Assembly: GCA_035063765.1 (NCBI GenBank)
Contig: JAPSFT010000005.1
Coordinates: 62,001-126,000, forward strand
Direction of reading: 5' to 3'
DNA: 64,000 bases
Source of the DNA: Deltaproteobacteria bacterium
GTDB taxonomy: Bacteria; Myxococcota_A; UBA9160; PR03
A program made the position numbers and the translations under genes. This document shows, piece by piece, positions 1 through 64,000 of the stretch. Below the pieces are notes generated by a model. That model searched no databases. It was not told the DNA's origin and saw only the letters and a list, made by a program, of their open reading frames with translations. Numbering within the stretch: the stretch's first letter is position 1; the number at the start of each line of letters is the position of its first letter.

Positions 1-224
1 AGCGCCGCCTCGCGCGAAGGGAAGTACGAGTAGAAGGTCCCGAAGCCGACGTCCGCGGCCTCGGCGATGCGCGCGATCGTCGCGGCCTCGAGCCCGCTCT
101 CGGCGATCACGCGGCGCGTGGCGTCGAGCAGGCGCTCGCGGGTCTCGCGGCGGCGGCGCTGGCGGCGGCCCTCGGGCGCGGCCGGCGGCGCGGGAGCGGC
201 GTGGCGGGCGGGCAGGCGGGCCAT
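1..224 (-). CDS. TetR-family transcriptional regulator, N-terminal part (runs off window)
   Basis: Only the first 74 codons are present; the rest lies beyond position 1. The start ATG is at 224-222, with a GAGGA ribosome-binding site a few bases upstream. After a basic, Arg-rich leader the sequence reads TRERLLDATRRVIAESG, then ATIARIAEAADVGFGTFYSYF, the helix-turn-helix of TetR repressors with the typical G-x-FY-x-YF ending of the recognition helix. TetR proteins bind short inverted repeats as dimers and release DNA when a small ligand binds the missing C-terminal domain. The gene follows an FmdE-like gene on the same strand and has its own sigma-70-like promoter with a dyad, so autoregulation is likely. 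The ligand cannot be predicted. Confidence 0.9.
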   Translation of the reverse strand, partial: MARLPARHAAPAPPAAPEGRRQRRRRETRERLLDATRRVIAESGLEAATIARIAEAADVGFGTFYSYFPSREAA

Positions 225-261
225 CGGTCCTCGGCGGGCCGCACCCCGGCGACCCGGAGGC

Positions 262-291
262 AGGTTAGGCGAAATCCGATGGGATCGTCAA
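262..291 (-). promoter_or_regulatory. Sigma-70-like promoter of the tetR gene
   Basis: On the minus strand TTGACG (291-286) is followed, after an 18-bp spacer, by TAACCT (267-262). This is close to the housekeeping -35/-10 consensus and stands out in GC-rich DNA. Transcription would start near 255, about 30 nt before the ATG at 224. Confidence 0.65.
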
Positions 292-312
292 GTTCGATTT
301 ATCGATCGGATT
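273..312. promoter_or_regulatory. Inverted repeat AATCCGAT / ATCGGATT around the tetR -35 box
   Basis: AATCCGAT at 273-280 and its exact reverse complement ATCGGATT at 305-312 flank the -35 hexamer; the first arm lies in the promoter spacer. The position fits an operator for the TetR protein itself. The 24-bp gap between arms is wide for one TetR dimer, so two half-operators or a looped site are alternatives. Confidence 0.45.
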
Positions 313-351
313 CTATCGGCTTGCCTCCGTCCCGGGTCAGGGGCTTCCGCG

Positions 352-987
352 TCAACCGCGGACCTCGATGACCGCCGGGTCGTCCGCGTGCTCGAGCAGC
401 AGGCGGCGCACCCGGTCCTGCCAGAGCGCCTGGAAGGTCGAGGCCTCCTCGCCGCTCGCCTCGCCGCGCAGGCAGCGCCCCATGAGCTGCGAGGTGCGCG
501 GATCGCCGCCCACGCGCTCGAGGTGCGCCGCGACCTCGACCGGCGTCCCGGCCCCGTCGACGCGCGAGAAGCGGAGCTCGCCGAAGGCGAGGGGGCGCCC
601 GAAGAAGAGCCGCTCGCGCCGGCCGAAGCGCCCGCCGATCCCCGGGAAGCCGCTGTCCCCGGTCGCCCCGGTGACGAAGGTGCAGACCGCGGCGACCACG
701 CCGGTCACGCCCGCGTCGCGCGCCTCGCGGAGCTCGACCCGGATCCCGCCCCGCTCGGGCGCCCCGCCCCCGTACAGCCGGCCGAGCGCCGCGCGCGTCA
801 TCAGGAAGGCCGACGCGACCGTCGGGCAGGAGTGGCCGGCCATCCGCACGACGTCGGCGTAGCGGTAGCGGAGGCGCCCCGCGCCGGCCGCGCCGAGGAA
901 GCCGGCGAGCGGGTCGACGACGTCGATCACCGGCGCGTCGTCGAAGAAGGACGGGAAGGACTCGTGCGAAGCGGACCCGGCGGACAT
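352..987 (-). CDS. FmdE-like domain protein of unknown function
   Basis: The 211-residue soluble protein starts at the ATG at 987. Around residue 50 it has AGHSCPTVASAF, which resembles the GHxCPGxxxGYR motif opening FmdE-type domains (formylmethanofuran dehydrogenase subunit E and many non-methanogen relatives). Further on, FVTGATGDSGFPG resembles the family's glycine-rich TGxTxGxG segment. The second conserved family cysteine is not evident, so metal binding would differ from classic FmdE. There is no signal peptide or membrane segment. It lies just upstream of tetR on the same strand; a weak -10 (TACGAT on the minus strand, 1025-1020) precedes it. Substrate and pathway are unknown; the family link is by motif only. 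Confidence 0.7.
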   Translation of the reverse strand: MSAGSASHESFPSFFDDAPVIDVVDPLAGFLGAAGAGRLRYRYADVVRMAGHSCPTVASAFLMTRAALGRLYGGGAPERGGIRVELREARDAGVTGVVAAVCTFVTGATGDSGFPGIGGRFGRRERLFFGRPLAFGELRFSRVDGAGTPVEVAAHLERVGGDPRTSQLMGRCLRGEASGEEASTFQALWQDRVRRLLLEHADDPAVIEVRG

Positions 988-1019
988 GGTGGCGGAACCT
1001 CTGGCTGGGGGGAGCCGCG

Positions 1020-1025
1020 ATCGTA
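1020..1025 (-). promoter_or_regulatory. Candidate -10 element of the FmdE-like gene
   Basis: Minus-strand TACGAT lies 32 bp before the ATG at 987. No convincing -35 was seen. Confidence 0.3.
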
Positions 1026-1100
1026 GCGGCCGGCCCCGGGGCGGGTCGGCCCGGGGCGCGGCGCCCGCGCCGTCTCGCGGCCCGGGCCCCGGCCTCCGGT

Positions 1101-1114
1101 ATGACCGCGGTCAT
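1101..1114. promoter_or_regulatory. 14-bp perfect palindrome ATGACCGCGGTCAT upstream of the metalloprotease gene
   Basis: A self-complementary 14-mer lies about 140 bp before the metalloprotease start, in the region between two divergent genes. An AT-richer patch (CTACCTATTTCTG, near 1138-1150) follows and may hold the promoter. The palindrome is a plausible dimeric-repressor or activator site. No sigma-54 -24/-12 pair was visible. Confidence 0.35.
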
Positions 1115-1252
1115 GCCGGGACAGCGCCTCCGGTCCCTACCTATTTCTGCGTTCCCTCCAGGACCCGCTCGCGTGCGCGGGGGTCGCGATCGCGCGGGGG
1201 TGACGGCAAGGGTCCGCGCCCCGTGGCCGGGGTACGGGCCGGAGGTCGCACG

Positions 1253-3814
1253 ATGGCGGCTCGTCCCGGCCTGCGCTGCGCCGGCGCCGGCCTGCTCGTG
1301 CTCGGTCTTGCCCCGCTCGCGGCGCCGGCCGTGGTCGACGTCACCTACGACCTGCACTTCCGGGTCTACTGCGACCCGCCGAGCGGCCCGGAGCTCTGCT
1401 TCCAGGGATCGGGATGGACGAGCGTGGCCGACATCCGGGCGGCCTACGCGAAGCGCGTGGTCCCGGTGCTGAACCGGATCTACGAGCCCACCGGGATCTC
1501 GTTCCGGCTCCATGCGCTCGACTACGACGAGTCGCGGCCCGACTTCACCGCCGTCGAGCGGCCGAGCAAGCTCGACCCGCCGACGACCGCCGACGACGCG
1601 ATCCGCGACATGCGCGAAATCGCGCGCCTGCCCGCCAACGCCGGGCGCATCCAGGTGTTCGCGCTGCCACGGCTGAAGACCGCGTTCTCGGCGGTTGCGC
1701 CCGAGTCCGCGTGCAGCGGCGGCACCGACGACCTGCGCGCGTGCAACCCCGCCGATCCCGGCGCCTGTCCGGGCGGCAGCTGCGACTCCCTGCCCAACTA
1801 CGGCGTGTTCGTCGGTGTCGGGCTGCCCGGCGATCCGATCCTCCTCGCCCACGAGCTCGCGCACCACTTCTGCCTCGGGCACACGCAGTCGGGCGCCGAT
1901 CGCGGGGACCAGGGCGGCGTCTGCGGGCCCCCGGTGAACCACAGCGGAGACGGCATCGCCGACACGCCCCCGGATCCGGGGCCGATGGAGCGCAAGAAGC
2001 GCAGCGAGTACGACGCCGCCAGCCCCGCCGAGCAGGCCGAGATCGCGACGCTCTTCGACGCCATCGTGCCGGATGCGAAGGCCCATCTCCGCCACCCCAG
2101 CTACCTGGACCTCGACTTCTTCGGCTGTCACCAGTGGTGCGACTGGAGCCGTTCGAGCGTGGGCTTCTCCTCGCCGGTCAACGAGATCCTCGGCGAGCCG
2201 AAGCGGGTCCAGCAGTGCAGCCCCGTCTGCTACGAGACGGGCCCCGGGCCCGCACCCGCGCTCCAGGTGGACCTCGGCCACGCGCCCGACACCGCGCTCG
2301 TCATCTCCTACTACTTCCGGGAGTGCAGCGGGCCGTGGGTGATCGGAGGCAACGTGGTCCCGGCCTTCACGCCCCAGCAGGCCGCGCACGTCGAGAGCTG
2401 CATCGGGGACGTTCCCGAGCGGGTGGGCTACGCCGACGTGTGCGAGACGCGCGGCGGCGACAGCGACCGCGACGGCATCTGCGACCAGGACGACGGCTGC
2501 AAGCTGGCCTTCGACCCCGCCCAGACCGACAGCGACGGCGACGGCAAGCCGGACGCCTGCGACCTGGCGCCGCTCTACGTCGGAGACATCGGGATCGACC
2601 ACGACCTCGACGGCTTCGGCGACCTCGTCGACCCGGATGCCGACAACGACGGCTGTCCGAACGGGGGCGACCAGCACCCGCACGACGCCCAGCTTCCGGT
2701 GGCGACAAGGCTCCAGCCCGGCTGCGAGCCGCCGTCCGTGACGCTCTACGCCTTCGAGGGCGCCGATGCCGACGCCGACGACCTGCCGAACTGCGCCGAC
2801 GCCGACGACGACCAGGACGGCATTCCCGATCCGCAGGACCCGTGCCCGCTCGTCCCGGGCACGAGCGGCTGCGTGATCGACGGCGGCATCTGTCCGCCGC
2901 CCTGGCTCACGCTCTGCCTGGGTCCCGGCTGCCTGCCGATCTTCGACCTCGTCGTGGTGTCGCTCGTGAACCCGGCCGAGGCGCTGCACTTCGACTTCCA
3001 GATCGTGGGCGAGCAGCTCGTCGTGGCGCCGCTGCCCGGGCGCAGCCTCGGCGAGACCCTCTACGCGCTCCAGGGAGGCTTCTTCACGGGGTCGCGCGGC
3101 GCCCCGCCGAGCCTCCAGCTCGAGATCCGCTCGCGGGCGAGCGGCGCCACCGAGGCCGTCGTGCTCTCGGGCTTCGACGCCGGGGACGTGACGATCGACT
3201 TCGACCGCACGGGACGCCTCCTCGCGCTCACGCCCGACGGTGTCGGAGGTCTCCTCCTCGAGCCGACCTTCGCGGCCGGGGCCCCCGCCGGCCTCGCCTT
3301 CCCCGACGGCGACGCCGACGGCGTCCCGGATCTCGCCGATCTCTGCCTGGAGGTCGCGGATCCCGATTCGCGCGACACCGACCACGACGGCTTCGGCGAC
3401 GCCTGTGACCTCGACCTCGACCAGGACGGCGTCGTGTCGGCCGCGGAGCACGCGCTGGTCGGCGCCTGCGACGGCGTGGACCTCGCAAGCCCCGTGGCGC
3501 TCCTCGCGGCTGGCGAGGACGGCGAGCCCGAGCCCTCGCGGAGCGAGCTCGAGCGGCTCGGGCTCCAGGCCCGCTGCGGGCCCGCCGACCTCGACGGCAG
3601 CGGGTTCGTCGACCTCGCCGACGCGCGCCTCGCCGGCGCGCTGCTCGGGCGGCCGCCCGGGCCGTCCGGCGTGACGGCGATTCCCGAGCCGGCCGGGCAG
3701 GCGCTGCTCGCCCTCGCGACCCTCGCCGGGATGGCGTGCGGGCGGCGCGGCCCGGGCCGGCGGCACAGGGCCTGTGAAGGAATCGGCGACCGAGCAGCGC
3801 GCCGTCGCCGGTAG
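1253..3814 (+). CDS. Secreted PEP-CTERM metalloprotease with thrombospondin type-3 and dockerin-like repeats
   Basis: The 853-residue protein starts at ATG 1253, six bases after a GGAGGT site, and opens with a Sec signal peptide. The catalytic signature HELAHHFCLGH (from about residue 200) is an HExxHxxxxxH zinc site of metzincin type, but without the usual Gly at position 8. From about residue 400, Asp-rich calcium-binding thrombospondin type-3 repeats (DSDGDGKPDACD and variants) follow, with another cluster near residue 690. A dockerin-like segment (DLDGSGFVDLADARL) lies near residue 785. The C-terminus has PEP, a hydrophobic helix and an Arg cluster, the exosortase sorting signal, so it should be processed at the envelope. 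The last 14 codons come from a palindromic element. No exosortase gene is in the window. The substrate is unknown. Confidence 0.85.
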   Translation: MAARPGLRCAGAGLLVLGLAPLAAPAVVDVTYDLHFRVYCDPPSGPELCFQGSGWTSVADIRAAYAKRVVPVLNRIYEPTGISFRLHALDYDESRPDFTAVERPSKLDPPTTADDAIRDMREIARLPANAGRIQVFALPRLKTAFSAVAPESACSGGTDDLRACNPADPGACPGGSCDSLPNYGVFVGVGLPGDPILLAHELAHHFCLGHTQSGADRGDQGGVCGPPVNHSGDGIADTPPDPGPMERKKRSEYDAASPAEQAEIATLFDAIVPDAKAHLRHPSYLDLDFFGCHQWCDWSRSSVGFSSPVNEILGEPKRVQQCSPVCYETGPGPAPALQVDLGHAPDTALVISYYFRECSGPWVIGGNVVPAFTPQQAAHVESCIGDVPERVGYADVCETRGGDSDRDGICDQDDGCKLAFDPAQTDSDGDGKPDACDLAPLYVGDIGIDHDLDGFGDLVDPDADNDGCPNGGDQHPHDAQLPVATRLQPGCEPPSVTLYAFEGADADADDLPNCADADDDQDGIPDPQDPCPLVPGTSGCVIDGGICPPPWLTLCLGPGCLPIFDLVVVSLVNPAEALHFDFQIVGEQLVVAPLPGRSLGETLYALQGGFFTGSRGAPPSLQLEIRSRASGATEAVVLSGFDAGDVTIDFDRTGRLLALTPDGVGGLLLEPTFAAGAPAGLAFPDGDADGVPDLADLCLEVADPDSRDTDHDGFGDACDLDLDQDGVVSAAEHALVGACDGVDLASPVALLAAGEDGEPEPSRSELERLGLQARCGPADLDGSGFVDLADARLAGALLGRPPGPSGVTAIPEPAGQALLALATLAGMACGRRGPGRRHRACEGIGDRAARRRR

Positions 3815-3924
3815 GCCAGATGCAAGGCGCGACGACGAGTCCCATCGAGAGAGGGCGAGGAGGAGCAACGCAGCAGATGGCCTGCCGCCGCAAGCGATGC
3901 GACCGAGCCGATGTCTTCACAGGC
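3770..3924. repeat. 155-bp imperfect palindrome fused to the 3' end of the metalloprotease gene
   Basis: The left end reads GCCTGTGAAG (3770-3779) and the right end its exact complement CTTCACAGGC (3915-3924). Inside, ATCGGC near both ends, AGGCCA near the quarter points and CCCATCGAGAGAGGG near the middle give two partly matching arms. It could be a bidirectional terminator between convergent genes, but its length and complexity look more like a REP/MITE-type mobile palindrome. The stop codon of the upstream gene (3812-3814) lies inside the left arm, so the element supplies that protein's last 14 residues. No second copy was seen in the window. Confidence 0.55.
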
Positions 3925-3926
3925 GC

Positions 3927-4295
3927 TCAGGAGCGCCGGCGCGCGAGGAGCACGAGCGCGAGCGCGGCGAGCGCGGGCAGGGCCTGGACGAACAGGATCG
4001 CCGGCTGCGCGCTGAGGGCGCCGAAGACGCCCGCGACCGCGGCACAGCCGAGGAAGAAGATCTGGGTCGCCCGCCGATCGCCGGCGCGGAGCAGGCCGAA
4101 GACCAGCCCCGCCGCCAGGAAGCCGTTGTAGAGGCCCTGGTTCGCCGCGAGCACCCGGGACGCCTCCGCGAACGCGGGGGTCAGCCCGAAGGTCCGCAGG
4201 CCGAGCGGCTCCGTCCACAGGAACATCTCGAGGACCAGGAACCCGAGGTGCTGGAGCGCCACGAGCGCGACCCCGAGGTCTGCCCAGCGGCTCAT
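3927..4295 (-). CDS. DUF1304 family small integral membrane protein
   Basis: The 122-residue protein has four hydrophobic segments (about residues 5-25, 55-70, 78-95 and 98-117). It matches DUF1304 in length and in motifs such as EMFLWTEP in the first helix region and ANQGLYNGFLA in the middle. The function of the family is unknown. Its ATG (4295-4293) overlaps the TGA of the kinase gene in the ATGA pattern, so the two are translationally coupled. A membrane protein coupled to a glycerol-type kinase hints at polyol uptake or membrane-associated metabolism, but that is inference. Confidence 0.85.
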   Translation of the reverse strand: MSRWADLGVALVALQHLGFLVLEMFLWTEPLGLRTFGLTPAFAEASRVLAANQGLYNGFLAAGLVFGLLRAGDRRATQIFFLGCAAVAGVFGALSAQPAILFVQALPALAALALVLLARRRS

Positions 4296-5746
4296 CGGGT
4301 CGCCGCCGGGGGTGGTGCGGCGAGCTTCGCCGCCCGGCGGCAGGCCTCCCGCCAGCGGGCACGGTCGAAGGAGCCGGCGGGCTCGACGCGGCGCGCCGGC
4401 GGCAGGGCGGCGGCGACGTCGTCCCAGCCCTTCCAGGTGCCGATCGCGAGGCCCGCCAGGAAGGCCGCGCCGAGCGTCGTGGCCTCGGGCTCCGCCGAGA
4501 CGGCGACGGGGCGGCCCGTCGCGTCCGCGACCGCCTGCACGAAGGTCGGGTTCGCGCTCATCCCGCCGTCGATCCGGAGCGTCGCGATGGCGCGCCCGCC
4601 GTCCACCTCCGCCGCTTCGACGAGGTCCGCCGCGCGCTGCGCGATGCCCTCGAGCACGGCGCGGACCACGTGGGCGCGCCGCGTCGTCCGGCTCAGGCCG
4701 AGGAGCGCGCCGCGCGCCTCGTAGTCCCAGTACGGCGTGCCGAGCCCGAGGAGCGCGGGGACGAAGACGACGCCCTCCGACGACGCGCACGACGCGGCGA
4801 CGGAATGACAATCATCGGTGTCGGCGAGGAGGCCGAGCCCGTCGCGCAGCCACTCGACGTTCGACCCGGCCGCGAGGACGAGGCCTTCGAGGAGCCAGGT
4901 GAGGGCGCCGCGCACGCGCCAGGCGACGAGCGGCACGCAGCCCTGCGGGCCGGTGAGCTCGAAGCCCGGGCGCTCCGGGCCGAGACACACGTCGAGCATC
5001 GCGCCGGTCCCGAAGGTGATCTTCGCCATCCCCGGCGCGACGCAGCCCTGGCCGGCGAGCGAGGCCTGCTGATCGCCGGCGATCCCGGCGATCGGCGGCG
5101 CGCCGGGGAGCGCGCGCGCCGGCCCGAGGATCCCCGAGGAGTCGACGATCGCGGGCAGCGCGTGCCGCGGCACGCCCACGGCCCGGAGGAGCTCGCCGTT
5201 CCAGTCGCCCGCCGCGGCCGACCCCATCCCGCTCGCGGAGGCATTGCTCGCGTCCGTGACGTGCAGGGCGCCTCCGGAGAGGGTCCACGCGATCCAGGCG
5301 TCGACGGTCCCGACGCACACGTCGTCCCGGTCGCGCACGCCGGCGTGCTCGAGCAGCCACGCGGCCTTGGTCGCGGTGCCGTTCGGCGTGACGGGGAGGC
5401 CGGCGGCGTGGAGCCGCCTGCAGTGCTCGATCGTCCGCAGGTCCTGCCAGCCGAGCCCGGGGCCCACGGGCGCGCCCGTCGCGCGGCTCCAGGCGACCGC
5501 CGACGCGCGCTGGTTCGCGATGCCGACGGCGGCGACGGGGCCCACCGCGGCGATCGTCGCCCGCGCCACCGCGAGCGCCGCCCGGGCGAGCTCGTGCGCG
5601 TCGAACTCGACGAGCCCGGGGCCCGGCGAGGACGGCAGCACCTCCCGCCGCTCCTCGTGGACGATGCGCGCGTCCTCGCCGACGGCGGCCGCGCGCACGC
5701 CGCTCGTTCCGACGTCGACGACGAGGATCTGCGTCCGGGCAGCCAT
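4292..5746 (-). CDS. glpK: FGGY-family carbohydrate kinase, probably glycerol kinase
   Basis: The 484-residue cytoplasmic kinase would phosphorylate glycerol to sn-glycerol 3-phosphate with ATP. It opens with the phosphate-1 motif DVGTSGVRAAAV and has GIANQRASAV, GWQDLRT, TVDAWIAWTLSGG and GIAGDQQASLAGQ, all matching glycerol kinases, then the adenosine-binding IDGGMSANPTF. Length is slightly below the usual 500. The segment after the HVTDASNAS motif differs from enterobacterial GlpK, so another polyol substrate is possible. It is the first gene of a two-gene operon with the DUF1304 gene (4-bp overlap). A TAGGAT hexamer ends 9 bp before the ATG, suggesting a very short leader. Confidence 0.85.
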   Translation of the reverse strand: MAARTQILVVDVGTSGVRAAAVGEDARIVHEERREVLPSSPGPGLVEFDAHELARAALAVARATIAAVGPVAAVGIANQRASAVAWSRATGAPVGPGLGWQDLRTIEHCRRLHAAGLPVTPNGTATKAAWLLEHAGVRDRDDVCVGTVDAWIAWTLSGGALHVTDASNASASGMGSAAAGDWNGELLRAVGVPRHALPAIVDSSGILGPARALPGAPPIAGIAGDQQASLAGQGCVAPGMAKITFGTGAMLDVCLGPERPGFELTGPQGCVPLVAWRVRGALTWLLEGLVLAAGSNVEWLRDGLGLLADTDDCHSVAASCASSEGVVFVPALLGLGTPYWDYEARGALLGLSRTTRRAHVVRAVLEGIAQRAADLVEAAEVDGGRAIATLRIDGGMSANPTFVQAVADATGRPVAVSAEPEATTLGAAFLAGLAIGTWKGWDDVAAALPPARRVEPAGSFDRARWREACRRAAKLAAPPPAATR

Positions 5747-5755
5747 CCGGGGCCG

Positions 5756-5761
5756 ATCCTA
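5756..5761 (-). promoter_or_regulatory. Candidate -10 (TAGGAT) of the glycerol-kinase operon
   Basis: Minus-strand TAGGAT lies 9 bp before the ATG at 5746, placing the start of transcription almost on the start codon. Confidence 0.4.
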
Positions 5762-5822
5762 CACCCGCCCCGAGGTGCCCGGCCGCTGCGGGTCGCGGGG
5801 CCCTCTCCTCCTCGGGGTCCGT

Positions 5823-5828
5823 TATCGT
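5823..5828 (+). promoter_or_regulatory. Candidate -10 (TATCGT) of the esterase gene
   Basis: TATCGT sits in the divergent gap between kinase and esterase, about 80 bp before the ATG at 5909. No clear -35 is visible. Confidence 0.3.
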
Positions 5829-5908
5829 TCCCCGTCGCGGGTCGCGATCGTCGCGCGGCCCCGCGGCGGCTGGCCGGCCGCCGTCCTCCGTGACGAGGGG
5901 AGCAGGAG

Positions 5909-6970
<1,062 letters not shown>

Positions 6971-7059
6971 CCCGGCCTCGCCGCGGCGCGTCCGGCGCGC
7001 CTGCGCTTCCGCCCCGGCCCTCGTCGTCGCGCCCTCGTCGTCGGGATGGCGCGAAGCGT

Positions 7060-7065
7060 TAGGCT
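7060..7065 (+). promoter_or_regulatory. Candidate -10 (TAGGCT) of the flavoprotein reductase gene
   Basis: TAGGCT lies 36 bp before the ATG at 7102, and a GGAGG site lies between. Confidence 0.4.
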
Positions 7066-7101
7066 CGGGGAGCGGGCGCGCCCGCTCGCGAGGAGGCCGC
7101 C

Positions 7102-8289
7102 ATGGAGCACGCGCACGACTACCTGATCGTCGGTGCCGGGATGGCCGGCGAGGCCGCCGCGCAGGCGCTGCGCAGCGCCGACGCGAAGGCCCGCATCGCG
7201 CTGCTCGGCGCGGAGCCCCACCCGCCCTACGACCGCCCGCCGCTCAGCAAGAAGCTCTGGAAGGACGGCCAGGAGGCGGAGATCTGGCGGCCGATCGAGA
7301 CGGTGCGCGCGGACCTCGCGCTCGGCCGCCGCGCCGTCGGGATCGACCGCGCGGCGCACGTGGTGAGCGACGACCGGGGCGACACCTGGCGCTACCGCAA
7401 GCTCCTCCTCGCGACCGGCGGCACGCCGCGCAGGCTCCCCTTCGGCGGCGACGCGATCCTCCCCTTCCGCACCGTCGACGACTACCGGCGCCTGCGCGAG
7501 CGGGCCCGGCCGGGGGCGCAGGTCGCCGTCATCGGCGGCGGCTTCATCGGGAGCGAGCTTGCCGCGGCGCTTGCGACGAACGGCTGCCGGGTGACGATGC
7601 TGTTCCCCGAGGAGGCGATCGGCGCGCGCGTGTACCCGAAGGCGCTCGCCGCGGCGGTCACCGCCTACTACCGGGAACGGGGCGTCGAGGTGCGGAGCGG
7701 CGTCACGGCCACCGGCTGCCGGGCCGGCGGCCACGGCGTGGAGCTCGCATGCTCCGACGGCGCCTCCCTGCGCGCCGACGCGGTGGTGGCGGGCCTCGGG
7801 ATCGTCCCCGACGTCGAGCTCGCGAAGGACGCAGGGCTCGCGGTGGACGACGGCATCGTGGTCGACGCCTGCCTGCGCAGCTCCGACCCCGACATCCACG
7901 CGGCCGGCGACGTGGCCTCGTTCCCGGCGCCCGCCCTCGGCCGGCGCATCCGCGTCGAGCACGAGGACGCCGCGAACACGATGGGAGCCCGGGCCGGCCG
8001 CTGCATGGCGGGCGCACACGCGCCCTACGAGGAGCTGCCCTTCTTCTACTCCGATCTCTTCGACCTCGGCTACGAGGCCGTGGGTCTCCTCGACGCGCGC
8101 CTCGAGACCGTCGAGCAGTGGGTGACGCCCTTCCGCGAGGGCGTCGTCTACTACCTCGAGGCCGGCCGCGTGCGCGGGGTGCTGCTCTGGAACACCTGGG
8201 GCCGGGTCGAGGCCGCCCGCCGCCTGATCGCGGCGCCCGGCCCCTTCGACGCCCGCAGCGTGCGCGGGCGGCTGCCCGTGCCCGGCTGA
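7102..8289 (+). CDS. NAD(P)/FAD-dependent oxidoreductase, ferredoxin-reductase / AIF type
   Basis: The 395-residue flavoprotein has an N-terminal FAD-binding GAGMAGEAAA motif, PYDRPPLSK (typical of rubredoxin/putidaredoxin-reductase-like proteins), an NAD(P)H-binding IGGGFIGSELA at about residue 150, and the late FAD motif HAAGDVASFP near residue 270. The C-terminal domain is of the AIF/ferredoxin-reductase kind. Such enzymes pass electrons from NAD(P)H to a small iron-sulphur protein or directly to an acceptor. No ferredoxin gene is adjacent. The gene converges on the Baeyer-Villiger monooxygenase gene with a 6-bp gap. Confidence 0.88.
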   Translation: MEHAHDYLIVGAGMAGEAAAQALRSADAKARIALLGAEPHPPYDRPPLSKKLWKDGQEAEIWRPIETVRADLALGRRAVGIDRAAHVVSDDRGDTWRYRKLLLATGGTPRRLPFGGDAILPFRTVDDYRRLRERARPGAQVAVIGGGFIGSELAAALATNGCRVTMLFPEEAIGARVYPKALAAAVTAYYRERGVEVRSGVTATGCRAGGHGVELACSDGASLRADAVVAGLGIVPDVELAKDAGLAVDDGIVVDACLRSSDPDIHAAGDVASFPAPALGRRIRVEHEDAANTMGARAGRCMAGAHAPYEELPFFYSDLFDLGYEAVGLLDARLETVEQWVTPFREGVVYYLEAGRVRGVLLWNTWGRVEAARRLIAAPGPFDARSVRGRLPVPG

Positions 8290-8295
8290 AGGCCC

Positions 8296-10104
8296 TCAGG
8301 TGCGCTTGCGGAACTCGAGCCCCTCGAACTTCCCGGAGCTGCGCCAGCCCTCGATGTAGGAGAAGTAGGCGACCGGCCCGGCCGGGTACCCGCTCGCGTT
8401 GAGCCGCTCGCGCCGCCCGATCGGCCCCCCTTCGTTGTTGTAGTAGCCGGGCGTGCAGTCGGGACTGCCGAGGAAGGCCCGGGGGCTGCTCTCGAGCAGC
8501 TTCACCCACTCCTCCTCGGCGACCTCCGTGGTCTCGACCTCGTCGGCGCCCGCCGCGAGGGCGTGGCCGATCACGGCGGCGATCGTGCTGCCCGCCTCGG
8601 TCAGGTTGTGGGTGATGTTGGAGATCAGGTTCGCGCCCTGCGCGAGGCTCACGACGAAGAGGTTCGGGAAGCCCCGGACGTGGATCCCGTGCAGCGTCCG
8701 CATGCCCTCGGCCCAGTGCTGCGAGAGCGTCTCCCCGCCGCGGCCGATCGTCGGGAAGCCCGATCGCCGCGCCGTGTCGGTACCCACCTCGAAGCCGGAG
8801 GCGAAGACCAGGCAGTCGAGCGGGTAGTGCCGCCCCGCGACCCAGACGCCCGCCGCGTCGATGCGCTCCACGCCCTTCCCGTCGGTGTCGACCAGGTGCA
8901 CGTTCGGCCGGTTGTAGGCCTGCAGGTACTCGTCGTGGAAGCAGGGCCGCTTGCAGAGCTGGCGATACCAGGGCTTCAGCGCCTCGGCGGTGGCGCGGTC
9001 CTTCACGATCGCGTCCACGCGGGCGCGGATCTCGTCCATCTTCTCGTCGTCACTGTCCTCGTAGGCGCGCTGGATGAGCTCCATCCCGGGCTGCGCTCCC
9101 GGTACCCGCAGCGCCTCCAGGACGCGATCGCGGATGCGTTGCGCGATGTCGGTCCAGCCGTCCTTCACCAGGTCCTGGTCGGCGAAGCCCCCCGTCTGGA
9201 GCGTCGCGAAGTTGAGCAGCCACTCCTTCTGCCAGCCCGGCGCGAGCGTCGCGAACCACGCGGGGTCGATCTCGTGGTTGTTGCGCACGTCGATGGACGA
9301 GGGCGTGCGCTGGAAGACGAAGAGCTCGCGCGCGTCGCGCCCGAGCGGGGGGATGCACTGCACGGCCGTCGCGCCCGTGCCGATGATGCCCACGCGCCGG
9401 TCGGCGAGCTTCGTCATCGGGGCACCGGCTGCGTCGCCGCCGGTGTAGGTCCAGTCCCAGCGGCTCGTGTGGAAGGCGTGCCCCGCGAAGCTCTCGATGC
9501 CGGGGACGCCCGGCAGCTTCGGCCGGTGCAGGGGCCCCGTGCCCGTGCACACGAAGCGGGCGCGGATCTCGTCGCCGCGGTCGGTGCGGAGGACCCAGCG
9601 CGCCGCGGCGTCGTCCCAGGTGAGCGAGGTGACCGCGGTCGAGAAGAGGGCCTTCTCGTAGAGGCCGAAGTGGCGGGCGATGCGCTGGGCGTGCTCGAAG
9701 ATCTCGGTCGCGAAGGTGTACTTCCGGCTCGGGCGGTGGCCGGTCTCCTCGAGCAGCGGCAGGTAGACCATCGCCGCCGTGTCGCACATCGAGCCCGGGT
9801 AGCGGTTCCAGTACCAGGCCCCGCCCACGTCGCCGCCGCCTTCGACGATGCGGAGGTCGTCGATGCCGCGCTCCACGAGGCGCGCGCCGACGCACAGGCC
9901 GGAGAAGCCGCCGCCGATCAGGGCGACGGTCACCTCCTCCCGGATCGGCGCACGCTCGACGCGCGGGGTGTAGGGGTCGTCGAGCAGGTAGGCGTAGCGG
10001 CCCTTCGGCTCGAGGTACTGGTCGTTGCCGTCGGGCCGCAGGCGCTTGTCGCGCTCCGCCCGGTACTTCGCGCGCAGGGCCTCCCGATCGCTGGGGCTCG
10101 ACAT
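8296..10104 (-). CDS. Flavin-containing Baeyer-Villiger monooxygenase
   Basis: The 602-residue enzyme starts at ATG 10104 behind a GGAGGAGG site. It has two Rossmann motifs (GGGFSGLCVG for FAD and GTGATAVQ for NADPH) flanking FAGHAFHTSRWD, which matches the type I Baeyer-Villiger fingerprint FxGxxxHxxxW(P/D). The conserved VGGAWYWNRYPG segment is also present. Such enzymes insert oxygen next to a ketone, giving an ester or lactone, using NADPH and O2. The length fits cyclohexanone/phenylacetone-type enzymes with an N-terminal extension. It is divergent from a CocE-type hydrolase gene, which could cleave the ester product. Confidence 0.92.
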   Translation of the reverse strand: MSSPSDREALRAKYRAERDKRLRPDGNDQYLEPKGRYAYLLDDPYTPRVERAPIREEVTVALIGGGFSGLCVGARLVERGIDDLRIVEGGGDVGGAWYWNRYPGSMCDTAAMVYLPLLEETGHRPSRKYTFATEIFEHAQRIARHFGLYEKALFSTAVTSLTWDDAAARWVLRTDRGDEIRARFVCTGTGPLHRPKLPGVPGIESFAGHAFHTSRWDWTYTGGDAAGAPMTKLADRRVGIIGTGATAVQCIPPLGRDARELFVFQRTPSSIDVRNNHEIDPAWFATLAPGWQKEWLLNFATLQTGGFADQDLVKDGWTDIAQRIRDRVLEALRVPGAQPGMELIQRAYEDSDDEKMDEIRARVDAIVKDRATAEALKPWYRQLCKRPCFHDEYLQAYNRPNVHLVDTDGKGVERIDAAGVWVAGRHYPLDCLVFASGFEVGTDTARRSGFPTIGRGGETLSQHWAEGMRTLHGIHVRGFPNLFVVSLAQGANLISNITHNLTEAGSTIAAVIGHALAAGADEVETTEVAEEEWVKLLESSPRAFLGSPDCTPGYYNNEGGPIGRRERLNASGYPAGPVAYFSYIEGWRSSGKFEGLEFRKRT

Positions 10105-10141
10105 GTTTCCTCCTCCGCGGGCGCGCGCGCTGGCCCGGGGG

Positions 10142-10149
10142 AGTATCCT
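10142..10149. promoter_or_regulatory. Overlapping divergent -10 elements between the monooxygenase and CocE-hydrolase genes
   Basis: The octamer AGTATCCT holds TATCCT on the plus strand (10144-10149, 12 bp before the GTG at 10162) and GATACT on the minus strand (10147-10142, ahead of the ATG at 10104). Only 57 bp separate the two genes, so both promoters must share this site and initiation in the two directions may be mutually exclusive. Confidence 0.4.
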
Positions 10150-10161
10150 CGGCCCCCGGCC

Positions 10162-12099
10162 GTGACGCACCCTCCTGCTCCCGCCGCCACCGACGCCCAC
10201 TGGCTCGGCGTCCTGCCCGGGCCCGCCCGCGCGGCCGCCCCGGTCGCGCGCGGCTCGCGAATGATTCCGATGCGAGACGGCGTCTCGATCGCCATCGATC
10301 ATCACGTGCCCGGCAACGGCCCCGCGCCGGCGATCCTCCACCAGACCCGCTACCTGCGCTCGCTCGCTCCGCGGGGTCTCCTCGGCCGGCTCCTTCCCGT
10401 CGGGACGCTCTTCGACGTGCACCGCGCGATCCGCCGGCGCTTCCTCGCCGCGGGCTACGCCTGGGTCGACGTCGACGTGCGCGGCACGGGTGCCTCGGGC
10501 GGGCGCTGGGTCACGCCCTGGCACGCCGGCGAGGTGCGCGACGGCGGCGAGGTCGTCGAGTGGATCGTCCGGCAGCCCTGGTCGAATGGCCGCGTGGGCT
10601 CGCTCGGGATCTCCTACGACGGCACCTGCGCGGACCTGCTGCTCATGGCGGGGCATCCCGCGGTGCGCGCCGTGGCGCCCCTGTTCTCGCTCTACGACGC
10701 CTTCACCGACGTCGCCTTCCCGGGCGGGATCCAGCTCGCCTGGTTCACCGCCGCGTGGGCCGCGTACAACCGCGCCCTCGACGAGGACGCCTTCCACCGC
10801 GCCGCCACCTGGCCGCTCTGGATCGGCCTGTGCTCGGAGCGCGCGGCGCCGCGCCCGGGCCCGCTCGGCTGGCTCGCGGCGGGTGCCGGCCGGCTCCCGG
10901 AGGACCGCGTCCGCCGGCTCCTCGCGGGGGTGATCGGAGGGCTCGTCGCCGGCGGCTCGGCGGTGTCGGGTGCCGGCAGCGCTGCCGACCGGGCGCTGCG
11001 CGCGCGCAACCTCGACGTGGACCGGATCGGCTCGCAGGTGGTCCATCGCGACGACGCCGGCTTCGATCCCGAGTGGCCTGCGCTCACGATCGACTCCTTC
11101 AGCCCGCACCGCTTCGCCGAGGCGCAGCGGCGCTCGGGCGCCGCGGTCTACTCGTACAGCGGCTGGCGCGACGGCGCCTACGCGCGCGCCGCGATCGAAC
11201 GCTTCCTCACCGTCGGGACGCCCGGCTCGCGGCTCACGCTCGGGCCCTTCACGCACGCCGGCCTCGCGCGCGTCCACGCCTTCGCGCGCAGCGCCCCCTC
11301 GCGCTTCGACCACGCGGGGGAGCTGCTCGCCTTCTTCGACGAGCACCTGGCCGGGCGCCCCGCCCGCGGCGACGGGCGAACCGTCCACTACTTCACGACC
11401 GGCGCGGAGCGTTGGAACGCGGCGGACACCTGGCCGCCGCCGGGCCACGAGCCCCGGACGCTCTTCCTGTGGCCCGAAGCGCTGCGCTCCGATCCGCCCG
11501 CCGCCGAGACCGTCCTCGCGCGCCCCGTCGACCGGACCACGGGCTCGGGCATGCGCTCGCGCTGGCGGGCGCTGCTCGGCCCGTCCGCGGGCGACTACGC
11601 CGATCGGCCCTGCGGCGACCCCCGCCTCGTCGCGTTCACGTCGCCGCGCTTCGCCGAGCCCTTCGAGTGCACCGGCCAGCCCGTCCTGGTCCTCCGCGTC
11701 TCGTGGGACCGCGGCGACGACGGCCACGTCTTCGCCTACCTCGAGGACGTCGCGCCCGACGGGCGGGGCTGGCTCGTGAGCGAGGGCCAGCTCCGCGCGC
11801 TCCACCGCGCGCTCGCCCCCACGCCGCCCGCGGCGTGCGCGACGCCGCCGCGCAGCTTCGAGCGCGCCGCCGCGCGCCCGCTGCGCGCGGGCGAGCTCGC
11901 CGAGCTCGTCTTCGACCTCCTGCCCTTCTCGCACCGCTTCGAGGCCGGCCACCGCCTGCGCCTGGCGCTCGCTTCGACCGACCGCGACCACTTCGCCCCG
12001 CCGCCGCCGGCTGCGACCGAGCTGCGGCTCCACCTGGGCGGCGCCCGGCCCGCCCGGTTAGATCTGCCGGCGCGCGCAGCCCCGCGCTTCGCCGGCTGA
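10162..12099 (+). CDS. CocE/NonD family hydrolase (X-Pro dipeptidyl-peptidase S15 superfamily)
   Basis: The protein has about 645 residues if started at GTG 10162; ATG 10261 is the alternative. The nucleophile elbow is GISYDG (Ser at about residue 151), followed by the acid in SGWRDGAY and the His in GPFTHAG, as in cocaine esterase and related acyl-ester/amide hydrolases. The C-terminal part is the jelly-roll domain of the family (FDLLPFSHRFEAGHRLRLAL). No signal peptide is seen, so it is probably cytoplasmic. Its divergent partner is a Baeyer-Villiger monooxygenase, which makes hydrolysis of the resulting ester a reasonable, unproven role. Confidence 0.87.
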   Translation: MTHPPAPAATDAHWLGVLPGPARAAAPVARGSRMIPMRDGVSIAIDHHVPGNGPAPAILHQTRYLRSLAPRGLLGRLLPVGTLFDVHRAIRRRFLAAGYAWVDVDVRGTGASGGRWVTPWHAGEVRDGGEVVEWIVRQPWSNGRVGSLGISYDGTCADLLLMAGHPAVRAVAPLFSLYDAFTDVAFPGGIQLAWFTAAWAAYNRALDEDAFHRAATWPLWIGLCSERAAPRPGPLGWLAAGAGRLPEDRVRRLLAGVIGGLVAGGSAVSGAGSAADRALRARNLDVDRIGSQVVHRDDAGFDPEWPALTIDSFSPHRFAEAQRRSGAAVYSYSGWRDGAYARAAIERFLTVGTPGSRLTLGPFTHAGLARVHAFARSAPSRFDHAGELLAFFDEHLAGRPARGDGRTVHYFTTGAERWNAADTWPPPGHEPRTLFLWPEALRSDPPAAETVLARPVDRTTGSGMRSRWRALLGPSAGDYADRPCGDPRLVAFTSPRFAEPFECTGQPVLVLRVSWDRGDDGHVFAYLEDVAPDGRGWLVSEGQLRALHRALAPTPPAACATPPRSFERAAARPLRAGELAELVFDLLPFSHRFEAGHRLRLALASTDRDHFAPPPPAATELRLHLGGARPARLDLPARAAPRFAG

Positions 12100-12139
12100 C
12101 GGCCGCCCGGCGGCGCCCGACGCCAGGGGCTTCGCGGGC

Positions 12140-12145
12140 TAGCGT
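12140..12145 (+). promoter_or_regulatory. Candidate -10 (TAGCGT) of the two-component operon
   Basis: TAGCGT ends 7 bp before the ATG at 12153, and no Shine-Dalgarno sequence is present. Transcription would start at or next to the A of the start codon, a leaderless arrangement. Confidence 0.4.
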
Positions 12146-12152
12146 CGAGAGC

Positions 12153-14968
<2,816 letters not shown>

Positions 14969-14972
14969 CCGC

Positions 14973-15008
14973 CCGTGGAGAAACGCCACGCGGGGCGTTT
15001 CTCCACGG
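14973..15008 (+). terminator. 15-bp perfect hairpin after the two-component operon
   Basis: CCGTGGAGAAACGCC (14973-14987) pairs exactly with 14994-15008 around a 6-nt loop, starting 4 bp after the stop codon. No T-run follows, as in many GC-rich genomes. It separates the operon from the single-domain receiver gene. Confidence 0.75.
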
Positions 15009-15089
15009 TGAGGACGGGCCGCCCGGCGCGGAGGAGGCCGCACAGCGGCACGCGGCGTGCAGTGGCCCTCTGCGCGAAGGGAGGCCACG

Positions 15090-15593
15090 ATGCTCACGAG
15101 ACGTGACTGGGCGCTTCGCCAGCGCTTGCTCGAGGAGGAACGCAAGCAGCTCGTCCCGGTGGCGGGCGGCGCGACGATCCTGCTCGTCGAGGACGACCAC
15201 GAGATGCGCGAGATGCTCGCGCGGACGCTGCGCCGCGACGGGTACATCGTGATCGAGGCGGCCGACGGCGACGACGCGCTCGAATGGCTCGGCATCGGCG
15301 CACTCGCGGGCGAGCCGGCGCGCCGGCCGGCGCTGCTCGTCTCCGACATCCGCCTGCCGCGGATCTCGGGCTTCGATCTCGTCGAAGGGCTGTCGCTGGC
15401 GGGCGAGCGCCTGCCGATCGTCCTGATCACCGGCTTCGGCGACGCCGAGACCCATGCGCGCGCGAGCGAGCTCGGCGCGAGCTGCGTGCTCGACAAGCCC
15501 TTCGACCTGACCGAGTTCCGCTACGCGGTCCGTGCCGCCCTGCGCCACCGCACCCGGCCCGCACCCTCCTCGCGCGACGGCGATGCGCTCTGA
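15090..15593 (+). CDS. Stand-alone response regulator receiver protein
   Basis: The 167-residue protein starts at ATG 15090 behind AAGGGAGG. A 25-residue N-terminal helix precedes a complete receiver domain: acid pair in LLVEDDHE, phospho-acceptor Asp86 in SDIRLPRISG, the Thr in LITGFG and the Lys in LDKPFD. There is no output domain, so it probably acts as a phosphate sink, relay or protein-interaction switch. It lies just after the NtrB/NtrC pair but behind a strong hairpin, so expression may be separate. Its partner kinase may be the upstream one. Confidence 0.88.
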   Translation: MLTRRDWALRQRLLEEERKQLVPVAGGATILLVEDDHEMREMLARTLRRDGYIVIEAADGDDALEWLGIGALAGEPARRPALLVSDIRLPRISGFDLVEGLSLAGERLPIVLITGFGDAETHARASELGASCVLDKPFDLTEFRYAVRAALRHRTRPAPSSRDGDAL

Positions 15594-15822
15594 GAGCAAG
15601 CGTCCGGTGACGATCCGCGGTGCGCACCCGGACCGCCTCGGGGCGGGCTACCGGCTCTCGGCGCCCGGCCTCTACCTCTGGGAGGAGCGGCTGGCGGAGG
15701 TCCTCGTCGCGGGCGCCGAGCTCGGAGCGCTCCCCGCGCGACACGCCTGGCGCCGGGATCGGCAGCCCGCCCCGGTCCCGGCGCGCCGGGGCGAAGCCCG
15801 CTCCGGCCGGTCGCACGCCTGA
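15583..15822 (+). CDS. Small hypothetical protein overlapping the receiver gene
   Basis: A 79-codon frame starts at ATG 15583 and overlaps the end of the receiver gene by 11 bp. Its third codon positions are almost all G or C like the real genes, and the middle (GAGYRLSAPGLYLWEERLAEVL) looks like folded protein, while the end is Arg/Pro-rich. I do not recognise it. No Shine-Dalgarno site is obvious, so coupling to the receiver would be needed. It could be a chance frame. Confidence 0.4.
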   Translation: MRSESKRPVTIRGAHPDRLGAGYRLSAPGLYLWEERLAEVLVAGAELGALPARHAWRRDRQPAPVPARRGEARSGRSHA

Positions 15823-15872
15823 CGGGGACCGGCGCTCGCGCCGGCGCGTGGCGTGCGGGTCCGCCGCTGGAG

Positions 15873-15878
15873 TAGCGT
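15873..15878 (+). promoter_or_regulatory. Candidate -10 (TAGCGT) of the beta-lactamase-like gene
   Basis: TAGCGT lies 27 bp before ATG 15906, with CCGGAGG as ribosome-binding site in between. Confidence 0.4.
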
Positions 15879-15905
15879 CGCCCGCGCCCGCCTCCGGAGG
15901 CCGCC

Positions 15906-17075
15906 ATGCCCCCCAGCGTCCCGATCCACGGCACCTGCGACGAGCGCTTCGCGCGCGTGCGCGAGGTCTTCACCGCACAGCTCGAGGAGCCTGCCGAGGT
16001 CGGCGCGTCGCTGGCGGTCACGCTCGAGGGCCGCACGGTGGTGGACCTCTGGGCGGGCCACGCGGACACCGCACGCACCCGTCCCTGGGGCGCCGACACG
16101 CTCGTGAACCTCTTCTCGACCACGAAGGGCATGACGGCGCTCTGTGCGCACCGGCTCGCCGACCAGGGCAAGCTCGACCTCGACGCGCCGGTGGCGCACT
16201 ACTGGCCGGAGTTCGCGCAGGCCGACAAGGGGACGCTCCCGGTGCGCTGGCTGCTCGATCACAGCGCAGGCCTGGTGGCGGTGGACGCGCCGCTGCAGCC
16301 GGCCGCGCTCTTCGAGTGGGACACGATGTGCGCCGCGCTCGCGGCGCAGACACCCTGGTGGGAGCCGGGCACGGCGCACGGCTACCACGCGATGACCTTC
16401 GGCTGGCTCGTCGGCGAGGTCGTGCGCCGCGTGAGCGGCCGGAGCGTCGGCGCCTACTTCCGCGACGAGATCGCCGGCCCGCTCGGGGCCGACCTCTTCA
16501 TCGGCACCCCTGCCACGTACGACGCGCGGATCGCCGAGCTGATCCCGAGCACGCTCGCCCCCGACGGCGGCGGGGAGGACCTGATCGGGAGGATCCTGGC
16601 CAGCGCGAAGCCCTACGCGCTGAAGGCGTTCCTGAACCCGCCGATCTCGGCCGACACCTTCAACGGGCGCGCGTGGCGCGGTGCGGAGATTCCGGCTGCG
16701 AACGGACACGGCAGCGCGCGCGGGATCGCGCGCGTCTACACCGCACTCGCCAACGGCGGCGCCGCCGGCGGCGTGCGGGTGCTCTCGCCCGGGCAGATCG
16801 AGCGCGCGCGCGCGGAGCAGCGCAGCGGGCCGGACCTCGTGATCCCGCTGCTGCCGACCCGCTACGGGCTCGGCTTCCAGCTCGGTACCGAGGCGGAGCC
16901 GATCGGCACGGCCCCGGGTGGCTTCGGACACGCGGGCGCGGGCGGGTCGCTCGGCTTCGCCCATCCCGAGGCGCGCGTCGCCTTCGGCTACGCCATGAAC
17001 CGGATGGAGGCGGGCCTGTTCCTGATCGGCCCGCGTGCGACCGCGCTGATGGAGGCGGTGTTCGCGAGCCTCTGA
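15906..17075 (+). CDS. Serine hydrolase, class C beta-lactamase / family VIII esterase type
   Basis: The 389-residue protein has the SxxK catalytic motif FSTTKGM (Ser71, Lys74) and a tyrosine motif GYHAMTFGWL near residue 160, the form found in family VIII esterases rather than the YxN of true AmpC enzymes. A C-terminal GHAGAGGS replaces the KTG box (HxG type). There is no signal peptide, which also argues against a periplasmic beta-lactamase. It probably cleaves small esters or amides. It stands alone with its own promoter-like element and Shine-Dalgarno site. Confidence 0.88.
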   Translation: MPPSVPIHGTCDERFARVREVFTAQLEEPAEVGASLAVTLEGRTVVDLWAGHADTARTRPWGADTLVNLFSTTKGMTALCAHRLADQGKLDLDAPVAHYWPEFAQADKGTLPVRWLLDHSAGLVAVDAPLQPAALFEWDTMCAALAAQTPWWEPGTAHGYHAMTFGWLVGEVVRRVSGRSVGAYFRDEIAGPLGADLFIGTPATYDARIAELIPSTLAPDGGGEDLIGRILASAKPYALKAFLNPPISADTFNGRAWRGAEIPAANGHGSARGIARVYTALANGGAAGGVRVLSPGQIERARAEQRSGPDLVIPLLPTRYGLGFQLGTEAEPIGTAPGGFGHAGAGGSLGFAHPEARVAFGYAMNRMEAGLFLIGPRATALMEAVFASL

Positions 17076-17117
17076 CCGGCGCCAGCCGCCCGGCGGATCC
17101 CGGCGTTCGCGCCGGTC
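17074..17117 (+). terminator. Possible terminator stem after the beta-lactamase-like gene
   Basis: GACCGGCG (17074-17081, overlapping the stop codon) can pair with CGCCGGTC (17110-17117). The 28-nt loop is long and there is no T-run, so this is weak. Confidence 0.25.
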
Positions 17118-17241
17118 GTCGGCGCGCGCGGCGCCCGCCACGCGCAGGGCGTGCGCGCGCCCGGTCCTCGCCGGCCTCCTGGCAGTGGCGCTCGGCCCGG
17201 TCCTCGCGCTACGTCCGGGTGGCACCCCGGAGGAGAGGTCG

Positions 17242-17484
17242 ATGTCCGACGAAGACCTGAAGGTGGAGCTCGAGCGGCTGCGCGCCGAGAACGCGGCCCT
17301 CAAGAGCCGCGGCCAGCGCAGCGTCTCGCTCAAGGTGAGCGAGAAGGGGGGCGTCTCCGTGTACGGCCTCGGCCGCTTCCCGGTGACGCTCTACAAGGAG
17401 CAGTGGGCCAGGCTGCTCGACATGGCCGACGACATCCGCGCCTTCATCCGCGAGAACGAGCCCCGCTTGAAGACGAAGGAGTGA
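17242..17484 (+). CDS. Small conserved protein of unknown function (VSEKGGVSVYGLGRFP motif)
   Basis: The 80-residue soluble protein starts at ATG 17242 behind GGAGGAG. It opens with a short coiled-coil-like helix (ELERLRAENAALK) followed by LKVSEKGGVSVYGLGRFPV and LYKEQWARLLDMADDI. I believe this second block recurs in small uncharacterised proteins of several bacterial phyla, but cannot search here. The layout suggests a helical dimerisation arm plus a compact beta domain. It faces the J-domain response-regulator gene tail to tail. The function is unknown. Confidence 0.8.
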   Translation: MSDEDLKVELERLRAENAALKSRGQRSVSLKVSEKGGVSVYGLGRFPVTLYKEQWARLLDMADDIRAFIRENEPRLKTKE

Positions 17485-17503
17485 CACGGCGCCTGCCCGC
17501 GCC

Positions 17504-19633
17504 TCAGCTCGCGCGGTGCCCGGACTTCTTCCGGCCGTCGCCGGGCCGGCGCAGGATCCGGCCGACGATCCCCTGCTTCGGCTTGCGCATCGCGAGCAGG
17601 CGCAGCTCGCGCAGTGCCTCGGTCGAGTCGGGGCGGCGCTCGACCGCTTTCGTGAACATCTTCTCGGCCATCTCGAGGCGCCCCGCCGCCTGGCACAGCC
17701 GCCCGAGGAAGAGGTAGGGCTTGTCGCGCTCGGGGGCGAGCTTTGCGCCCCGCCTCACCAGCTCGAAGGCCTTGCGGAAGACCTGCTCGTCGTGGCCGTG
17801 GGTCAGGTAGTAGGACCAGCCGTAGAAGGCCAGGTACTCGCCCTCGTCCGGGTAGAGCTCGCAGGCGCGCTCGAAGTGCGCGAGCGCACCGGCCCAGTCG
17901 TAGGCGCGCAGGCGCGCCTCGCCGCGCTGGAACTCCTGCTCGGCCGCGAGCGCGCGCTGCGCCTCCTCCTGCGCCTTGGCGTTTCGGGCGTCGCGGATCG
18001 GGTCCGCACGGTAGGCGGCGAGATCGCTCGGGTCCGAGAGCGCCTGGTAGGCGCGCGTGATCTCCCGGAAGGCCTCCTCGGCGAGGTCGCGGACGACCTC
18101 GCTGGCGGCGGCGAAGCGATCGGGGTGGGCGCGCTTGGCGAGTTCCGTGTAGGCGGTGCGGATCTCGAGCGCCGTGGCATCGGGACGCAGCCCCAGCTTC
18201 TCGAAGGGGCTCGGCGATCGCAGCCGTACCAGGAGGGCGGCGAGCGCGGCGCGCTGCTCGTGGTCGGCGGCGTAGTGGGCGTGCTCGGCGGGCTCGCCGG
18301 CGGCGGCGGTCCTCGCGGTGGCTGCCGTGGCCGTTGCTCGCGGGGTCGGCCTCGGGGCAGGCGCCTGCGCGGGCGCGGGATCGGCGGCGGGGCTCGCGGC
18401 CGCCGCGCGGGCGCCTTGCTGCGCAGCCGGCGGCGCGGCGCCTGCGCCGGCCCTGGGGGGCTGTCCGTGCAGGCGCACCCGAGCGGCGGGCCCGCGGCTG
18501 CGGACCGACGCACCGTCGCGCAGCTCGAGGAGGGCGGTCTCGAGCAGCGCGTACGCGCTCCGGCGCACCTCGATCGGCCGCACCAGCAGCGAGCGCAGGG
18601 CGATCCCGCGCTCGCCCTCGACCAGCAGCTTCACGTCGGCGTCGTCGAGCTCGATCTCCTGGAACGAATAGAAGGGGTTCGAGCTCGCGAACGCGAAGTG
18701 ATCGGCGTGCGAGCGCAGCACGGCGTCGATCCGCTCGATCGGGAAGCGCGTTGCGACCCCCACCCGGATCACGTCGGCAGGGCTGCGCCGCACGGCGAGC
18801 GTGCTGGCGCGCTCGAGGCGTGCGCCCAGCGTCAGCTCGTAACGGCCGCGGCGCCAGGCGAAGATCTCGAAGAGCTTCTCGTCGGCGTGCTGCTGGAGCG
18901 CGTCGGCCAGCTCCTCCTCGGTGAGCGCCTGCATCGCGCGCAGCACCTCGCCCTGGAGGCCCTCGCCGCGGTGCATGCGGCGGATCGACTCCTGGAAGAC
19001 CGTGCGGTCGATCCGGCCGCTGCGCAGCAGCCACTCCCCGAGCCGCTCGCCCGGCAGGTTGGAGCGCACCGACGCGGCGCGGCCGTCGACCAGCTCGATG
19101 TCCTTGCGCCGCGGGCCGTCCTCGAAGCGCAGGACCCCCGATGCCCGCAGTCCGTGCACCTCGTGGAGCAGCGCCGGGAAGGGCAGCGCCTCGAGCGCGC
19201 CCCGCAGCGGGGCGGTGCGTACGGCGCGGCCGCGCGGTGCTGCCGCGGGTTCGGCGTTCGCGCGCGGCAGCAGCTTGCCGATCCGGCCCGTCAGGTTGTC
19301 GAGCGCCACGGGCTTCATCAGGATCGCGCTCGCACCGAGCTTGCGTGCGCGCTCGACCTGCGGCGCGCTCGGCGCCGCGGCGGTGAGGAAGATCGCCGGC
19401 ATGCCCGCGCACGCGTCCTGCCGCGCGCGGATCGCGCCGAGCACGGCGAGCCCGTCGCGACCCGGCAGGCCCAGGTCGATCACGACGAGCTGCGGCCGCG
19501 ACTCGGCGACCACGCGCAGGGCCGCCGCCCCGTCGTGGGCAGCGTGCACCCGGATCCCATCTGCCCCCAGCGCACGCGCCAGGACCTGGCAGAGGTTCCG
19601 GTCGGGATCGGCGCACAGGATGGTGGGCGACAT
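17504..19633 (-). CDS. Response regulator with DUF4388, J-domain and TPR-like modules
   Basis: The 709-residue protein (ATG 19633; GTG 19651 is possible) starts with a receiver domain: acid residues in CADPDRN, Asp53 in VVIDLGLPG and Lys in ILMKPV. A DUF4388 region follows (about 145-310; GVLRFEDG, GEWLLRSGRI), a module common in deltaproteobacterial signalling proteins. After a Pro/Ala-rich linker comes a J-domain with its HPD motif near residue 503, then TPR-like helices to the end. The J-domain should recruit DnaK, so phosphorylation may control chaperone action on a partner bound by the TPR or DUF4388 parts. That link is inference. Confidence 0.88.
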   Translation of the reverse strand: MSPTILCADPDRNLCQVLARALGADGIRVHAAHDGAAALRVVAESRPQLVVIDLGLPGRDGLAVLGAIRARQDACAGMPAIFLTAAAPSAPQVERARKLGASAILMKPVALDNLTGRIGKLLPRANAEPAAAPRGRAVRTAPLRGALEALPFPALLHEVHGLRASGVLRFEDGPRRKDIELVDGRAASVRSNLPGERLGEWLLRSGRIDRTVFQESIRRMHRGEGLQGEVLRAMQALTEEELADALQQHADEKLFEIFAWRRGRYELTLGARLERASTLAVRRSPADVIRVGVATRFPIERIDAVLRSHADHFAFASSNPFYSFQEIELDDADVKLLVEGERGIALRSLLVRPIEVRRSAYALLETALLELRDGASVRSRGPAARVRLHGQPPRAGAGAAPPAAQQGARAAAASPAADPAPAQAPAPRPTPRATATAATARTAAAGEPAEHAHYAADHEQRAALAALLVRLRSPSPFEKLGLRPDATALEIRTAYTELAKRAHPDRFAAASEVVRDLAEEAFREITRAYQALSDPSDLAAYRADPIRDARNAKAQEEAQRALAAEQEFQRGEARLRAYDWAGALAHFERACELYPDEGEYLAFYGWSYYLTHGHDEQVFRKAFELVRRGAKLAPERDKPYLFLGRLCQAAGRLEMAEKMFTKAVERRPDSTEALRELRLLAMRKPKQGIVGRILRRPGDGRKKSGHRAS

Positions 19634-19808
19634 CACGGCGGTCCGGGGCACCTGATCGCACGGTCGGGGCCGCAGCTTGAGGGCTTCTGGGGGGTTGCGC
19701 CCTCACTGCCGCTGGCCTGCCGGCGGACGGTGCGGGGCTGCGCTGCGAGCGGGCGTGACAGGCGCAGGCGGAGCATGGGAAGATCCCGGCAGTGCAGGAG
19801 GTCGAGTC

Positions 19809-20060
19809 ATGGGAATCCTCACGTGGATCCTGATCGGACTGCTGGTGGGCGTGCTCGCCAAGTGGCTGATGCCGGGGGACGACCCCGGCGGCCTCGTCGT
19901 CACGATCCTGCTCGGGATCGCCGGGGCCCTCGTGGGCGGCTGGATCGCGCGGCTGATCGGCCTCGGGACCTTCACCGGCTTCGGCATCGGGAGCCTCGTG
20001 ATCGCGGTGCTCGGGGCGATGCTGCTGCTCTTCGTCCATCGCAAGCTGCGCGCGCGCTAG
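19809..20060 (+). CDS. GlsB/YeaQ/YmgE-family small membrane protein (transglycosylase-associated)
   Basis: The 83-residue protein starts at ATG 19809, six bases after AGGAGGT. It has three hydrophobic segments and the family pattern: a first helix ending in GVLAKWLMPGDDPGG, a second glycine-rich helix (LLGIAGALVGGWI) and GFGIGSLVIAVLGA in the third, then a basic tail. Members are stress-linked inner-membrane proteins of unclear biochemical role. It is a single gene between the response-regulator gene and a hypothetical gene; a hairpin downstream may end its transcript. Confidence 0.88.
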   Translation: MGILTWILIGLLVGVLAKWLMPGDDPGGLVVTILLGIAGALVGGWIARLIGLGTFTGFGIGSLVIAVLGAMLLLFVHRKLRAR

Positions 20061-20083
20061 AGATTCCCGGGCCGGCCGGTTCA

Positions 20084-20113
20084 GCCCCTTCGCCGGCGTA
20101 CCGATGAAGGGGC
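20084..20113 (+). promoter_or_regulatory. Hairpin that covers the ribosome-binding site of the next gene
   Basis: GCCCCTTC (20084-20091) pairs exactly with GAAGGGGC (20106-20113), directly before the ATG at 20114. The right arm is the only Shine-Dalgarno-like sequence of that gene. It could be a terminator for the GlsB-type gene or a translation-controlling hairpin. Confidence 0.4.
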
Positions 20114-20689
20114 ATGGAGCGGCGACCGCGCATCCTCGCGAGCTTCGTGAGGTCCGTGCTCGATGGCGTCGATCGTAGTGATCTGTGCCTGGGCGAGCGC
20201 GTGCGCGCCCGCATCGGCGAGGCCACACGGGACGCGCTCGCGGCGGCGGGCCCCATCTCCTTCGTACCGGTCGAGCTCGACGTCGAGGTGACCGAGGCGC
20301 TCTTCGCGGAGGCCGGCGAGGCGCGCGGTCGCGAGATCGAGCGCGAGAACCTGCTCCTCACCTTCGATGCGCCGATCCTCTCGTCGTTCATGAACGGCGC
20401 CCTGCGCCTGCTCGGCCGCGACCCCGCCCGCCTCTTCGGCTGGAGCGCCAAGGTGTGGGGCCAGCTCTATCGCGACTGCGGGACGATCCGCTTCGTGCCC
20501 GAGGGCGAGAGCCGCGGCCGGCTCGAGCTCGACGGGCTCCCGGCCTGCATCGCCGCGAGCCGGCCCTACCTCGCGGGCATGGAAGCCGCCTTCGACGCTG
20601 CCTTCACCCTGCTCGACGTCGAGGGCTCGGTGCGGCTGGAGAGCGCCGATTCGCGCGGCCGCGCGAGCTACGAGGTCGCCTGGAAGTAG
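20114..20689 (+). CDS. Hypothetical protein, distantly DUF2378/TIGR02265-like
   Basis: The 191-residue soluble protein has no catalytic motif that I recognise. The order of features (a helical N-terminus; GRDPARLFGWSAKVWGQLY in the middle; a strand with CGTIRFVPEGESRG; a late AAFTLLDVEGSVRL) resembles the myxobacterial DUF2378 family and its heme-NO-binding-like fold, but the match is weak. It converges with the GGDEF-EAL gene (40-bp gap). Its presumed ribosome-binding site lies in a hairpin. The function is unknown. Confidence 0.7.
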   Translation: MERRPRILASFVRSVLDGVDRSDLCLGERVRARIGEATRDALAAAGPISFVPVELDVEVTEALFAEAGEARGREIERENLLLTFDAPILSSFMNGALRLLGRDPARLFGWSAKVWGQLYRDCGTIRFVPEGESRGRLELDGLPACIAASRPYLAGMEAAFDAAFTLLDVEGSVRLESADSRGRASYEVAWK

Positions 20690-20729
20690 GGCGCAGGCGT
20701 GCGGTGCACGCGGGCGGCTGCCCTCCGAG

Positions 20730-22505
20730 CTACCGCCCCTCGCGCATCCACCAGAACGGCTTCGCCTCGAGCAGGCGGCTGATCCGCTCCGGCTCCACGC
20801 CCTCGCTGAACAGGTAGCCCTGCATCCGGCTGCAGCCGTAGGAGGCCAGGAGCTGCATCTGCTCGATGTTCTCGACCCCCTCGCCGACGGTTGCGAGATT
20901 GAGCGCGTGCGCCATCTGCACGATCGTCGAGGTGATCGTGGCATCGGCGGGATCGGTGGCGAGCGCGCGTACGAAGGACTGGTCGATCTTGAGCGTGTCG
21001 ACCGGAAGCTGCTTCAGGTAGGCGAGGGCCGAGTAGCCGGTGCCGAAGTCGTCGATCGCCATGCGCACGCCCAGGCCCTTCAGCATCGCGAACTGCGCGA
21101 GCGTCCGTTCCCCGTCGTGGAGCAGGCTGCGCTCGGTCAGCTCGAGCTCGAGGCAATCCGAGCGCAAGCCGGTGTCGAGCAGGGCCTGGCGCACGGTTGC
21201 CACGAACTCGGCGGGCTGGAACTGCTGGGGCGAGACGTTGACCGCGATGCGGAAGCCCGGGTAGCCGAGGGCCTGCCAGCGGGCGGCCTGGGCGCAGGCC
21301 TCGCGCAGCACCCACTCGCCGATCGGCACGATCAGCTGGGTGTTCTCGGCGATCGAGAGGAATTCGCCCGGCAGCACGAGGCCGAGCTCCGGGTGGCGCC
21401 AGCGCAGCAGCGCCTCGGCGCCGACCACGCGCCCGCGCCCGACGTCCACCACCGGCTGGTAGTGCAGGACCAGCTCGCCGCCCTCGAGCGCCTCGCGCAG
21501 GCGGCTCTCGCGCGAGATACGCTCGGCGCCCTCGGAGCTGCGCGTGCCCTCCTGCCAGCACGACACCCGGTCCCGGCCCTCCGCCTTGGCCTGGTACATC
21601 GCGGAGTCGGCGCGCTTCAGCAGCTCCTCGGCGCTGCCGGCGTCGCGCGGAAACGTGGCGACCCCGATGCTCGCCGACGTCTCGTACTGCTGGCCGCTCT
21701 TGACCGCCAGCGGCTCGCGCAGGAGCGCGCGCACCTTCTCGGCGATCCGCAGGGCGTCCTCCTCCTCGCCGAGGTTCGTGACCAGGATCGCGAACTCGTC
21801 GCCGCCCAGGCGCGCACCGGTGTCGCTCTTGCGCAAGCAGCTCCCGATGCGCTGCGCCGAAAGGCGTAGCAGCGCATCACCGGCCAGGTGGCCGAGCGTG
21901 TCGTTGATGCGCTTGAAGTCGTCGAGGTCCACGAACAGCACCGCCAGCCGCTGGCGGTTGCGCCGGGCCGCGGCCACCGCCTGCTCGAGCCGGTCCTGGA
22001 ACAGCGCGCGGTTCGCGAAGCCGGTGAGCTGATCGTAGGTAGCGAGCTGGCGGGCGCGTTCGCGGGCGATGTTGAGCTCGACGAACATGCGCTGGTTGCG
22101 CATCGCGTGGTGCAGGCTCCAGACGAGCAGGCCCGGCGTGACGGCAGACTTCACCATGTAGCCGCGCGCGCCTACCTCGACGGCGCGCAGCGCCAGCGCC
22201 TCGTCGTCGGAGTCCACCGCCACCACCACCGGCACCAGCGGCGCCCGCACGCGTGCCTGGCTGACCGCCGCCATCTCGCGCGCGTCGCCGGGGCCGACGT
22301 CCATCAGGAGGACGTCGACCTCGTTGCGCTCGAGCACCTCGAGGGCCTGCGACAGCGTGTGGGCGTGCGCGAAGCGGAAGGGCGGGTCGGCCGCGCTCGA
22401 CTCGAGCAGCACCCGGATCAGCTCGGCGTCCGCGTCCCGCCCGCTGACCAGCAGGATCCGGTGGGCCGACGGCTCGCCGGCGCGCGCCTCTTCGACAGCA
22501 CCCAT
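20730..22505 (-). CDS. Receiver-GGDEF-EAL protein for cyclic-di-GMP turnover
   Basis: The 591-residue protein starts at ATG 22505. The N-terminal receiver-like domain has LLMDVGPG as acceptor region and ARGYMVKSAV near its end. The diguanylate-cyclase domain has an intact RLGGDEFA active site, preceded by RKSD exactly five residues upstream, the RxxD product-inhibition site. The phosphodiesterase domain keeps EALLRW, NVSPQQF, LTERS and DDFGTGYSAL with the catalytic loop, so both enzyme activities look functional. Net output would depend on the receiver. The PilZ protein about 2 kb away is a possible c-di-GMP target. Promoter DNA upstream is not well defined. Confidence 0.95.
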   Translation of the reverse strand: MGAVEEARAGEPSAHRILLVSGRDADAELIRVLLESSAADPPFRFAHAHTLSQALEVLERNEVDVLLMDVGPGDAREMAAVSQARVRAPLVPVVVAVDSDDEALALRAVEVGARGYMVKSAVTPGLLVWSLHHAMRNQRMFVELNIARERARQLATYDQLTGFANRALFQDRLEQAVAAARRNRQRLAVLFVDLDDFKRINDTLGHLAGDALLRLSAQRIGSCLRKSDTGARLGGDEFAILVTNLGEEEDALRIAEKVRALLREPLAVKSGQQYETSASIGVATFPRDAGSAEELLKRADSAMYQAKAEGRDRVSCWQEGTRSSEGAERISRESRLREALEGGELVLHYQPVVDVGRGRVVGAEALLRWRHPELGLVLPGEFLSIAENTQLIVPIGEWVLREACAQAARWQALGYPGFRIAVNVSPQQFQPAEFVATVRQALLDTGLRSDCLELELTERSLLHDGERTLAQFAMLKGLGVRMAIDDFGTGYSALAYLKQLPVDTLKIDQSFVRALATDPADATITSTIVQMAHALNLATVGEGVENIEQMQLLASYGCSRMQGYLFSEGVEPERISRLLEAKPFWWMREGR

Positions 22506-22796
22506 GGTTCGGGGGGACTCCTCGGTCGCTGGCTGCCGGCACCGTGCGCGCAGGCCCGGCTTCCTATCGGCTCCGGGGGCGGTGCGCCTGAACCGGATCC
22601 CCGGGCGGATCCGCTCGGAAGAGGGGTGTGTCCCCCCCGCCAGGCCGGACGGCTGCCGGGCCTCCCTCGGCGGGCGGATCCGTCGCGGGTGGAGTTCGAC
22701 TACGATCCTGTCTCCGGCGACCCGCATGCGTCGTTCGATCCCGGTCTTCGCGGTCCGGGTCTCCGGCACGGCACTGCGAGAGGGGCGCAGGTCGAG
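22506..22796 (+). promoter_or_regulatory. Intergenic region with candidate -10 (TACGAT) for the Ddn-type gene
   Basis: This 291-bp divergent gap has no gene. TACGAT at 22701-22706 lies about 90 bp before ATG 22797 and is the best plus-strand -10. On the minus strand the CTATCGG patch near 22564-22570 may serve the GGDEF-EAL gene. No repeat or dyad stands out. Confidence 0.3.
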
Positions 22797-24008
22797 ATGC
22801 CCGAGCCCGTGAGCGCGCTGCCCACCAGAGGGCGCCGGAGGCTGCCGGCCTGGACGCCCCGCCAGGAGCGGGTCGCCAACGTCGTGATCCGCCTCCTGTC
22901 CACGGTCAACGTCTGGGTCTACCGCGCGAGCGGCGGGCGCATCGGCGGCCGCTTCCGGCACGGCGCGCCGGTGCTGCTGCTCACCACGCGCGGGCGCCGG
23001 AGCGGCGCACCGCGCGTGGCACCGCTGCTCTACCTCGCCGACGGCGAGCGGGTGGTGCTCGTCGCGTCGAAGGGCGGGATGGCGAACTCGCCGCTCTGGT
23101 ACGGGAACCTCGTGGCGCACCCCGAGTGCGAGGTCGAGATCGGCGCGGCGCGACGAGCGATGCGCGCGCGCACCGCCGATGCTGCGGAGAAGGCCGCCCT
23201 GTGGCCGCGGCTCGTCGCGATGTACCGCGACTACGACGACTACCAGGAACGCACCGAGCGCGACATCCCGGTCGTGGTCCTGGAGCCGCGTCGACGGTCA
23301 CCCGTAGCGCGTGCCCGGGTGCAGGAGATTCACGAAGAACAGGAAGATCGGCGGGAAGATCCCGTCGAAGAGCCGCCAGGCCACCAGGATCCCGATCCAG
23401 CCGAGCATCGGCTGGCTCCAGAGGAGCTGCTGGTAGCGGAGTGCCGCGCGCTCCGGGAGCACGAGCGGTACGGCGCCGCTGCCGTCGAGCGGCGGCAGCG
23501 GGAGCAGGTTCAGCGCGCCGAGCACCAGGTTCATCGAGAAGAACACGCCGAGCAGGAAGGCGAGCGCCGGCCAGATCCCGTGGGCAGCGGCCTCGGCGAC
23601 GTGCCCGAAGCGCACCGACGCCGGCGCGCCGAAGACGCCCGCCTCGATCCCGATCCGGAGCGCCGTCATCGCGAGCACCACGAGGAGCAGGTTCGCGCCG
23701 GGCCCGGCGAGCGACATCCAGGCGGCGCGGCGCGGATGGCGCGCGGCCCAGTGCGGGTCGTAGGGCGCGCTCGCGAAGCCGAAGGGCCAGCCCGTCATCG
23801 CGACCGAGAGCAGGGGCAGCACCACCATGCCGAAGGGCTCGCGCCGGATGTGCGGGCGCGGATCGAGCGAGACCTGCCCGCCGGCGTAGGCCGTGAGGTC
23901 GCCGCCGCGCATCGCGGCCCAGGCATGGGCCGCCTCGTGCAGCGTCGTCGAGAGCAGGAACACCACGTAGAAGACGATCGCGTCGACGGGATCCGGCATC
24001 GTCGCTAG
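22797..24008 (+). CDS. Deazaflavin-dependent (Ddn-type) nitroreductase-family protein with an abnormal read-through C-terminus
   Basis: Residues 1 to about 165 form a complete small split-barrel protein of the F420-dependent Ddn family: RLLSTVNVWVYRASGG, LLLTTRGRRSGAPRVAPLLY, NSPLWYGNLVAHPE and RDIPVVVLEP, where relatives normally end. Here the frame has no stop after that point and runs about 235 residues more, antisense to the site-2-protease gene, to 24008. The tail is Arg/Glu/Pro-rich shadow sequence. A one-base deletion near 23300 would bring a TAG into frame, so a frameshift or assembly error at the true end is likely. The enzyme would reduce quinones or nitro compounds with F420H2. Confidence 0.65.
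   Translation: MPEPVSALPTRGRRRLPAWTPRQERVANVVIRLLSTVNVWVYRASGGRIGGRFRHGAPVLLLTTRGRRSGAPRVAPLLYLADGERVVLVASKGGMANSPLWYGNLVAHPECEVEIGAARRAMRARTADAAEKAALWPRLVAMYRDYDDYQERTERDIPVVVLEPRRRSPVARARVQEIHEEQEDRREDPVEEPPGHQDPDPAEHRLAPEELLVAECRALREHERYGAAAVERRQREQVQRAEHQVHREEHAEQEGERRPDPVGSGLGDVPEAHRRRRAEDARLDPDPERRHREHHEEQVRAGPGERHPGGAARMARGPVRVVGRAREAEGPARHRDREQGQHHHAEGLAPDVRARIERDLPAGVGREVAAAHRGPGMGRLVQRRREQEHHVEDDRVDGIRHRR
23298..23999 (-). CDS. Site-2 protease family (M50) membrane metalloprotease
   Basis: The 233-residue polytopic protein starts at ATG 23999. The zinc motif HEAAH is in the first helix (STTLHEAAHAWAA), and a late helix carries NLLPLPPLDGS, matching the NPxPxxDG-type third ligand region of rhomboid-like site-2 proteases. 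These enzymes cut substrates within the membrane, often releasing regulators. The upstream gene, 5 bp away on the same strand, encodes a membrane protein, so they form an operon. The 3' end overlaps the Ddn-type frame on the other strand by about 700 bp; conserved motifs make this strand the real coding strand here. Confidence 0.88.
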   Translation of the reverse strand: MPDPVDAIVFYVVFLLSTTLHEAAHAWAAMRGGDLTAYAGGQVSLDPRPHIRREPFGMVVLPLLSVAMTGWPFGFASAPYDPHWAARHPRRAAWMSLAGPGANLLLVVLAMTALRIGIEAGVFGAPASVRFGHVAEAAAHGIWPALAFLLGVFFSMNLVLGALNLLPLPPLDGSGAVPLVLPERAALRYQQLLWSQPMLGWIGILVAWRLFDGIFPPIFLFFVNLLHPGTRYG

Positions 24009-24406
24009 CCCTGCGTCCCCTGCAGCCACCAGGAGGCGGTGACGCCCCAGATCGCGTTGTAGAGCAGCACGAAGGCGGGGGTGAGCAGGCCCAGCTCGAG
24101 GCCCGCCACGCCCTGGCCCGCCCAGGCCGGGAAGACCACGAAGAGCTGGAACAGGGTCGGTGCGAGCGAGACCAGGAGCCCGCGCGGGAGCAGCGCGGCC
24201 TGGATCGGCAGCGCGAAGAGCAGCCCCCAGAGCCCTCCCCACACGAGGCGCGGATACAGCCAGCCCGCCGACCAGTCGGGCGCGAGCGCCACTCCGAGCG
24301 CACGCGGCACGCCGAGCTCGCCGAGGAGCCAGACCGCAACGCTGTTGGCGAGCGCGCCGACCACGCCGGCGGCGAAGAACAGGCTCAGCGAGCGGGCGGC
24401 CGACAC
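24005..24406 (-). CDS. Hypothetical four-helix integral membrane protein
   Basis: The 133-residue protein starts at GTG 24406. It has about four membrane segments (residues 7-28, 55-75, 78-98, 105-125) with WLYPRLVWGGLWGLLFALP in the middle, a segment I associate with uncharacterised proteobacterial membrane proteins. No catalytic motif is visible. It is the first gene of an operon with the site-2 protease gene (5-bp spacing) and could be a substrate or partner. A TAGGAT hexamer ends 6 bp before the GTG, so the transcript is probably leaderless. Confidence 0.75.
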   Translation of the reverse strand: MSAARSLSLFFAAGVVGALANSVAVWLLGELGVPRALGVALAPDWSAGWLYPRLVWGGLWGLLFALPIQAALLPRGLLVSLAPTLFQLFVVFPAWAGQGVAGLELGLLTPAFVLLYNAIWGVTASWWLQGTQG

Positions 24407-24412
24407 GCGCGC

Positions 24413-24418
24413 ATCCTA
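24413..24418 (-). promoter_or_regulatory. Candidate -10 (TAGGAT) of the membrane-protein/site-2-protease operon
   Basis: Minus-strand TAGGAT ends 6 bp before the GTG at 24406, consistent with a leaderless start. Confidence 0.4.
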
Positions 24419-24505
24419 GCCCGGATTCCAAGGCCGTTGCTGCGGCGCCCGCTCAAGCCTCCCCCCCGGCGGGTCGAAAGGCCCTCCGATCGGACGGAGG
24501 GCGCC

Positions 24506-24823
24506 ATGGAGCAACGTCGCAGCCCGCGCTTCCGCACCCGCTTCGACGCGCTGATCGCCGCCGACTCGCTGCAGGGGGCCGGCGAGCTCGCCGAGATCTC
24601 CTACGCCGGTGCGCGTCTCGACGACGCGAGCACGCGCCCGCCGATCGGAGCGCGCGTCACGCTCTACGTCTTCGTCGCGCCGGTGTCGCCCTTCGAGCTC
24701 TCCGGCCAGGTCGCACGCCACACCGAGTCCGGCTTCGCCGTCAGCTACGACCTCTTCGACCCCGAGATCCGCCGCCTCGTCGACGACGTCGCGGCGCTGG
24801 TGCCGAGCCGTCGCGCCGGTTAG
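24506..24823 (+). CDS. PilZ domain protein
   Basis: The 105-residue single-domain protein starts at ATG 24506. The N-terminal RRSPR gives the RxxxR cyclic-di-GMP motif. The second motif, normally (D/N)xSxxG, reads EISYAG, with Glu in the first position. The rest is the PilZ beta-barrel (VTLYVFV, FELSGQVARH, GFAVSYDLFD). It probably binds c-di-GMP made or degraded by the nearby GGDEF-EAL protein and passes the signal to an unknown partner; the Glu may weaken binding. Its end overlaps the convergent DUF2834 gene by 4 bp. Confidence 0.85.
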   Translation: MEQRRSPRFRTRFDALIAADSLQGAGELAEISYAGARLDDASTRPPIGARVTLYVFVAPVSPFELSGQVARHTESGFAVSYDLFDPEIRRLVDDVAALVPSRRAG

Positions 24824-25173
24824 GAAGGCCGGCCCTCCGCACCGAGCGCCTCGAGCCTCCGGTCGCGTGCCAGCAGGAAGAGCGGGTAGGCCACGGCGAA
24901 CGCGACCAGGAAGGTCAGCGCCAGGTAGGGCCACCAGCGGCGCATTCCGAGCCGCCGCGCTTCGACCCGGGACCAGACCAGGAACGCCACGAGGGCGACC
25001 AGCAGATCCGTCGCGAGCGACGACGCGGCCGGGTTCGCAAAGCCACCGGCCAGGAACGCGAGGACGTCGAAGCCGCCGGCTTCGCGGGCGAAGCGCAGGT
25101 TGAAGACCAGCGTTCCGAGGAAGCCGGCGACGGCGAGCGCCGCGTAGAGCCATTGCCGGGGGGAGCGCGGCAC
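24820..25173 (-). CDS. DUF2834 family membrane protein
   Basis: The 117-residue protein has three hydrophobic helices (about 9-25, 55-70, 82-102) and matches DUF2834 in LAVAGFLGTLVFNLRFA and the FLVWSRVEARRLGMRRWW loop. No ATG is available near the domain start; GTG 25173, seven bases after GGAGG, is the best start. The family has no known function. It ends within the last codons of the PilZ gene on the opposite strand. The VOC gene lies 26 bp upstream on the same strand, so they may share a transcript. Confidence 0.8.
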   Translation of the reverse strand: MPRSPRQWLYAALAVAGFLGTLVFNLRFAREAGGFDVLAFLAGGFANPAASSLATDLLVALVAFLVWSRVEARRLGMRRWWPYLALTFLVAFAVAYPLFLLARDRRLEALGAEGRPS

Positions 25174-25199
25174 GGCGGTGCCTCCGTCCTTCGACTCCG

Positions 25200-25601
25200 T
25201 CAGTCGAGATGGGGGAAGTGCGGGTTCCAGGCCACCTCCCAGAGGAACCCGTCGGGATCGGCGAAGTAGCCCGAGTAGCCGCCCCAGTCCGCGCGCCGCG
25301 CGGGCTTCACGATCCGCCCGCCGCGCTCGGCGATCGCGCCCAGGAGGCGGTCGACCTCCTCGGGCGAGGCGACGTTGTGGGCGAGCGTGAAGCCCCGGAA
25401 GCCGGACCCTGCCGCCGGCACCGTCGCGTCCTCGGCGAGCGCCTCGCGTGGGTAGAGCGAGAGCCACGTCCGGCCGAGCTCGAAGAACGCAATCGAGGGC
25501 GGCGAGGGAAGCTTCGGAAGATCGAGCACCTCCTCGTAGAAGCGCGTCGCTCGGGCCAGGTCCTCGACGCCCAGGGTCACGAGACTGAGGCGAGGCTGCA
25601 T
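25200..25601 (-). CDS. VOC (glyoxalase/bleomycin-resistance) family protein
   Basis: The 133-residue protein starts at ATG 25601 behind AAGGAG. It shows the two beta-alpha-beta-beta-beta units of the vicinal oxygen chelate fold: LVTLGVEDLARATRFYEEVL at the N-terminus, GFTLAHNVASPEEVD in the middle, and SGYFADPDGFLWEVAWNP at the end, the usual signature with the Glu metal ligand. The N-terminal ligand position has Thr-Leu instead of His, so metal binding may be altered. The substrate is unknown. Likely cotranscribed with the DUF2834 gene downstream. Confidence 0.85.
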   Translation of the reverse strand: MQPRLSLVTLGVEDLARATRFYEEVLDLPKLPSPPSIAFFELGRTWLSLYPREALAEDATVPAAGSGFRGFTLAHNVASPEEVDRLLGAIAERGGRIVKPARRADWGGYSGYFADPDGFLWEVAWNPHFPHLD

Positions 25602-25776
25602 GGAGCGATCTCCTTGCAATCGGGGAACTCCCGTCTCCTTGTCGCACATCTGCTTCTCCGCCTTCAAGGGCCGGCTGCGTGGCGCCCTTCCTGGCGCCGG
25701 TCCCGAGCACCTCGCGCGCGATGTGCAGGTAGTCGTCCGGTGTCGTGCGACGGCTGAACTTCGCCAGGGAATTCGG

Positions 25777-25782
25777 TAGGCT
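25777..25782 (+). promoter_or_regulatory. Candidate -10 (TAGGCT) upstream of the small membrane proteins
   Basis: TAGGCT lies in the 260-bp gap between the VOC gene and the first small membrane ORF. It may drive the small-protein/TauE unit. No other structure was seen in the gap. Confidence 0.3.
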
Positions 25783-25861
25783 GGCCGCGTTTCGATCACC
25801 AGAACGACGGCTCGGATGCAGGGACCGGAATGCATCCACGGGTCGTAGATCGGGGGATGGC

Positions 25862-25966
25862 GTGGAGAGCCTGGCGAGGTTCCTGGAAGTCGGGATCGTG
25901 GTCGTGGTGGTCACCGGCGCGGTGGTGTGGGCGATCGTCGGGGCGATCAAGAGCCGCAACGGCTAG
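25862..25966 (+). CDS. Single-helix small membrane protein (34 residues)
   Basis: A 34-residue frame starts at GTG 25862, a few bases after a GGGGG stretch. It consists of a short amphipathic start (ESLARFLEV), one strongly hydrophobic helix (IVVVVVTGAVVWAIVGAI) and a basic tail KSRNG, the layout of bacterial small membrane proteins. Third positions are almost all G/C. The name and function are unknown. It lies ahead of a second small membrane ORF and the TauE/SafE exporter gene on the same strand. Confidence 0.5.
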   Translation: MESLARFLEVGIVVVVVTGAVVWAIVGAIKSRNG

Positions 25967-26119
25967 GGAGCACCGGATCCGCGACACCGCGATCCGGACC
26001 CGCAGGCGCCTGCCCGTACGCGCCCGGACGCGCCGAGGACTCGGGGCCCGGGGGAGCGCGGGTCGAGAGCAGCTCGAGCCGGCGCCGGCCCTCGCGGGCG
26101 TGATCCACGAGATCCTGCC

Positions 26120-26269
26120 GTGACGGGGCGCGCGCTCGCGCTGGTGGTGGCGGCGATCGTCGTACCCGGCGCCTGGGGCTGGGCCGTGGCGATCGTGCTC
26201 CCCCGCCTGTGGCCGCGCCGCCCGCCCCGCCGCCCGCCGCACCCGCCGCTGCCCGACTACGAGATCTGA
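26120..26269 (+). CDS. Small membrane protein with Pro/Arg-rich tail (49 residues)
   Basis: GTG 26120 opens a 49-codon frame ending directly before the exporter gene's GTG. It has one hydrophobic N-terminal region (LALVVAAIVVPGAWGWAVAIVL) followed by an Arg/Pro-rich stretch and PDYEI. The zero-base spacing to the exporter gene suggests translational coupling. No family is recognised. Confidence 0.5.
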   Translation: MTGRALALVVAAIVVPGAWGWAVAIVLPRLWPRRPPRRPPHPPLPDYEI

Positions 26270-27076
26270 GTGGGCCCCGAGAGCCTCGACGCCTCGGGCT
26301 TCCTGCTGCTCACCGCGCTCGGCTTCGCGGTGGGCGCGCTCGGCACGCTCGTGGGCGCGGGCGGCGGGTTCCTGCTGGTGCCGGCGCTGATCCTGCTGCG
26401 GCCCGACGCCTCGCCCGCGGCGCTGGCGAGCACCTCGCTCGCCGTGGTCTTCTTCAACGCGTACAGCGGCACCCTGGCCTACATCCGGATGGGTCGGGTC
26501 GACTACTACGCCGCGGTGCTCTTCGCGCTCGCCGGCGTCCCCGGCGCCGTACTCGGCGTGCTGCTCGTGCACGAGGTTCCCCGCGGCGCCTTCGAGGCGC
26601 TCTTCGGCGTCCTGCTGCTGGGCGCGGGGGCCGAGATCCTGCGCCGGCCGCTTGGCGCCGAGCGCCGCCGCGCCGTCGAGGGCGCGGCCCCCGACCTGCG
26701 CGCCGATCCGCACGTCGCACGGCTCGGTGCGATCGGGAGCGCCTACGTGGCCGCGGTCGCGAGCCTCCTCGGCCTGGGCGGCGGCATCGTGCACGTCCCG
26801 TTCCTGGTCCGCGTGCTCGGCTATCCCGCCCACGTCGCCACCGCCACCTCCCACTTCGTGCTCGCGTGCACGGCGCTGCTCGCGACCGGCGTGCACCTCG
26901 CGACCGGCAGCCTCAGCGGTCGCCTCGACGACACCCTCTCGCTCGCCGTCGGCGTCATGATGGGCGCCCCGGTCGGTGCCGCAGCCTCGTCGCGCCTCGG
27001 CGGCGCGGCGATCGTGCGTGCGCTCGGCGCCGCGCTGTGCCTCGTGGGAGTGAGGCTGCTACTGCGGTTGTGGTGA
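26270..27076 (+). CDS. TauE/SafE (TSUP) family sulfite/anion exporter
   Basis: The 268-residue polytopic protein starts at GTG 26270 and has about eight membrane helices. It shows the internal repeat of the TSUP family: GFAVGALGTLVGAGGGFLLVPALIL in the first half and SLLGLGGGIVHVPFLV in the second, both with the Gly-rich G-x-GGG-x(2)-VP-type motif. Members export sulfite, sulfoacetate or other organosulfur anions. It directly follows a 49-residue small membrane ORF. The last 63 bp of the gene recur, 86% identical, at 29271-29333 behind the fhs gene. Confidence 0.85.
   Translation: MGPESLDASGFLLLTALGFAVGALGTLVGAGGGFLLVPALILLRPDASPAALASTSLAVVFFNAYSGTLAYIRMGRVDYYAAVLFALAGVPGAVLGVLLVHEVPRGAFEALFGVLLLGAGAEILRRPLGAERRRAVEGAAPDLRADPHVARLGAIGSAYVAAVASLLGLGGGIVHVPFLVRVLGYPAHVATATSHFVLACTALLATGVHLATGSLSGRLDDTLSLAVGVMMGAPVGAAASSRLGGAAIVRALGAALCLVGVRLLLRLW
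27002..27064 (+). repeat. Direct repeat copy A: 3' end of the TauE/SafE gene
   Basis: These 63 bp (encoding IVRALGAALCLVGVRLL) match 29271-29333 at 54 of 63 positions by manual alignment. The two copies bracket the Tat-protein and fhs genes. Confidence 0.75.
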
Positions 27077-27227
27077 CGCTCTGCAGGCCGGCAGCGGACC
27101 GGCGAGTACGGTCGCCCAGCCGACGTCGAGAGCCTGCTCCTCGAGTACGCCTTGCCGTGTCGACTCTGCTCCTGCTAGTCGTGTCGGATGGGCCTACACG
27201 CGCGAGGGGCCCGATGGAGGTGTTCCC

Positions 27228-27554
27228 ATGCAGCGCGAGACCCGGCGAGCCTTCCTCGGTCTGGTCGCATGCAGCCTCGGCATGGGCGCGACGAGCGCGC
27301 TCGCAGCCTCCCCGCACCCGGGCGGTGGCTCGAGCGAGGGCTTTGCCGTCGATGCCGACACCAAGGAGCGATGCGCCACGTGTCAGTTCTGGGGTGGCAG
27401 GCGCCGTGTCACGGTGGATGGCAAGACCGTGCTCGCCGAGAGCCTCGGCGTGTGCAACAACCCCGCGAGCCACAACCACCAGAAGGTGACGACGCCCGAG
27501 ACGGGGCCGATGCCCCGCTCGAAGAAGTGGGAGGCCCTGACCGTCGCCCGCTAG
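27228..27554 (+). CDS. Tat-exported small protein with a conserved three-Cys, His-rich core
   Basis: The 108-residue protein starts at ATG 27228, six bases after GGAGGT. The N-terminus has a twin-arginine signal (RRAFLGL) and a hydrophobic stretch ending at ALAA, so the protein is probably exported folded, with a cofactor or metal. The mature part has CATCQFWGG, then LGVCNNPASHNHQK and ETGPMPRSKKW. Three Cys and two His could bind a metal or an iron-sulphur centre; it is too short in Cys for a classic HiPIP. It precedes the formate-tetrahydrofolate ligase gene by 21 bp and may share its promoter. Function unknown. Confidence 0.75.
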   Translation: MQRETRRAFLGLVACSLGMGATSALAASPHPGGGSSEGFAVDADTKERCATCQFWGGRRRVTVDGKTVLAESLGVCNNPASHNHQKVTTPETGPMPRSKKWEALTVAR

Positions 27555-27575
27555 CGGAGCGTGAGGAGCCCACTC

Positions 27576-29237
27576 GTGCCGACCGATCGCCAGCGCACCG
27601 GACCGCGGCCGCTCGCCGAGCTCGCTGCAGGACTCGGCCTCGCGCCCGCGGAGTGGCGGCCGTTCGGCTGGGATGCGGCGAAGGTCGATCCGGCGCTCCT
27701 GGGCGGGCCGCGCCGGCGGCCGGGCGCGGGGCGCCTGGTGCTGGTCTCGGCGATCACGCCGACACCCGCCGGCGAGGGCAAGACGACGACCAGCATCGGC
27801 CTCGCGAACGGCCTGGCGCGGCTCGGCGAGTCGGTGTGCCTGGCGCTCCGCGAGCCCTCGCTCGGCCCCGTCTTCGGCATGAAGGGTGGGGGCACGGGTG
27901 GCGGGTGCAGCCAGCTCGTGCCGAGCGAGCGCATCAATCTCCACTTCACGGGCGACTTCCACGCGATCACGGCGGCGCACAACCTGCTCGCCGCGCTGCT
28001 CGACAACCACGTGTACTGGGGCAACGCCCTGCGCATCGATCCGCGCCGCGTGCTGTGGCGGCGCGTCGTCGACTGCAACGACCGCGCGCTGCGCAACGTG
28101 ATCGTGGGCCTCGGCGGCGCGACCCAGGGCGTTCCCCGCGAGACCGGCTACGACATCACGGCGGCATCGGAAGTGATGGCGGCGCTGTGCCTGGCGGAGG
28201 GCGAGGCCGACCTGCGCGCGCGGCTCGAGCGCCTGCTCGTGGCCTTCACCTACGACGGCGAGCCGGTGACGGCCGCGAAGCTCGGAGCAGCCGGATCGAT
28301 GCTGGTGCTCCTCCACGATGCCCTCTGGCCGAATCTCGTCCAGACGCAGGAGGGTGTGCCGGCGCTCGTACACGGCGGTCCGTTCGCGAACATCGCCCAC
28401 GGCTGCAACTCGGTGGTGGCGACACGCCTGGCGCTGCAGCTCGCCGACTGGGCCGTCACCGAGGCCGGCTTCGGCTTCGACCTCGGCGCCGAGAAGTTCT
28501 TCGACATCAAGTGCCGATCCGCCGGTCTCGACACCGCCGCGGTCGTGCTGGTGGCGACCGTGCGCGCGCTCAAGCTCCATGGCGGGGTGGCGCTGCGCGA
28601 TCTCTCGACGAGCGACGCGGCGGCCGTCCGGCGCGGGCTGCCGAACCTCGACAAGCACGTCGAGAACATCCGCCACTTCGGCGAGCAGCCGATCGTGGCC
28701 TTGAACCGCTTCGGCGGCGATGCCGACGAGGAGGTCGCGGTCGTCGCCGAGCGCTGCGAGCGGCTCGGCGTCCCCTTCGCGGCCACCGACCACTTCGTGC
28801 GTGGCGGGGAGGGCGCCGAGGCGCTGGCGCGCGTCGTGCGCGAGCACGCCGCCGCACACGGAACGCCCTTCGAGCCTCTCTACCGGCTCGAGGAGCCGCT
28901 CCCGGACAACGTGCTGGCCGTCGCACGCAAGATGTATGGGGCGAACGGGGTGGTCTTCACGCGCGAGGCGGAGCGCGACCTGCGCGAGATCCGCCGGCTC
29001 GGCTACGAGTCCCTGCCCGTGTGCGTCGCCAAGACCCAGGCCTCGCTCTCCGACGACCCCGCCCGGCGCGGCCGCCCCGCGGACTTCGACGTCACCGTGC
29101 GCGCGATCCAGATCAACGCGGGCGCCGGCTTCCTGGTCGTGCTGACCGGCGACATCCTGCGGATGCCGGGCCTGCCGCGCCGGCCCCTCGCAGAGGCGAT
29201 CGACCTGCGCGATGGCTCGATCGTCGGGGTGCACTAG
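27576..29237 (+). CDS. fhs: Formate-tetrahydrofolate ligase
   Basis: The 553-residue enzyme makes 10-formyl-tetrahydrofolate from formate, THF and ATP in one-carbon metabolism. It carries the P-loop TPTPAGEGKTTTSIGL, then SLGPVFGMKGG, ERINLHFTGDFHAI, DCNDRALRNVIVGLGG, TGYDITAASEVMA and LVHGGPFANIAHGCNS, all hallmarks of the family, and the length is standard. GTG 27576, seven bases after GAGGAG, is the best start; GTG 27561 is in frame upstream. No folD or gcv gene is adjacent. The gene lies in a block bracketed by two copies of the TauE/SafE 3' end. Confidence 0.96.
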   Translation: MPTDRQRTGPRPLAELAAGLGLAPAEWRPFGWDAAKVDPALLGGPRRRPGAGRLVLVSAITPTPAGEGKTTTSIGLANGLARLGESVCLALREPSLGPVFGMKGGGTGGGCSQLVPSERINLHFTGDFHAITAAHNLLAALLDNHVYWGNALRIDPRRVLWRRVVDCNDRALRNVIVGLGGATQGVPRETGYDITAASEVMAALCLAEGEADLRARLERLLVAFTYDGEPVTAAKLGAAGSMLVLLHDALWPNLVQTQEGVPALVHGGPFANIAHGCNSVVATRLALQLADWAVTEAGFGFDLGAEKFFDIKCRSAGLDTAAVVLVATVRALKLHGGVALRDLSTSDAAAVRRGLPNLDKHVENIRHFGEQPIVALNRFGGDADEEVAVVAERCERLGVPFAATDHFVRGGEGAEALARVVREHAAAHGTPFEPLYRLEEPLPDNVLAVARKMYGANGVVFTREAERDLREIRRLGYESLPVCVAKTQASLSDDPARRGRPADFDVTVRAIQINAGAGFLVVLTGDILRMPGLPRRPLAEAIDLRDGSIVGVH

Positions 29238-29270
29238 CGGCGGGTCTGCCGCCACCTACCGTTCCCCGCC

Positions 29271-29333
29271 GGCGCGACGATCGTGCGGGCGCTCGGAGCC
29301 GCGCGGTGTCTCGTGGGGGTGCGGCTGCTGATG
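29271..29333 (+). pseudogene. Remnant of a TauE/SafE gene 3' end (direct repeat copy B)
   Basis: Translated in the matching frame this reads GATIVRALGAARCLVGVRLLM, against GAAIVRALGAALCLVGVRLLL at the exporter's C-terminus. The fragment has no start, its upstream part is missing, and it continues without a stop into the VWA gene on the other strand. It marks either a second decayed exporter gene or the scar of a recombination that placed the fhs block here. Confidence 0.6.
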
Positions 29334-29337
29334 ACCC

Positions 29338-30675
29338 TCAGCGGCTCACGCGGAGACCCGGTGCGCGTCGAGCGCCGCCTGCGACTGCCTCGCAGGCCTC
29401 CTCGAGGGTCGTGACGCGGCGGATCCGTGCGCGCCGGCGCAGCGCGCGGCAGCGTGCGGCCAGTTCGGCCGAAGGGCGATCTCCGACTCCCGTGACGCCG
29501 CCGTCGCTCACCCAGATCCGCGGAGCGCGCTGGCGAGCGAGCCACTCGAGCGCGGGCAGGTCCACGACGTTGCCGCTCCCGAAGCCACCGAGGTTCTCGA
29601 TGGCGGCTCGCTGTCCGTTCTCGGCGACGATGCGCAGCTCGCCGGTGTCGTCAGCGCCCGCATAGAGTGCAATCCGAGTGCGAGTAGGTGCAGCAGCGAG
29701 GAAGCGATCGAGATCCCCGGCCGAGATCGACATGCTGCCGCTGACGTCCACGAGCACCGTGACGCCGTGCTCACGCCTGTGGCCCCGGAAGATCGCGCGA
29801 TCCGTGGCCCAGCGGTGCACGTAGCGGACGACGCTGCCCTCACTCGCGGCGCGCCAGACCCGCCCGCCGCTGCGTGCGCGCAGCGTCACCGGAAGGGGCA
29901 TCGTCCGGACCACGAGCCGCCCGGGACCGACGGCGGGGCCGCCGTCGGGGTCCGCGCTCGGGCGCGTGCGCAGGCCCCAGGCCTTGCCGTCTCGTTCGCC
30001 GACGGAGACGCAGCAGCGGACCACCGAGCGCGTCCGGGCCTTGCCCTCCGCGTCGAGGATGCCCTCCGCGCGCAGCTCCTCCGCGAGCGAACGTGCGAGC
30101 GCGAGGCCGGTTGCGAAGGGTGCCGCCACGAGTCTCCGGCGCTCGGCCGCCCTGCGAAGGGTGCGATCGACGCGTGCGACCCAGCCGCGGATCGCTTCGC
30201 CGAACGGCGTGTCGTCGCGCCGGAGCACGTGAGCCATCGCCGGCTCCACGCTCGTCCCGATCGACGCCACGGCACGCTGGAAGAGCGCGAAGGCGTCTCC
30301 GCGCTTGGCGTCGCCCGCAGCGAGCAGGATCACCCTTGCTTCCGACTCGAAGTCGAGCTCCTGCGGCAGGCCCGCGCGCTCGATCCCGAGGTTCACGCGC
30401 GCATCCTCGACGGCGGCGAGGACGCCGATCTCGAACGAGACCTGCGGCAGCACGAGCGGTGAGAAGCGGGCGTGTCCGAGCTCGTGGCGCCGGACGGGCC
30501 GGCCGTCCTCGCGCAGGGGGACCCACATGCGGCGCCCGGCGCGGTCGACGGCCCCGTCCGTGCCCAGACCGGGCTCGTGGGAGGAATCGCGGATCCGGTA
30601 GGGATGCGCCGGAGGTGCATCCTCGACGAGCTCCGGATACGGGAGGAAGAGCAGGGGATCGGCGGATCGGGTCAT
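29338..30675 (-). CDS. VWA-domain protein with an HELGH metal motif, CobT-like
   Basis: The 445-residue soluble protein starts at ATG 30675; GTG 30681, overlapping the ATPase stop as GTGA, is also possible. The C-terminal third is a von Willebrand A domain with the MIDAS motif VDVSGSMS and the later SDGGVTG. The N-terminal part holds HELGH (about residues 64-68), followed some 25 residues later by VEDARVN, resembling the paired HExxH and E-D/A-R elements of CobT-like VWA proteins. With the upstream MoxR-type ATPase it forms the usual ATPase/VWA pair that remodels or inserts metal into a target. The target is unknown. Confidence 0.85.
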   Translation of the reverse strand: MTRSADPLLFLPYPELVEDAPPAHPYRIRDSSHEPGLGTDGAVDRAGRRMWVPLREDGRPVRRHELGHARFSPLVLPQVSFEIGVLAAVEDARVNLGIERAGLPQELDFESEARVILLAAGDAKRGDAFALFQRAVASIGTSVEPAMAHVLRRDDTPFGEAIRGWVARVDRTLRRAAERRRLVAAPFATGLALARSLAEELRAEGILDAEGKARTRSVVRCCVSVGERDGKAWGLRTRPSADPDGGPAVGPGRLVVRTMPLPVTLRARSGGRVWRAASEGSVVRYVHRWATDRAIFRGHRREHGVTVLVDVSGSMSISAGDLDRFLAAAPTRTRIALYAGADDTGELRIVAENGQRAAIENLGGFGSGNVVDLPALEWLARQRAPRIWVSDGGVTGVGDRPSAELAARCRALRRRARIRRVTTLEEACEAVAGGARRAPGLRVSR

Positions 30676-30677
30676 CG

Positions 30678-31448
30678 TCACAGATCGAGCTTCTGCTGCG
30701 CCATCGCAAGCAGGAGGGCATCGTGGATCTGCGTCCCCCGCTGGCGGCCGAACACCGCCATGCACGCGTCCTCGAGGCCGAGCGCGTGTCGCAGGACGTC
30801 GAGGACCAGGAAGGGGCGCACGCTGACCCGGCGCTCCTCGTCGAGGGCAACCGCGCGCCGCGCCGCCTCGCGCAGCAGGGGGGAGAGCGCAGCGAGGGCG
30901 GAGGGGTGTGGCTCGTCGATCTCGAAGCTGACATCGAAGCGATCGCGCAAGGCCGGCGGGAGCTCCGTCGGGGGTTGGTTGTCGGTCACGATCACGCGAA
31001 ACCCGGGTGCAGGCCCGACGGTCTCGCTCGTCGGGAGCGTGATGGATGCGGTCTCCGGGCGTTCGAGTACCGGGTGCAGGAAGGAGAGCGCATCGTCGCT
31101 TGCGTGGAGCAGCTCGTTCAGCACGAGCAGCCCGCCTTCGCGCATGGCGCGGACGACAGGGCCGTCCATCCACACGAGCTCGCTTCCTCGCGGCGTCCAG
31201 TGGCCGCGCAGCTCGCTCGCGGGCATCTCCTGGGTGAGCGTCACCACGTAGACGGGCTCGGCGCCACGGTGTCCTTCGTGGATCGCGAAGTGGGTCTTGC
31301 CGATGCCGGGCGGTCCGTGCAGGTAGACGTGCCGCACGCACTCGCAGGCGATCGCGCGCCGAACCAGGTCCCAGGTCGAACGTGTGCCCCGCGCATCGTT
31401 CTTGCCCTTGTTCTTCGCCTCGCTCTTGTCGGTCTTCGCCGTGGCCAT
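30678..31448 (-). CDS. MoxR-type AAA+ ATPase
   Basis: The 256-residue ATPase starts at ATG 31448 behind GAGGAGG. A Lys-rich N-terminus precedes Walker A GPPGIGKTHFA. The Walker B strand reads LLVLNELLHAS, with Asn where the magnesium-coordinating Asp normally stands, while the catalytic Glu is kept. Sensor 1 TDNQPP and the Arg-finger region ALRDRFDVSFEID are present. MoxR ATPases act with VWA proteins as chaperones or chelatase motors; here the VWA gene follows with overlapping or 2-bp-spaced start. The Asn may slow ATP hydrolysis. Confidence 0.87.
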   Translation of the reverse strand: MATAKTDKSEAKNKGKNDARGTRSTWDLVRRAIACECVRHVYLHGPPGIGKTHFAIHEGHRGAEPVYVVTLTQEMPASELRGHWTPRGSELVWMDGPVVRAMREGGLLVLNELLHASDDALSFLHPVLERPETASITLPTSETVGPAPGFRVIVTDNQPPTELPPALRDRFDVSFEIDEPHPSALAALSPLLREAARRAVALDEERRVSVRPFLVLDVLRHALGLEDACMAVFGRQRGTQIHDALLLAMAQQKLDL

Positions 31449-31600
31449 CGGATCGTCCTCCTCGTTCGCAGGCGAGGGGAACGGTCGCAGACGGCGAGGC
31501 GGATGGGGCGATGGCCCGAGCGCACGTTTCGGGCCGTCGGCTCGGGGGCGGAGCGGCACGGCCCCGGCGCTCGCACGCCGGCAGCCCCATCCCGGCGACC

Positions 31601-31798
31601 TCAGAGGCCCGGTACGAAGATGTGTAGGAGGAAGAGGAGGACCGGGAAGGCCACGAAGAGCAGCAGGAGCAACCACATGCCCTTTGGCGAGATCCCCTGC
31701 GCGGCGGGGTCTTCCGTCACCGGGTGCTCGCAATGGGGGCAGGCCCAGGCGCTGTTCGGGATCTCGGTCCCGCACTCGGAGCACCGAAGCGGCTTCAT
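31601..31798 (-). CDS. Zinc-ribbon single-pass membrane protein
   Basis: The 65-residue protein starts at ATG 31798, with GGGGAAG upstream. The N-terminus is a zinc ribbon of two CxxC knuckles (CSEC and CPHC), followed by a short linker and a C-terminal hydrophobic helix (WLLLLLFVAFPVLLFLL). Such proteins often anchor regulators or transport machines at the membrane. It lies between the MoxR gene and a hypothetical gene; a TAGAAT -10 candidate is 75 bp upstream. Function unknown. Confidence 0.75.
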   Translation of the reverse strand: MKPLRCSECGTEIPNSAWACPHCEHPVTEDPAAQGISPKGMWLLLLLFVAFPVLLFLLHIFVPGL

Positions 31799-31872
31799 TC
31801 CGGCTTCCCCCAAAGCTCCCGTCCCGGTCGCGTACCCGCTGCGCTGCGCGCCACGCCTCCGGCGACCCTGGG

Positions 31873-31878
31873 ATTCTA
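31873..31878 (-). promoter_or_regulatory. Candidate -10 (TAGAAT) of the zinc-ribbon gene
   Basis: Minus-strand TAGAAT lies in the 174-bp gap upstream of the zinc-ribbon gene. Confidence 0.35.
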
Positions 31879-31910
31879 GGCCCTCGTCCAGGGGATCTAC
31901 AGGGCCCGCG

Positions 31911-31938
31911 CGTGGAGCGGAGCCCAGGCGGCTCCACG
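31911..31938 (-). terminator. Hairpin downstream of the 246-residue hypothetical gene
   Basis: CGTGGAGC (31911-31918) pairs exactly with GCTCCACG (31931-31938) around a 12-nt loop, 34 bp after the stop of the gene at 31973-32713. There is no T-run. Confidence 0.45.
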
Positions 31939-31972
31939 GCCGCGCTCGCTGCGCGCCCAGCGGGTTGGCTTC

Positions 31973-32713
31973 TCAGCTCGTGTGCTGGAGGATGACCGTG
32001 GCGTCCCAGCTCTGCGCGAAGCCGAGATCCGGCGTCCGCGTCGGGATCACGCCCATCTCGAGCTCGGCCATCACGAAGCCGGGCTTCTCGGCGAGCTCGG
32101 GGAAGCGCGTGCGGAGCAGGTACGCCCAGATCAGCGTCGTGGTGCCGTCCATCGCGAAGATCCCGATGTAGCCGGGCTCGCCCGGTCCGAGCTCGTCGAG
32201 GTGCAGCAGGAATGCGGCGGTGCGATTCGAGCTGCGGTAGCGGGCCGCACCGAGCTCGTTGTAGCGCGATCCCTCGCGTGCGTAGAAGAAGATGTGCTTG
32301 CGGTCCTCGAAGCCGCGGGCGAGCTCGCCGTGGAACGTCGGGTGCAGGATGGCCTCTACGCGGCTCAGGATCGTGAAGCAGCCGCGCCACGCCTCGAGGA
32401 TCCGCTTCTCGAGGTCGGTCTGGCCACGGTTCACCTGCTTGCGCCCGCACTCGTCGAGGGGCGGCCGGGTCGCGGTGAGGATGCGATCGCCGGGACCGGC
32501 CGGCACCGGAACCTCGAGGAGGCCGCCCGGACGGCTCCTCGGAGGCGGCGAGTGGTTGAGCAGGAGTCCGCCGTAGTGCCAGCCGAGGCGGGCGAGCAGC
32601 GCGAGCATCTCGAAGGTCGCAGCGCCGTCGCGGATCTGGAAGGGACGCACGCGGCGCGAGGAATCGTGCTGGGGAAGCGAGTAGGCAAAGGGAAAGACGA
32701 AGCGCGGACGCAT
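31973..32713 (-). CDS. Hypothetical protein (246 residues)
   Basis: The soluble 246-residue protein starts at ATG 32713 behind GGAGAA. No signal peptide or membrane helix is visible. Patches such as FEMLALLARLGWHYGG, HIFFYAREGSRYNE and GYIGIFAMDGTTTLIWAYLL suggest a mixed alpha/beta fold. I do not recognise a family. It is bounded by terminator-like hairpins on both sides, so it is probably monocistronic. Confidence 0.7.
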   Translation of the reverse strand: MRPRFVFPFAYSLPQHDSSRRVRPFQIRDGAATFEMLALLARLGWHYGGLLLNHSPPPRSRPGGLLEVPVPAGPGDRILTATRPPLDECGRKQVNRGQTDLEKRILEAWRGCFTILSRVEAILHPTFHGELARGFEDRKHIFFYAREGSRYNELGAARYRSSNRTAAFLLHLDELGPGEPGYIGIFAMDGTTTLIWAYLLRTRFPELAEKPGFVMAELEMGVIPTRTPDLGFAQSWDATVILQHTS

Positions 32714-32809
32714 CGGAATTTCTCCGCAGGGGAGGCCCCGGCGAAGGACACACCCCGCGCGCGCCGCCGCCGGGCCAGAGAAATCCGAAAGAGGGTACCG
32801 GGTCGATTC

Positions 32810-32829
32810 CGGCCCGGGGTTTCGGGCCG
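32810..32829 (-). terminator. Terminator hairpin after the NTF2-like gene
   Basis: CGGCCCG (32810-32816) pairs with CGGGCCG (32823-32829) around GGGTTT, starting 14 bp downstream of the stop codon at 32844. A CTCTTTC patch follows further on along the minus strand. Confidence 0.5.
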
Positions 32830-32843
32830 ATTCCTCTCCGGCG

Positions 32844-33428
32844 TCACCCCTCGGGGGTGGTGGTCGATCCGGTCCGCGCGCCGGTGCCGCAGGCCCGCAG
32901 CTCGGCCGGGCGGTAGGGCTCGCGGCGCTCGAAGCGGGGCTCCCCGCGGATGCGAGCGATGCGCCAGGCGTTGCCCTCGCGCACGAACTCGTAGAAGTGC
33001 CGTCCCTCGGTGTGGCTGCGGGTGCCGGGCGGCGCGCCGCGGGGGTCGTAGCCGAAGTGGACGAAGTAGTCGGCGCCGGTGGCGTGCTCGCCCGCGACCT
33101 CGACGCGGAAGTTCGCGAGCACCATCGTCGAGCAGCGTACGAAGGGGAAGACGCCCGTGAGGAAGAGCTGGCGCACCGCGGCCTGGCCGATCGTCGGCGG
33201 GAAGCCGTAGGCGGAGAGGTCGTAGACCACGTCCTCGCTCAGGAGCGCCATCAGCGCGTCGATGTCCTTGCCGTCCACGGCCCACGCGAAGGCGACGGGC
33301 AGGCGCGCGATCTCGGCCGCGGCGTCGGTGGATCGGCCCGCGCGCGCGCCGGCGCAGCTCGCGCTGGCGAGCGCGAGCAGGCCCCACGCGACGAGCCACC
33401 CTCGCGTGCCGGTCCGGATCCGAGTCAT
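32844..33428 (-). CDS. SnoaL/NTF2-like fold protein with N-terminal signal
   Basis: The 194-residue protein starts at ATG 33428 behind GGAGGAG. The N-terminus is a hydrophobic export signal ending near ASASCAG; the Cys suggests a lipoprotein but the lipobox is not canonical. The body is an NTF2-like cone: a helix with RLPVAFAWAVDGKDIDALMALLSEDVVYDLS, the typical opening of SnoaL/polyketide-cyclase-like domains, and a C-terminal sheet (SHTEGRHFYEFVREGNAWRIARIRG). These domains bind small hydrophobic ligands, sometimes with catalysis. It is divergent from the marR-ClC operon and may be a MarR target. Confidence 0.78.
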   Translation of the reverse strand: MTRIRTGTRGWLVAWGLLALASASCAGARAGRSTDAAAEIARLPVAFAWAVDGKDIDALMALLSEDVVYDLSAYGFPPTIGQAAVRQLFLTGVFPFVRCSTMVLANFRVEVAGEHATGADYFVHFGYDPRGAPPGTRSHTEGRHFYEFVREGNAWRIARIRGEPRFERREPYRPAELRACGTGARTGSTTTPEG

Positions 33429-33488
33429 CGGGAACTCCTCCTGGGTGCGAGAGCAGGCGGCGGCGCGGCGCTCCGAAAGGGTCGCGCC

Positions 33489-33516
33489 ACGATATGATCG
33501 TGCTACGATCCATCGT
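33489..33516. promoter_or_regulatory. Twin dyads ACGAT-N2/3-ATCGT overlapping the marR promoter
   Basis: ACGATATGATCGT (33489-33501) and ACGATCCATCGT (33505-33516) are two nearly identical inverted repeats with centres about 15 bp apart. They contain TATGAT (33493-33498) and TACGAT (33504-33509), either of which can serve as -10; the second would start transcription at the ATG 33518. This fits a double operator for the MarR protein, controlling its own operon and perhaps the divergent NTF2-like gene. Confidence 0.6.
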
Positions 33517-33517
33517 C

Positions 33518-33967
33518 ATGCGTCCGGCGGCCGCCCCGCGTTCCCGATCCGACCCGAGCCGGGCCGAGTACCGCGCCCTCGCGGAGCTACGCTACCGGAT
33601 CCGGCGCTTCCTCCACTTCAGCGAGGCCGCGGCGCGCGAGGCCGGGCTCGAGCCGCAGCAGCACCAGCTCCTGCTGGCGATCAAGGGGCTGCCCGACGAC
33701 CGGCTGGCCACGATCGGCGTGCTGGCGGAGCGGCTGCAGCTCCGCCACCACTCGGCCAACGAGCTGCTGCGCCGGGCCGAGCAGCGCGGGCTGATCTCGA
33801 CCCGGCGCGCCGACGAGGACCGGCGCCAGGTCCTCGTGAGCCTCACCCGGAAGGGGGAGCTCGCGCTCCACGAGCTCTCGCTCGCCCACCTGGCCGAGCT
33901 GCGCTCCGAGGCGCGGGCACTGGTCGAAGGGCTCGAGCAGCTCCTCGGCGCGGGGGGGCGGCGGTGA
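33518..33967 (+). CDS. MarR-family transcriptional regulator
   Basis: The 149-residue winged-helix protein has a helical dimerisation N-terminus, a recognition region ATIGVLAERLQLRHHSANELLRRAEQRGLI, and the wing RADEDRRQVLVSLTRKG, the standard MarR signature with its D-x-R-x-R element. ATG 33518 is preferred over ATG 33494, because the latter lies inside the -10/dyad region. It binds short dyads as a dimer and releases DNA on ligand binding. The stop overlaps the GTG of the ClC gene (GTGA), so both are coregulated. The ligand is unknown. Confidence 0.9.
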   Translation: MRPAAAPRSRSDPSRAEYRALAELRYRIRRFLHFSEAAAREAGLEPQQHQLLLAIKGLPDDRLATIGVLAERLQLRHHSANELLRRAEQRGLISTRRADEDRRQVLVSLTRKGELALHELSLAHLAELRSEARALVEGLEQLLGAGGRR

Positions 33968-35868
33968 TCGACGGCGACGAGACGGCGCACCGCGCCGCCG
34001 CGGGCACCGAGACGCTCGGCGACTTCATCGCGAGCCCGCGCATCCTGGTCCTGGCGCTCCTGGCGATCCCCGTCGGCCTGGTCGGCGCGTTGCTCGCCTA
34101 CCTGCTGCTCGCCCTGATCGGGCTCTTCACCCATCTCTTCTTCTTCGGCCGCATCGGCTTCGAGCTGGTCTCGCCCGCCGACGCGCCGTCCCGCCTCTCG
34201 ATCCTGCTCGTGCCCGCCCTCGGCGGGCTGCTGGTCGGCTTCATGGCCCGCTACGGGAGCGAGCGGATCCGCGGCCACGGGATCCCCGAGGCGATCGAGG
34301 CGATCCTGATCCACCGCAGCCGGGTGGAGCCGAAGGTCGCGGTCCTGAAGCCGCTCTCGAGCGCGATCGCGATCGGGTCGGGCGGCCCCTTCGGAGCCGA
34401 GGGGCCGATCATCATGACCGGCGGCGCGGTCGGCTCGATGATCAGCCAGTTCCTGCACCTGACCAGCGTCGAGCGCAAGACGCTGCTCGTGGCCGGCGCA
34501 GCGGCCGGCATGGCGGCCACCTTCGATGCGCCGGTCGCCGCGGTCCTGCTCGCGGTCGAGCTGCTCCTCTTCGAATGGCGCCCGCGCTCGCTGGTCCCGG
34601 TCGCGGTGTCGGCGATCTGCGCCACGATGCTGCGCCACGTGATCCTCGGGGTCGGGCCGCTCTTCCCGGTGGCGGCGCATCCCGCGAACATCGGTGCACT
34701 CACCCTGCTCGCCTGCGCGCCGGTCGGGCTGCTGGCGGGCGGGCTCTCGACGCTCCTGACCCAGGGCGTCTACCTGACCGAGGACCTCTTCGAGAAGCTC
34801 CCGATCCACTGGATGTGGTGGCCGGCGATCGGCGGGCTCTTCGTGGGGCTCGGCGGCCTCGTCTTCCCGCACGCGCTCGGCGTCGGCTACGACACGCTGC
34901 GCGATCTCCTGAACGGCGACATGGCGACCGAGGTGATCCTCGGCGTGCTGGTCGTGAAGGCCCTGATCTGGACGATCGCGCTCGGCTCCGGCACCTCGGG
35001 CGGCGTCCTGGCTCCGCTCCTCATGATGGGCGCCGCGCTCGGCGGGGTGGAGGCCATGGTGCTGCCCGACATGGGACCAGGCTTCTGGCCGCTCGTCAGC
35101 ATGGGCGCGATCCTGGGCGGCACGATGCGGGTGCCGTTCACCGCCATCGTCTTCACCCTGGAGCTGACCCACGACCTGCCCGCGCTGCTCCCGCTGCTCG
35201 TCGCGGTGACCACCGCCTACACCTCGACCGTGATGCTGATGAAGCGCTCGATCCTCACGGAGAAGCTCTCGCGCCGCGGCCACCACCTCTCGCGCGAGTA
35301 CGCCGTCGATCCGCTGGAGGGGCTCTTCGCGCGGCAGGTGATGCGCACGAACGTCACCGTGCTGCCGGCCTCCACGCCGCTCGTGGATCTGGGTCGCTCG
35401 CTGAACGCCGGCGGCCGGCGGGGCTTCCAGGGTCTCTACCCGGTGACGGGCGACGACGGGCGGATGCTCGGGATCGTGACCCGTCACGACCTGGAGGCGC
35501 TCCTGGCCCAGGGCCCACAGGGCGCGACGACCCTGCGCGGCATCCTGCGGGCGAACCCGGTGGTCGCCCATCCCGACGAGCCGCTGCGCACCGTCGTCTA
35601 CCGGATGGCGGAGACCGGGCGGACCCGCATGCCGGTCGTCGAGCGGGACGATCCGGCGCGTCTGGTCGGGGTCATCGCGCTGCGCGACCTGCTCGGCGCC
35701 CGCGTGCGCGCGCTCGAGGAGGAGCGCACGAGGGAGCGGACCCTGCGCGTCCGCACCTTCATCCCGCGTGCCTCGCAGCTCTTCGGTGCGCGCCGCAGCC
35801 GGACGGCGCCGGGCTCCGCCCCCGTGGAGCCCGGACCCGCGGGCGAGGTGCGCGACGTGGGGCGGTGA
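33964..35868 (+). CDS. ClC-family chloride channel/transporter with C-terminal CBS pair
   Basis: The 634-residue protein starts at GTG 33964, overlapping marR by 4 bp. The membrane part (residues about 20-430) carries the ClC signatures GSGGPFGAEGP, including the gating Glu, and GSGTSGGVLAP for the third anion-binding loop. The first GSGxP element reads GSGGP. After a linker, two CBS motifs follow (about 455-585: MRTNVTVLPASTPL and NPVVAHPDEPLRTVV). It should move chloride or related anions, possibly exchanging protons. CBS domains suggest control by adenine nucleotides. Control by the coupled MarR points to an inducible role, such as anion stress. Confidence 0.93.
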   Translation: MIDGDETAHRAAAGTETLGDFIASPRILVLALLAIPVGLVGALLAYLLLALIGLFTHLFFFGRIGFELVSPADAPSRLSILLVPALGGLLVGFMARYGSERIRGHGIPEAIEAILIHRSRVEPKVAVLKPLSSAIAIGSGGPFGAEGPIIMTGGAVGSMISQFLHLTSVERKTLLVAGAAAGMAATFDAPVAAVLLAVELLLFEWRPRSLVPVAVSAICATMLRHVILGVGPLFPVAAHPANIGALTLLACAPVGLLAGGLSTLLTQGVYLTEDLFEKLPIHWMWWPAIGGLFVGLGGLVFPHALGVGYDTLRDLLNGDMATEVILGVLVVKALIWTIALGSGTSGGVLAPLLMMGAALGGVEAMVLPDMGPGFWPLVSMGAILGGTMRVPFTAIVFTLELTHDLPALLPLLVAVTTAYTSTVMLMKRSILTEKLSRRGHHLSREYAVDPLEGLFARQVMRTNVTVLPASTPLVDLGRSLNAGGRRGFQGLYPVTGDDGRMLGIVTRHDLEALLAQGPQGATTLRGILRANPVVAHPDEPLRTVVYRMAETGRTRMPVVERDDPARLVGVIALRDLLGARVRALEEERTRERTLRVRTFIPRASQLFGARRSRTAPGSAPVEPGPAGEVRDVGR

Positions 35869-35877
35869 GCACGCAGC

Positions 35878-36315
35878 TCAGCGGCTTCCGCTGATGTAGT
35901 GCTCGAGCTGCTCGATGGTGAGCTGCTGGTCCTCGATGATCGTCGAGACCACGTCCCCGATCGAGACGATCCCGGCCAGCCGGCCCTCGTCGATCACCGG
36001 GATGTGGCGGATGCGGTGCTTCGTCATGAGTGCCATGCAGGTCTGCTCGGAGTGGTCCGGGCTCACGCAGACCACACCCGTCGCCATGATCTCGCAGACC
36101 GGCGTGTCCTTCGAGACGCGTCCCTTCAGGATCACCTTGCGGGCGTAGTCGCGCTCGGACACGATGCCGACGAGCGTGCCCCGCGGGTCGACGACGACGA
36201 GGGCGCCGACGTCGTGCTCCGCCATCTTCTGGAGCGCCTCGAAGACGGTGGCGTCGGGGCCGACGCAGTGGACGTCTCGGCCCTTGCGATCGAGGACGTG
36301 CTTGACGAGGCGCAT
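35878..36315 (-). CDS. CBS-domain pair protein
   Basis: The 145-residue protein starts at ATG 36315, six bases after GGAAGGAGG. It consists of two CBS repeats: FEALQKMAEHDVGALVVVD with GIVSERDYARKV, then TCMALMTKHRIRHIPVID with GIVSIGDVVSTII. The pair forms an adenine-nucleotide-binding module. Stand-alone CBS proteins of this type are common sensors of energy state. It converges with the ClC gene (9-bp gap), but that gene already has its own CBS pair. Confidence 0.88.
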   Translation of the reverse strand: MRLVKHVLDRKGRDVHCVGPDATVFEALQKMAEHDVGALVVVDPRGTLVGIVSERDYARKVILKGRVSKDTPVCEIMATGVVCVSPDHSEQTCMALMTKHRIRHIPVIDEGRLAGIVSIGDVVSTIIEDQQLTIEQLEHYISGSR

Positions 36316-36398
36316 GGTCGCCTCCTTCCCCGGCAGCCCCCCGGTCCAGAAGTACCACGCCGGCCCGGGCGGTGGCAATTCCGACCCCTGGCGGAGCG

Positions 36399-36425
36399 CA
36401 GGCGGCCGCCCGCCCGGCCCGCCTG
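36399..36425 (-). terminator. Hairpin after the small lipoprotein gene
   Basis: CAGGCGG (36399-36405) pairs with CCGCCTG (36419-36425) about 10 bp downstream of the lipoprotein stop codon at 36435. There is no T-run. Confidence 0.4.
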
Positions 36426-36434
36426 GCGGTCCGT

Positions 36435-36665
36435 CTAGGGCTGGCTCTTCTCGGCTTCGTCGAAGCGCTCGATCTGCCGCTCCTGCATCCGCTGCTCGAT
36501 GTCCTGCTGGCGCTCCTTCTCGGTCTCCGCCATGTCGGCTGCGGATTCGGGCGTGCTCACCTCGTCGCCCCTGGGCGGGGAGAGGCCGCGTTCGACCTGG
36601 TTCTCGCCACAGGCCGCGAGTGCGAGCGCGACGAGCACGATCGCGATGGGTGCGAGACGGTCCAT
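36435..36665 (-). CDS. Small lipoprotein with a charged helical tail
   Basis: The 76-residue protein starts at ATG 36665 behind GAGGAGGAG. A signal helix ends in the canonical lipobox LAAC. The mature part is short and almost all charged (MAETEKERQQDIEQRMQERQIERF), predicted as a single amphipathic or coiled-coil helix. It has its own TAGACT -10 and a hairpin terminator. It may be a small periplasmic spacer or binding lipoprotein; no family is recognised. Confidence 0.75.
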   Translation of the reverse strand: MDRLAPIAIVLVALALAACGENQVERGLSPPRGDEVSTPESAADMAETEKERQQDIEQRMQERQIERFDEAEKSQP

Positions 36666-36694
36666 TGCGTTCTCCTCCTCGATGTCCCGGGAGC

Positions 36695-36756
36695 AGTCTA
36701 CCCGCTCGCGGCGATCCCGGAGCCCGTCGCGCCGGCGGGCGGCCCTGGAATAGACT
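36695..36756. promoter_or_regulatory. Divergent TAGACT promoters: lipoprotein (-) and LLM oxidoreductase (+)
   Basis: The identical hexamer TAGACT occurs on the minus strand at 36700-36695, 29 bp before the lipoprotein ATG, and on the plus strand at 36751-36756, 18 bp before ATG 36775. Both genes have strong Shine-Dalgarno sequences after it. Confidence 0.5.
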
Positions 36757-36774
36757 GGGCGCCGGAGGAGCGCC

Positions 36775-37713
36775 ATGGCGAAGCCGGTCCGATTCGGGGT
36801 CACCCTGCCGCAGATCAAGAGGAGCTGGCAGGAGGCCCGCGACACGGCCCTGGAGGCCGACGCGCTCGGCTACGACTCGCTCTGGGTCTGCGACCACCTC
36901 TACGGGGTGCCGGCGCCCCAGCTCCCGATCTTCGAGGCCTGGAGCGAGCTCGCCGCCGTCGCCGCCATCACCCGGCGGGCCCGGCTCGGCACGCTCGTCA
37001 CCCCGCCCTTCTTCCGCAACCCCGCGCTCCTCGCCAAGCAGATCGCGACGATCGACCACGTCGCCGGGGGCGGCCGCGTCGTCGCCGGGCTCGGCGCGGG
37101 CTGGTTCCAGCCCGAGTTCGAGGGCACGGGCTCGCCGTTCCCGGGCCTGCGCGAGCGCCTGCGCGCGCTCGACGAGACCGTACGGATCCTGAAGGGCCTG
37201 TGGACGCAGGAGCGCTTCTCCTTCGAAGGGCGTCACTTCCGGGTGAAGGACGCCGTCTGCGAGCCCAAGCCGCTGCGCCCGCCCGAGATCCTGATCGGGG
37301 GTGGGGGTGAGCGCGTGCTGATGGGCATCGCCGCGCGGCACGCCGACATCTGGAACAACATGGCGGTCTTCCAGGCCCAGCTCGGCCCGAAGGTGGAGGC
37401 GCTCCGGCGCCGCTGCGACGAGCTGCAGCGCGACTTCGACGAGATCACGCTGTCGCAGCAGTGCGTCGTCGTGCTCGCGGAGGACCAGGCCTCCGCCCGC
37501 GCGGCGCTCGAGAAGGCCGCCAAGGTCTACGGCGGCCACATGGGAGCGGCGCTCGCGGAGCACGGCATCTGGGGCGACCCGGAGGGCGTGATCGAGCGCA
37601 TCGAGCGCCACCGCCGGCTCGGTGTCAGCCTCTTCGTCATCGAGTTCTTCGGGCGCGACACCCGGGTGCCGGCGCGGCTCTTCGCCGAGAAGGTGATGCC
37701 GGCCTTCGCCTGA
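36775..37713 (+). CDS. LLM-class flavin-dependent oxidoreductase, F420-type
   Basis: The 312-residue TIM-barrel protein starts at ATG 36775, five bases after GGAGGAG. It opens with RFGVTLPQ and has LGYDSLWVCDHLYG, RARLGTLVTPPFFRNPALLAKQ, DHVAGGGRVVAGLGAGWF and ILIGGGGERVL, the signature of the luciferase-like Rv1855c-type family, predicted to use F420. No substrate is evident. A Ddn-type protein about 14 kb away is a second predicted F420 user, so the genome probably makes F420. The following AlkA gene is separated by its own promoter-like DNA. Confidence 0.9.
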   Translation: MAKPVRFGVTLPQIKRSWQEARDTALEADALGYDSLWVCDHLYGVPAPQLPIFEAWSELAAVAAITRRARLGTLVTPPFFRNPALLAKQIATIDHVAGGGRVVAGLGAGWFQPEFEGTGSPFPGLRERLRALDETVRILKGLWTQERFSFEGRHFRVKDAVCEPKPLRPPEILIGGGGERVLMGIAARHADIWNNMAVFQAQLGPKVEALRRRCDELQRDFDEITLSQQCVVVLAEDQASARAALEKAAKVYGGHMGAALAEHGIWGDPEGVIERIERHRRLGVSLFVIEFFGRDTRVPARLFAEKVMPAFA

Positions 37714-37780
37714 CACCCGCGGCCGCTGCTGCCGGCGCTCGTCCACCGCGCGGATGGTCGTGGATCCAACACGGGCGCTG

Positions 37781-37822
37781 CATCACGTGCGTGATGGACG
37801 TCGCTCGGTGGTGGTCTAGGCT
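37781..37822 (+). promoter_or_regulatory. alkA promoter with 16-bp dyad CATCACGTGCGTGATG
   Basis: The dyad (37781-37796, arms CATCACG/CGTGATG) overlaps a -35-like TGGACG (37795-37800), followed after 16 bp by TAGGCT (37817-37822). A repressor or activator bound here would control the glycosylase gene. Confidence 0.45.
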
Positions 37823-37892
37823 CGGGATCCATCCAGCGGATCGAGAGCATCTCGACCGCGTGGCGGAGCTCGAGTCCGACGTGCCTCCCACG

Positions 37893-38873
37893 ATGCCCTC
37901 CGCTCGAGCCCGCGCGCTCCAGGCCACGGCTCCACCCGACGCTGGCGGGCGGCTCGCCGTCCCGGCGCCCTTCCATCTCGAGGCGACCGTCCGCGTGCTC
38001 CAGCGGCGGCCGGCGAACCGGGTCGACGTCTGGGAGGACGGGCGGTACCTGCGGGTCCTGGGATCGGCCGGCGGGCTCGCCCTGGTCGAGGTGGCCGACG
38101 CCGGAAGCGTCGACGAGCCCGGCCTCCGCTTCCGCGTGCTCCATGGCGACCCCGCCGCGCCGGGGCGCGCCGAGCTCGGCACGATGCTCCGGCGGATGCT
38201 CGGGCTCGACCTGGATCCGGAGCCCCTGCAGCAGCGGGCGGAGTCCGAGCCCCGGCTCCGCGAGACCGCGCTCGCCCTGCGCGGGATGCGCCCGCCGCGC
38301 TTCGCGGGGCTCTTCGAGGCGTTCGCGAGCGTGGTGCCCTTCCAGCAGCTGAGCCTCGACGCCGGCATCGCCGTGCTCGGCCGGCTGGTGGAGCGTTTCG
38401 GCCGGTCCCTGGAGCACGCGGGCCAGCGCCGCTTCGCCTTCCCGGCCGCAGCGGCCGTTGCCGAGGCGCGCATCGCCGCGCTCACGGCGTGCGGGCTCAG
38501 CCACAAGAAGGCCGAGACGCTGCGCCAGGTCGCGCGGTCGATCGGATCGGGCGAGCTCGGCGAGGAGCCGCTCTCGCGCATGAGCAGCCGCGAGGCGATC
38601 CGATGCCTCGACGAGCTGCCGGGCGTCGGCCCCTGGACCGCCGCGCTGGTGCTCCTGCGCGGCCTCGGCCGCCTCGACGTCTTCCCGCCGGGCGACGTCG
38701 GCGTCGCCCGCGGGCTCGGCGGGCTCCTCGGCCTGCGGTCACCGCGCTCGCTCGAGCGCGTGGTCGCGCGCTTCGGCGACCAGCGCGGCTACCTCTACTT
38801 CTGCTCGCTCGGGGCCGCGCTGCTCGCTCGCGATCTCGTCCACGCGGCGCCGCCGCCGGGCCGGTCCGCCTAG
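37893..38873 (+). CDS. alkA: DNA-3-methyladenine glycosylase II (AlkA-like)
   Basis: The protein has about 326 residues from ATG 37893. An in-frame ATG at 37794 is less likely, because it overlaps a promoter-like element; GTG 37860 is also possible. The N-terminal AlkA-like domain opens with LAVPAPFHLEATVRVL. The helix-hairpin-helix is LPGVGPWTAALVLL, and the catalytic Asp sits in FPPGDVG (about residue 268), where E. coli AlkA has FPADD. The mid region FASVVPFQQLSLDAG matches the family's QQ(V/I)S element. It removes alkylated purines in base-excision repair. It ends near the convergent flavin-monooxygenase gene. Confidence 0.88.
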   Translation: MPSARARALQATAPPDAGGRLAVPAPFHLEATVRVLQRRPANRVDVWEDGRYLRVLGSAGGLALVEVADAGSVDEPGLRFRVLHGDPAAPGRAELGTMLRRMLGLDLDPEPLQQRAESEPRLRETALALRGMRPPRFAGLFEAFASVVPFQQLSLDAGIAVLGRLVERFGRSLEHAGQRRFAFPAAAAVAEARIAALTACGLSHKKAETLRQVARSIGSGELGEEPLSRMSSREAIRCLDELPGVGPWTAALVLLRGLGRLDVFPPGDVGVARGLGGLLGLRSPRSLERVVARFGDQRGYLYFCSLGAALLARDLVHAAPPPGRSA

Positions 38874-38886
38874 CCGATCGGCCGGC

Positions 38887-40374
38887 TCAGCGCAGCTCGA
38901 AGTCGGCGATGCGGGGCGTCGCCATCTCCTCGCGCAGGCGATCGAAGCTCCAGGGCCAGACGGCCGGCACGCCCTCGGCGTCGAGATACCAGCTCCGGCA
39001 GCCGCTGGCCCAGATCGTCTTGCGGGTCGCCTGGCGCCGTTCGGCGTCGAAGCGCTCCGTCGCCTCCCGCGAGGCCGACACCTCGCGGCACTCGCCCGCG
39101 CGGATCCGGTCCACGAGCTGGAGGGCGTAGCCGAGCTGGAGCTCGGCCACCTCGATCAGCGAGAAGTTCCCGACCGGGCCGTTCGGGCCGTTGAGCATGA
39201 AGAGGTTCGGGAAGTCCGGGATCGAGATGGCCATGTAGGCGATCGGGCCCTTGCGCCAGGCCTCCTCGAGCGCGAGGCCATCGCGCCCGACGACCTCCAT
39301 CGGCCGCATGAAGCGGTCGACCCGGAAGCCGGTGGCGAGGATCAGCACGTCGAGCTCGTGCAGGCGGCCGTCGCGGGTCCGCACCCCCGACGGCTCGATC
39401 CGCTCGATCCCCTCGGTGACGAGCTCGGCGTTCGGGCGCTGGATGGCCTGATAGAAGTCCGCGGACATCACGAGCCGCTTGCACCCGGCCCGGTAGTCGG
39501 GGCGGAGCTTCTCCCGCAGGACGGGATCCCGGACCTGGCTCTCGAGGTTGGCGACGCAGGCCGCGTGGATGGCCTGGAGCTGCGGCGAGCTCGCGTCCAC
39601 CACCGCGTTCGAGAACATGTCGGCGAACATGCGCGAGATGTCCGCCCGGAGCTGCTTCATCGTCTCCGGGTGCCGGCGGAACGCGGCCTTCTCGTCCTCG
39701 GTGTAGGCCGGGTTGTCCTGGGGCACGACCCACTGTGCGGTGCGCTGGAAGAGCGAGAGCTTCGCCACGTCGCCGATCACCGACGGGACGATCTGCACCG
39801 CGGTCGATCCGGTTCCGATGATCCCGACGCGCTGGCCCGCGAGCGGAACGGCGTGGTTCCAGCGTGCCGTGTGGAAGGAGACGCCGGCGAAGGAGTCGAG
39901 GCCGGGGATGTCGGGGTAGGCGGGATGGTGGAGGACACCCGTGGCCGCGATCACGACGTCGCCCACGTCGCGCGAGCCGTCGGAGAGCTCGATGTGCCAG
40001 CGGCCGTTCTCGAAGGCGCAGCGGCGCACCTCCTGGCCGTAGCGGATGACCCGGTCCACGCCGTAGCGGCGCGCGACGTCCTCGAAGTAGGTCTGGATCT
40101 CTCCCCCCGGCGAGAAGCGATGGCTCCAGTCGGGGTTCAGCGCGAAGGAGTAGCTGTAGAGGTGCGAGGGCACGTCGCAGCCGACGCCTGCGTAGGTGTT
40201 CTCCCGCCAGGTCCCGCCGAGACGATCGGTCTTCTCGTAGATCTCGAAGTCGTGGTAGCCGGCCTCGCGCAGCTTGATGGCGCTCAGGATCCCGGACATG
40301 CCCGCCCCGATCACGAGGAAGCGGAGTCCCGCACGATCGGTGCTCGGGTGGGCGGTCGCTGCGGTTCGGGTCAT
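38887..40374 (-). CDS. Flavin-containing monooxygenase, Baeyer-Villiger type
   Basis: The 495-residue enzyme starts at ATG 40374. The FAD motif is GAGMSGILSA, the NADPH motif GTGSTAVQ, and between them FAGVSFHTARWNH matches the FxGxxxHxxxW fingerprint, with Asn instead of Pro/Asp after Trp. LGGTWRENTYAGVGCDVPSHLYS is typical of 4-hydroxyacetophenone-monooxygenase-like enzymes. It should oxygenate a ketone or a heteroatom with NADPH and O2. It is shorter than, and only moderately similar to, the monooxygenase at 8296-10104, so they are not recent duplicates. A TAAGAT -10 lies 27 bp upstream of the start. Confidence 0.9.
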   Translation of the reverse strand: MTRTAATAHPSTDRAGLRFLVIGAGMSGILSAIKLREAGYHDFEIYEKTDRLGGTWRENTYAGVGCDVPSHLYSYSFALNPDWSHRFSPGGEIQTYFEDVARRYGVDRVIRYGQEVRRCAFENGRWHIELSDGSRDVGDVVIAATGVLHHPAYPDIPGLDSFAGVSFHTARWNHAVPLAGQRVGIIGTGSTAVQIVPSVIGDVAKLSLFQRTAQWVVPQDNPAYTEDEKAAFRRHPETMKQLRADISRMFADMFSNAVVDASSPQLQAIHAACVANLESQVRDPVLREKLRPDYRAGCKRLVMSADFYQAIQRPNAELVTEGIERIEPSGVRTRDGRLHELDVLILATGFRVDRFMRPMEVVGRDGLALEEAWRKGPIAYMAISIPDFPNLFMLNGPNGPVGNFSLIEVAELQLGYALQLVDRIRAGECREVSASREATERFDAERRQATRKTIWASGCRSWYLDAEGVPAVWPWSFDRLREEMATPRIADFELR

Positions 40375-40401
40375 GGCATCTCCCTCTCGCGTGGCTGGTC
40401 G

Positions 40402-40407
40402 ATCTTA
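40402..40407 (-). promoter_or_regulatory. Candidate -10 (TAAGAT) of the second flavin-monooxygenase gene
   Basis: Minus-strand TAAGAT lies 27 bp before ATG 40374, with GAGGGAG between them. Confidence 0.45.
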
Positions 40408-40461
40408 CGCCCGTTGCCCCTCCGGTGCATCGGCGCACGAGGCGCCGCGCGCCCGAGCGCG

Positions 40462-40467
40462 TAGACT
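40462..40467 (+). promoter_or_regulatory. Candidate -10 (TAGACT) of the mgtE gene
   Basis: TAGACT is 60 bp before ATG 40528. The short leader shows no riboswitch-like fold that I can recognise. Confidence 0.4.
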
Positions 40468-40527
40468 GTCGGCCAGCCGGCATGGGGCCGCCCGCCCGGC
40501 ATCGACGCGGTTGCTTCGCGGAGCGCG

Positions 40528-41862
40528 ATGGACCCGGAACCGGACGCCTCCTCTGCCGAGCCGCTCTCGAGCGCCGACCTGCTCGACGCGTGGCCGATCA
40601 CCTCCCGCGACGAGCGACTCGAGGGCTTCCGGCTGCTGTCGCGCAGCGAGGCCGAGGAGCTCTTCCTGGGGCTCGCGCCGGGCGCCCAGGCGGACCTCTT
40701 GCTCTCGCTGCCTCGCGAGGAGCGGCGCTCCTGGCTGCGCCTGCTCGCGCCCGACGACGCCGCGGACCTGCTGCAGGCGGCACCGGCCGGGGCGCGCCCG
40801 GAGCTGCTCGGCCAGCTCGACGCGCCCAGCCGCAAGGAGGTCCAGGCCCTCCTCGCCTACGCGGAGGACGCCGCCGGCGGCCTGATGAGCCCCCGCTACG
40901 CGCGGCTGCGCCCCGAGCTCAGCGTGGACGAGGCCATCCGCTACCTGCGCGAGCAGGCGCGCGAGCGGCTCGAGACCATCTACTACGTGTACGTGCTCGA
41001 CGAGGGCCAGCACCTGGTCGGGGTCGTCTCCTTCCGCGAGCTCTTCGCAGCGGCGCCCGGCCGGACGGTGCGGGACATCATGCACACCGACTTCGTGACG
41101 GTGCGCGAGCACCAGGACCAGGAGGCGGTGAGCCGCGTGTTCGCGGCCACCGGCTACCTGGCGATCCCGGTCGTGGACGCCGAGCGCCGCATCCAGGGCA
41201 TCATCACCGTCGACGACATCGTCGACGTGGTGCAGGAGGAGGCGACCGAGGACATCCACAAGCTGGGCGGCATGGAGGCGCTCGACGCGCCCTACCTCTC
41301 GGTCGCCTTCGGGCGCATGGTGCGCAAGCGGGCGGGCTGGCTGTCGGCGCTGTTCCTCGGCGAGATGCTGACGGCCACCGCCATGGCGTACTTCGAGGGC
41401 GAGATCGCGCGCGCCGTCGTGCTCGCCCTGTTCGTGCCGCTGATCATCTCGAGCGGCGGCAACTCCGGATCGCAGGCCTCGACGCTCGTGATCCGGGCGA
41501 TGGCGCTCGGCGAGGTGCGGATCCGCGACTGGTGGCGCGTGATCCGCCGCGAGCTGGCGGCGGGGATGGTGCTGGGGACCGTGCTCGGCTCGATCGGCTT
41601 CCTGCGCATCGTGGTCTGGCAGTCGGTGAGCCCGCTCTACGGCGAGCACTACCTGCTCGTGGCCGTGACGGTGTGCGCGAGCCTGATCGGTGTCGTGACC
41701 TTCGGAACCCTCGCAGGCTCGCTCCTGCCCTTCGTCCTGCGCCGGCTCGGCTTCGACCCGGCCAGCGCCTCGGCCCCGTTCGTGGCGACGCTCGTCGACG
41801 TGACCGGGCTCGTGATCTACTTCTCGGTGGCGAGCGTGGTGCTGCGCGGCACGCTCATCTGA
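40528..41862 (+). CDS. mgtE: Magnesium transporter MgtE
   Basis: The 444-residue protein starts at ATG 40528, six bases after GGAG. It has the superhelical MgtE N-domain (about 30-135, EELFLGLAPGAQADLLLSL), two CBS domains (about 140-255, RDIMHTDFVTV and GIITVDDIVDVVQEEATEDI), and five C-terminal helices with LSALFLGEMLTATA and PLIISSGGNSGSQASTLVIRA, the conserved pore region. MgtE is a homodimeric magnesium channel gated by magnesium bound between its cytosolic domains. It stands alone, followed by the acvB-mprF operon. Confidence 0.95.
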   Translation: MDPEPDASSAEPLSSADLLDAWPITSRDERLEGFRLLSRSEAEELFLGLAPGAQADLLLSLPREERRSWLRLLAPDDAADLLQAAPAGARPELLGQLDAPSRKEVQALLAYAEDAAGGLMSPRYARLRPELSVDEAIRYLREQARERLETIYYVYVLDEGQHLVGVVSFRELFAAAPGRTVRDIMHTDFVTVREHQDQEAVSRVFAATGYLAIPVVDAERRIQGIITVDDIVDVVQEEATEDIHKLGGMEALDAPYLSVAFGRMVRKRAGWLSALFLGEMLTATAMAYFEGEIARAVVLALFVPLIISSGGNSGSQASTLVIRAMALGEVRIRDWWRVIRRELAAGMVLGTVLGSIGFLRIVVWQSVSPLYGEHYLLVAVTVCASLIGVVTFGTLAGSLLPFVLRRLGFDPASASAPFVATLVDVTGLVIYFSVASVVLRGTLI

Positions 41863-41938
41863 TGCGGCGCCAGGCGCGGGCACGCGGGGGCGCGGCTCGG
41901 GAGGCACGGGCGGCAAGGCCGGCGTCGCGCCCCGGCGC

Positions 41939-41944
41939 TAGCCT
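41939..41944 (+). promoter_or_regulatory. Candidate -10 (TAGCCT) of the acvB-mprF operon
   Basis: TAGCCT ends 11 bp before ATG 41956, which has no Shine-Dalgarno sequence. A very short leader is likely. Confidence 0.4.
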
Positions 41945-41955
41945 GCGCGGGCTCG

Positions 41956-43278
41956 ATGAGGCTCGTCCTCCATCTCGTCCTGATCGCGCTCGCGATCGCT
42001 CCGGCGCTCCTCGCCTGTGAAGGGGCCGGGCCGGCGCCGGAGACGCGCGCGGCGGGCCGTCTCGGCGAGGTCGAGCTGTTCCCGCCTGCGGGCGCAGCGC
42101 GCGCGCTGGTCTACCTGGTCTCCGACGCCGGCGGCTGGTCGCCCGCGTGGACGCACGCGGCCGGGCTCCTGCGCGCCCGCGGTGCCGCCGTCGTGGGGGT
42201 GGACCTCCGGCAGTACCTGGCAGGCCTGCGCGCGAGCCACGACGGCTGCCACTACGTGATCGCCGAGCTCGAGGACCGCAGCCAGCGCTGGCAGCGCGAG
42301 CTCGGGGGCAGTGTCTACCGCTCGCCGATCCTGGCCGGCGCGGGCGAGGGCGGCACGCTTGCGCTCGCCGCGCTCGCGCAGGCGCCGGCGGCGACGGTGG
42401 CCGGCGCGGTCGTCGCCGACCCCGCCCCCGCGCTCCCGACCCGGGTGCCGCTGTGCCCCGGCGCGCCGTCGCACCCGCTGCCGGAGGGCGGCTTCGCGTA
42501 CGGCGAGCCGGCCGCCTGGCCGGGCTTCGTGCGCCGCGCCGCGCCGGGCCCCGCGCCGGCGCCGGAGCGGCTCGCCGCCGCGGTCGCCGCTGCGATCGAC
42601 GCGAGCGACGGGGAGGGGGCGCTCCGCGGCCTCCCGCTCGTCGAGCTGCCGGCTGCCCGCCCGGGCCCCTTCCTCGCCGTCCTCTACTCGGGCGACGGGG
42701 GCTGGCGCGATCTCGACAAGACCGTGGGCGAGTGGCTGGCGGCGCACGGCGTCGCCGTCGTGGGCATCGACAGCCTGCGCTACTTCTGGAACGCGAAGAC
42801 ACCCGAGCGCGTCGCCTCCGACCTGGCGGAGATCATCCGCACCTACGGCGCGCGCTGGGAGCGCTCGCAGGTGGCGTTGATCGGCTACTCGTTCGGCGCC
42901 GGCATCGTCCCGTTCGCCCTCGAGCGGCTTCCCGAGGCCGAGCGCGCGCGGGTGGTGCAGATCTCGCTCCTCGGGCTCGAGCCGCGGGCCCCCTTCGCCT
43001 TCCACGTCGCGGGCTGGCTCGAGCAGGCGGGCGTGATCTCGGACGCCTACCGCGACGCGCCGCTCGTGCTCCCGGAGCTCGAGCGCATCGACCCGCGGAG
43101 GGTCCAGTGCTTCGAGGGAGCGGAGGAGCCCGACTCGCTGTGCCGGGCGCCCGAGCTCGGCGCGGTCGAGCGGATCACGACCCGCGGCGGGCACCACTTC
43201 GACGGCGACTACCCGAAGCTGGCACGGCGGATCCTCGACGGGCTCGAGCGGCGCGCCGCCGCGCGGGGCGCGCCGTGA
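41956..43278 (+). CDS. acvB: AcvB/VirJ-family periplasmic hydrolase (likely lysyl-phosphatidylglycerol hydrolase)
   Basis: The 440-residue protein has a lipoprotein-like signal ending in LLACEG. The N-terminal half is a degenerate alpha/beta-hydrolase domain with GAGEGG in place of a nucleophile elbow. The C-terminal half is the VirJ domain, with YSGDGGWRDLDKTV near residue 235, the elbow GYSFGAG (Ser at about 312) and the final His in TRGGHHFDGDY. This two-domain layout is that of AcvB, which in Agrobacterium hydrolyses lysyl-phosphatidylglycerol and is encoded with an MprF homologue. Here the stop overlaps the GTG of mprF (GTGA), so the same opposing pair is coupled. Confidence 0.88.
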   Translation: MRLVLHLVLIALAIAPALLACEGAGPAPETRAAGRLGEVELFPPAGAARALVYLVSDAGGWSPAWTHAAGLLRARGAAVVGVDLRQYLAGLRASHDGCHYVIAELEDRSQRWQRELGGSVYRSPILAGAGEGGTLALAALAQAPAATVAGAVVADPAPALPTRVPLCPGAPSHPLPEGGFAYGEPAAWPGFVRRAAPGPAPAPERLAAAVAAAIDASDGEGALRGLPLVELPAARPGPFLAVLYSGDGGWRDLDKTVGEWLAAHGVAVVGIDSLRYFWNAKTPERVASDLAEIIRTYGARWERSQVALIGYSFGAGIVPFALERLPEAERARVVQISLLGLEPRAPFAFHVAGWLEQAGVISDAYRDAPLVLPELERIDPRRVQCFEGAEEPDSLCRAPELGAVERITTRGGHHFDGDYPKLARRILDGLERRAAARGAP

Positions 43279-45833
43279 AGGAACGCCTGCTGACGGCGCT
43301 GCCGGCCATCCTCGGTGTCGTGCTCTTCGCGGTGGCGGCCCTCATGCTCCACCACGAGCTCGCGCAGCACCCGCTGCACGACGTGGTCGCGCAGATCGCG
43401 CGGATCCCACGCGCGGACGTCCTGCTGGCGGTCGGCCTCACCGTGCTCGGCTACCTCTCGCTCACCGGCTACGACGCCCTCGCCCTGCGCTGGGCCGGCG
43501 CCCGGCTCGGCTACCCGCGCGTCGCGCTGGCGTCCTTCGTCGCCTACGTGTTCAGCCACAACATCGGGCTCTCGTTCTTCGGCGGGAGCGCCGTCCGCTA
43601 CCGGATGTTCACGAGCTGGGGCGTCAGCGCGGCCACGCTCGCGCGCGCCATCACCTTCGACGTGCTGACCTTCTGGCTGGGCTTCCTCGCGCTCGGCTCG
43701 GCCACCTTCCTGCGGGCGCCGCTGCCGGTGCCCGGCGCCCTGCACTCGCTCCTCGCGACGAGCCGGCCGATCGGGTTCGTGCTGCTCGCGCTGCTCGCCG
43801 CCTACGCGCTCGCCACCCTGCGCCGCGACCGCAGGCTGCGCGTGAGCGGCTTCTCGATCGAGCAGCCCGGGCCTTGCTGGACCGCCGCGCAGCTCGCGCT
43901 CTCGTGCGTGGACTGGGCGCTCGCTGCGGGGGCCTTCTACGTGCTCCTGCCCTCCGCGCCCGGGCTCGGCTTCGCGACCGTGCTCGGTGCCTTCCTGCTC
44001 GCCCAGGTGCTCGGGCTCGTGAGCCACGTGCCCGCGGGTCTCGGCGTCTTCGAGACCGCCATGGTCCTGCTGCTCGCGCCGTGGGTGCGCGGCGACCAGG
44101 TGCTCGGCTCCGCGGTCGCCTTCCGGCTCGTCTACTACCTGCTGCCGATGCTGGTGGCCGTCGCGCTCTTCCTCGGCTTCGAGCTGGCGCAGCGGCGGCG
44201 GGCGGTCGCCCGGGCGCGCGCCGTGATCGCGGGGTGGATGCCGGAGCTGGTGCCGCGCGCCCTCGCGGTGGCCTGCTTCGCGGCCGGGGTCGTGCTGCTG
44301 CTCTCCGGTGCGACGCCGGCCGCGCCCGGCCGCATCGAGCGCCTCGGGGGCTGGCTGCCGCTCCTCTTCGTCGAGCTCTCGCACCTGCTCGGAAGCGTGG
44401 CCGGCGTCGGGCTGCTGCTGCTCGCGCGCGCCGTCCAGCAGCGCATCGACGCCGCCTGGTGGGCCGCGCTGGCGCTGCTGGTGGGCGGCGCGGCGACCTC
44501 GCTCGGCAAGGGGCTCGACTGGGAGGAGGCGTTGCTGCTGCTCGGGGCGGCCGCCGCGCTGGCGCCCTGCCACCGCTACTTCTACCGGCGCAGCTCGCTC
44601 GTCGGGCAGTCGTTCACGCCCACGTGGATGGCCGGCATCGCGGGGGTCCTGATCGGCACCGGCTTCGTCGTGCTGCTCGCGTACCGGCACGTGGACTACG
44701 CGCGCGAGCTGTGGTGGCAGTTCGCCCTCGACGCGAACGCGCCGCGCTCGCTGCGCGCGCTGGCGGCCGGCGCGCTCACGCTCGGGGCCTTCGCGCTGGC
44801 GCGGCTCCTCCGGCCGGCGCCCCCGCTGGCCGGGCTGCCCGGTCCGGCGGAGCTCGACCGCGCCGCCGCGCTGGCGGCCGGCGCGGCGCACGCCGACGCG
44901 CACCTCGCGCTGCTCGGCGACAAGCAGCTCCTCTTCTCCGAGAACGGTGAGGGCTTCCTCATGTACGGCGTGCACGGCCGGGGCTGGGTGGCGATGGGCG
45001 ACCCCGTCGCACCGTCGCCAGCAGCGCGCCGCGAGCTTGCCTGGCGCTTCCGCGAGGAGGCGGACCGGCACGGCGGAACGCCGATCTTCTACGAGGTGGG
45101 GGGCGACGACCTGCCGATCTACGTCGACCTCGGCCTCCACCTGCGCAAGATCGGCGAGGAGGCGCGCGTGCCGCTCGCCGGCTTCTCGCTGGAGGGCAAG
45201 GCCCACGCCAAGCTGCGCCACGCGGTGCGGCGCATGGAGCGGGAGGAGACCGTCTTCGAGATGGTGCCCGTCGAGCGGGTAGCGGCGCTCCTCGACGAGC
45301 TGGCCGCCGTCTCGGACGCGTGGCTCGCCGCCAAGCACACCCGCGAGAAGCGCTTCTCGCTCGGCTGCTTCGACCGCGCCTACCTGCAGCGGCTCCCGGT
45401 GGCCGTCATGCGCCGCCAGGGGCGGATCGTGGCGTTCGCGAACGTGTGGGCCGGGCGCGCGCGCGAGGAGCTCTCGGTCGACCTGATGCGGCACACCGAC
45501 GACGCACCGTCCGGCGTGATGGACGCGCTCTTCGCCGAGCTGCTGCTGTGGGGCCGCGCCGAGGGGTACCGTTGGTTCGGGCTCGGCATGGCGCCGCTGG
45601 CAGGCCTCGAGCGACACCGCCTCGCGCCGCGCTGGAACCAGCTCGGCGCACTTCTGTTCCGCTACGGCGAGCACTTCTACAACTTCCAGGGTCTGCGCGC
45701 CTTCAAGGACAAGTTCGACCCGGTGTGGGAGCCGCGCTATCTGGCGACCCCCGGCGGGCTGGCGTCGGCCCTGGCGCTGGGGCACGTGGCGGCGCTCGTG
45801 AACGGCGGGGTCGCGGGGCTCGTGAAGAAGTAG
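43275..45833 (+). CDS. mprF: MprF-type phosphatidylglycerol lysyltransferase and flippase
   Basis: The 852-residue protein starts at GTG 43275, overlapping acvB by 4 bp. About 14 membrane helices (residues 1 to about 530) form the flippase part, with VFSHNIGLSFFGGSAVRYRMFTSWG and LGLVSHVPAGLGVFETAMVLLL, both typical of MprF. The C-terminal cytosolic synthase domain (about 545-840) has GEGFLMYGVHGRGWVAMGDPV, HAKLRHAVRRMEREE and a late YNFQGLRAFKDKFDPVWEPRYL. It transfers Lys (or Ala) from tRNA to phosphatidylglycerol, lowering membrane negative charge and raising resistance to cationic peptides. Coupled AcvB would reverse the change. Confidence 0.94.
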   Translation: MKERLLTALPAILGVVLFAVAALMLHHELAQHPLHDVVAQIARIPRADVLLAVGLTVLGYLSLTGYDALALRWAGARLGYPRVALASFVAYVFSHNIGLSFFGGSAVRYRMFTSWGVSAATLARAITFDVLTFWLGFLALGSATFLRAPLPVPGALHSLLATSRPIGFVLLALLAAYALATLRRDRRLRVSGFSIEQPGPCWTAAQLALSCVDWALAAGAFYVLLPSAPGLGFATVLGAFLLAQVLGLVSHVPAGLGVFETAMVLLLAPWVRGDQVLGSAVAFRLVYYLLPMLVAVALFLGFELAQRRRAVARARAVIAGWMPELVPRALAVACFAAGVVLLLSGATPAAPGRIERLGGWLPLLFVELSHLLGSVAGVGLLLLARAVQQRIDAAWWAALALLVGGAATSLGKGLDWEEALLLLGAAAALAPCHRYFYRRSSLVGQSFTPTWMAGIAGVLIGTGFVVLLAYRHVDYARELWWQFALDANAPRSLRALAAGALTLGAFALARLLRPAPPLAGLPGPAELDRAAALAAGAAHADAHLALLGDKQLLFSENGEGFLMYGVHGRGWVAMGDPVAPSPAARRELAWRFREEADRHGGTPIFYEVGGDDLPIYVDLGLHLRKIGEEARVPLAGFSLEGKAHAKLRHAVRRMEREETVFEMVPVERVAALLDELAAVSDAWLAAKHTREKRFSLGCFDRAYLQRLPVAVMRRQGRIVAFANVWAGRAREELSVDLMRHTDDAPSGVMDALFAELLLWGRAEGYRWFGLGMAPLAGLERHRLAPRWNQLGALLFRYGEHFYNFQGLRAFKDKFDPVWEPRYLATPGGLASALALGHVAALVNGGVAGLVKK

Positions 45834-45862
45834 CCCGCGATCGTGCTGCGACCGGCTCGCGC

Positions 45863-45868
45863 TAGCTT
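45863..45868 (+). promoter_or_regulatory. Candidate -10 (TAGCTT) of the YbhB-family gene
   Basis: TAGCTT ends 7 bp before ATG 45876, with no Shine-Dalgarno sequence: another leaderless layout. Confidence 0.4.
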
Positions 45869-45875
45869 CCGTGGC

Positions 45876-46445
45876 ATGGCCCCCGGGCGATGGACACGAG
45901 CGCTGGGAACGCTGCTGGCGGCGCCGGCGCTCGCCGGTACACCCGCGCGAGGGGCCGAGCCGATCCCCTTCACCCTGCGATCGCCTGCCTTCGAGACGGG
46001 CGCCGGGATCCCGCGCCGGCACACCTGTCAGGGCGCGGACCTCTCTCCACCGCTCACGTGGGCCGATCCGCCGGCCGGCACGCGCAGCCTCGCGCTGACC
46101 GTGGTCGACCCCGACGTCCCGGACCCGGCCGCGCCGGAGCGCAGCTGGGTCCACTGGGTGGTGTACGACCTCCCGGCGGACGTCCGGGCCCTTCCAGAGA
46201 ACGCCGGTGCGAGCGCAGCCTCGCTCCCCGCTGGCGCCCGCGCCGGCCGCAACGACTGGGGCCGGCCCGATTACGGCGGCCCCTGCCCGCCGATCGGCCG
46301 CCATCGCTACCTCCACCGTCTCCAGGCGCTCGACGTGGTGCTCGGGGACCTCGGCACGCCCACCCGCGATGCGCTCCTGCGCGCGACGGAAGGCCACGTT
46401 CTCGGCGAGGCCGAGCTCCTGGGGACCTACCAGAAGGAGCGCTGA
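45876..46445 (+). CDS. YbhB/YbcL-family (PEBP-like) secreted protein
   Basis: The 189-residue protein has an N-terminal export signal (about 1-27) and then the phosphatidylethanolamine-binding-protein fold: IPFTLRSPAFETGAGIPRRHTCQGADLSPPLTW, SLALTVVDPDVPD, WVHWVVYDLPADV and YGGPCPPIGRHRYLHRLQAL, all conserved in bacterial Raf-kinase-inhibitor-like proteins. These bind anionic small ligands in a pocket formed by the D-P-D and H-R-Y/H motifs; the bacterial function is not settled. It follows mprF with its own promoter-like hexamer. Confidence 0.9.
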   Translation: MAPGRWTRALGTLLAAPALAGTPARGAEPIPFTLRSPAFETGAGIPRRHTCQGADLSPPLTWADPPAGTRSLALTVVDPDVPDPAAPERSWVHWVVYDLPADVRALPENAGASAASLPAGARAGRNDWGRPDYGGPCPPIGRHRYLHRLQALDVVLGDLGTPTRDALLRATEGHVLGEAELLGTYQKER

Positions 46446-46770
46446 GCGGGGGAGTGCGGCTGCGGTCTCTTGCCGCCGTGATACGCAACTCTTTTTCGGA
46501 TCGGTTCCAGGTTTCAATCGCTTCTGCCGCCCACCTGTGTCGATCTGCCTCGCTCCGGCGCCTCCGGCGTGGTCCGTCCGGTCCGAAGTCCCCAACCGAC
46601 GCGACTTCGCCGTCGGCGGCCACCCTATAGAGTCTCCCTGGATCGGCCCATTCCCCTCGTGACGGGCAGATCGGGCGCCAGCGTCCGTCTGCCGGCTCTG
46701 TGACCGGGCGGCGCGAGCCCGGAGCAGGCCTGACCGTGGGATCGGGGCCTCGTCCGCAAGTCGAGCAGAG
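46446..46770 (+). promoter_or_regulatory. 325-bp upstream region of the giant RHS operon
   Basis: No gene is visible. The first part holds a weak GCGGC/GCCGC stem (46456-46476) followed by an AT-richer patch with a five-T run (46492-46496), a possible terminator for the YbhB gene. TATAGAGT at 46626-46633 is the best -10 in the window, with ACTTCGC about 16-20 bp upstream as a poor -35. A leader of about 130 nt would result. The patch is the least GC-rich intergenic DNA seen here. Confidence 0.4.
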
Positions 46771-49700
46771 ATGGTCGTCGTGGCAGATCGGACCCGGAAT
46801 ACACGCGGAGGGGTTGCGCCCTGGCGCCGCTGGCTCGTGCCCTGCGCGGTGCTCGTGGCGACGCTTGCGCTCGCCTGCCGGGAGCAGGGCCGCGTCCTCT
46901 TCCAGCAGGCGAGCGTAGACGTCGAGAGCTTCGAGCTGGTCTCGGAGCGGGTGATCGCTCCGACCGTCACCGAGTCCACCTACCGTGCAAGGTGTAGAGC
47001 CAGGGCGGGGTCCTACGACGACGCGATCGTCTTCGTGAGCACGGAGGCGCTCGGCGTGGAGCTCGTCGATGCGGTGGCGCGCTGTGGCCCGCTCGGCGCT
47101 GGAGACACGCGGGACAGCGTCGAGACGATCGTGCTGGAGCGCGATCCCACGCGGCCCTTCGATCCGAACGTGCTCGACTGGATCGCGGTCGCCTACGGCC
47201 CCCACACGCGTGTGGCCGCGGAGCCAGCGCCCGGGGGAGCGCAGCGGCTCCGCTACGAGGTCGAGGTCACCGACTCGACCGGCCAGCAGGACATCGCCGT
47301 GGGCGTCACGAGCGTGAGCCCGTCGATCACCGTCGTGGACGGGCTCGTCACGGCCTCCACGCAGCGTTCCTCCACCAGCGTGCGCAACACCGAGACCTTC
47401 GAGGTCCTCGTGGAAGCCGGCGCGTCCTTCGATCCCGCAGGCCTTGCATGGACGCTGTCGCGCGGCATGCGCAGCGCCTTCGCGCTCGGCGTGACGCGCA
47501 CCCTCGACGGTGCGGGCCAGCCCCTCGGCGCCGTGCAGATCGAGGAGGAGGGGCCCGCGGGGCCCGCGCTCGGGACGTCCGAGAGCGAGACGGGCCTTGC
47601 GACGCTCGCGCTCGCGGCGGGCACCTTCCACTGGAAGTTCTCGCACGACGGGCATCTGCCGGTCTGGCGCGAGGCCACGCTCGCGGCTGGCCAGGTGCTC
47701 TCCGTCCCGAGCCCGTGGCTGCCCGCGCGCAGCAGCGCGCCGCCGGCCGCGCTCAGCGTGCTGAACGGCGGAGAGGTCGCTGGTGACGGGGTGCTCGTAC
47801 GCTTCGCGCCGGGCGCCTTTGCGGCCCCGGCGACCGGCACGCTGACCCCCGTCGGTGGCCAGGCGCTCCCGGGGCTGCTGCCCGCCGGCTGGAGCCCGCT
47901 CGCGGCGTTCTGGCTCGAGCTCTCGGCCGAGCCGCAGGCGCCGGGACAGGCGGAGCTCGTGCTCGGCGAGCGGCTCGTACCGGGCGAACGCGCCTTCCTG
48001 GTGCGTTTCGACCCGCCGACGCGCCGCTGGATCGAGACCGGCTCGCCGGTCACGGCGAGCGACACGCTCGCGACGGTGGCGCTCGCGGCGCCGGGCGCCT
48101 ACGCGATCGTGGTGGCGGACGCCGGTCCGACGGCGCCGCCGATACCCGCCGCTGGTGCGGTGCTCGAGCCCACGGCGACGCCCTTCCCGCTGCCGGACGG
48201 TCTCACCGCGACGGGAACCGTGACGCCGCCCGTCGCGGCCGCGAGCGAGGAGCCCTCGCTCGTGACGGCCCGGAGCGAGGTCGTGGTGGCCCACACGGGC
48301 CCGCTCCCGAGCGGGCTCGTGCTGCGCGCCAGCGTGGACGAGCAGTACCTCCTCCGCGACGGCACGGCGCGCACCACCCCGAGCTACGAGACCTTCTTCG
48401 TCGCCTACCAGCGGCCGGGCGACGGGGATCCGCTGACCCTGCACGCGCGCTTCCCGCTGCGCCCGCAGCTCACCCTCGGCCCGGACGCGCTCGACGAGGC
48501 GCACGTCGCGCTCGAGGTCCTGCCGGTCACCGCCTTCCAGGGGGGCCTGTTCAGCCCGAGCGGTGGGCGGGTCTACGCGCCGGGCGTGCTGATCTCGGCC
48601 GGCAGCGACGCCGTCGATCGCGCGCGGGCCGTCGAGCTGCGCGCACTCGACCCCGCGCGCTTCGCCGGGGAGCTGCCGCCCGGCGCGGCGCTCGTCGCGT
48701 TCGAGCTCGGGATCGAGCTGCGCGACGGCGCGCGCGTGGAGGCCGCGTTCGACCAGCAGGCGCCGAACGCCCATTTCGTGCTGGCGCGCCTCGTGCAGTC
48801 CGGGGCGCGCTCGGGCCTCGAGCCCCGTGTCCGCTATGCGAGCGACGGGTTCGGCGTGCTGCGCAGCGTCGAGCCGGCCAGTGGCTCGAAGCTGCCAGGC
48901 ATCACCTCCGCGGGAACCTACGTGCTCGTGCGTGTCGACGGCCCCCGCGCGCTCGTCGAGGGCGTCGCGCGTGATACCCGGGGCCAGCCGGCCGAGGGGC
49001 TCGCCGTCACCGTCGCGGGTGAGCCGTGGCTGACCTTCTCCGGGGCCGGCGGCCGCTGGCAGCTCGTCGCGCCGGTGGGGCAGGCGGAGGTCACCGTCAC
49101 CGACCTGCGCAACGGCGACCGCGGCGCGCAGAGCGTGCTGCTCGCCGACGCCACGAGCGTGGGCAACGCCGATCTCGGTACCCAGCCTGCGGGGCCCCGC
49201 GTGGTGGAAACCGACCCCGCCGACGGCGCGACCGGCGTGCGCGCCTCGACGCCGATTCGCGTCGCCTTCAGCGAGCGCGTGGCGCCGCTCGCGCCTGGCG
49301 ACCTCGTGCTCACGGACGACGGCGGTAGCCCTGTTGCGGCTACGCTCTCGGTCAACCTCGCGCGCACCGAGGTCACGCTGCTGCCGGTCGATCCGCTCCC
49401 GGCGGGCGCGCAGTTCACGGTGACGCTCGCGGACACCATCGCCGATCCGGGCGGCCTTCCGCTCGAGGGTCCGCGCGTGTTCCAGTTCACGACGCGCCAA
49501 TCCGCCCCGCGCGGCGCCGGTGCACAGCTCGTCTCGTGGGAACCCGGCGCGCAGACCAGCGAGTGCAACGACGTGCCGGGCTTCGACCCGGCCGAGACCG
49601 ACATCTCGTGTGTGGTCGGCACCCAGGGCGCAGCGGATCCCGATGTCGCGGTGATCGTCGTGAACGACACCCAGGGCACCACTGCGACCGTGCGCTCGCA

Positions 49701-52700
49701 GCTCGACGGGAGCTTCGAGACCTTCATTGCCGCCGACGTCGATGACTTCCTCTCGGCGGCCTTCGTGAACGCCAACGGGACGCGCATCACGCTCCCGTTG
49801 TCGCGCCAGAACTTCGACGACGGCTCGGTCGCGCTGTTCCCGAGCGGCGGCATTCTCGAAGCCGAGAGCGACGGCGGCCCGGTGCAAGTGATCGTCGAGC
49901 CCGATGCGGTCCCGACCAAGACCAAGTTCAAGCTGGACGTCTCGGACAGCCTCGCGGTGATCCAGCAGCTGCTCGCCGAGGCGCCGCCCGAGAACGGCGC
50001 CACGCTTCTCGACGCCGCCCGCGTCGAGATCGACGGCGAGCTGCGCGAGGCAGCCGACATCGCCTTCCCGCTGGACCCCGCCGACCTCGCGCTGCCGCCG
50101 GGTGAGACGCCCGAAGAGCAGAGCTACGTGATCGCCGAGCCGATCGAGGTCGACGGTGTGACCGTGTACCGCGTCGTCGACGAGGCGCGCTTCGAGGACG
50201 GCCAGGTGCGCACGGCCTCGCCGCCCTTCGAGGGGCTGCTGCCCTCCAGCGGCCTGCTCGTCGCGATGATGTTCCCGCCGATCGCGACCGCGACCGTCAC
50301 CGTGAGCGGTCGCGTCGGCGCGGTGTCGGAGGCGCTCGGCCGGCCGCCGACGAGCGCGGAGATCCTCGGCGGCGCCGCAGGCCGGCTTCCGATCGCGCCC
50401 GTCGCGGGCGCGGTCGTGAGCGCAGTCCCGGCTGGATCGGAGCTAAGCGGAGACCGCTTGCGCCCGGGCGGCTTCGTCGCGCTCACCAACCGCGCGGGCT
50501 TCTACGCGATCAAGGTGGACGTTCAGGGCACGGCCGACGCGGTCGGCATGCGCGCCACGTCGCTGCGCTTCCCGGGACGCATCGCGCGCGGCTCGTTCCC
50601 GGTGTTCGAGGCGCAGAGCGTCGGCAACTTCGGCGTCGTCACGTCCGACTTCGCCTTCCTCCTGCCCGCCGGCTCGGAGGGCGGCGCCGACGGCTTCGCG
50701 CCGATCATCAATCCGCTCCCGCCGAGCTCTGTGCTGCCCGTCGGCCAGGACGTTTCGGTTCCCTTCGACCTGCGCGACGACCGCACCGCGCCGAGCATGG
50801 AGAGCGTCGTCTTCCGGCCCGAGCTCTCCGCATCGCTGGTTCCCGGCGAGCCGCTCGGGGCAGTGAGCGTCACCGAGGGCGCCACCACGCCGCTCAATGC
50901 GACGAGCGCCCGCACCGACGTGAACTTCCGCGTCGAGCGCGACGCGCTGGTCGCGGTCGAGGTACGGGCCAAGGACGCGGCCGGCAACGAGCGCACCGCG
51001 CTGCATCGCTTCCGCTTCGGCGCGCCGCCGCCGCCGCCGCCGCCGGGCGGGCTCCAGCCGAGCGATCCCGACGACGCGACACCACCCCGCGTATCGTCGA
51101 TTGTACCGACCGACGGAGCGATGGTCGCGGATCTCGAGGCGATCGTCGTGCGCTTCAGCGAGGCCGTCGCCGAGGACATCGAGACGAACGGCGCGGTGAC
51201 GATTCGTTCGTCGGCGCTCGGATCGATCGTCGCGGGCGTCGAGCTCTCGGCCGATCAGCTCACTGCGCGCATCGACCCGGGCGTGCTGGTCGCCGACGAC
51301 GAGTACACGGTGACGATCGGGACGGCGGTCCGGGATCTCGCCGGAAACCCGATGGCGAGCTCCACCACGGTGACCTTCCGCACGCCGCCGATCGCGGGCG
51401 GTCCGCTGCCGGACGTGGCGGTTCCCGTCGCGACGGTGATGCAGGGCAACGTCGCCTATACGCTCGACCGTGGCACGGGCCAGAACGACGAGGGCATCTG
51501 GATCCACGGCGTCGCGGACCCCGAGCAGCCCGTCGTGCTCGGCCGCTACCTCGGGCTGCCCGACTACCCGCGCGCGCTCGCGATCGTACCGAAGTGGTCG
51601 TACCAGCAGACGCTCACCGCGCCGGCCCGCGAGGACCGCACGCTGCTCGTCGCGGCCGGCGGCCTCGTGGGCGACGGCAACGCCGGCCAGTGGATCCACG
51701 TCGTCGACGTGACCGATCCGGCGAGTCCCGAGCGCGTGGCGAGCCTGCTGGCGATCCCGGACTTCTCCTCGGCGATCGTGCTGCTGCGCGCGAGCGCGCC
51801 GCGCCTGTTCACGCTCGTGAACACGGGCGAGGGCGGCGTGGTCCAGATCATCGACCTCCAGAGCTTCATCGTCGGCTGCAACATGAGCTCGCAGGAGTTC
51901 ACCGACAATCCGCCCCGCGCGGGCTCCGACGCCAACGGCGACGGCGACTTCGTGGATGGCGGTGACACGCTTCCCATTCCCGAACGGAGCTCGCTCTTCG
52001 GGCAGGAAGCCGCCATCGCGGCGCCCAACCGCCACGCCATCGGCGACTTCGACGTGGCGCTCGGCGGCAGCACGCTCGTGTCGGTGATGAACGCGTCCAC
52101 CGATGGCTTCGGCAGCAGCTTCCCGGCGCGCCTCCAGATCCACTTCGCCGACGGCCTCTTCGTCGGCGACGGCGGCAGCGCCGACGGCGCCGTCGAGTTC
52201 CCGACCGAGCCGCGTCCGTTCCGGGTGCGCATCGATCCCGACCTGCCCGTGCCCGACGGGAGCGGCGGCCTGCGCGTCGTTCGCGCCGCGCTCGTCGCGC
52301 GCGGCAAGCGGATCGAGGTCTGGGACATCACCGATCCGCTGGCGCCCGCGCGGATCGCCGACATCGGGTTCGGTCCGGCGCTCGGACCGGACGCGCGCAT
52401 CTTCGCGATCGAGCCCGCCGGTCCCGACCGGTGGGTCGTGGCGACCGACGAGAAGATCTTCTTCCTCGACCGCTCGCGCCTGACCGAGGCCGCTGCGAGC
52501 GCGGACGACGCGAGTCCCGCCGTCGAAGACGCGATCGATCTCGGCACTAGCGGGCGAAGCTTTGCGGTGTCAGGCAGCACGCTCGTCGCTCCCGGAGCGA
52601 AGCAGATCGTGCAGCTCGCGCCGCGGGTGTCGATCGTCCAGGTGCCGGGCAGCGCGGTGACGACGGCCGACGCGCTGCGCGCGCGGTCCGAGACCGCGAT

Positions 52701-55700
52701 CCGCGAGTTCCTCGGCGGGCGCGTCGAAGAGGCATTCCTGCTCCCGGCTCCGCTCGAGGCCACGGGCGGCTTCGCGGCGGCGCTCACCGACCCGCCCGTT
52801 CCCCGTTTGCATCACTACGCGCTGCTCGAAGGCTCGGGTGCCAGCGGCAGCGAGGTGAAGCTCGCGATCGAGTCGCTCGAGCGGGACGGCACGCTGCTGT
52901 CGGCGAAGGGCGAGAGCTTCGGCGCGATCTTCCTGTCCGACAACGCCGCCTCGATCCGGCTGGAGGCGCCGATTCATCCGGCCGTGACCTCGCTGCGCGC
53001 GAAGCGGCTCTCCGACGACCCGCTGAGCCCGCTCTACGACCTGTTCCTGAGCGATCCCTTCGTGATCGTCCGCGAGCCGCTGACGGCGGCGCAGCGCCAG
53101 AGCCTCGAGGGCGGGAGCCTTCCGCGCGCGGTGGTGCACGCCGGCGAGCAGATGCGCGTCAGCATCGACTTCAGCCCGAGCGTCGACGGCGTCGACGCGC
53201 TCGAGGGCAAGATCGAAAGCTCGTCCTACGAGCCCGGGCTGTCGCGCACCTACACATCCCTGTGCAGTGAGTACGTCGACTCGCCCAACCCGACCTTCGA
53301 GTCGGGCGCGCCGCGTCTCGCCGGCATGACGCTGCCGACCGGGGAGTACCGGCACGAGGCGACCGACCTCGCAGTGAAGGGGCGCTCGGCGGACCTCGTG
53401 ATGAGCCGCGTCTACGCGAGCCGCTCGGCGGCGGCCGGCGTGCTCGGGCCCGGCTTCGACTTCAATTGGAACGCGCGCATCTGCGAGCTACCGATCGGCG
53501 CGCTGCCTTCCGGATACCGGCTCCCGCTGACCTTCTACGGCGACGCCGGCTTCGACCGCATCGCGCAGCCCGGAGACGCCTTGCTCTCGGACGGCGCGGG
53601 CAACGTCCATCTCTATCGCCGCATCGACGAGGCGCACGGGAATCTGGCGAAGAAGCCGCTCTTCGAGACCGACCCGGCGATCGCGGCGTTCGGCTGGTCG
53701 TCGAAGATCGCCTCCTTCTACGAGTCGCCGCGCGACCGCTTCGACGCGCTCTACCGCATGAGCGATGGAAGCTTCGTGCACGTGGCGAGCAACGGCGCGC
53801 GCACCGTCTACGACGCCGACGGCCGCCTCACCGAAATCGTCCCCGCCTTCGTCGACAGCCGCATGCGTGTGTTCCGGCGCGCCGACGGCCGCCTCGACCG
53901 CGTGGAGGGCGATCGCGGCATCGCGCTCGAGTTCGGCTGGCGGCTGCCGACCACGAGCCCGAGCTTCGACACTACGATCGATCTCCCGTACTCGAGCGCC
54001 GCGGATCTCGGGCGGCTCGGCCGCGTGAAGGCCGGCGCGCGCAACGTCGAGTACCGCTACGACGACCACGGCCGCCTCGAGAGCGTCGTCCAGACCCACG
54101 GCCGGGACATGCGCTACGGCTGGAAGCCGGGCGATCCGCTGCGGCTCGCGAGCCACGGCCATGGCAGCGCGGGCGACGAGGAGCCGCGCGCCGCCATCAC
54201 GTACGACGGGGCGCTGGTCGACAAGGTCGACGTCCGCGGGACCGGGATCGACGTCGGCGGCGCGTATCTGACCGCCGAGGCGATGTTCGCGGCGAACGGC
54301 GGCACGGCCACCGCCGTGGTCGGCTCCGCGCCCGAACAGCAGTACGCCTTCGACCGCTTCGGCGGCGCGACGGACGTGGGCGGCGAGACCAGCACGGTCG
54401 ACGACGGCGGCCGCGTCAGGCAACTCGGCAGCGGTGGCGAGACGGTGACGCTCGAGTACGACGACGTTAACACCGCATGGCGCTTGCGCGGCAACCTGCT
54501 GCGCTCGACCGTCGGGAGCTTCGTGACCGAGCTGGTCTACGACGGCACGGCGTGGAATCGCCTCGTGCGGGTGACGACTCCCGAAGGGGTCACGACGACG
54601 TGGAGCTACGCGCCCGCGAGCATGCTCGACGTCACCGGCAGCAGCGGCCTGGAGATCGTCGCGACGACCGGGCCGGTCACGAACCGCTCGCACTTCAACC
54701 GCTGGGGTCAGTTCCAGGCGTCGAGCCTCGAGGAGAGCGGCGCCACGCCGCTGACGCGCGGCGTCCGGCTGGGCGGCTCCAACGATCTGCCCGAGACCGC
54801 GTCCTGGGGCGGCAGCTATCCGAGCGGAGCCGGCGGCCTCGTCGAGGTCAACATCGCCAGCGATTCCAACGGCGTGCCGTCGAGCTTCGACTCGGGCGGG
54901 AGGAATTTCGCGGTCCAGCGCGACGCGGACGGCGTGGCGACCGGCTTCGGCGACGCCGACCTCACGGTCAGCACGACCACGGACGACGGCCGGCCGGCCG
55001 GCATGACGGTGAGCACGGCGAGCGGAGCCGTCTCGCAGTCGCTCTCGTACGGGGCCGATCCCTTCGCCGTCGAGAGCATGCGGGACGAAGCGACGGGCCT
55101 CGCCGACGTGAGCACGAGCTTCGGCTACGACGGCTACGGCCGCGTGACTTCGCTTTCCTCGAACGGCGAGACGACGAGCTTCGGCTACACCGGCGCCGCG
55201 CTCACCAGCCGCAGCGGCCCCGGCATCGAGCAGTCGATCACGTTCCAGAACGGCGCTCCGACCGCGATCGAGGACCAGGGAATCGGAGCGGCGCTCGGCT
55301 ACGACGGCGAAGGGCGGCTCACTTCGCTCACCACCGATCTCGGGGCCTCGACCTTCCGTTACGGCAACGGCCGCCAGGTGGTCGGGAAGACCGTCACGGA
55401 CGCCAGCTTCGGAACGCTCGTCGACGAGACCTACGGCTACGACGCAGCCGGCCGACTCGAAAGCGTGACGGGCGCGCTCGCGCAGGCGTTCTCCTACTTC
55501 CCGGACGGAATGGTTCGGCGCGTCCAGGTGAATGGGCAGACCGTGAAGCAGCTGACCCGCGACGTCGCCGGCCGCGTGACGCGCATCGAGCTGCCGGCGC
55601 TCGGCATCACGACCGAGCGGACGGGCTTCGACGGCACGACGGGACGCACGCTCGGCGAGACGGTCACCTTCCCGAGCGGGCGCTCGCTCACGAAGACGTT

Positions 55701-58700
55701 CGACTACGCGAACGGCGCCCTGGCCTCGATCGCGCTGCCGAGCGGCGCGACGACGAGCTTCGGCCGCGACGACTTCGGCAACGGCACCGCGACCACGGAT
55801 CCGGACGGGGTCACGACGCGTGCCACCTACGCGGCCGACGGCAGCGTGCTGTCGGTCACCTTCGGCGACGGCACCGGCGCCGACTACCGCTACGACGGCA
55901 ATCGCCACCTCGTCGGGATCGGCGCGATGGACTTCACGCTCGACGCCGAGAAGCTGGTGTCGGTCGTCACTTGGCCCGACGGCACCGATACGAAGTTCCG
56001 GCGCACGCAGAACCCGCTGCTGGTGGACGAGATCGAGTACGGCGGCGCGACGCAGTTCCTGACGCGCGTCGCCGGCCAGACGCGCATCCTCGATGTGCCC
56101 AACACCGGCGACCGCATCGAGATGCAGCGCGACGCGCTCGGCGCCGTGCGCAAGGTGACGCGCGGGCAGCACGTGATCGACGTGGGCCTCGACGGCCGCG
56201 GCCGCGCCGTTTCGGAGTCCACGGCCCTCGGCACGTGGGCGGTCACGATCGACGATCTCGGCCGCACGGTCGACGAGGACTATCCATCGGGCCTCGCGCT
56301 CGACTACGCCGTCGACGGCTTCGGCCAGCCGACCCAGATCGGTGGCGTCGGGATCTCGTCGCTTGCGTTCGCTGCGCCGGGCGTCGTCGAGTCCCTCTCC
56401 TACGCCGGCGGCGTCACGTTCACGCGCACGCTCGACGCCGACCTCCGGACCACGACGATGCGCTGGGAGGCGAGCGGCGCTGCCGATCCGCCACCGGCGG
56501 CGGGCTTCGAGTACGAGCTCACGCAGGGCGGGCGCGTGCTCTCGGAGCACCGGCTGCACGACGGCCGCGTCGACGTCTACCGCCGCAACGCGCCGCCCGC
56601 CGGCATGCGCATCGTGGACTTCGAGCTCGGCGCCCTGTGCCGCGCGAGCTCCTGCGGCGACGCGACGCTCGACGCCGGCGAAGCCTGCGACGACGGCAAT
56701 CTCTTCGCCGGCGACGGCTGCCGCGCGGATTGCACCGCCGAGAGCTGCGGCGATGGCCGCCTCGACTTTGCCGAGCTGTGCGACGACGGCAACTCGCTCG
56801 GGGGCGACGGCTGCCGCGGCGACTGCACGGTCGAGCGCTGCGGCGACGGCGCGTTCGACGCCGGCGAAGCCTGCGACGACGGCAACGCGGGCGTCGGCGA
56901 CGGTTGCCGCGCCGATTGCACCGCCGAGAGCTGCGGCGACGGCGTGCTCGATCCGGTCGAGAGCTGCGACGACGGCAATGGGCTCGGCGGTGACGGCTGC
57001 GATGCGAGCTGCGGCGTGGAGATCTGCGGCAACGGGCGACTCGACACCGGCGAGGACTGCGACGACGCGAACGGCGCCTACGGCGACGGCTGCCGCCCGG
57101 ACTGTACGGCAGAGGCTTGCGGCGACGGGACGCTCGATCCCGGTGAGGGCTGCGACGACGGGAACCCGACTCCGGGCGACGGCTGCAGCCCGAGCTGTAT
57201 CTCGGACCTGTGCGGCAACGCCGCGACCGATCCCGGCGAGAGCTGCGACGACGGCAACAGCAGCGGCGGCGACGGCTGCGACCGGCGTTGCCAGGTCGAG
57301 GCCTGCGGCAACGGCTTCCTCGACACGGGCGAGGATTGCGACGACGGCAACGTCGTGAACGGCGACGGTTGCCGCAGCGACTGCAGCGTCGAGCGCTGCG
57401 GCGACCTCGTGGTGGATGCCGGCGAGTCCTGCGACGACGGCAACCCGGCCGGCGGCGACGGCTGCCGCGCGGACTGCACGGTCGAGCGCTGCGGCGACGG
57501 GCTCCTCGACGCGGGCGAGTCCTGCGACGACGGCAACGCGGCGGACGGCGACGGCTGCCGCGCCGACTGCAGCGTCGAGCGCTGCGGCGACGCCATCCCA
57601 GACGCCGGCGAAGACTGCGACGACGGCAATCTCACGACCGGCGACGGCTGCCGCGCCGACTGCAGCGCCGAGACGTGCGGCGACGGCGCCCTCGACTCGA
57701 ACGAGGTCTGCGACGACGGCAACACGAGCGGCGGCGACGCCTGCCTGCCGAACTGCACCGAGGCCGCTTGCACGAACGCCCAGCAAACCGCGCAGGCGCC
57801 AGCGGTCACGCTCGCGGGCTTCGACTTCGATGCCGAGAGCGAGCTGCTCTCGCCGCAATCGAGCAGCGGCGCCCCTGACAGCCGTGCGGTGTTCGCGGAC
57901 ATGACCGTGGTGGCGGGCCGCCTCCAGCAGGCGAGCGGCGTCACGGTGCTCTACGACGACGGCGGCTCGGTCTCGCAGGCACCGCTCTGGGTGCACCTGC
58001 CCGGCGATCCGACGCTCACGCAGGTGACCGCGAGCTTCGAGCACGACGGCTTCGGGATGCTGCGGCGGGTCACGCGCACTGACGGCTGCGAAGTGTCGTA
58101 CGTCCGCGACGGCATGGGCCGCATCGTCGAGCGGCGTGCGGCGGGACCCGCCGATCGATGCCGCGCCGGACGCCAGCACTTCGCTTGGAAGGACGGGCGC
58201 CTCATCGAGGAGTACGAGGAGGTCGGGCCGCCGCTGAGCCCTACGCGCGAGCTCACGCGGCGCTTCGTGTGGGTCGGCAGCCAGCTCGTGCTGGCGCAGG
58301 CCGCGGCGGCGCCCGGCGATCCGCTCGAGGACTTCATTCCGCTCGCCGGCATCAACGGCAGCGTGGGCGGCTACCTGGGTCGCGACGGCGCGCTGCTCGA
58401 GTCGATCAGCTACGGCCCGTACGGAACGCCGCGCGTGCAGCGCGTGGTGGACGGCACCCTGCTGCGCGGCGAGTCCGAGCGCTCCGCGATCGCGCACCGC
58501 TTGCTCTTCCACGCCGCGTTCTTCGACGAAGCGACCGGCCTCTACCAGATGGGCGAGCGCACGCTGCACCCGCAGCTCGGCCGCTTCCTCGAGCGCGACG
58601 CCGCGCTCTATCGCGACAGCCGCGCCCTGCTCACGGCGATGAACGGCGATCCGGTCGGCAATGTCGACCGCAAGGGCAGCCGGGTCGAGTCGGTCGTCAC

Positions 58701-59820
58701 GCAGGCGCAGCAATACGGCGAGATGGTGGAGTGGAGGACGGCGAAAGAGGCCGGCAAGGGGATGGTCGAAGGCTGGCAGGAGCTGCGCGAGGGGCTCGGT
58801 GAGCGCGACGACGACTGGACCAACCCGATCGGCCTCGGCAAGACGTCGCTGGAGTTCGTCGGGAAAGGGCTGGCGCTGGCCGGATCGTTCGGAAGCGAGC
58901 AGGAGCGCAAGCAGTTCCAGGCGGAGTGGATCGACAAGACCGAGGGCCTCTCGAAGAGCGTCGAGGCGATCCACAGCGTCTTCGAGGTCGAGCACGAAGC
59001 GGGGACCTTGAAGAAGCTGCTCGCGGCACAGGAGCTGGCGTCGCAGGTCGGCGTGGTGAAGTGGACGGTCGCGAAGGACGGTCTCACCGCCTTCACGGAG
59101 AGCGACGCCGGAAGCAGGCGGTCCCGGGCCGTCGGGACATCCATCGACCCGCCTGCAAAGGCGATCGAGTTCGCGTGCGACGCCGACACGCCGGACTCGC
59201 AGCGCGTGAAGCTCACCGACGCCCGGCTCGCGGCCGCCGAGGCGGTGCTCGAGCTCGCGAAATGGGCCGCCGCGGACGCGATGGAGGCCGACAAGGACGC
59301 CCCCGACATCGACATCGATCAGATGGACAAGAGCGCGATGGCGATGAACGTCGATGGCCTGTTCGGGGTGAGCGAAGCGCTGATCACCGCCGCCAAGGCG
59401 GTGCACGAGGCGCAGCAGGTCAAGGCGCTCTCCGAGGCGGGCAAGATCGCCTTCTCGGCGGGAGAGTTCGGATCGCTCTCGAGCCGCGTCTTCCCGGGCT
59501 CGGCCGCCCTCGCGCTCACCTTCGACGCGTCGTTCAAGGGGATGCAGGCCGTGCTGCTGCTCGTCTACGACGAGCGCCAGGGCAACGAGTACCGCCGCGC
59601 GCGGCGCCAGTTCTCCGAGGACGGCGTGATGACCGTCGGCAGCGGTCTCCTCTCCGCCGCGCACGACCTGACGGGCGTGCAGCTCCTGCAGGACGCGGCG
59701 TGGGCGATCCAGCGCTTCCATGACTACGACCCGGCCGGCGGCCCCGGTCCGTTCGCCGGACGCGTGCGCCAGGACCAGCAGCGCATGTACCTGCTCGAGC
59801 GGGGGCTGGATGCGAACTAG
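46771..59820 (+). CDS. Giant RHS/YD-repeat surface protein interrupted by twelve DUF4215 Cys-rich repeats
   Basis: The protein has 4,349 residues. After an export signal ending in LALAC (imperfect lipobox) come beta-rich regions; SbsA-type Ig-like domains at about 811-910 and 1439-1540 (TDPADGATGV, VPTDGAMVADLEAI); and a propeller-like stretch to about 1950. At about 2200, RSADLVMSRVYASRS resembles the DUF6531-type entry to RHS proteins. YD repeats (YDDHGRLESV and many relatives) fill 2344-3290. Twelve exact-length 31-residue DUF4215 repeats occupy 3295-3666. More YD repeats follow, then the RHS core with FDEATGLYQMGERTLHPQLGRFLERD near 3925, and a 400-residue C-terminal region of unknown fold, where RHS toxins usually sit. 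It overlaps the next gene by 11 bp. Confidence 0.92.
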   Translation: MVVVADRTRNTRGGVAPWRRWLVPCAVLVATLALACREQGRVLFQQASVDVESFELVSERVIAPTVTESTYRARCRARAGSYDDAIVFVSTEALGVELVDAVARCGPLGAGDTRDSVETIVLERDPTRPFDPNVLDWIAVAYGPHTRVAAEPAPGGAQRLRYEVEVTDSTGQQDIAVGVTSVSPSITVVDGLVTASTQRSSTSVRNTETFEVLVEAGASFDPAGLAWTLSRGMRSAFALGVTRTLDGAGQPLGAVQIEEEGPAGPALGTSESETGLATLALAAGTFHWKFSHDGHLPVWREATLAAGQVLSVPSPWLPARSSAPPAALSVLNGGEVAGDGVLVRFAPGAFAAPATGTLTPVGGQALPGLLPAGWSPLAAFWLELSAEPQAPGQAELVLGERLVPGERAFLVRFDPPTRRWIETGSPVTASDTLATVALAAPGAYAIVVADAGPTAPPIPAAGAVLEPTATPFPLPDGLTATGTVTPPVAAASEEPSLVTARSEVVVAHTGPLPSGLVLRASVDEQYLLRDGTARTTPSYETFFVAYQRPGDGDPLTLHARFPLRPQLTLGPDALDEAHVALEVLPVTAFQGGLFSPSGGRVYAPGVLISAGSDAVDRARAVELRALDPARFAGELPPGAALVAFELGIELRDGARVEAAFDQQAPNAHFVLARLVQSGARSGLEPRVRYASDGFGVLRSVEPASGSKLPGITSAGTYVLVRVDGPRALVEGVARDTRGQPAEGLAVTVAGEPWLTFSGAGGRWQLVAPVGQAEVTVTDLRNGDRGAQSVLLADATSVGNADLGTQPAGPRVVETDPADGATGVRASTPIRVAFSERVAPLAPGDLVLTDDGGSPVAATLSVNLARTEVTLLPVDPLPAGAQFTVTLADTIADPGGLPLEGPRVFQFTTRQSAPRGAGAQLVSWEPGAQTSECNDVPGFDPAETDISCVVGTQGAADPDVAVIVVNDTQGTTATVRSQLDGSFETFIAADVDDFLSAAFVNANGTRITLPLSRQNFDDGSVALFPSGGILEAESDGGPVQVIVEPDAVPTKTKFKLDVSDSLAVIQQLLAEAPPENGATLLDAARVEIDGELREAADIAFPLDPADLALPPGETPEEQSYVIAEPIEVDGVTVYRVVDEARFEDGQVRTASPPFEGLLPSSGLLVAMMFPPIATATVTVSGRVGAVSEALGRPPTSAEILGGAAGRLPIAPVAGAVVSAVPAGSELSGDRLRPGGFVALTNRAGFYAIKVDVQGTADAVGMRATSLRFPGRIARGSFPVFEAQSVGNFGVVTSDFAFLLPAGSEGGADGFAPIINPLPPSSVLPVGQDVSVPFDLRDDRTAPSMESVVFRPELSASLVPGEPLGAVSVTEGATTPLNATSARTDVNFRVERDALVAVEVRAKDAAGNERTALHRFRFGAPPPPPPPGGLQPSDPDDATPPRVSSIVPTDGAMVADLEAIVVRFSEAVAEDIETNGAVTIRSSALGSIVAGVELSADQLTARIDPGVLVADDEYTVTIGTAVRDLAGNPMASSTTVTFRTPPIAGGPLPDVAVPVATVMQGNVAYTLDRGTGQNDEGIWIHGVADPEQPVVLGRYLGLPDYPRALAIVPKWSYQQTLTAPAREDRTLLVAAGGLVGDGNAGQWIHVVDVTDPASPERVASLLAIPDFSSAIVLLRASAPRLFTLVNTGEGGVVQIIDLQSFIVGCNMSSQEFTDNPPRAGSDANGDGDFVDGGDTLPIPERSSLFGQEAAIAAPNRHAIGDFDVALGGSTLVSVMNASTDGFGSSFPARLQIHFADGLFVGDGGSADGAVEFPTEPRPFRVRIDPDLPVPDGSGGLRVVRAALVARGKRIEVWDITDPLAPARIADIGFGPALGPDARIFAIEPAGPDRWVVATDEKIFFLDRSRLTEAAASADDASPAVEDAIDLGTSGRSFAVSGSTLVAPGAKQIVQLAPRVSIVQVPGSAVTTADALRARSETAIREFLGGRVEEAFLLPAPLEATGGFAAALTDPPVPRLHHYALLEGSGASGSEVKLAIESLERDGTLLSAKGESFGAIFLSDNAASIRLEAPIHPAVTSLRAKRLSDDPLSPLYDLFLSDPFVIVREPLTAAQRQSLEGGSLPRAVVHAGEQMRVSIDFSPSVDGVDALEGKIESSSYEPGLSRTYTSLCSEYVDSPNPTFESGAPRLAGMTLPTGEYRHEATDLAVKGRSADLVMSRVYASRSAAAGVLGPGFDFNWNARICELPIGALPSGYRLPLTFYGDAGFDRIAQPGDALLSDGAGNVHLYRRIDEAHGNLAKKPLFETDPAIAAFGWSSKIASFYESPRDRFDALYRMSDGSFVHVASNGARTVYDADGRLTEIVPAFVDSRMRVFRRADGRLDRVEGDRGIALEFGWRLPTTSPSFDTTIDLPYSSAADLGRLGRVKAGARNVEYRYDDHGRLESVVQTHGRDMRYGWKPGDPLRLASHGHGSAGDEEPRAAITYDGALVDKVDVRGTGIDVGGAYLTAEAMFAANGGTATAVVGSAPEQQYAFDRFGGATDVGGETSTVDDGGRVRQLGSGGETVTLEYDDVNTAWRLRGNLLRSTVGSFVTELVYDGTAWNRLVRVTTPEGVTTTWSYAPASMLDVTGSSGLEIVATTGPVTNRSHFNRWGQFQASSLEESGATPLTRGVRLGGSNDLPETASWGGSYPSGAGGLVEVNIASDSNGVPSSFDSGGRNFAVQRDADGVATGFGDADLTVSTTTDDGRPAGMTVSTASGAVSQSLSYGADPFAVESMRDEATGLADVSTSFGYDGYGRVTSLSSNGETTSFGYTGAALTSRSGPGIEQSITFQNGAPTAIEDQGIGAALGYDGEGRLTSLTTDLGASTFRYGNGRQVVGKTVTDASFGTLVDETYGYDAAGRLESVTGALAQAFSYFPDGMVRRVQVNGQTVKQLTRDVAGRVTRIELPALGITTERTGFDGTTGRTLGETVTFPSGRSLTKTFDYANGALASIALPSGATTSFGRDDFGNGTATTDPDGVTTRATYAADGSVLSVTFGDGTGADYRYDGNRHLVGIGAMDFTLDAEKLVSVVTWPDGTDTKFRRTQNPLLVDEIEYGGATQFLTRVAGQTRILDVPNTGDRIEMQRDALGAVRKVTRGQHVIDVGLDGRGRAVSESTALGTWAVTIDDLGRTVDEDYPSGLALDYAVDGFGQPTQIGGVGISSLAFAAPGVVESLSYAGGVTFTRTLDADLRTTTMRWEASGAADPPPAAGFEYELTQGGRVLSEHRLHDGRVDVYRRNAPPAGMRIVDFELGALCRASSCGDATLDAGEACDDGNLFAGDGCRADCTAESCGDGRLDFAELCDDGNSLGGDGCRGDCTVERCGDGAFDAGEACDDGNAGVGDGCRADCTAESCGDGVLDPVESCDDGNGLGGDGCDASCGVEICGNGRLDTGEDCDDANGAYGDGCRPDCTAEACGDGTLDPGEGCDDGNPTPGDGCSPSCISDLCGNAATDPGESCDDGNSSGGDGCDRRCQVEACGNGFLDTGEDCDDGNVVNGDGCRSDCSVERCGDLVVDAGESCDDGNPAGGDGCRADCTVERCGDGLLDAGESCDDGNAADGDGCRADCSVERCGDAIPDAGEDCDDGNLTTGDGCRADCSAETCGDGALDSNEVCDDGNTSGGDACLPNCTEAACTNAQQTAQAPAVTLAGFDFDAESELLSPQSSSGAPDSRAVFADMTVVAGRLQQASGVTVLYDDGGSVSQAPLWVHLPGDPTLTQVTASFEHDGFGMLRRVTRTDGCEVSYVRDGMGRIVERRAAGPADRCRAGRQHFAWKDGRLIEEYEEVGPPLSPTRELTRRFVWVGSQLVLAQAAAAPGDPLEDFIPLAGINGSVGGYLGRDGALLESISYGPYGTPRVQRVVDGTLLRGESERSAIAHRLLFHAAFFDEATGLYQMGERTLHPQLGRFLERDAALYRDSRALLTAMNGDPVGNVDRKGSRVESVVTQAQQYGEMVEWRTAKEAGKGMVEGWQELREGLGERDDDWTNPIGLGKTSLEFVGKGLALAGSFGSEQERKQFQAEWIDKTEGLSKSVEAIHSVFEVEHEAGTLKKLLAAQELASQVGVVKWTVAKDGLTAFTESDAGSRRSRAVGTSIDPPAKAIEFACDADTPDSQRVKLTDARLAAAEAVLELAKWAAADAMEADKDAPDIDIDQMDKSAMAMNVDGLFGVSEALITAAKAVHEAQQVKALSEAGKIAFSAGEFGSLSSRVFPGSAALALTFDASFKGMQAVLLLVYDERQGNEYRRARRQFSEDGVMTVGSGLLSAAHDLTGVQLLQDAAWAIQRFHDYDPAGGPGPFAGRVRQDQQRMYLLERGLDAN
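56653..57768 (+). repeat. Twelve tandem 93-bp DUF4215 (Myxococcus-type Cys-rich) repeats
   Basis: Each unit encodes 31 residues of the form CGDG-x-D-AGE-x-CDDGN-x(4)-DGC-x-x-x-C with four cysteines at positions 1, 12, 23 and 27. Exactly 12 units fit with no indel, then the pattern stops at CTNAQQ. The conserved DDGN...GDGC core resembles a calcium-binding loop. Forty-eight cysteines imply disulphides outside the cytoplasm. The array sits between YD-repeat blocks of the RHS gene. Confidence 0.93.
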
Positions 59821-62800
59821 GCGCGTCGCTGCTGCGCTCGCGCTCGCCGCCGCGCTCGCCGGTGCGGCGTCCGCCGCGCGCGCCACCGACGTGCTCACGA
59901 CGCTCGACTACCGCGTCGTCGGCGTCGCGCTGCGGCCGGTGCGCACGAGCCTCGCGATCCCGAAGAACGTGCCGGGGGCGGTCACCATCGAGCTGATCGC
60001 GGGCAGCGAGGGCAACACCGTGGAGGAGCTCGCGCGCGGCGCGGTCGTCGAAGCGACCCTGCGCGGCCCCTCCTTCGCCGCGCGCCGCGTGGTCGGGCTC
60101 CCGAACGGCGACCTCGTGCTCCCGCCGCTGCCGCTGGTCGGCGACTACTCGCTCGACGACATCCGGCTCGTCGACGTCGCCACCGGCGCGACCCGGCTCG
60201 ACGCGAGTCCGCGCTCGCTGCCGGTCACCGTCTTCGACGAGGTGCTCGTCTCGCGCGTCACCTCGCGTCCGCTGACCCTCGACGAGATCGAGGCCCGAGG
60301 CATCACGATCGACGAGTCGAGCTTCCGCGTGCTCGAGTTCGAGGTGGGCTTCGTGCTCGACGGCCAGACGGTGCCGGTCAGGTTCCCGGTCGTCGCGCCG
60401 CGCTTCGACGGCAAGGTCGAGCTGATCCCGAAGGCGGAGCTCGAGGCGCTCCTCACCGAGGCCCAGGCCGCGAACGCCGAGCTGGCGCTGGGGGCCGAGC
60501 TGCCCCCCGAGCTGGAGGCCGCCGGCCTCGACATCGACGTCCAGGGCGTGAACTTCCAGTTCGTCGAGCCGGCCGAGGACGACGACCTCGCGCTGGCGGT
60601 GCCGCCGATCCCGGGCCTCGTCGTGGTGCCCGGCCGGATCGGCCTCCTGAACCAGTTCTTCAGCGTGATGCTCTTCACCGAGAACGCGGCGCCGAACGGG
60701 TCCGGGCTCTCGGTGCGCGACCTCGCCGCGACGATGACGCTGCCCGCCGGGCCCGACCAGATCGCCGGCACCCACGCGGCGCCGGGCGACGACCCGCTGC
60801 GCTTCGCGCGCGTCGGCCCCGACGCGGTGATCGAGCCGACGCAGCCCGTCGTCGGCCCCGGCGCGGACGGCCAGCTCGGCAGCGCGGACGACCGCACGCG
60901 GCTCGCCCCCGGCGATACCGGCCAGGCCGAGTTCCTGGTGGAGGGCCTGCGCGAAGGCCTCCACGTGATGGACCTCGTGATCGACGGCACGCTCGACGGG
61001 CTCGGCCGGACGAGCCGCCGCATCCGCGGCTTTGCGTCGGGCTCGGTGCTGGTGCGCAATCCCAGGTTCTCGCTCGCCTTCACCCACCCGCGCACGATCC
61101 GCAGCGGCGAACCCTACACCGCAGCGGTGACGGTGCTCAACACGAGCCCGACGCCCGCCAACCTGGTCTCGGTGACGCTGCCCGCGGCGAGCCTCTCCGG
61201 CGCCGTCTTCGAGCCGGGCACGCCCGAGGTCGCCGAGCTCGGGACGATCCTGCCGGGCGAGACCGCGACCGCCGAGTTCCGCCTGCGCGCGCAGCGCACC
61301 GGCGCCATCACCTTCTCGCAGCTCACCAGCGACTCGGACCTCGTCGGGCGTTTCCGCCTGCGCATGGGCGTCGACGAGCGCGGCGTCGCGCTCTCGCCCG
61401 ACGCGATCGGCTACCCGGACTTCGCCGAGGACGTGCGCGCGCTCTCGCCGGCGCTCTTCCAGGCCTTCGAGCGCTACCTCGGCCAGGCGCTCTCGGTCGC
61501 GACGGCGGCGCAGCTCCCGCCGGGTGTCGAGCCGGTGTCGCGCGGCGCGCTCGAGTCGCGCGTGCTCGCGATCGCGGAGGCGGGCCAGCGGCTGCGCTAC
61601 GGAGACACCGCGCCCCGCGTGCTCGCGGACCTGCTGCTCGACTTCCAGGGCGCGCGCCGCCCCCACGCGGGCCTCGACCAGATCTGGCGCGAGACCGGCG
61701 CCGGTCGCGAGCTGCGCGAGGCGCTGCTCGCCGCGCTCGCCGCCGAGGCCGCCGAGCCCGGCGCGGTGGCGCTGCTCGCGGCGCGTGCGGCGGACCTCGC
61801 CGGCCGCGGCGAGCCCTGGCTCGTGGCGGCGGTGGACGCGGAGGCCTGGTCGCCTGCCTTCGAGCTGGCGGGCGCGCTTGCGGAGCTCGGCGAGAGCGAG
61901 ATCGGGAACGCGGCGGGATTCTCGGGTTCCCCGTCGGCCGCGGTCGACGGACACTGGATCGCGTCCCGGCCGATCGCCGGGATGCTGCGCCTCGTCGCCG
62001 GCGCGGACGCGCCGGCCGCGGAGCTGGCACTCCTCGACCTCGCCGGCGACGGAACGGGCACGCTCTGGCGCTGGCCGCTGCCGGCGCTGCCGCGCGGCGC
62101 CTGCCTGCGCGCCGCCCTCGGTGGTGCCACGGCGCCCCCGCTCGCGGTGGACGAGACCTGCGACGGGTCGAGCGAGGCCGTGCTCGCGCCGGCGAGCGAG
62201 CCGGTCGTCGAGCCGGCGCCCGCCGTGCTCGCCGCCGTGCAGGACGAGCAGGTGCTCGCGGGTCGGCCGTCCAAGCCGTGCCCGCGCCCCGACATCCGCA
62301 ACTACGGGACCGTGGTCGGCGTGCTCTTCTCGAAGCCGATGACGCAGGCGAGCGTGGACGTGCCCGGCGCCTACCGCTTCGAGGACGGCAACGGCGCCGA
62401 GTCGGTGCAGATCCAGCCGGGCGGCCGCGTGGCGTTGCTGAACCTCGGGCAGCCGGTCGGCACGCTCGTCGCGCGCACGCTTTCGGTGGCCCCCGAGGTG
62501 ACCGATCCACGCGGCAACCCGCTCACCGTGGGGTCGGTGCCGCTCCAGGCGACGGCTGCGATCGGCGTCTCGATCGCCGGGCGCGTGATCCGCGCGAGCG
62601 GCGAGCCCGCCGCCGGCGTGCCGGTGACGCTCACCATCTACGACGAGGTCATGGGCTTCGCATGCGAGCCCGCCACCGCGCGGCCCGCGCAGGCGCGCAG
62701 CGACGCCGAAGGGCGCTTCCACTTCGACTACGTGCCGGCGGGCATCCCCTACTCGGTGTCGGCTACCGACACGAGCGGTCTCTCGAGCGAGGCCGAGGCG

Positions 62801-64000
62801 CTGATCCTCGCCGCGAGCAGCGACGCGCAGCTCGACCGCGCGCGGCTGCTCGAGCTCGCGAGCGGCTCGGCGGCCGGTACGCTCCTCGAGCAGTTCGCGG
62901 CCGGCGCGCTGCCGCAGGCGATCGCGGCGGCCGAGGGGCTCGACCGCGCGCTCCTGCGCGACCACGTTGCCGAGGAATCGGCGCGCGTCGGCGGCGAGGT
63001 ACCGGTGGCACTGCGCTTCCGCGGCCGCGGCACCGTCCTGGGCACGGTCTTCGAGCCGGACGGGGTCACGCCGTCGCCGGGCGCGGCCGTGAACCTCTTC
63101 CCCGACCCCGACTCGCGTGAGCTCGGGCGGGGCGTGTTCTCGGACGCCTCGGGCCGCTTCGCCTTCTTCGGCGTGCCGCTCGGCGCGTTCTCGATCGATG
63201 CCGCGAGCCCGAGCGGGCGCGGGCGCACCGTCTCCGGCGTCCTGCTCGCACCCGGCGAGGGGAAGGACGTGCCGGTCGTGCTGGCTTCCGCGGTGGTGCC
63301 GCGCGGCGCGATCGAGGGCCGCGTGCTCGAGCCGGACGGCAGCGGGCACGGCGGCGCGCGCCTCTTCGTCGGGCGCTACGACGAGGTGACGGGCGAGTTC
63401 ACGCCCGTCGTGTCGGTCGCGACGGCCGACCCGCAGGGCTTCTACCGCGCCGAGAACGTCCCGGTCGGCACCTGGGTGGTGCTCGCCGTCTCCTTCGACG
63501 GCCGCCGCCGCGGTGAGCGCGCGAACGTCGGCGCGACCGCGGCCAGTGCCAGCATCGCCAACGTGATGCTGCAGGGCCGCACGACCGTGCGCGGGCGCGT
63601 CGAGTTCGCAAACGGCGCGCCCGGCGCCTTCGCGCTGGTCGCCGGCGGCGAGGCGCTGGTGCGCGCCGACGCCGACGGCCACTTCGTCGCGACCGGTGTG
63701 CCGACCGGCCGGCGCTCGATCGAGGCGGCGGTCGAGGCGGACCCCGCGCGCGGCATCGACTTCACGCGCATCGGCCGCGCGAGCCTCGACGTGATCGCGG
63801 GCCTCGAGAACTTCGTCGTGGTCCGCCTGACGCCGGCGGGCCGGATCCTCGGCGTCGTGCGCGACGCCGCCGGCAACCCGGTGCCGGACGTCGACGTCTC
63901 GATCCCGCAGGAGGGCGGCTTCCTCTGGGTCCACGCGAACGCGCAGGGCCAGTTCGAGTTCCCGAACCTGGCGCTCGACGACTACACCGTGAGCGCGCCC
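59810..64000 (+). CDS. Giant secreted protein with Ig-like and carboxypeptidase-regulatory-like domains (3' end outside window)
   Basis: An open frame starts at ATG 59810, inside the last codons of the RHS gene, and continues for all 1,397 codons to the window end. The first 25 residues form a Sec signal peptide (LALAAALAGAASA). About residues 420-520 look like a conserved-repeat/DUF11-like adhesion domain (TVLNTSPTPANLVSVTLP). An SbsA-type Ig-like domain follows at about 820-910 (VGVLFSKPMTQASVD). From about 920, at least five carboxypeptidase-regulatory-like beta domains occur (GRVIRASGEPAAGVPVTL; SDASGRFAFFGVPLG; GRVLEPDGSG; ADADGHFVATGVPTG; GVVRDAAGNPVPDVDV). It is operonic with the RHS gene and is probably its surface partner. 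Confidence 0.88.
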   Translation, partial: MRTRRVAAALALAAALAGAASAARATDVLTTLDYRVVGVALRPVRTSLAIPKNVPGAVTIELIAGSEGNTVEELARGAVVEATLRGPSFAARRVVGLPNGDLVLPPLPLVGDYSLDDIRLVDVATGATRLDASPRSLPVTVFDEVLVSRVTSRPLTLDEIEARGITIDESSFRVLEFEVGFVLDGQTVPVRFPVVAPRFDGKVELIPKAELEALLTEAQAANAELALGAELPPELEAAGLDIDVQGVNFQFVEPAEDDDLALAVPPIPGLVVVPGRIGLLNQFFSVMLFTENAAPNGSGLSVRDLAATMTLPAGPDQIAGTHAAPGDDPLRFARVGPDAVIEPTQPVVGPGADGQLGSADDRTRLAPGDTGQAEFLVEGLREGLHVMDLVIDGTLDGLGRTSRRIRGFASGSVLVRNPRFSLAFTHPRTIRSGEPYTAAVTVLNTSPTPANLVSVTLPAASLSGAVFEPGTPEVAELGTILPGETATAEFRLRAQRTGAITFSQLTSDSDLVGRFRLRMGVDERGVALSPDAIGYPDFAEDVRALSPALFQAFERYLGQALSVATAAQLPPGVEPVSRGALESRVLAIAEAGQRLRYGDTAPRVLADLLLDFQGARRPHAGLDQIWRETGAGRELREALLAALAAEAAEPGAVALLAARAADLAGRGEPWLVAAVDAEAWSPAFELAGALAELGESEIGNAAGFSGSPSAAVDGHWIASRPIAGMLRLVAGADAPAAELALLDLAGDGTGTLWRWPLPALPRGACLRAALGGATAPPLAVDETCDGSSEAVLAPASEPVVEPAPAVLAAVQDEQVLAGRPSKPCPRPDIRNYGTVVGVLFSKPMTQASVDVPGAYRFEDGNGAESVQIQPGGRVALLNLGQPVGTLVARTLSVAPEVTDPRGNPLTVGSVPLQATAAIGVSIAGRVIRASGEPAAGVPVTLTIYDEVMGFACEPATARPAQARSDAEGRFHFDYVPAGIPYSVSATDTSGLSSEAEALILAASSDAQLDRARLLELASGSAAGTLLEQFAAGALPQAIAAAEGLDRALLRDHVAEESARVGGEVPVALRFRGRGTVLGTVFEPDGVTPSPGAAVNLFPDPDSRELGRGVFSDASGRFAFFGVPLGAFSIDAASPSGRGRTVSGVLLAPGEGKDVPVVLASAVVPRGAIEGRVLEPDGSGHGGARLFVGRYDEVTGEFTPVVSVATADPQGFYRAENVPVGTWVVLAVSFDGRRRGERANVGATAASASIANVMLQGRTTVRGRVEFANGAPGAFALVAGGEALVRADADGHFVATGVPTGRRSIEAAVEADPARGIDFTRIGRASLDVIAGLENFVVVRLTPAGRILGVVRDAAGNPVPDVDVSIPQEGGFLWVHANAQGQFEFPNLALDDYTVSAP

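Follow-up and report, generated by a model that had tools for sequence, protein, structure and literature searches.

A single protein encoded in the window (the whole 64,000-nucleotide stretch of deltaproteobacterial DNA analysed here) joins a receiver, a DUF4388 domain, an HPD-bearing J-domain and TPR repeats in one chain, and, judged from sequence comparison, this architecture is real and conserved. Receivers switch by phosphorylation of an aspartate and HPD J-domains stimulate the ATPase of Hsp70s, and it is quite probable that the protein acts as a response regulator with a J-protein as its output, i.e., a signal-controlled co-chaperone, whatever its target may be. The more specific reading preferred here, that this signal-controlled J-protein targets the type IV pilus (T4P) motor and an Hsp70 branch tying pilus activity to polysaccharide secretion, is put forward tentatively and by analogy with systems of other bacteria. 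The protein is a new combination of known parts, not a new kind of system.

Domain architecture of the protein

The gene lies on the minus strand (17504..19633), as do all of its parts described below, and its open reading frame has 715 codons from a GTG at 19651 or 709 from the ATG at 19633. The ATG appears the likelier start because its methionine is invariant in a four-row alignment of the window protein with three orthologues found in a genome-contig scan (L009, L010 and L011, with 72, 60 and 43% identity to the window protein), of which L009 and L011 were aligned from that methionine; residue numbers here count from the GTG. The receiver (19280..19621; residues 11-124) matches PF00072 (Response_reg) at 3e-19, over the Pfam cut-off, and has D15, T90 and K113 in addition to the phospho-acceptor D59 (19475..19477); the second acidic position is Pro16 in the window protein and Asp in many orthologues. 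It stands N-terminal of DUF4388 (18806..19201; residues 151-282; PF14332 at 1e-12, 48.6 bits against a cut-off of 25), which we take to be the PATAN domain and which is also present in a control cyanobacterium. There follow a conserved post-PATAN region (18512..18802; residues 284-380; mean pairwise identity 0.34), with no Pfam match in the scan of the window protein, and an Ala/Pro-rich variable linker (18287..18511; residues 381-455; gap fraction 0.62, pLDDT mostly <50) that sits between the two halves of the protein.

Beyond the linker come the J-domain (18011..18205; residues 483-547; PF00226 at 2.2e-12, 47.3 bits against a cut-off of 27.8), with predicted helices and the HPD motif H509-P510-D511 (18119..18127), a TPR array (17627..17932; residues ~574 to 675/683) and a basic C-terminal tail (17546..17623; residues 677-702). 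The TPR array is indicated by TPR models matching at 6e-6 and weaker, with TPR_14 barely above its cut-off and TPR_1 and TPR_2 barely below theirs, as well as by the structure model and by fold matches. In an AlphaFold model of residues 456-715 built from four sequences (mean pLDDT 85.6), J-type helices flank the HPD loop and the TPR array is formed; the full-length model, also from four sequences, was rejected as too poor to use (mean pLDDT 62.5, pTM 0.29). Fold searches with the J-TPR model gave TPR arrays in nearly all of their best rows, several of them from the Hsp70/Hsp90 co-chaperones HOP, CHIP and SGT, and no J-domain chain was named among the best 50 rows of either list; such repeats match widely, and therefore nothing is drawn from these matches. 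The 12 Pfam families reported for the window protein at E <=10 include neither the DnaJ C-terminal nor the zinc-finger domain, while both occur in the dnaJ that adjoins dnaK in the same genome (L151), and we take the window protein to be a class C J-protein in the usual scheme. Elsewhere in the window, on the plus strand (46771-59820), lies a 4349-codon open reading frame with coding-like codon use.

Conservation, exceptions and paralogues

A profile search of 60 related genomes, in which 16-19 candidates per genome were scored in full, places the gene in at least 42 of them, many uncultured relatives included; among the matches listed, 25 genomes match along the full model and another 17 through split matches in frame. 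An alignment of 43 rows was assembled from the window protein, 39 other clear orthologues (with it, the 40 clear orthologues referred to below) and three doubtful carriers, namely a row without the receiver (G003), one unreadable in one frame (G006) and one (G050; L086) that resembles the paralogous subfamily L160-L162 described below; G029 and G011 carry the gene but were left out. G006 is a single-contig genome in which the halves of the orthologue (L085) match at distant places, and it is possibly rearranged or faultily assembled.

D59, K113 and the HPD motif are invariant in the four-row alignment. Across the larger one, D59 is found in 39 of 43 rows (38 of the 40 clear orthologues), HPD in 38 rows (37 of 40), an acidic residue at position 15 in 36, T/S90 in 38 and K113 in 38. 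The complete receiver set (D15, D59, T/S90, K113) is present in 34/43 rows and 33/40 clear orthologues, and together with HPD in 31/43 rows and 31/40 clear orthologues. A separate 27-row alignment was built from HPD-bearing rows only, and its invariant HPD therefore carries no evidential weight. Since the architecture is conserved in 39 further clear orthologues, chance is excluded. The earlier note had described a receiver, DUF4388, a complete J-domain and TPR-like helices in one chain, a description confirmed by Pfam matches over cut-off, by the J-TPR model and by these orthologues; it had also named loss of the HPD or of the acceptor Asp in orthologues as what would speak against signal-controlled chaperone recruitment, and such losses are confined to a minority of rows.

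Mean pairwise identity, calculated from 41 rows (G003 and G006 left out), is 0.45 for the receiver, 0.51 for PATAN, 0.41 for the J core, 0.47 for the TPR array and 0.64 for the C-terminal 26 residues, which surpass the other regions compared and form a basic segment of the type LRELRLxxMRRxKxKGLxxRLLRR. Basic-hydrophobic ends such as GLFGRFFKK are also seen on the PATAN-J-TPR phylum proteins L098, L106 and L107. In a plasmid collection, none of the 349 matching records covers 80% of the query protein, and 20 places among the matches listed fall in its first 128 residues.

At the scale of the phylum, matches at 1e-40 or better occur in 21 of 77 sampled genomes, 10 of them among the 62 outside the order, and the architecture was confirmed in four of these 62. 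Among the eight outside-order proteins scanned with Pfam (L106 and G115 were left out), L096, L098, L099 and L100 match all three of the receiver, DUF4388 and J models. L102 and L104 match DUF4388 and J but show no receiver, and L107 matches the J and TPR models but not DUF4388; in L103, where receiver, DUF4388 and TPR models match, the J model does not. The acceptor position is Glu in L099 and L100, both of which retain HPD, and phosphorylation therefore may not always be needed. The genome of the window itself has eight DUF4388 proteins, the window protein included. One of them, L006, shares with it DUF4388, an HPD-bearing J-domain and TPRs and differs in having no receiver and in lying downstream of REC-HD and V4R genes (L144:10555-14236 on G000:C4, with REC-HD, then V4R with a weak STAS match, then L006 on one strand); L007 is a weak receiver-DUF4388-TPR protein without J, and L005 a PilZ-DUF4388 protein. 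A paralogous REC-PATAN-TPR subfamily (L160:7346-9304, L161:8000-9949 and L162:7406-9739), which has a Glu acceptor and a J region that is degenerate and HPD-less, is likely a double-pseudo version; neither of the two members scanned has a Pfam J match, and the subfamily retains the basic tail. The domain content marks the family as modular, its receiver and J being variably present around PATAN and TPR.

Among the clear orthologues, HPD is missing from G007, G010 and G049; G010 has lost the J-domain and retained the receiver, PATAN, TPR and tail, and the orthology of both G010 and G049 is backed by synteny too. The receiver set is incomplete in seven of the 40, including a three-genome clade (G043, G052, G055). 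A quick tree of 42 rows, in which long rows are placed unsurely, was calculated from the PATAN, post-PATAN, TPR and tail columns, with the J and receiver columns excluded and G006 dropped. All four HPD-less rows (G007, G010, G049, G050) belong to the five with the longest end branches (about 1.0-1.7 against a median of 0.25), the fifth being the receiver-less G003, and the rows with degenerate receivers (G016, G039, G040, G043, G052, G055) have end branches of 0.12-0.55; each trait, receiver set and HPD, changes at least four times on the tree. As the HPD-less rows have long branches despite the exclusion of the J and receiver columns, the J-domain seems integral: loss of its motif seems to accompany relaxed constraint elsewhere in the protein, and the domain seems to belong to the conserved function. 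Phospho-control, read from the same exceptions, would be common but dispensable. A strict link between loss of the acceptor Asp and loss of HPD, prompted by L160-L162 and G049, which lose both, was rejected, being contradicted by the Glu acceptor with HPD in L099 and L100 and by the degenerate receivers with HPD in G043, G052 and G055.

These exceptions have to be weighed against two other readings of the chain. The receiver may be a passive docking or dimer module on a constitutive PATAN-J-TPR co-chaperone, with phosphorylation irrelevant, as the receiver-less paralogues L006 (same genome), L102 and L104 (phylum) and the seven incomplete receiver sets might suggest; we regard this as quite unlikely, given that D15, D59, T/S90 and K113 stand together in 33 of the 40 clear orthologues and that L006 is second after a separate REC-HD gene, so that its input may come in trans. 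It would be far more surprising if the J-domain were vestigial or structural only and the protein a PATAN-TPR scaffold: HPD is present in 37 of the 40 clear orthologues and those without it evolve fast elsewhere too, even though G010 does without the J-domain while keeping its other parts, G007 and G049 and the L160-L162 subfamily do without HPD, and J is less conserved than the tail and TPR.

Genome neighbourhood and the pilus and Hsp70 genes

In most of the order, the gene has the housekeeping neighbours gatCAB-mtnA-ilvE. Of 39 fetched neighbourhoods, 32 have ilvE (branched-chain transaminase) downstream and 27 have gatB upstream; gatA occurs in 26 (its listed member in L082 stands downstream), gatC in 22, mtnA in 21 and a frame judged AsmA-like by eye in 25, all counted as same-strand cluster members. 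Measured in 27 loci, the distance from the stop to the start of ilvE has a median of 34 bases and is within 100 bases in 24 of them. In the window's family that order has been lost, and around the window gene none of these neighbours is present. Upstream of it, on the same strand, lies a REC-GGDEF-EAL gene (20730..22565, minus strand, 5' end approximate), separated from it by two small plus-strand genes. Relatives of this gene (70-73% identity) are found upstream on the same strand in G001, G002 and G004, directly so in G001, L009:544-2316 being one such upstream copy; the gene was not found in the other two examined loci of the window's family, one of which (G005) is a 5-kb contig. Genes for a HisKA-HATPase_c kinase and an NtrC-type regulator lie on the plus strand at ~12.6-15 kb of the window, ~4 kb from the gene and with a beta-lactamase-fold gene intervening, and this kinase is probably the partner of the adjoining NtrC-type regulator. 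In 7 of 22 loci (G016, G023, G027, G043, G049, G053, G058), a tandem pilT-like pair is situated ~1-10 kb downstream on the same strand; the seven come from two families only and are therefore not independent. Outside the order, G060 has the gene after a SurA/PpiC-type foldase gene and beside mreB, mreC and a transpeptidase gene. In G097 (L156:14277-15000), a small J-protein gene adjoins the end of a DnaK gene, ~9 kb from the REC-PATAN-TPR gene.

PilT-family matches over cut-off are found in 57 of the 60 relatives, including all carriers of the gene (at least 42 of 60). The three PilT-less genomes (G015, G026, G054; 2.2-2.8 Mb) are also without the gene, their matches to its profile being weak (E 1e-19 to 1e-22) and, where shown, restricted to the receiver part. 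With PilT in 57/60 relatives, this co-occurrence barely discriminates (Fisher ~0.02, by hand, and confounded by genome reduction). The window's own genome has pilB, pilT and pilC-like genes in a row; PilB matches both TIGR02538 and an MshE-type c-di-GMP domain over cut-off, PilT is over its model cut-off, and the best model for the PilC-like gene is below cut-off. The same genome has seven J-domains. Its PF00012 matches number ten and include four DnaK-type Hsp70s, two covering the whole model and two its first 518-520 of 599 positions, and one DnaK is followed by a classical dnaJ. Other J-DnaK gene pairs also exist in it: at L145:5635-8432 (G000:C35) a J-TPR gene is followed after 5 bases by the predicted start of a DnaK of 521 aa, whose match to the Hsp70 model covers no more than positions 1-518 and which is close in size to the Myxococcus xanthus Hsp70 StkA (540 aa), and at L146:4703-7527 (G000:C33) a 759-aa DnaK-type protein is followed by a 176-aa J-protein.

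Candidate target and relation to known systems

The cyanobacterial PATAN-CheY proteins (PixG, PixE, TaxP2; PATAN was defined in PatA) likewise hold PATAN and a receiver in one chain, with PATAN N-terminal and the receiver C-terminal, whereas the window protein has the receiver first and a J-domain and TPRs added (PMC10519157; PMC12288463; PMC7380572). In Synechocystis, PixG and other PATAN regulators have been reported to interact with PilB1 or PilC (PMC12288463; PMC10519157). DnaK1, the TPR-containing DnaJ3 and GrpE interact with PilB and Hfq and affect motility and polysaccharide (PMC9239167; PMC12288463); binding of Synechocystis DnaK1 to PilB was negative in a two-hybrid test (PMC9239167). 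DnaJ3 (sll1384) resembles the window protein in joining a J-domain and TPRs in one chain, and T4P motor genes share the genome with the window protein as they do with the DnaK1/DnaJ3 system; the likeness is drawn at the level of domain content, and a receiver or PATAN goes unmentioned for DnaJ3 in the available portions of these papers (PMC9239167; PMC12288463). Two PATAN proteins have also been noted to co-occur with SgmX (PMC11580455).

In M. xanthus, StkA is a negative regulator of EPS, acting downstream of T4P and upstream of Dif (PMC4319316), SglK is involved in fibrils and S-motility (PMC8265645), and four PilZ proteins bear a DnaK or DnaJ domain (PMC8316039). Signalling and pilus functions are thus tied to Hsp70 components, as proposed here, but StkA and SglK are Hsp70s and the others PilZ fusions, and none is a receiver-PATAN-J protein in the available descriptions (PMC4319316; PMC8265645; PMC8316039). 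The words DnaJ and J-domain are absent from the main text of the SglK paper (PMC8265645), the accessible parts of the two Myxococcus papers name no J-protein partner for these Hsp70s (PMC8265645; PMC4319316), and those of the pilus and polysaccharide studies name no client (PMC9239167; PMC8265645; PMC4319316). In E. coli, DjlA and DnaK activate the Rcs phosphorelay, which also ties a J-protein to two-component signalling; DjlA, however, is a receiver-less, membrane-anchored protein whose action is on the signalling pathway, whereas the J-domain of the window protein is the proposed output (PMC11709261). Within the portion of the literature matches covered, no receiver-J or PATAN-J protein is described, in agreement with the earlier note's view that J-domains are rarely response-regulator outputs.

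The T4P motor is the most plausible target because PATAN-CheY proteins and the DnaK1/TPR-DnaJ3 pair have both been reported at the cyanobacterial motor (PMC12288463; PMC10519157; PMC9239167). A signal-regulated J-protein with the same biochemistry could also serve proteostasis, division, the envelope/rod-shape machinery or a next-door client, which we consider possible but doubtful: the gatCAB, mtnA and ilvE neighbours in most of the order, with ilvE so close behind the gene, and the foldase, mreB and mreC setting in G060 favour such a target, as does PatA, the PATAN-receiver namesake, which binds the divisome protein ZipN, so that PATAN proteins are not tied to pili (PMC7380572), while the action of Synechocystis PATAN regulators at the pilus motor, the pilT linkage in 7 of 22 loci and the c-di-GMP turnover gene that lies upstream within the window's family speak against it. 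The polar or motility connection suggested in the earlier note is upheld only in part and indirectly, with the cyanobacterial PATAN and TPR-DnaJ reports, PilT in all carriers, the pilT-linked loci and the REC-GGDEF-EAL gene on its side, and the housekeeping neighbourhood and ZipN binding against it.

In the preferred reading of a signal-controlled J-protein directed to the T4P motor, a histidine kinase would phosphorylate D59, which would alter the contacts of the receiver with PATAN or the dimer state, while anchoring at the target would fall to PATAN, TPR and the basic tail. There, the HPD motif of the J-domain would trigger ATP hydrolysis by one of the four DnaK-type Hsp70s, and a client would be remodelled; the target would be the pilus motor and the Hsp70 branch linking pilus activity to polysaccharide secretion. 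A more detailed version, in which the phosphorylated receiver-PATAN part docks on PilB/PilC and J fires a dedicated DnaK, so that the pilus state is relayed to polysaccharide export through Hsp70s like StkA, SglK or DnaK1, is unlikely to hold as a whole; c-di-GMP would in that case perhaps control polysaccharide export as well.

The natural fusion of two module types, each reported on its own at the cyanobacterial pilus motor, suggests a physical connection, and it bears on how Hsp70s come to govern polysaccharide and pilus-dependent motility in Myxococcus as in cyanobacteria. With an acceptor Asp and an HPD that can both be mutated in a single chain, the hypothesis is cheap to break, and, if it is true, Hsp70 recruitment would join the outputs of response regulators.

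What the first reader, a model, noticed from the sequence alone, without database searches (positions are those of the whole stretch)
46771..59820. RHS shell protein with a 12-unit DUF4215 array spliced between YD repeats
The YD-repeat region is split by 372 residues of exact-length Cys-rich DUF4215 repeats, after which YD repeats resume and the RHS core motif follows. An RHS shell is usually a continuous YD-repeat cocoon, so a large disulphide-rich, possibly calcium-binding array would have to loop out of the wall or form a surface spike. DUF4215 is typical of myxobacterial surface proteins, so this looks like a lineage-specific surface RHS rather than a type VI-delivered one. The repeats and motifs are seen directly; the structure is inferred.
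Basis: partly seen in the sequence, partly recalled or inferred. Interest (0 to 1): 0.72.

Follow-up and report, generated by a model that had tools for sequence, protein, structure and literature searches.

The report
Giant RHS lipoprotein with inserted cysteine-repeat array
An uncultured bacterium makes a giant, probably surface-anchored, hollow-shell (RHS) protein into whose wall a chain of twelve cysteine-rich beads has been inserted at a single loop; close relatives have the same protein without the beads, so this is a real but lineage-limited decoration of a known kind of protein.

Summary
ORF 46771-59820 (+, 4349 aa) carries 12 DUF4215/TIGR02232 repeats, each exactly 31 aa (residues 3295-3666), between YD-repeat wall segments, followed by the RHS core. 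Two relatives (same family; same order) encode the same protein in the same operon without the array. Aligning the flanks separately places the array at one point, an existing loop between shell strands (WIN 3288 = G002 3356 = G019 3401) that AlphaFold2 leaves disordered in G002. Both relatives instead carry an extra ~100-130-residue segment (read as Ig-like) inside the RHS core, so the shell tolerates loop insertions. No other of 83 RHS ORFs examined has DUF4215; several giant RHS proteins of the phylum carry MopE or other Cys-rich arrays, but N-terminal to the shell. All three orthologues have a lipobox. No T6SS sheath gene (VipA) was found. C-termini are unrelated; the next gene encodes a large exported Ig/TSP3 protein conserved at 59-80%, not a matched immunity protein. 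Best reading: an outer-membrane RHS lipoprotein of polymorphic-toxin layout whose wall was decorated with an outward disulphide/acidic array acting as stalk or adhesin. Precedents: SGS1, bacterial teneurin-like proteins, embedded lectins. New variant of a known kind; array function untested.

The parts
46771..59820 (+). Giant RHS lipoprotein, 4349 aa
   Evidence: Open frame; Pfam/NCBIfam hits
46771..46878 (+). Export signal with lipobox LALA-C36 (residues 1-36)
   Evidence: Sequence read directly; orthologues G002 (..GLLAAC) and G019 (..AFASAC) have lipoboxes at the same place
46882..50220 (+). Conserved N-terminal platform, residues ~38-1150 (includes Big_5/CopC-like and CarboxypepD_reg-like domains)
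   Evidence: 62% identical to G002 and 42% to G019; Pfam
51073..51384 (+). Big_5 Ig-like domain, residues 1435-1538
   Evidence: Pfam PF13205
53338..56634 (+). RHS/YD shell wall before the array (residues 2190-3288, starts with DUF6531)
   Evidence: PF20148, PF05593; colinear alignment to G002/G019
56638..56640 (+). Extra Cys3290 just before the array
   Evidence: Sequence
56653..57768 (+). 12 x 31-aa DUF4215/TIGR02232 array, residues 3295-3666, 48 Cys
   Evidence: TIGR02232 E 3.6e-83, 12 stretches; unit table; TRF period 93
57769..57771 (+). Extra Cys3667 just after the array
   Evidence: Sequence
57955..58458 (+). Wall after the array (residues ~3729-3896)
   Evidence: Aligned separately to G002 3438-3594 (z 10) and G019 3486-3659 (z 19)
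58468..58677 (+). RHS core domain (residues 3900-3969); Asp pair D3943/D3966 kept at the canonical positions, cleavage motif DPxG[WLF] degenerate (DRKGS)
   Evidence: TIGR03696 34.5 bits; positions; motif from PMC8765631
58699..59817 (+). C-terminal domain, residues 3977-4349, no known family
   Evidence: No significant hit in Pfam, PDB sequences or 379 genomes of the phylum
59810..64000 (+). Overlapping downstream gene (3797 aa, continues past the window to about window coordinate 71203): signal peptide, CarboxypepD_reg x12, Big_5 x4, TSP3
   Evidence: ATG at 59810 overlaps the RHS stop codon; conserved next to the RHS gene in G002 and G019

Best explanation
This is an exported outer-membrane RHS lipoprotein with polymorphic-toxin layout: lipobox, conserved N-terminal Ig-like platform, YD shell, RHS core, swappable C-terminal domain. 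In this lineage a pre-existing array of DUF4215 repeats was inserted into one loop between shell strands near the last part of the wall. The wall continues on both sides, so the array most likely loops out as a compact, disulphide-stabilised, acidic chain that serves as a stalk or adhesive/ion-binding surface on the outside of the shell, probably working with the large Ig/TSP3 protein encoded by the overlapping downstream gene. Shown: the array, the site, its absence in orthologues, the lipobox, the operon. Inferred: that the shell closes, that the array points outward, its adhesive role, and that the C-terminal domain is a cargo.
For: Array and flanks in one frame. Orthologues without the array in G002 and G019, colinear over nearly the whole protein. 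Site mapped by aligning the flanks separately. In the G002 shell model the site is a disordered loop (model 757-784) between strands 749-756 and 785-789, and that model matches solved RHS, bacterial TLP, teneurin and Tc shells (E down to 2e-37). The window model's YD parts also match RHS shells. The shell tolerates loops: both orthologues carry an extra segment between the YGPYG-like and LLFHG-like parts of the core that the window lacks. Surface: lipobox in all three; no VipA in the genome. Cargo: three unrelated C-termini; G002's resembles the TreX toxin domain (8s2m, E 3.8e-7), G019's weakly the papain-fold toxin family (E 0.0012, below cut-off). Precedents: SGS1 (PMC9935623), bacterial teneurin-like proteins predicted to be SPII lipoproteins in Myxococcota (PMC13018210), Cys-rich repeats proposed as a rigid stalk in TraA (PMC3325183).
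Against: One genome only for the array. AlphaFold2 of the window stretch is poor (mean pLDDT 51) and neither model fixes inside versus outside; the G002 model has pTM 0.32. No solved structure resembles the array by sequence. No immunity gene follows the toxin end in any of the three operons. The window shell is more degenerate than the orthologues' (core 34.5 versus 65-67 bits).
Confidence: 0.6

Rival explanations
1. The protein has lost encapsulation/toxin delivery and now works only as a giant surface adhesin, in the manner of animal teneurins; the array is one more adhesive module in a shell under relaxed constraint.
For: The window wall is more diverged (23-36% to orthologues from residue 1201 on, versus 24-47% between the orthologues over the same stretch); core score barely over cut-off (34.5 versus 65-67 bits); cleavage motif DPxG[WLF] reads DRKGS; C-terminal domain orphan; no immunity gene.
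Against: The aspartate pair (D3943, D3966, 23 apart; 22 in RhsA and 24 in BiTLP) is kept; orthologues in the same operon have toxin-like ends.
Confidence: 0.22
2. The insertion is a passive recombination event at a tolerant loop, without its own function.
For: Window units are as similar to those of another DUF4215 protein of the same genome (0.61) as to each other (0.61), fitting import of an existing array; only one genome has it.
Against: 372 residues with all 48 Cys in phase and the frame intact, although units have diverged to 61% identity, suggest maintained folding.
Confidence: 0.1
3. The array lies inside the shell or acts as a gate/plug.
For: Inside versus outside is not resolved by the models.
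Against: 372 disulphide-rich residues would compete with the 373-residue C-terminal domain for the cavity; inserted domains in SGS1 are all on the outside (PMC9935623).
Confidence: 0.05
4. Assembly artefact joining an array to an RHS gene.
For: The genome is a 57-contig draft and the array is repetitive.
Against: Units are only ~71% identical in DNA, the contig is 295 kb, and both flanks and the downstream gene match the same orthologous operon colinearly.
Confidence: 0.03

Closest known systems
Bacterial teneurin-like proteins (TLPs), PMC13018210
   Same: Lipoprotein/SPII prediction in Myxococcota, variable N-terminal adhesion domains, YD shell, variable C-terminal domain; solved TLP 9ifo matches the G002 model (E 2e-33)
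   Different: No teneurin-named Pfam family appeared in the scans of the window protein; no small immunity gene directly downstream; array lies within the wall rather than N-terminal
Mosquito SGS1 (8fjp), PMC9935623
   Same: YD shell with domains inserted into the repeat sequence and displayed outside
   Different: Eukaryotic; inserted domains are Ig-like, propeller and wedge, not a Cys-rich tandem array
RHS polymorphic toxins with lectin domains embedded among the repeats, PMC3482391
   Same: Extra adhesive domain inside the RHS repeat region; swappable C-termini
   Different: Inserted domain is a DUF4215 array; no immunity gene seen
TraA of Myxococcus xanthus, PMC3325183
   Same: Myxobacterial surface protein with Cys-rich tandem repeats proposed as a rigid stalk
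   Different: Different repeat model (TIGR04201), PA14 head, no RHS
T6SS Rhs effectors (RhsA, PMC8765631)
   Same: Shell fold and RHS core
   Different: Those have PAAR/plug and T6SS delivery; here lipobox and no VipA

Membership tests
RHS/YD-repeat shell proteins | YD repeats plus RHS-associated core above curated cut-off | tested here: met
   TIGR03696 34.5 bits (cut-off 32.5); PF05593 52.1 bits (cut-off 22)
RHS/YD-repeat shell proteins | Closed beta-cocoon fold | tested here: inconclusive
   Models match RHS shells by Foldseek but with low pTM (0.32-0.33) and low TM-scores
DUF4215 / myxo_disulf_rpt | Repeats above the curated cut-off | tested here: met
   TIGR02232 273 bits, 12 stretches
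Polymorphic toxin | Conserved delivery part with unrelated C-termini | tested here: met
   Three orthologues, unrelated C-termini
Polymorphic toxin | Immunity gene next to the toxin end | tested here: not met
   The next gene overlaps or abuts the RHS stop in all three operons and is a large conserved Ig-type protein
Polymorphic toxin | C-terminal domain is toxic | not testable with these tools
   No homologue of the window C-terminus found
RHS aspartyl autoprotease | Catalytic Asp pair and DPxG[WLF] site | tested here: inconclusive
   D3943 and D3966 present, site reads DRKGS
T6SS Rhs effector | PAAR domain / T6SS in genome | tested here: not met
   No PAAR family in the Pfam scan; no VipA
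Bacterial teneurin-like protein | FN-plug, NHL and YD-shell teneurin profiles | tested here: inconclusive
   No teneurin-named family among the Pfam hits (E<=0.01 whole protein; E<=10 for residues 1501-3985), but no known TLP was run as a positive control and the authors' own profiles were not available
Outer-membrane lipoprotein | Lipobox at the N-terminus | tested here: met
   LALA-C36; orthologues likewise, by inspection only; no signal-peptide predictor was on hand

The most novel reading that the evidence does not exclude
A bacterial RHS shell on its way from toxin carrier to surface adhesin, a counterpart to the origin of teneurins: release chemistry decaying while a Cys-rich array is built into the wall itself, within an operon whose first protein carries interchangeable payloads (RHS shell in three genomes; a subtilase domain in G040) beside a conserved exported partner.
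Probability: 0.18. Interest if true: 0.75.

Novelty: new variant of a known kind. Interest (0 to 1): 0.45.

Why it matters
It shows that an RHS shell wall can take a 372-residue disulphide-rich tandem array at one loop, with array-free orthologues as natural controls, which makes 'where can a YD shell be decorated' a testable question and marks an insertion site. It also points to a little-known two-gene operon of giant exported proteins in which the RHS shell is one of several payloads.

Tried and rejected
Global MAFFT alignment of the three RHS regions with the array left in: misplaced the array, so the flanks were aligned separately; the flanks were not joined. Genome-contig scan with the post-array part: one irrelevant planctomycete hit. 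Literature search for DUF4215, alone or with RHS: no paper in the library. Other N-terminal homologues (G039, G040, G296, G012) have no detectable RHS part in the sequence held. Cross-listing RHS-core and TIGR02232 hits over 80 genomes of the order: no second protein with both, but the DUF4215 list was truncated, so 83 other RHS ORFs were fetched and scanned directly. L079's Cys-rich stretches lie before its YD shell. Exact 31-aa unit length as a special feature: rejected.

Full report
What is there. The + strand ORF 46771-59820 encodes 4349 aa. Its N-terminus has a lipobox (LALA-C36). It carries Big_5 domains, weak CarboxypepD_reg and CopC matches, DUF6531 and RHS repeats, a 12-unit DUF4215/TIGR02232 array and an RHS core. 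The array is 12 units of exactly 31 aa, residues 3295-3666, with 48 Cys, bracketed by two further cysteines (3290, 3667); acidic residues make up 25% and basic 4% of it; only 12 cysteines lie elsewhere in the protein. TIGR02232 scores E 3.6e-83, far beyond chance.

Relatives. The genome is a 4.4-Mb draft and the window lies in a 295-kb contig. Among 98 relatives, searching with the pre-array shell gave two long orthologues: G002 (same family, 4101 aa) and G019 (same order, 4183 aa). An N-terminal query over 379 genomes of the phylum added only proteins that share part of the platform. The two orthologues have no DUF4215. Flanks aligned separately give WIN 3288 = G002 3356 = G019 3401 before the array, and WIN 3729/3732 = G002 3438 / G019 3486 after it. 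The post-array match is strong (z 10 and 19); the pre-array piece alone is weak (z 3.0 and 5.8) but ends a long colinear alignment. So about 440 window residues stand where the orthologues have about 81-84.

Structure. AlphaFold2 of the G002 shell (8 sequences, mean pLDDT 65.5, pTM 0.32) shows strands on both sides of the site and a low-confidence loop between them; Foldseek finds RhsA, Tse5, RhsP, bacterial TLP, teneurins and Tc shells. The window stretch is poorly modelled (pLDDT 51) though its YD parts match RHS shells. Neither model decides inside or outside. No PDB chain matches the array by sequence.

Is the combination recurrent? Over 80 genomes of the order no second protein with both domains was listed (the latter list was truncated). 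Large RHS ORFs fetched from the order and phylum were scanned directly: 85 ORFs with a core hit, two of them pieces of the window protein, leaving 83 others without DUF4215. Several giants of the phylum (L080, L082, L083, L084, L091, L093) carry MopE motifs (Pfam shown for L080 and L082; motif scan for the rest) before the shell, and L079 carries other Cys-rich repeats before it. Cys-rich arrays beside RHS shells thus recur, but the in-wall position is seen only here. Not all RHS ORFs listed were fetched.

Surface and cargo. No VipA was found in the genome. The next gene starts at 59810, overlapping the end of the RHS gene, and encodes 3797 aa with CarboxypepD_reg, Big_5 and TSP3. It is 80% identical in the part available from G002 and 59% in G019 and follows the RHS gene in both. 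In G040 a homologue of it follows a 4344-aa protein that shares the N-terminal platform but carries a subtilase domain and no RHS hit. The three C-termini are unrelated: G002 resembles TreX (8s2m, E 3.8e-7), G019 weakly resembles Gln_amidase, the window's has no match. No immunity gene fits between the two genes in any of the three.

Origin of the array. Window units are as close to those of the 536-aa DUF4215 protein on contig C3 (0.61) as to each other (0.61), so this is not a recent in-place amplification; import of an existing array is plausible. Runs of 31-aa spacing also occur in G002.

Mechanism. Shown: array, site, orthologues without it, lipobox, operon. Inferred: the wall closes around the insertion and the array projects outward as stalk or adhesive/ion-binding module. 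SGS1 (PMC9935623), bacterial TLPs (PMC13018210), embedded lectins (PMC3482391) and TraA's proposed stalk (PMC3325183) make this plausible. The window's wall and core are the most degenerate of the three (34.5 versus 65-67 bits) and its cleavage motif reads DRKGS while the Asp pair is kept, so loss of toxin release is the main rival.

Limits. Taxonomy was not established; 'Myxococcota' is an inference from gene content. The lipobox was read by eye. Whether Pfam's teneurin families, if present in the copy used, would recognise a bacterial TLP was not controlled, so TLP membership is left open.

Noticed in passing
L017 2841-4100 (G002) and L016 16222-17526 (G019): Both orthologues carry an extra ~100-130-residue segment (read as Ig-like from its SEPILPP / GTVLRV pattern) between the YGPYG-like and LLFHG-like parts of the RHS core; the window protein and other RHS proteins (L093, L091, L050) lack it.
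   Followed up: partly
L031 3060-16094 and G040:C183:40201-41778: The same N-terminal platform and downstream partner occur around a subtilase-containing protein instead of an RHS shell: a possible payload-swapping operon.
   Followed up: partly
L080, L082, L083, L084, L091, L093: Giant RHS proteins of other families in the phylum carry MopE metal-binding-type Cys-rich motifs N-terminal to the shell.
   Followed up: partly
G000:C12:40976-41188 (L134) and about 30 other genomes of the order: An RHS-core ORF of ~1200-1300 aa, usually one per genome, recurs across the order; three fetched examples are 33-38% identical over their length.
   Followed up: partly
G010 (many contigs): One genome of the order has 31 RHS-core matches, many in ORFs of 300-500 aa.
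   Followed up: no
window 40528-43278: MgtE-type transporter (CBS, MgtE_N) followed by a VirJ-family protein upstream of the RHS operon.
   Followed up: no
L019 4517-6127 (-): 536-aa protein of the same genome with 7 DUF4215 units and a following domain not identified here; its units are as close to the window's as the window's are to each other.
   Followed up: partly
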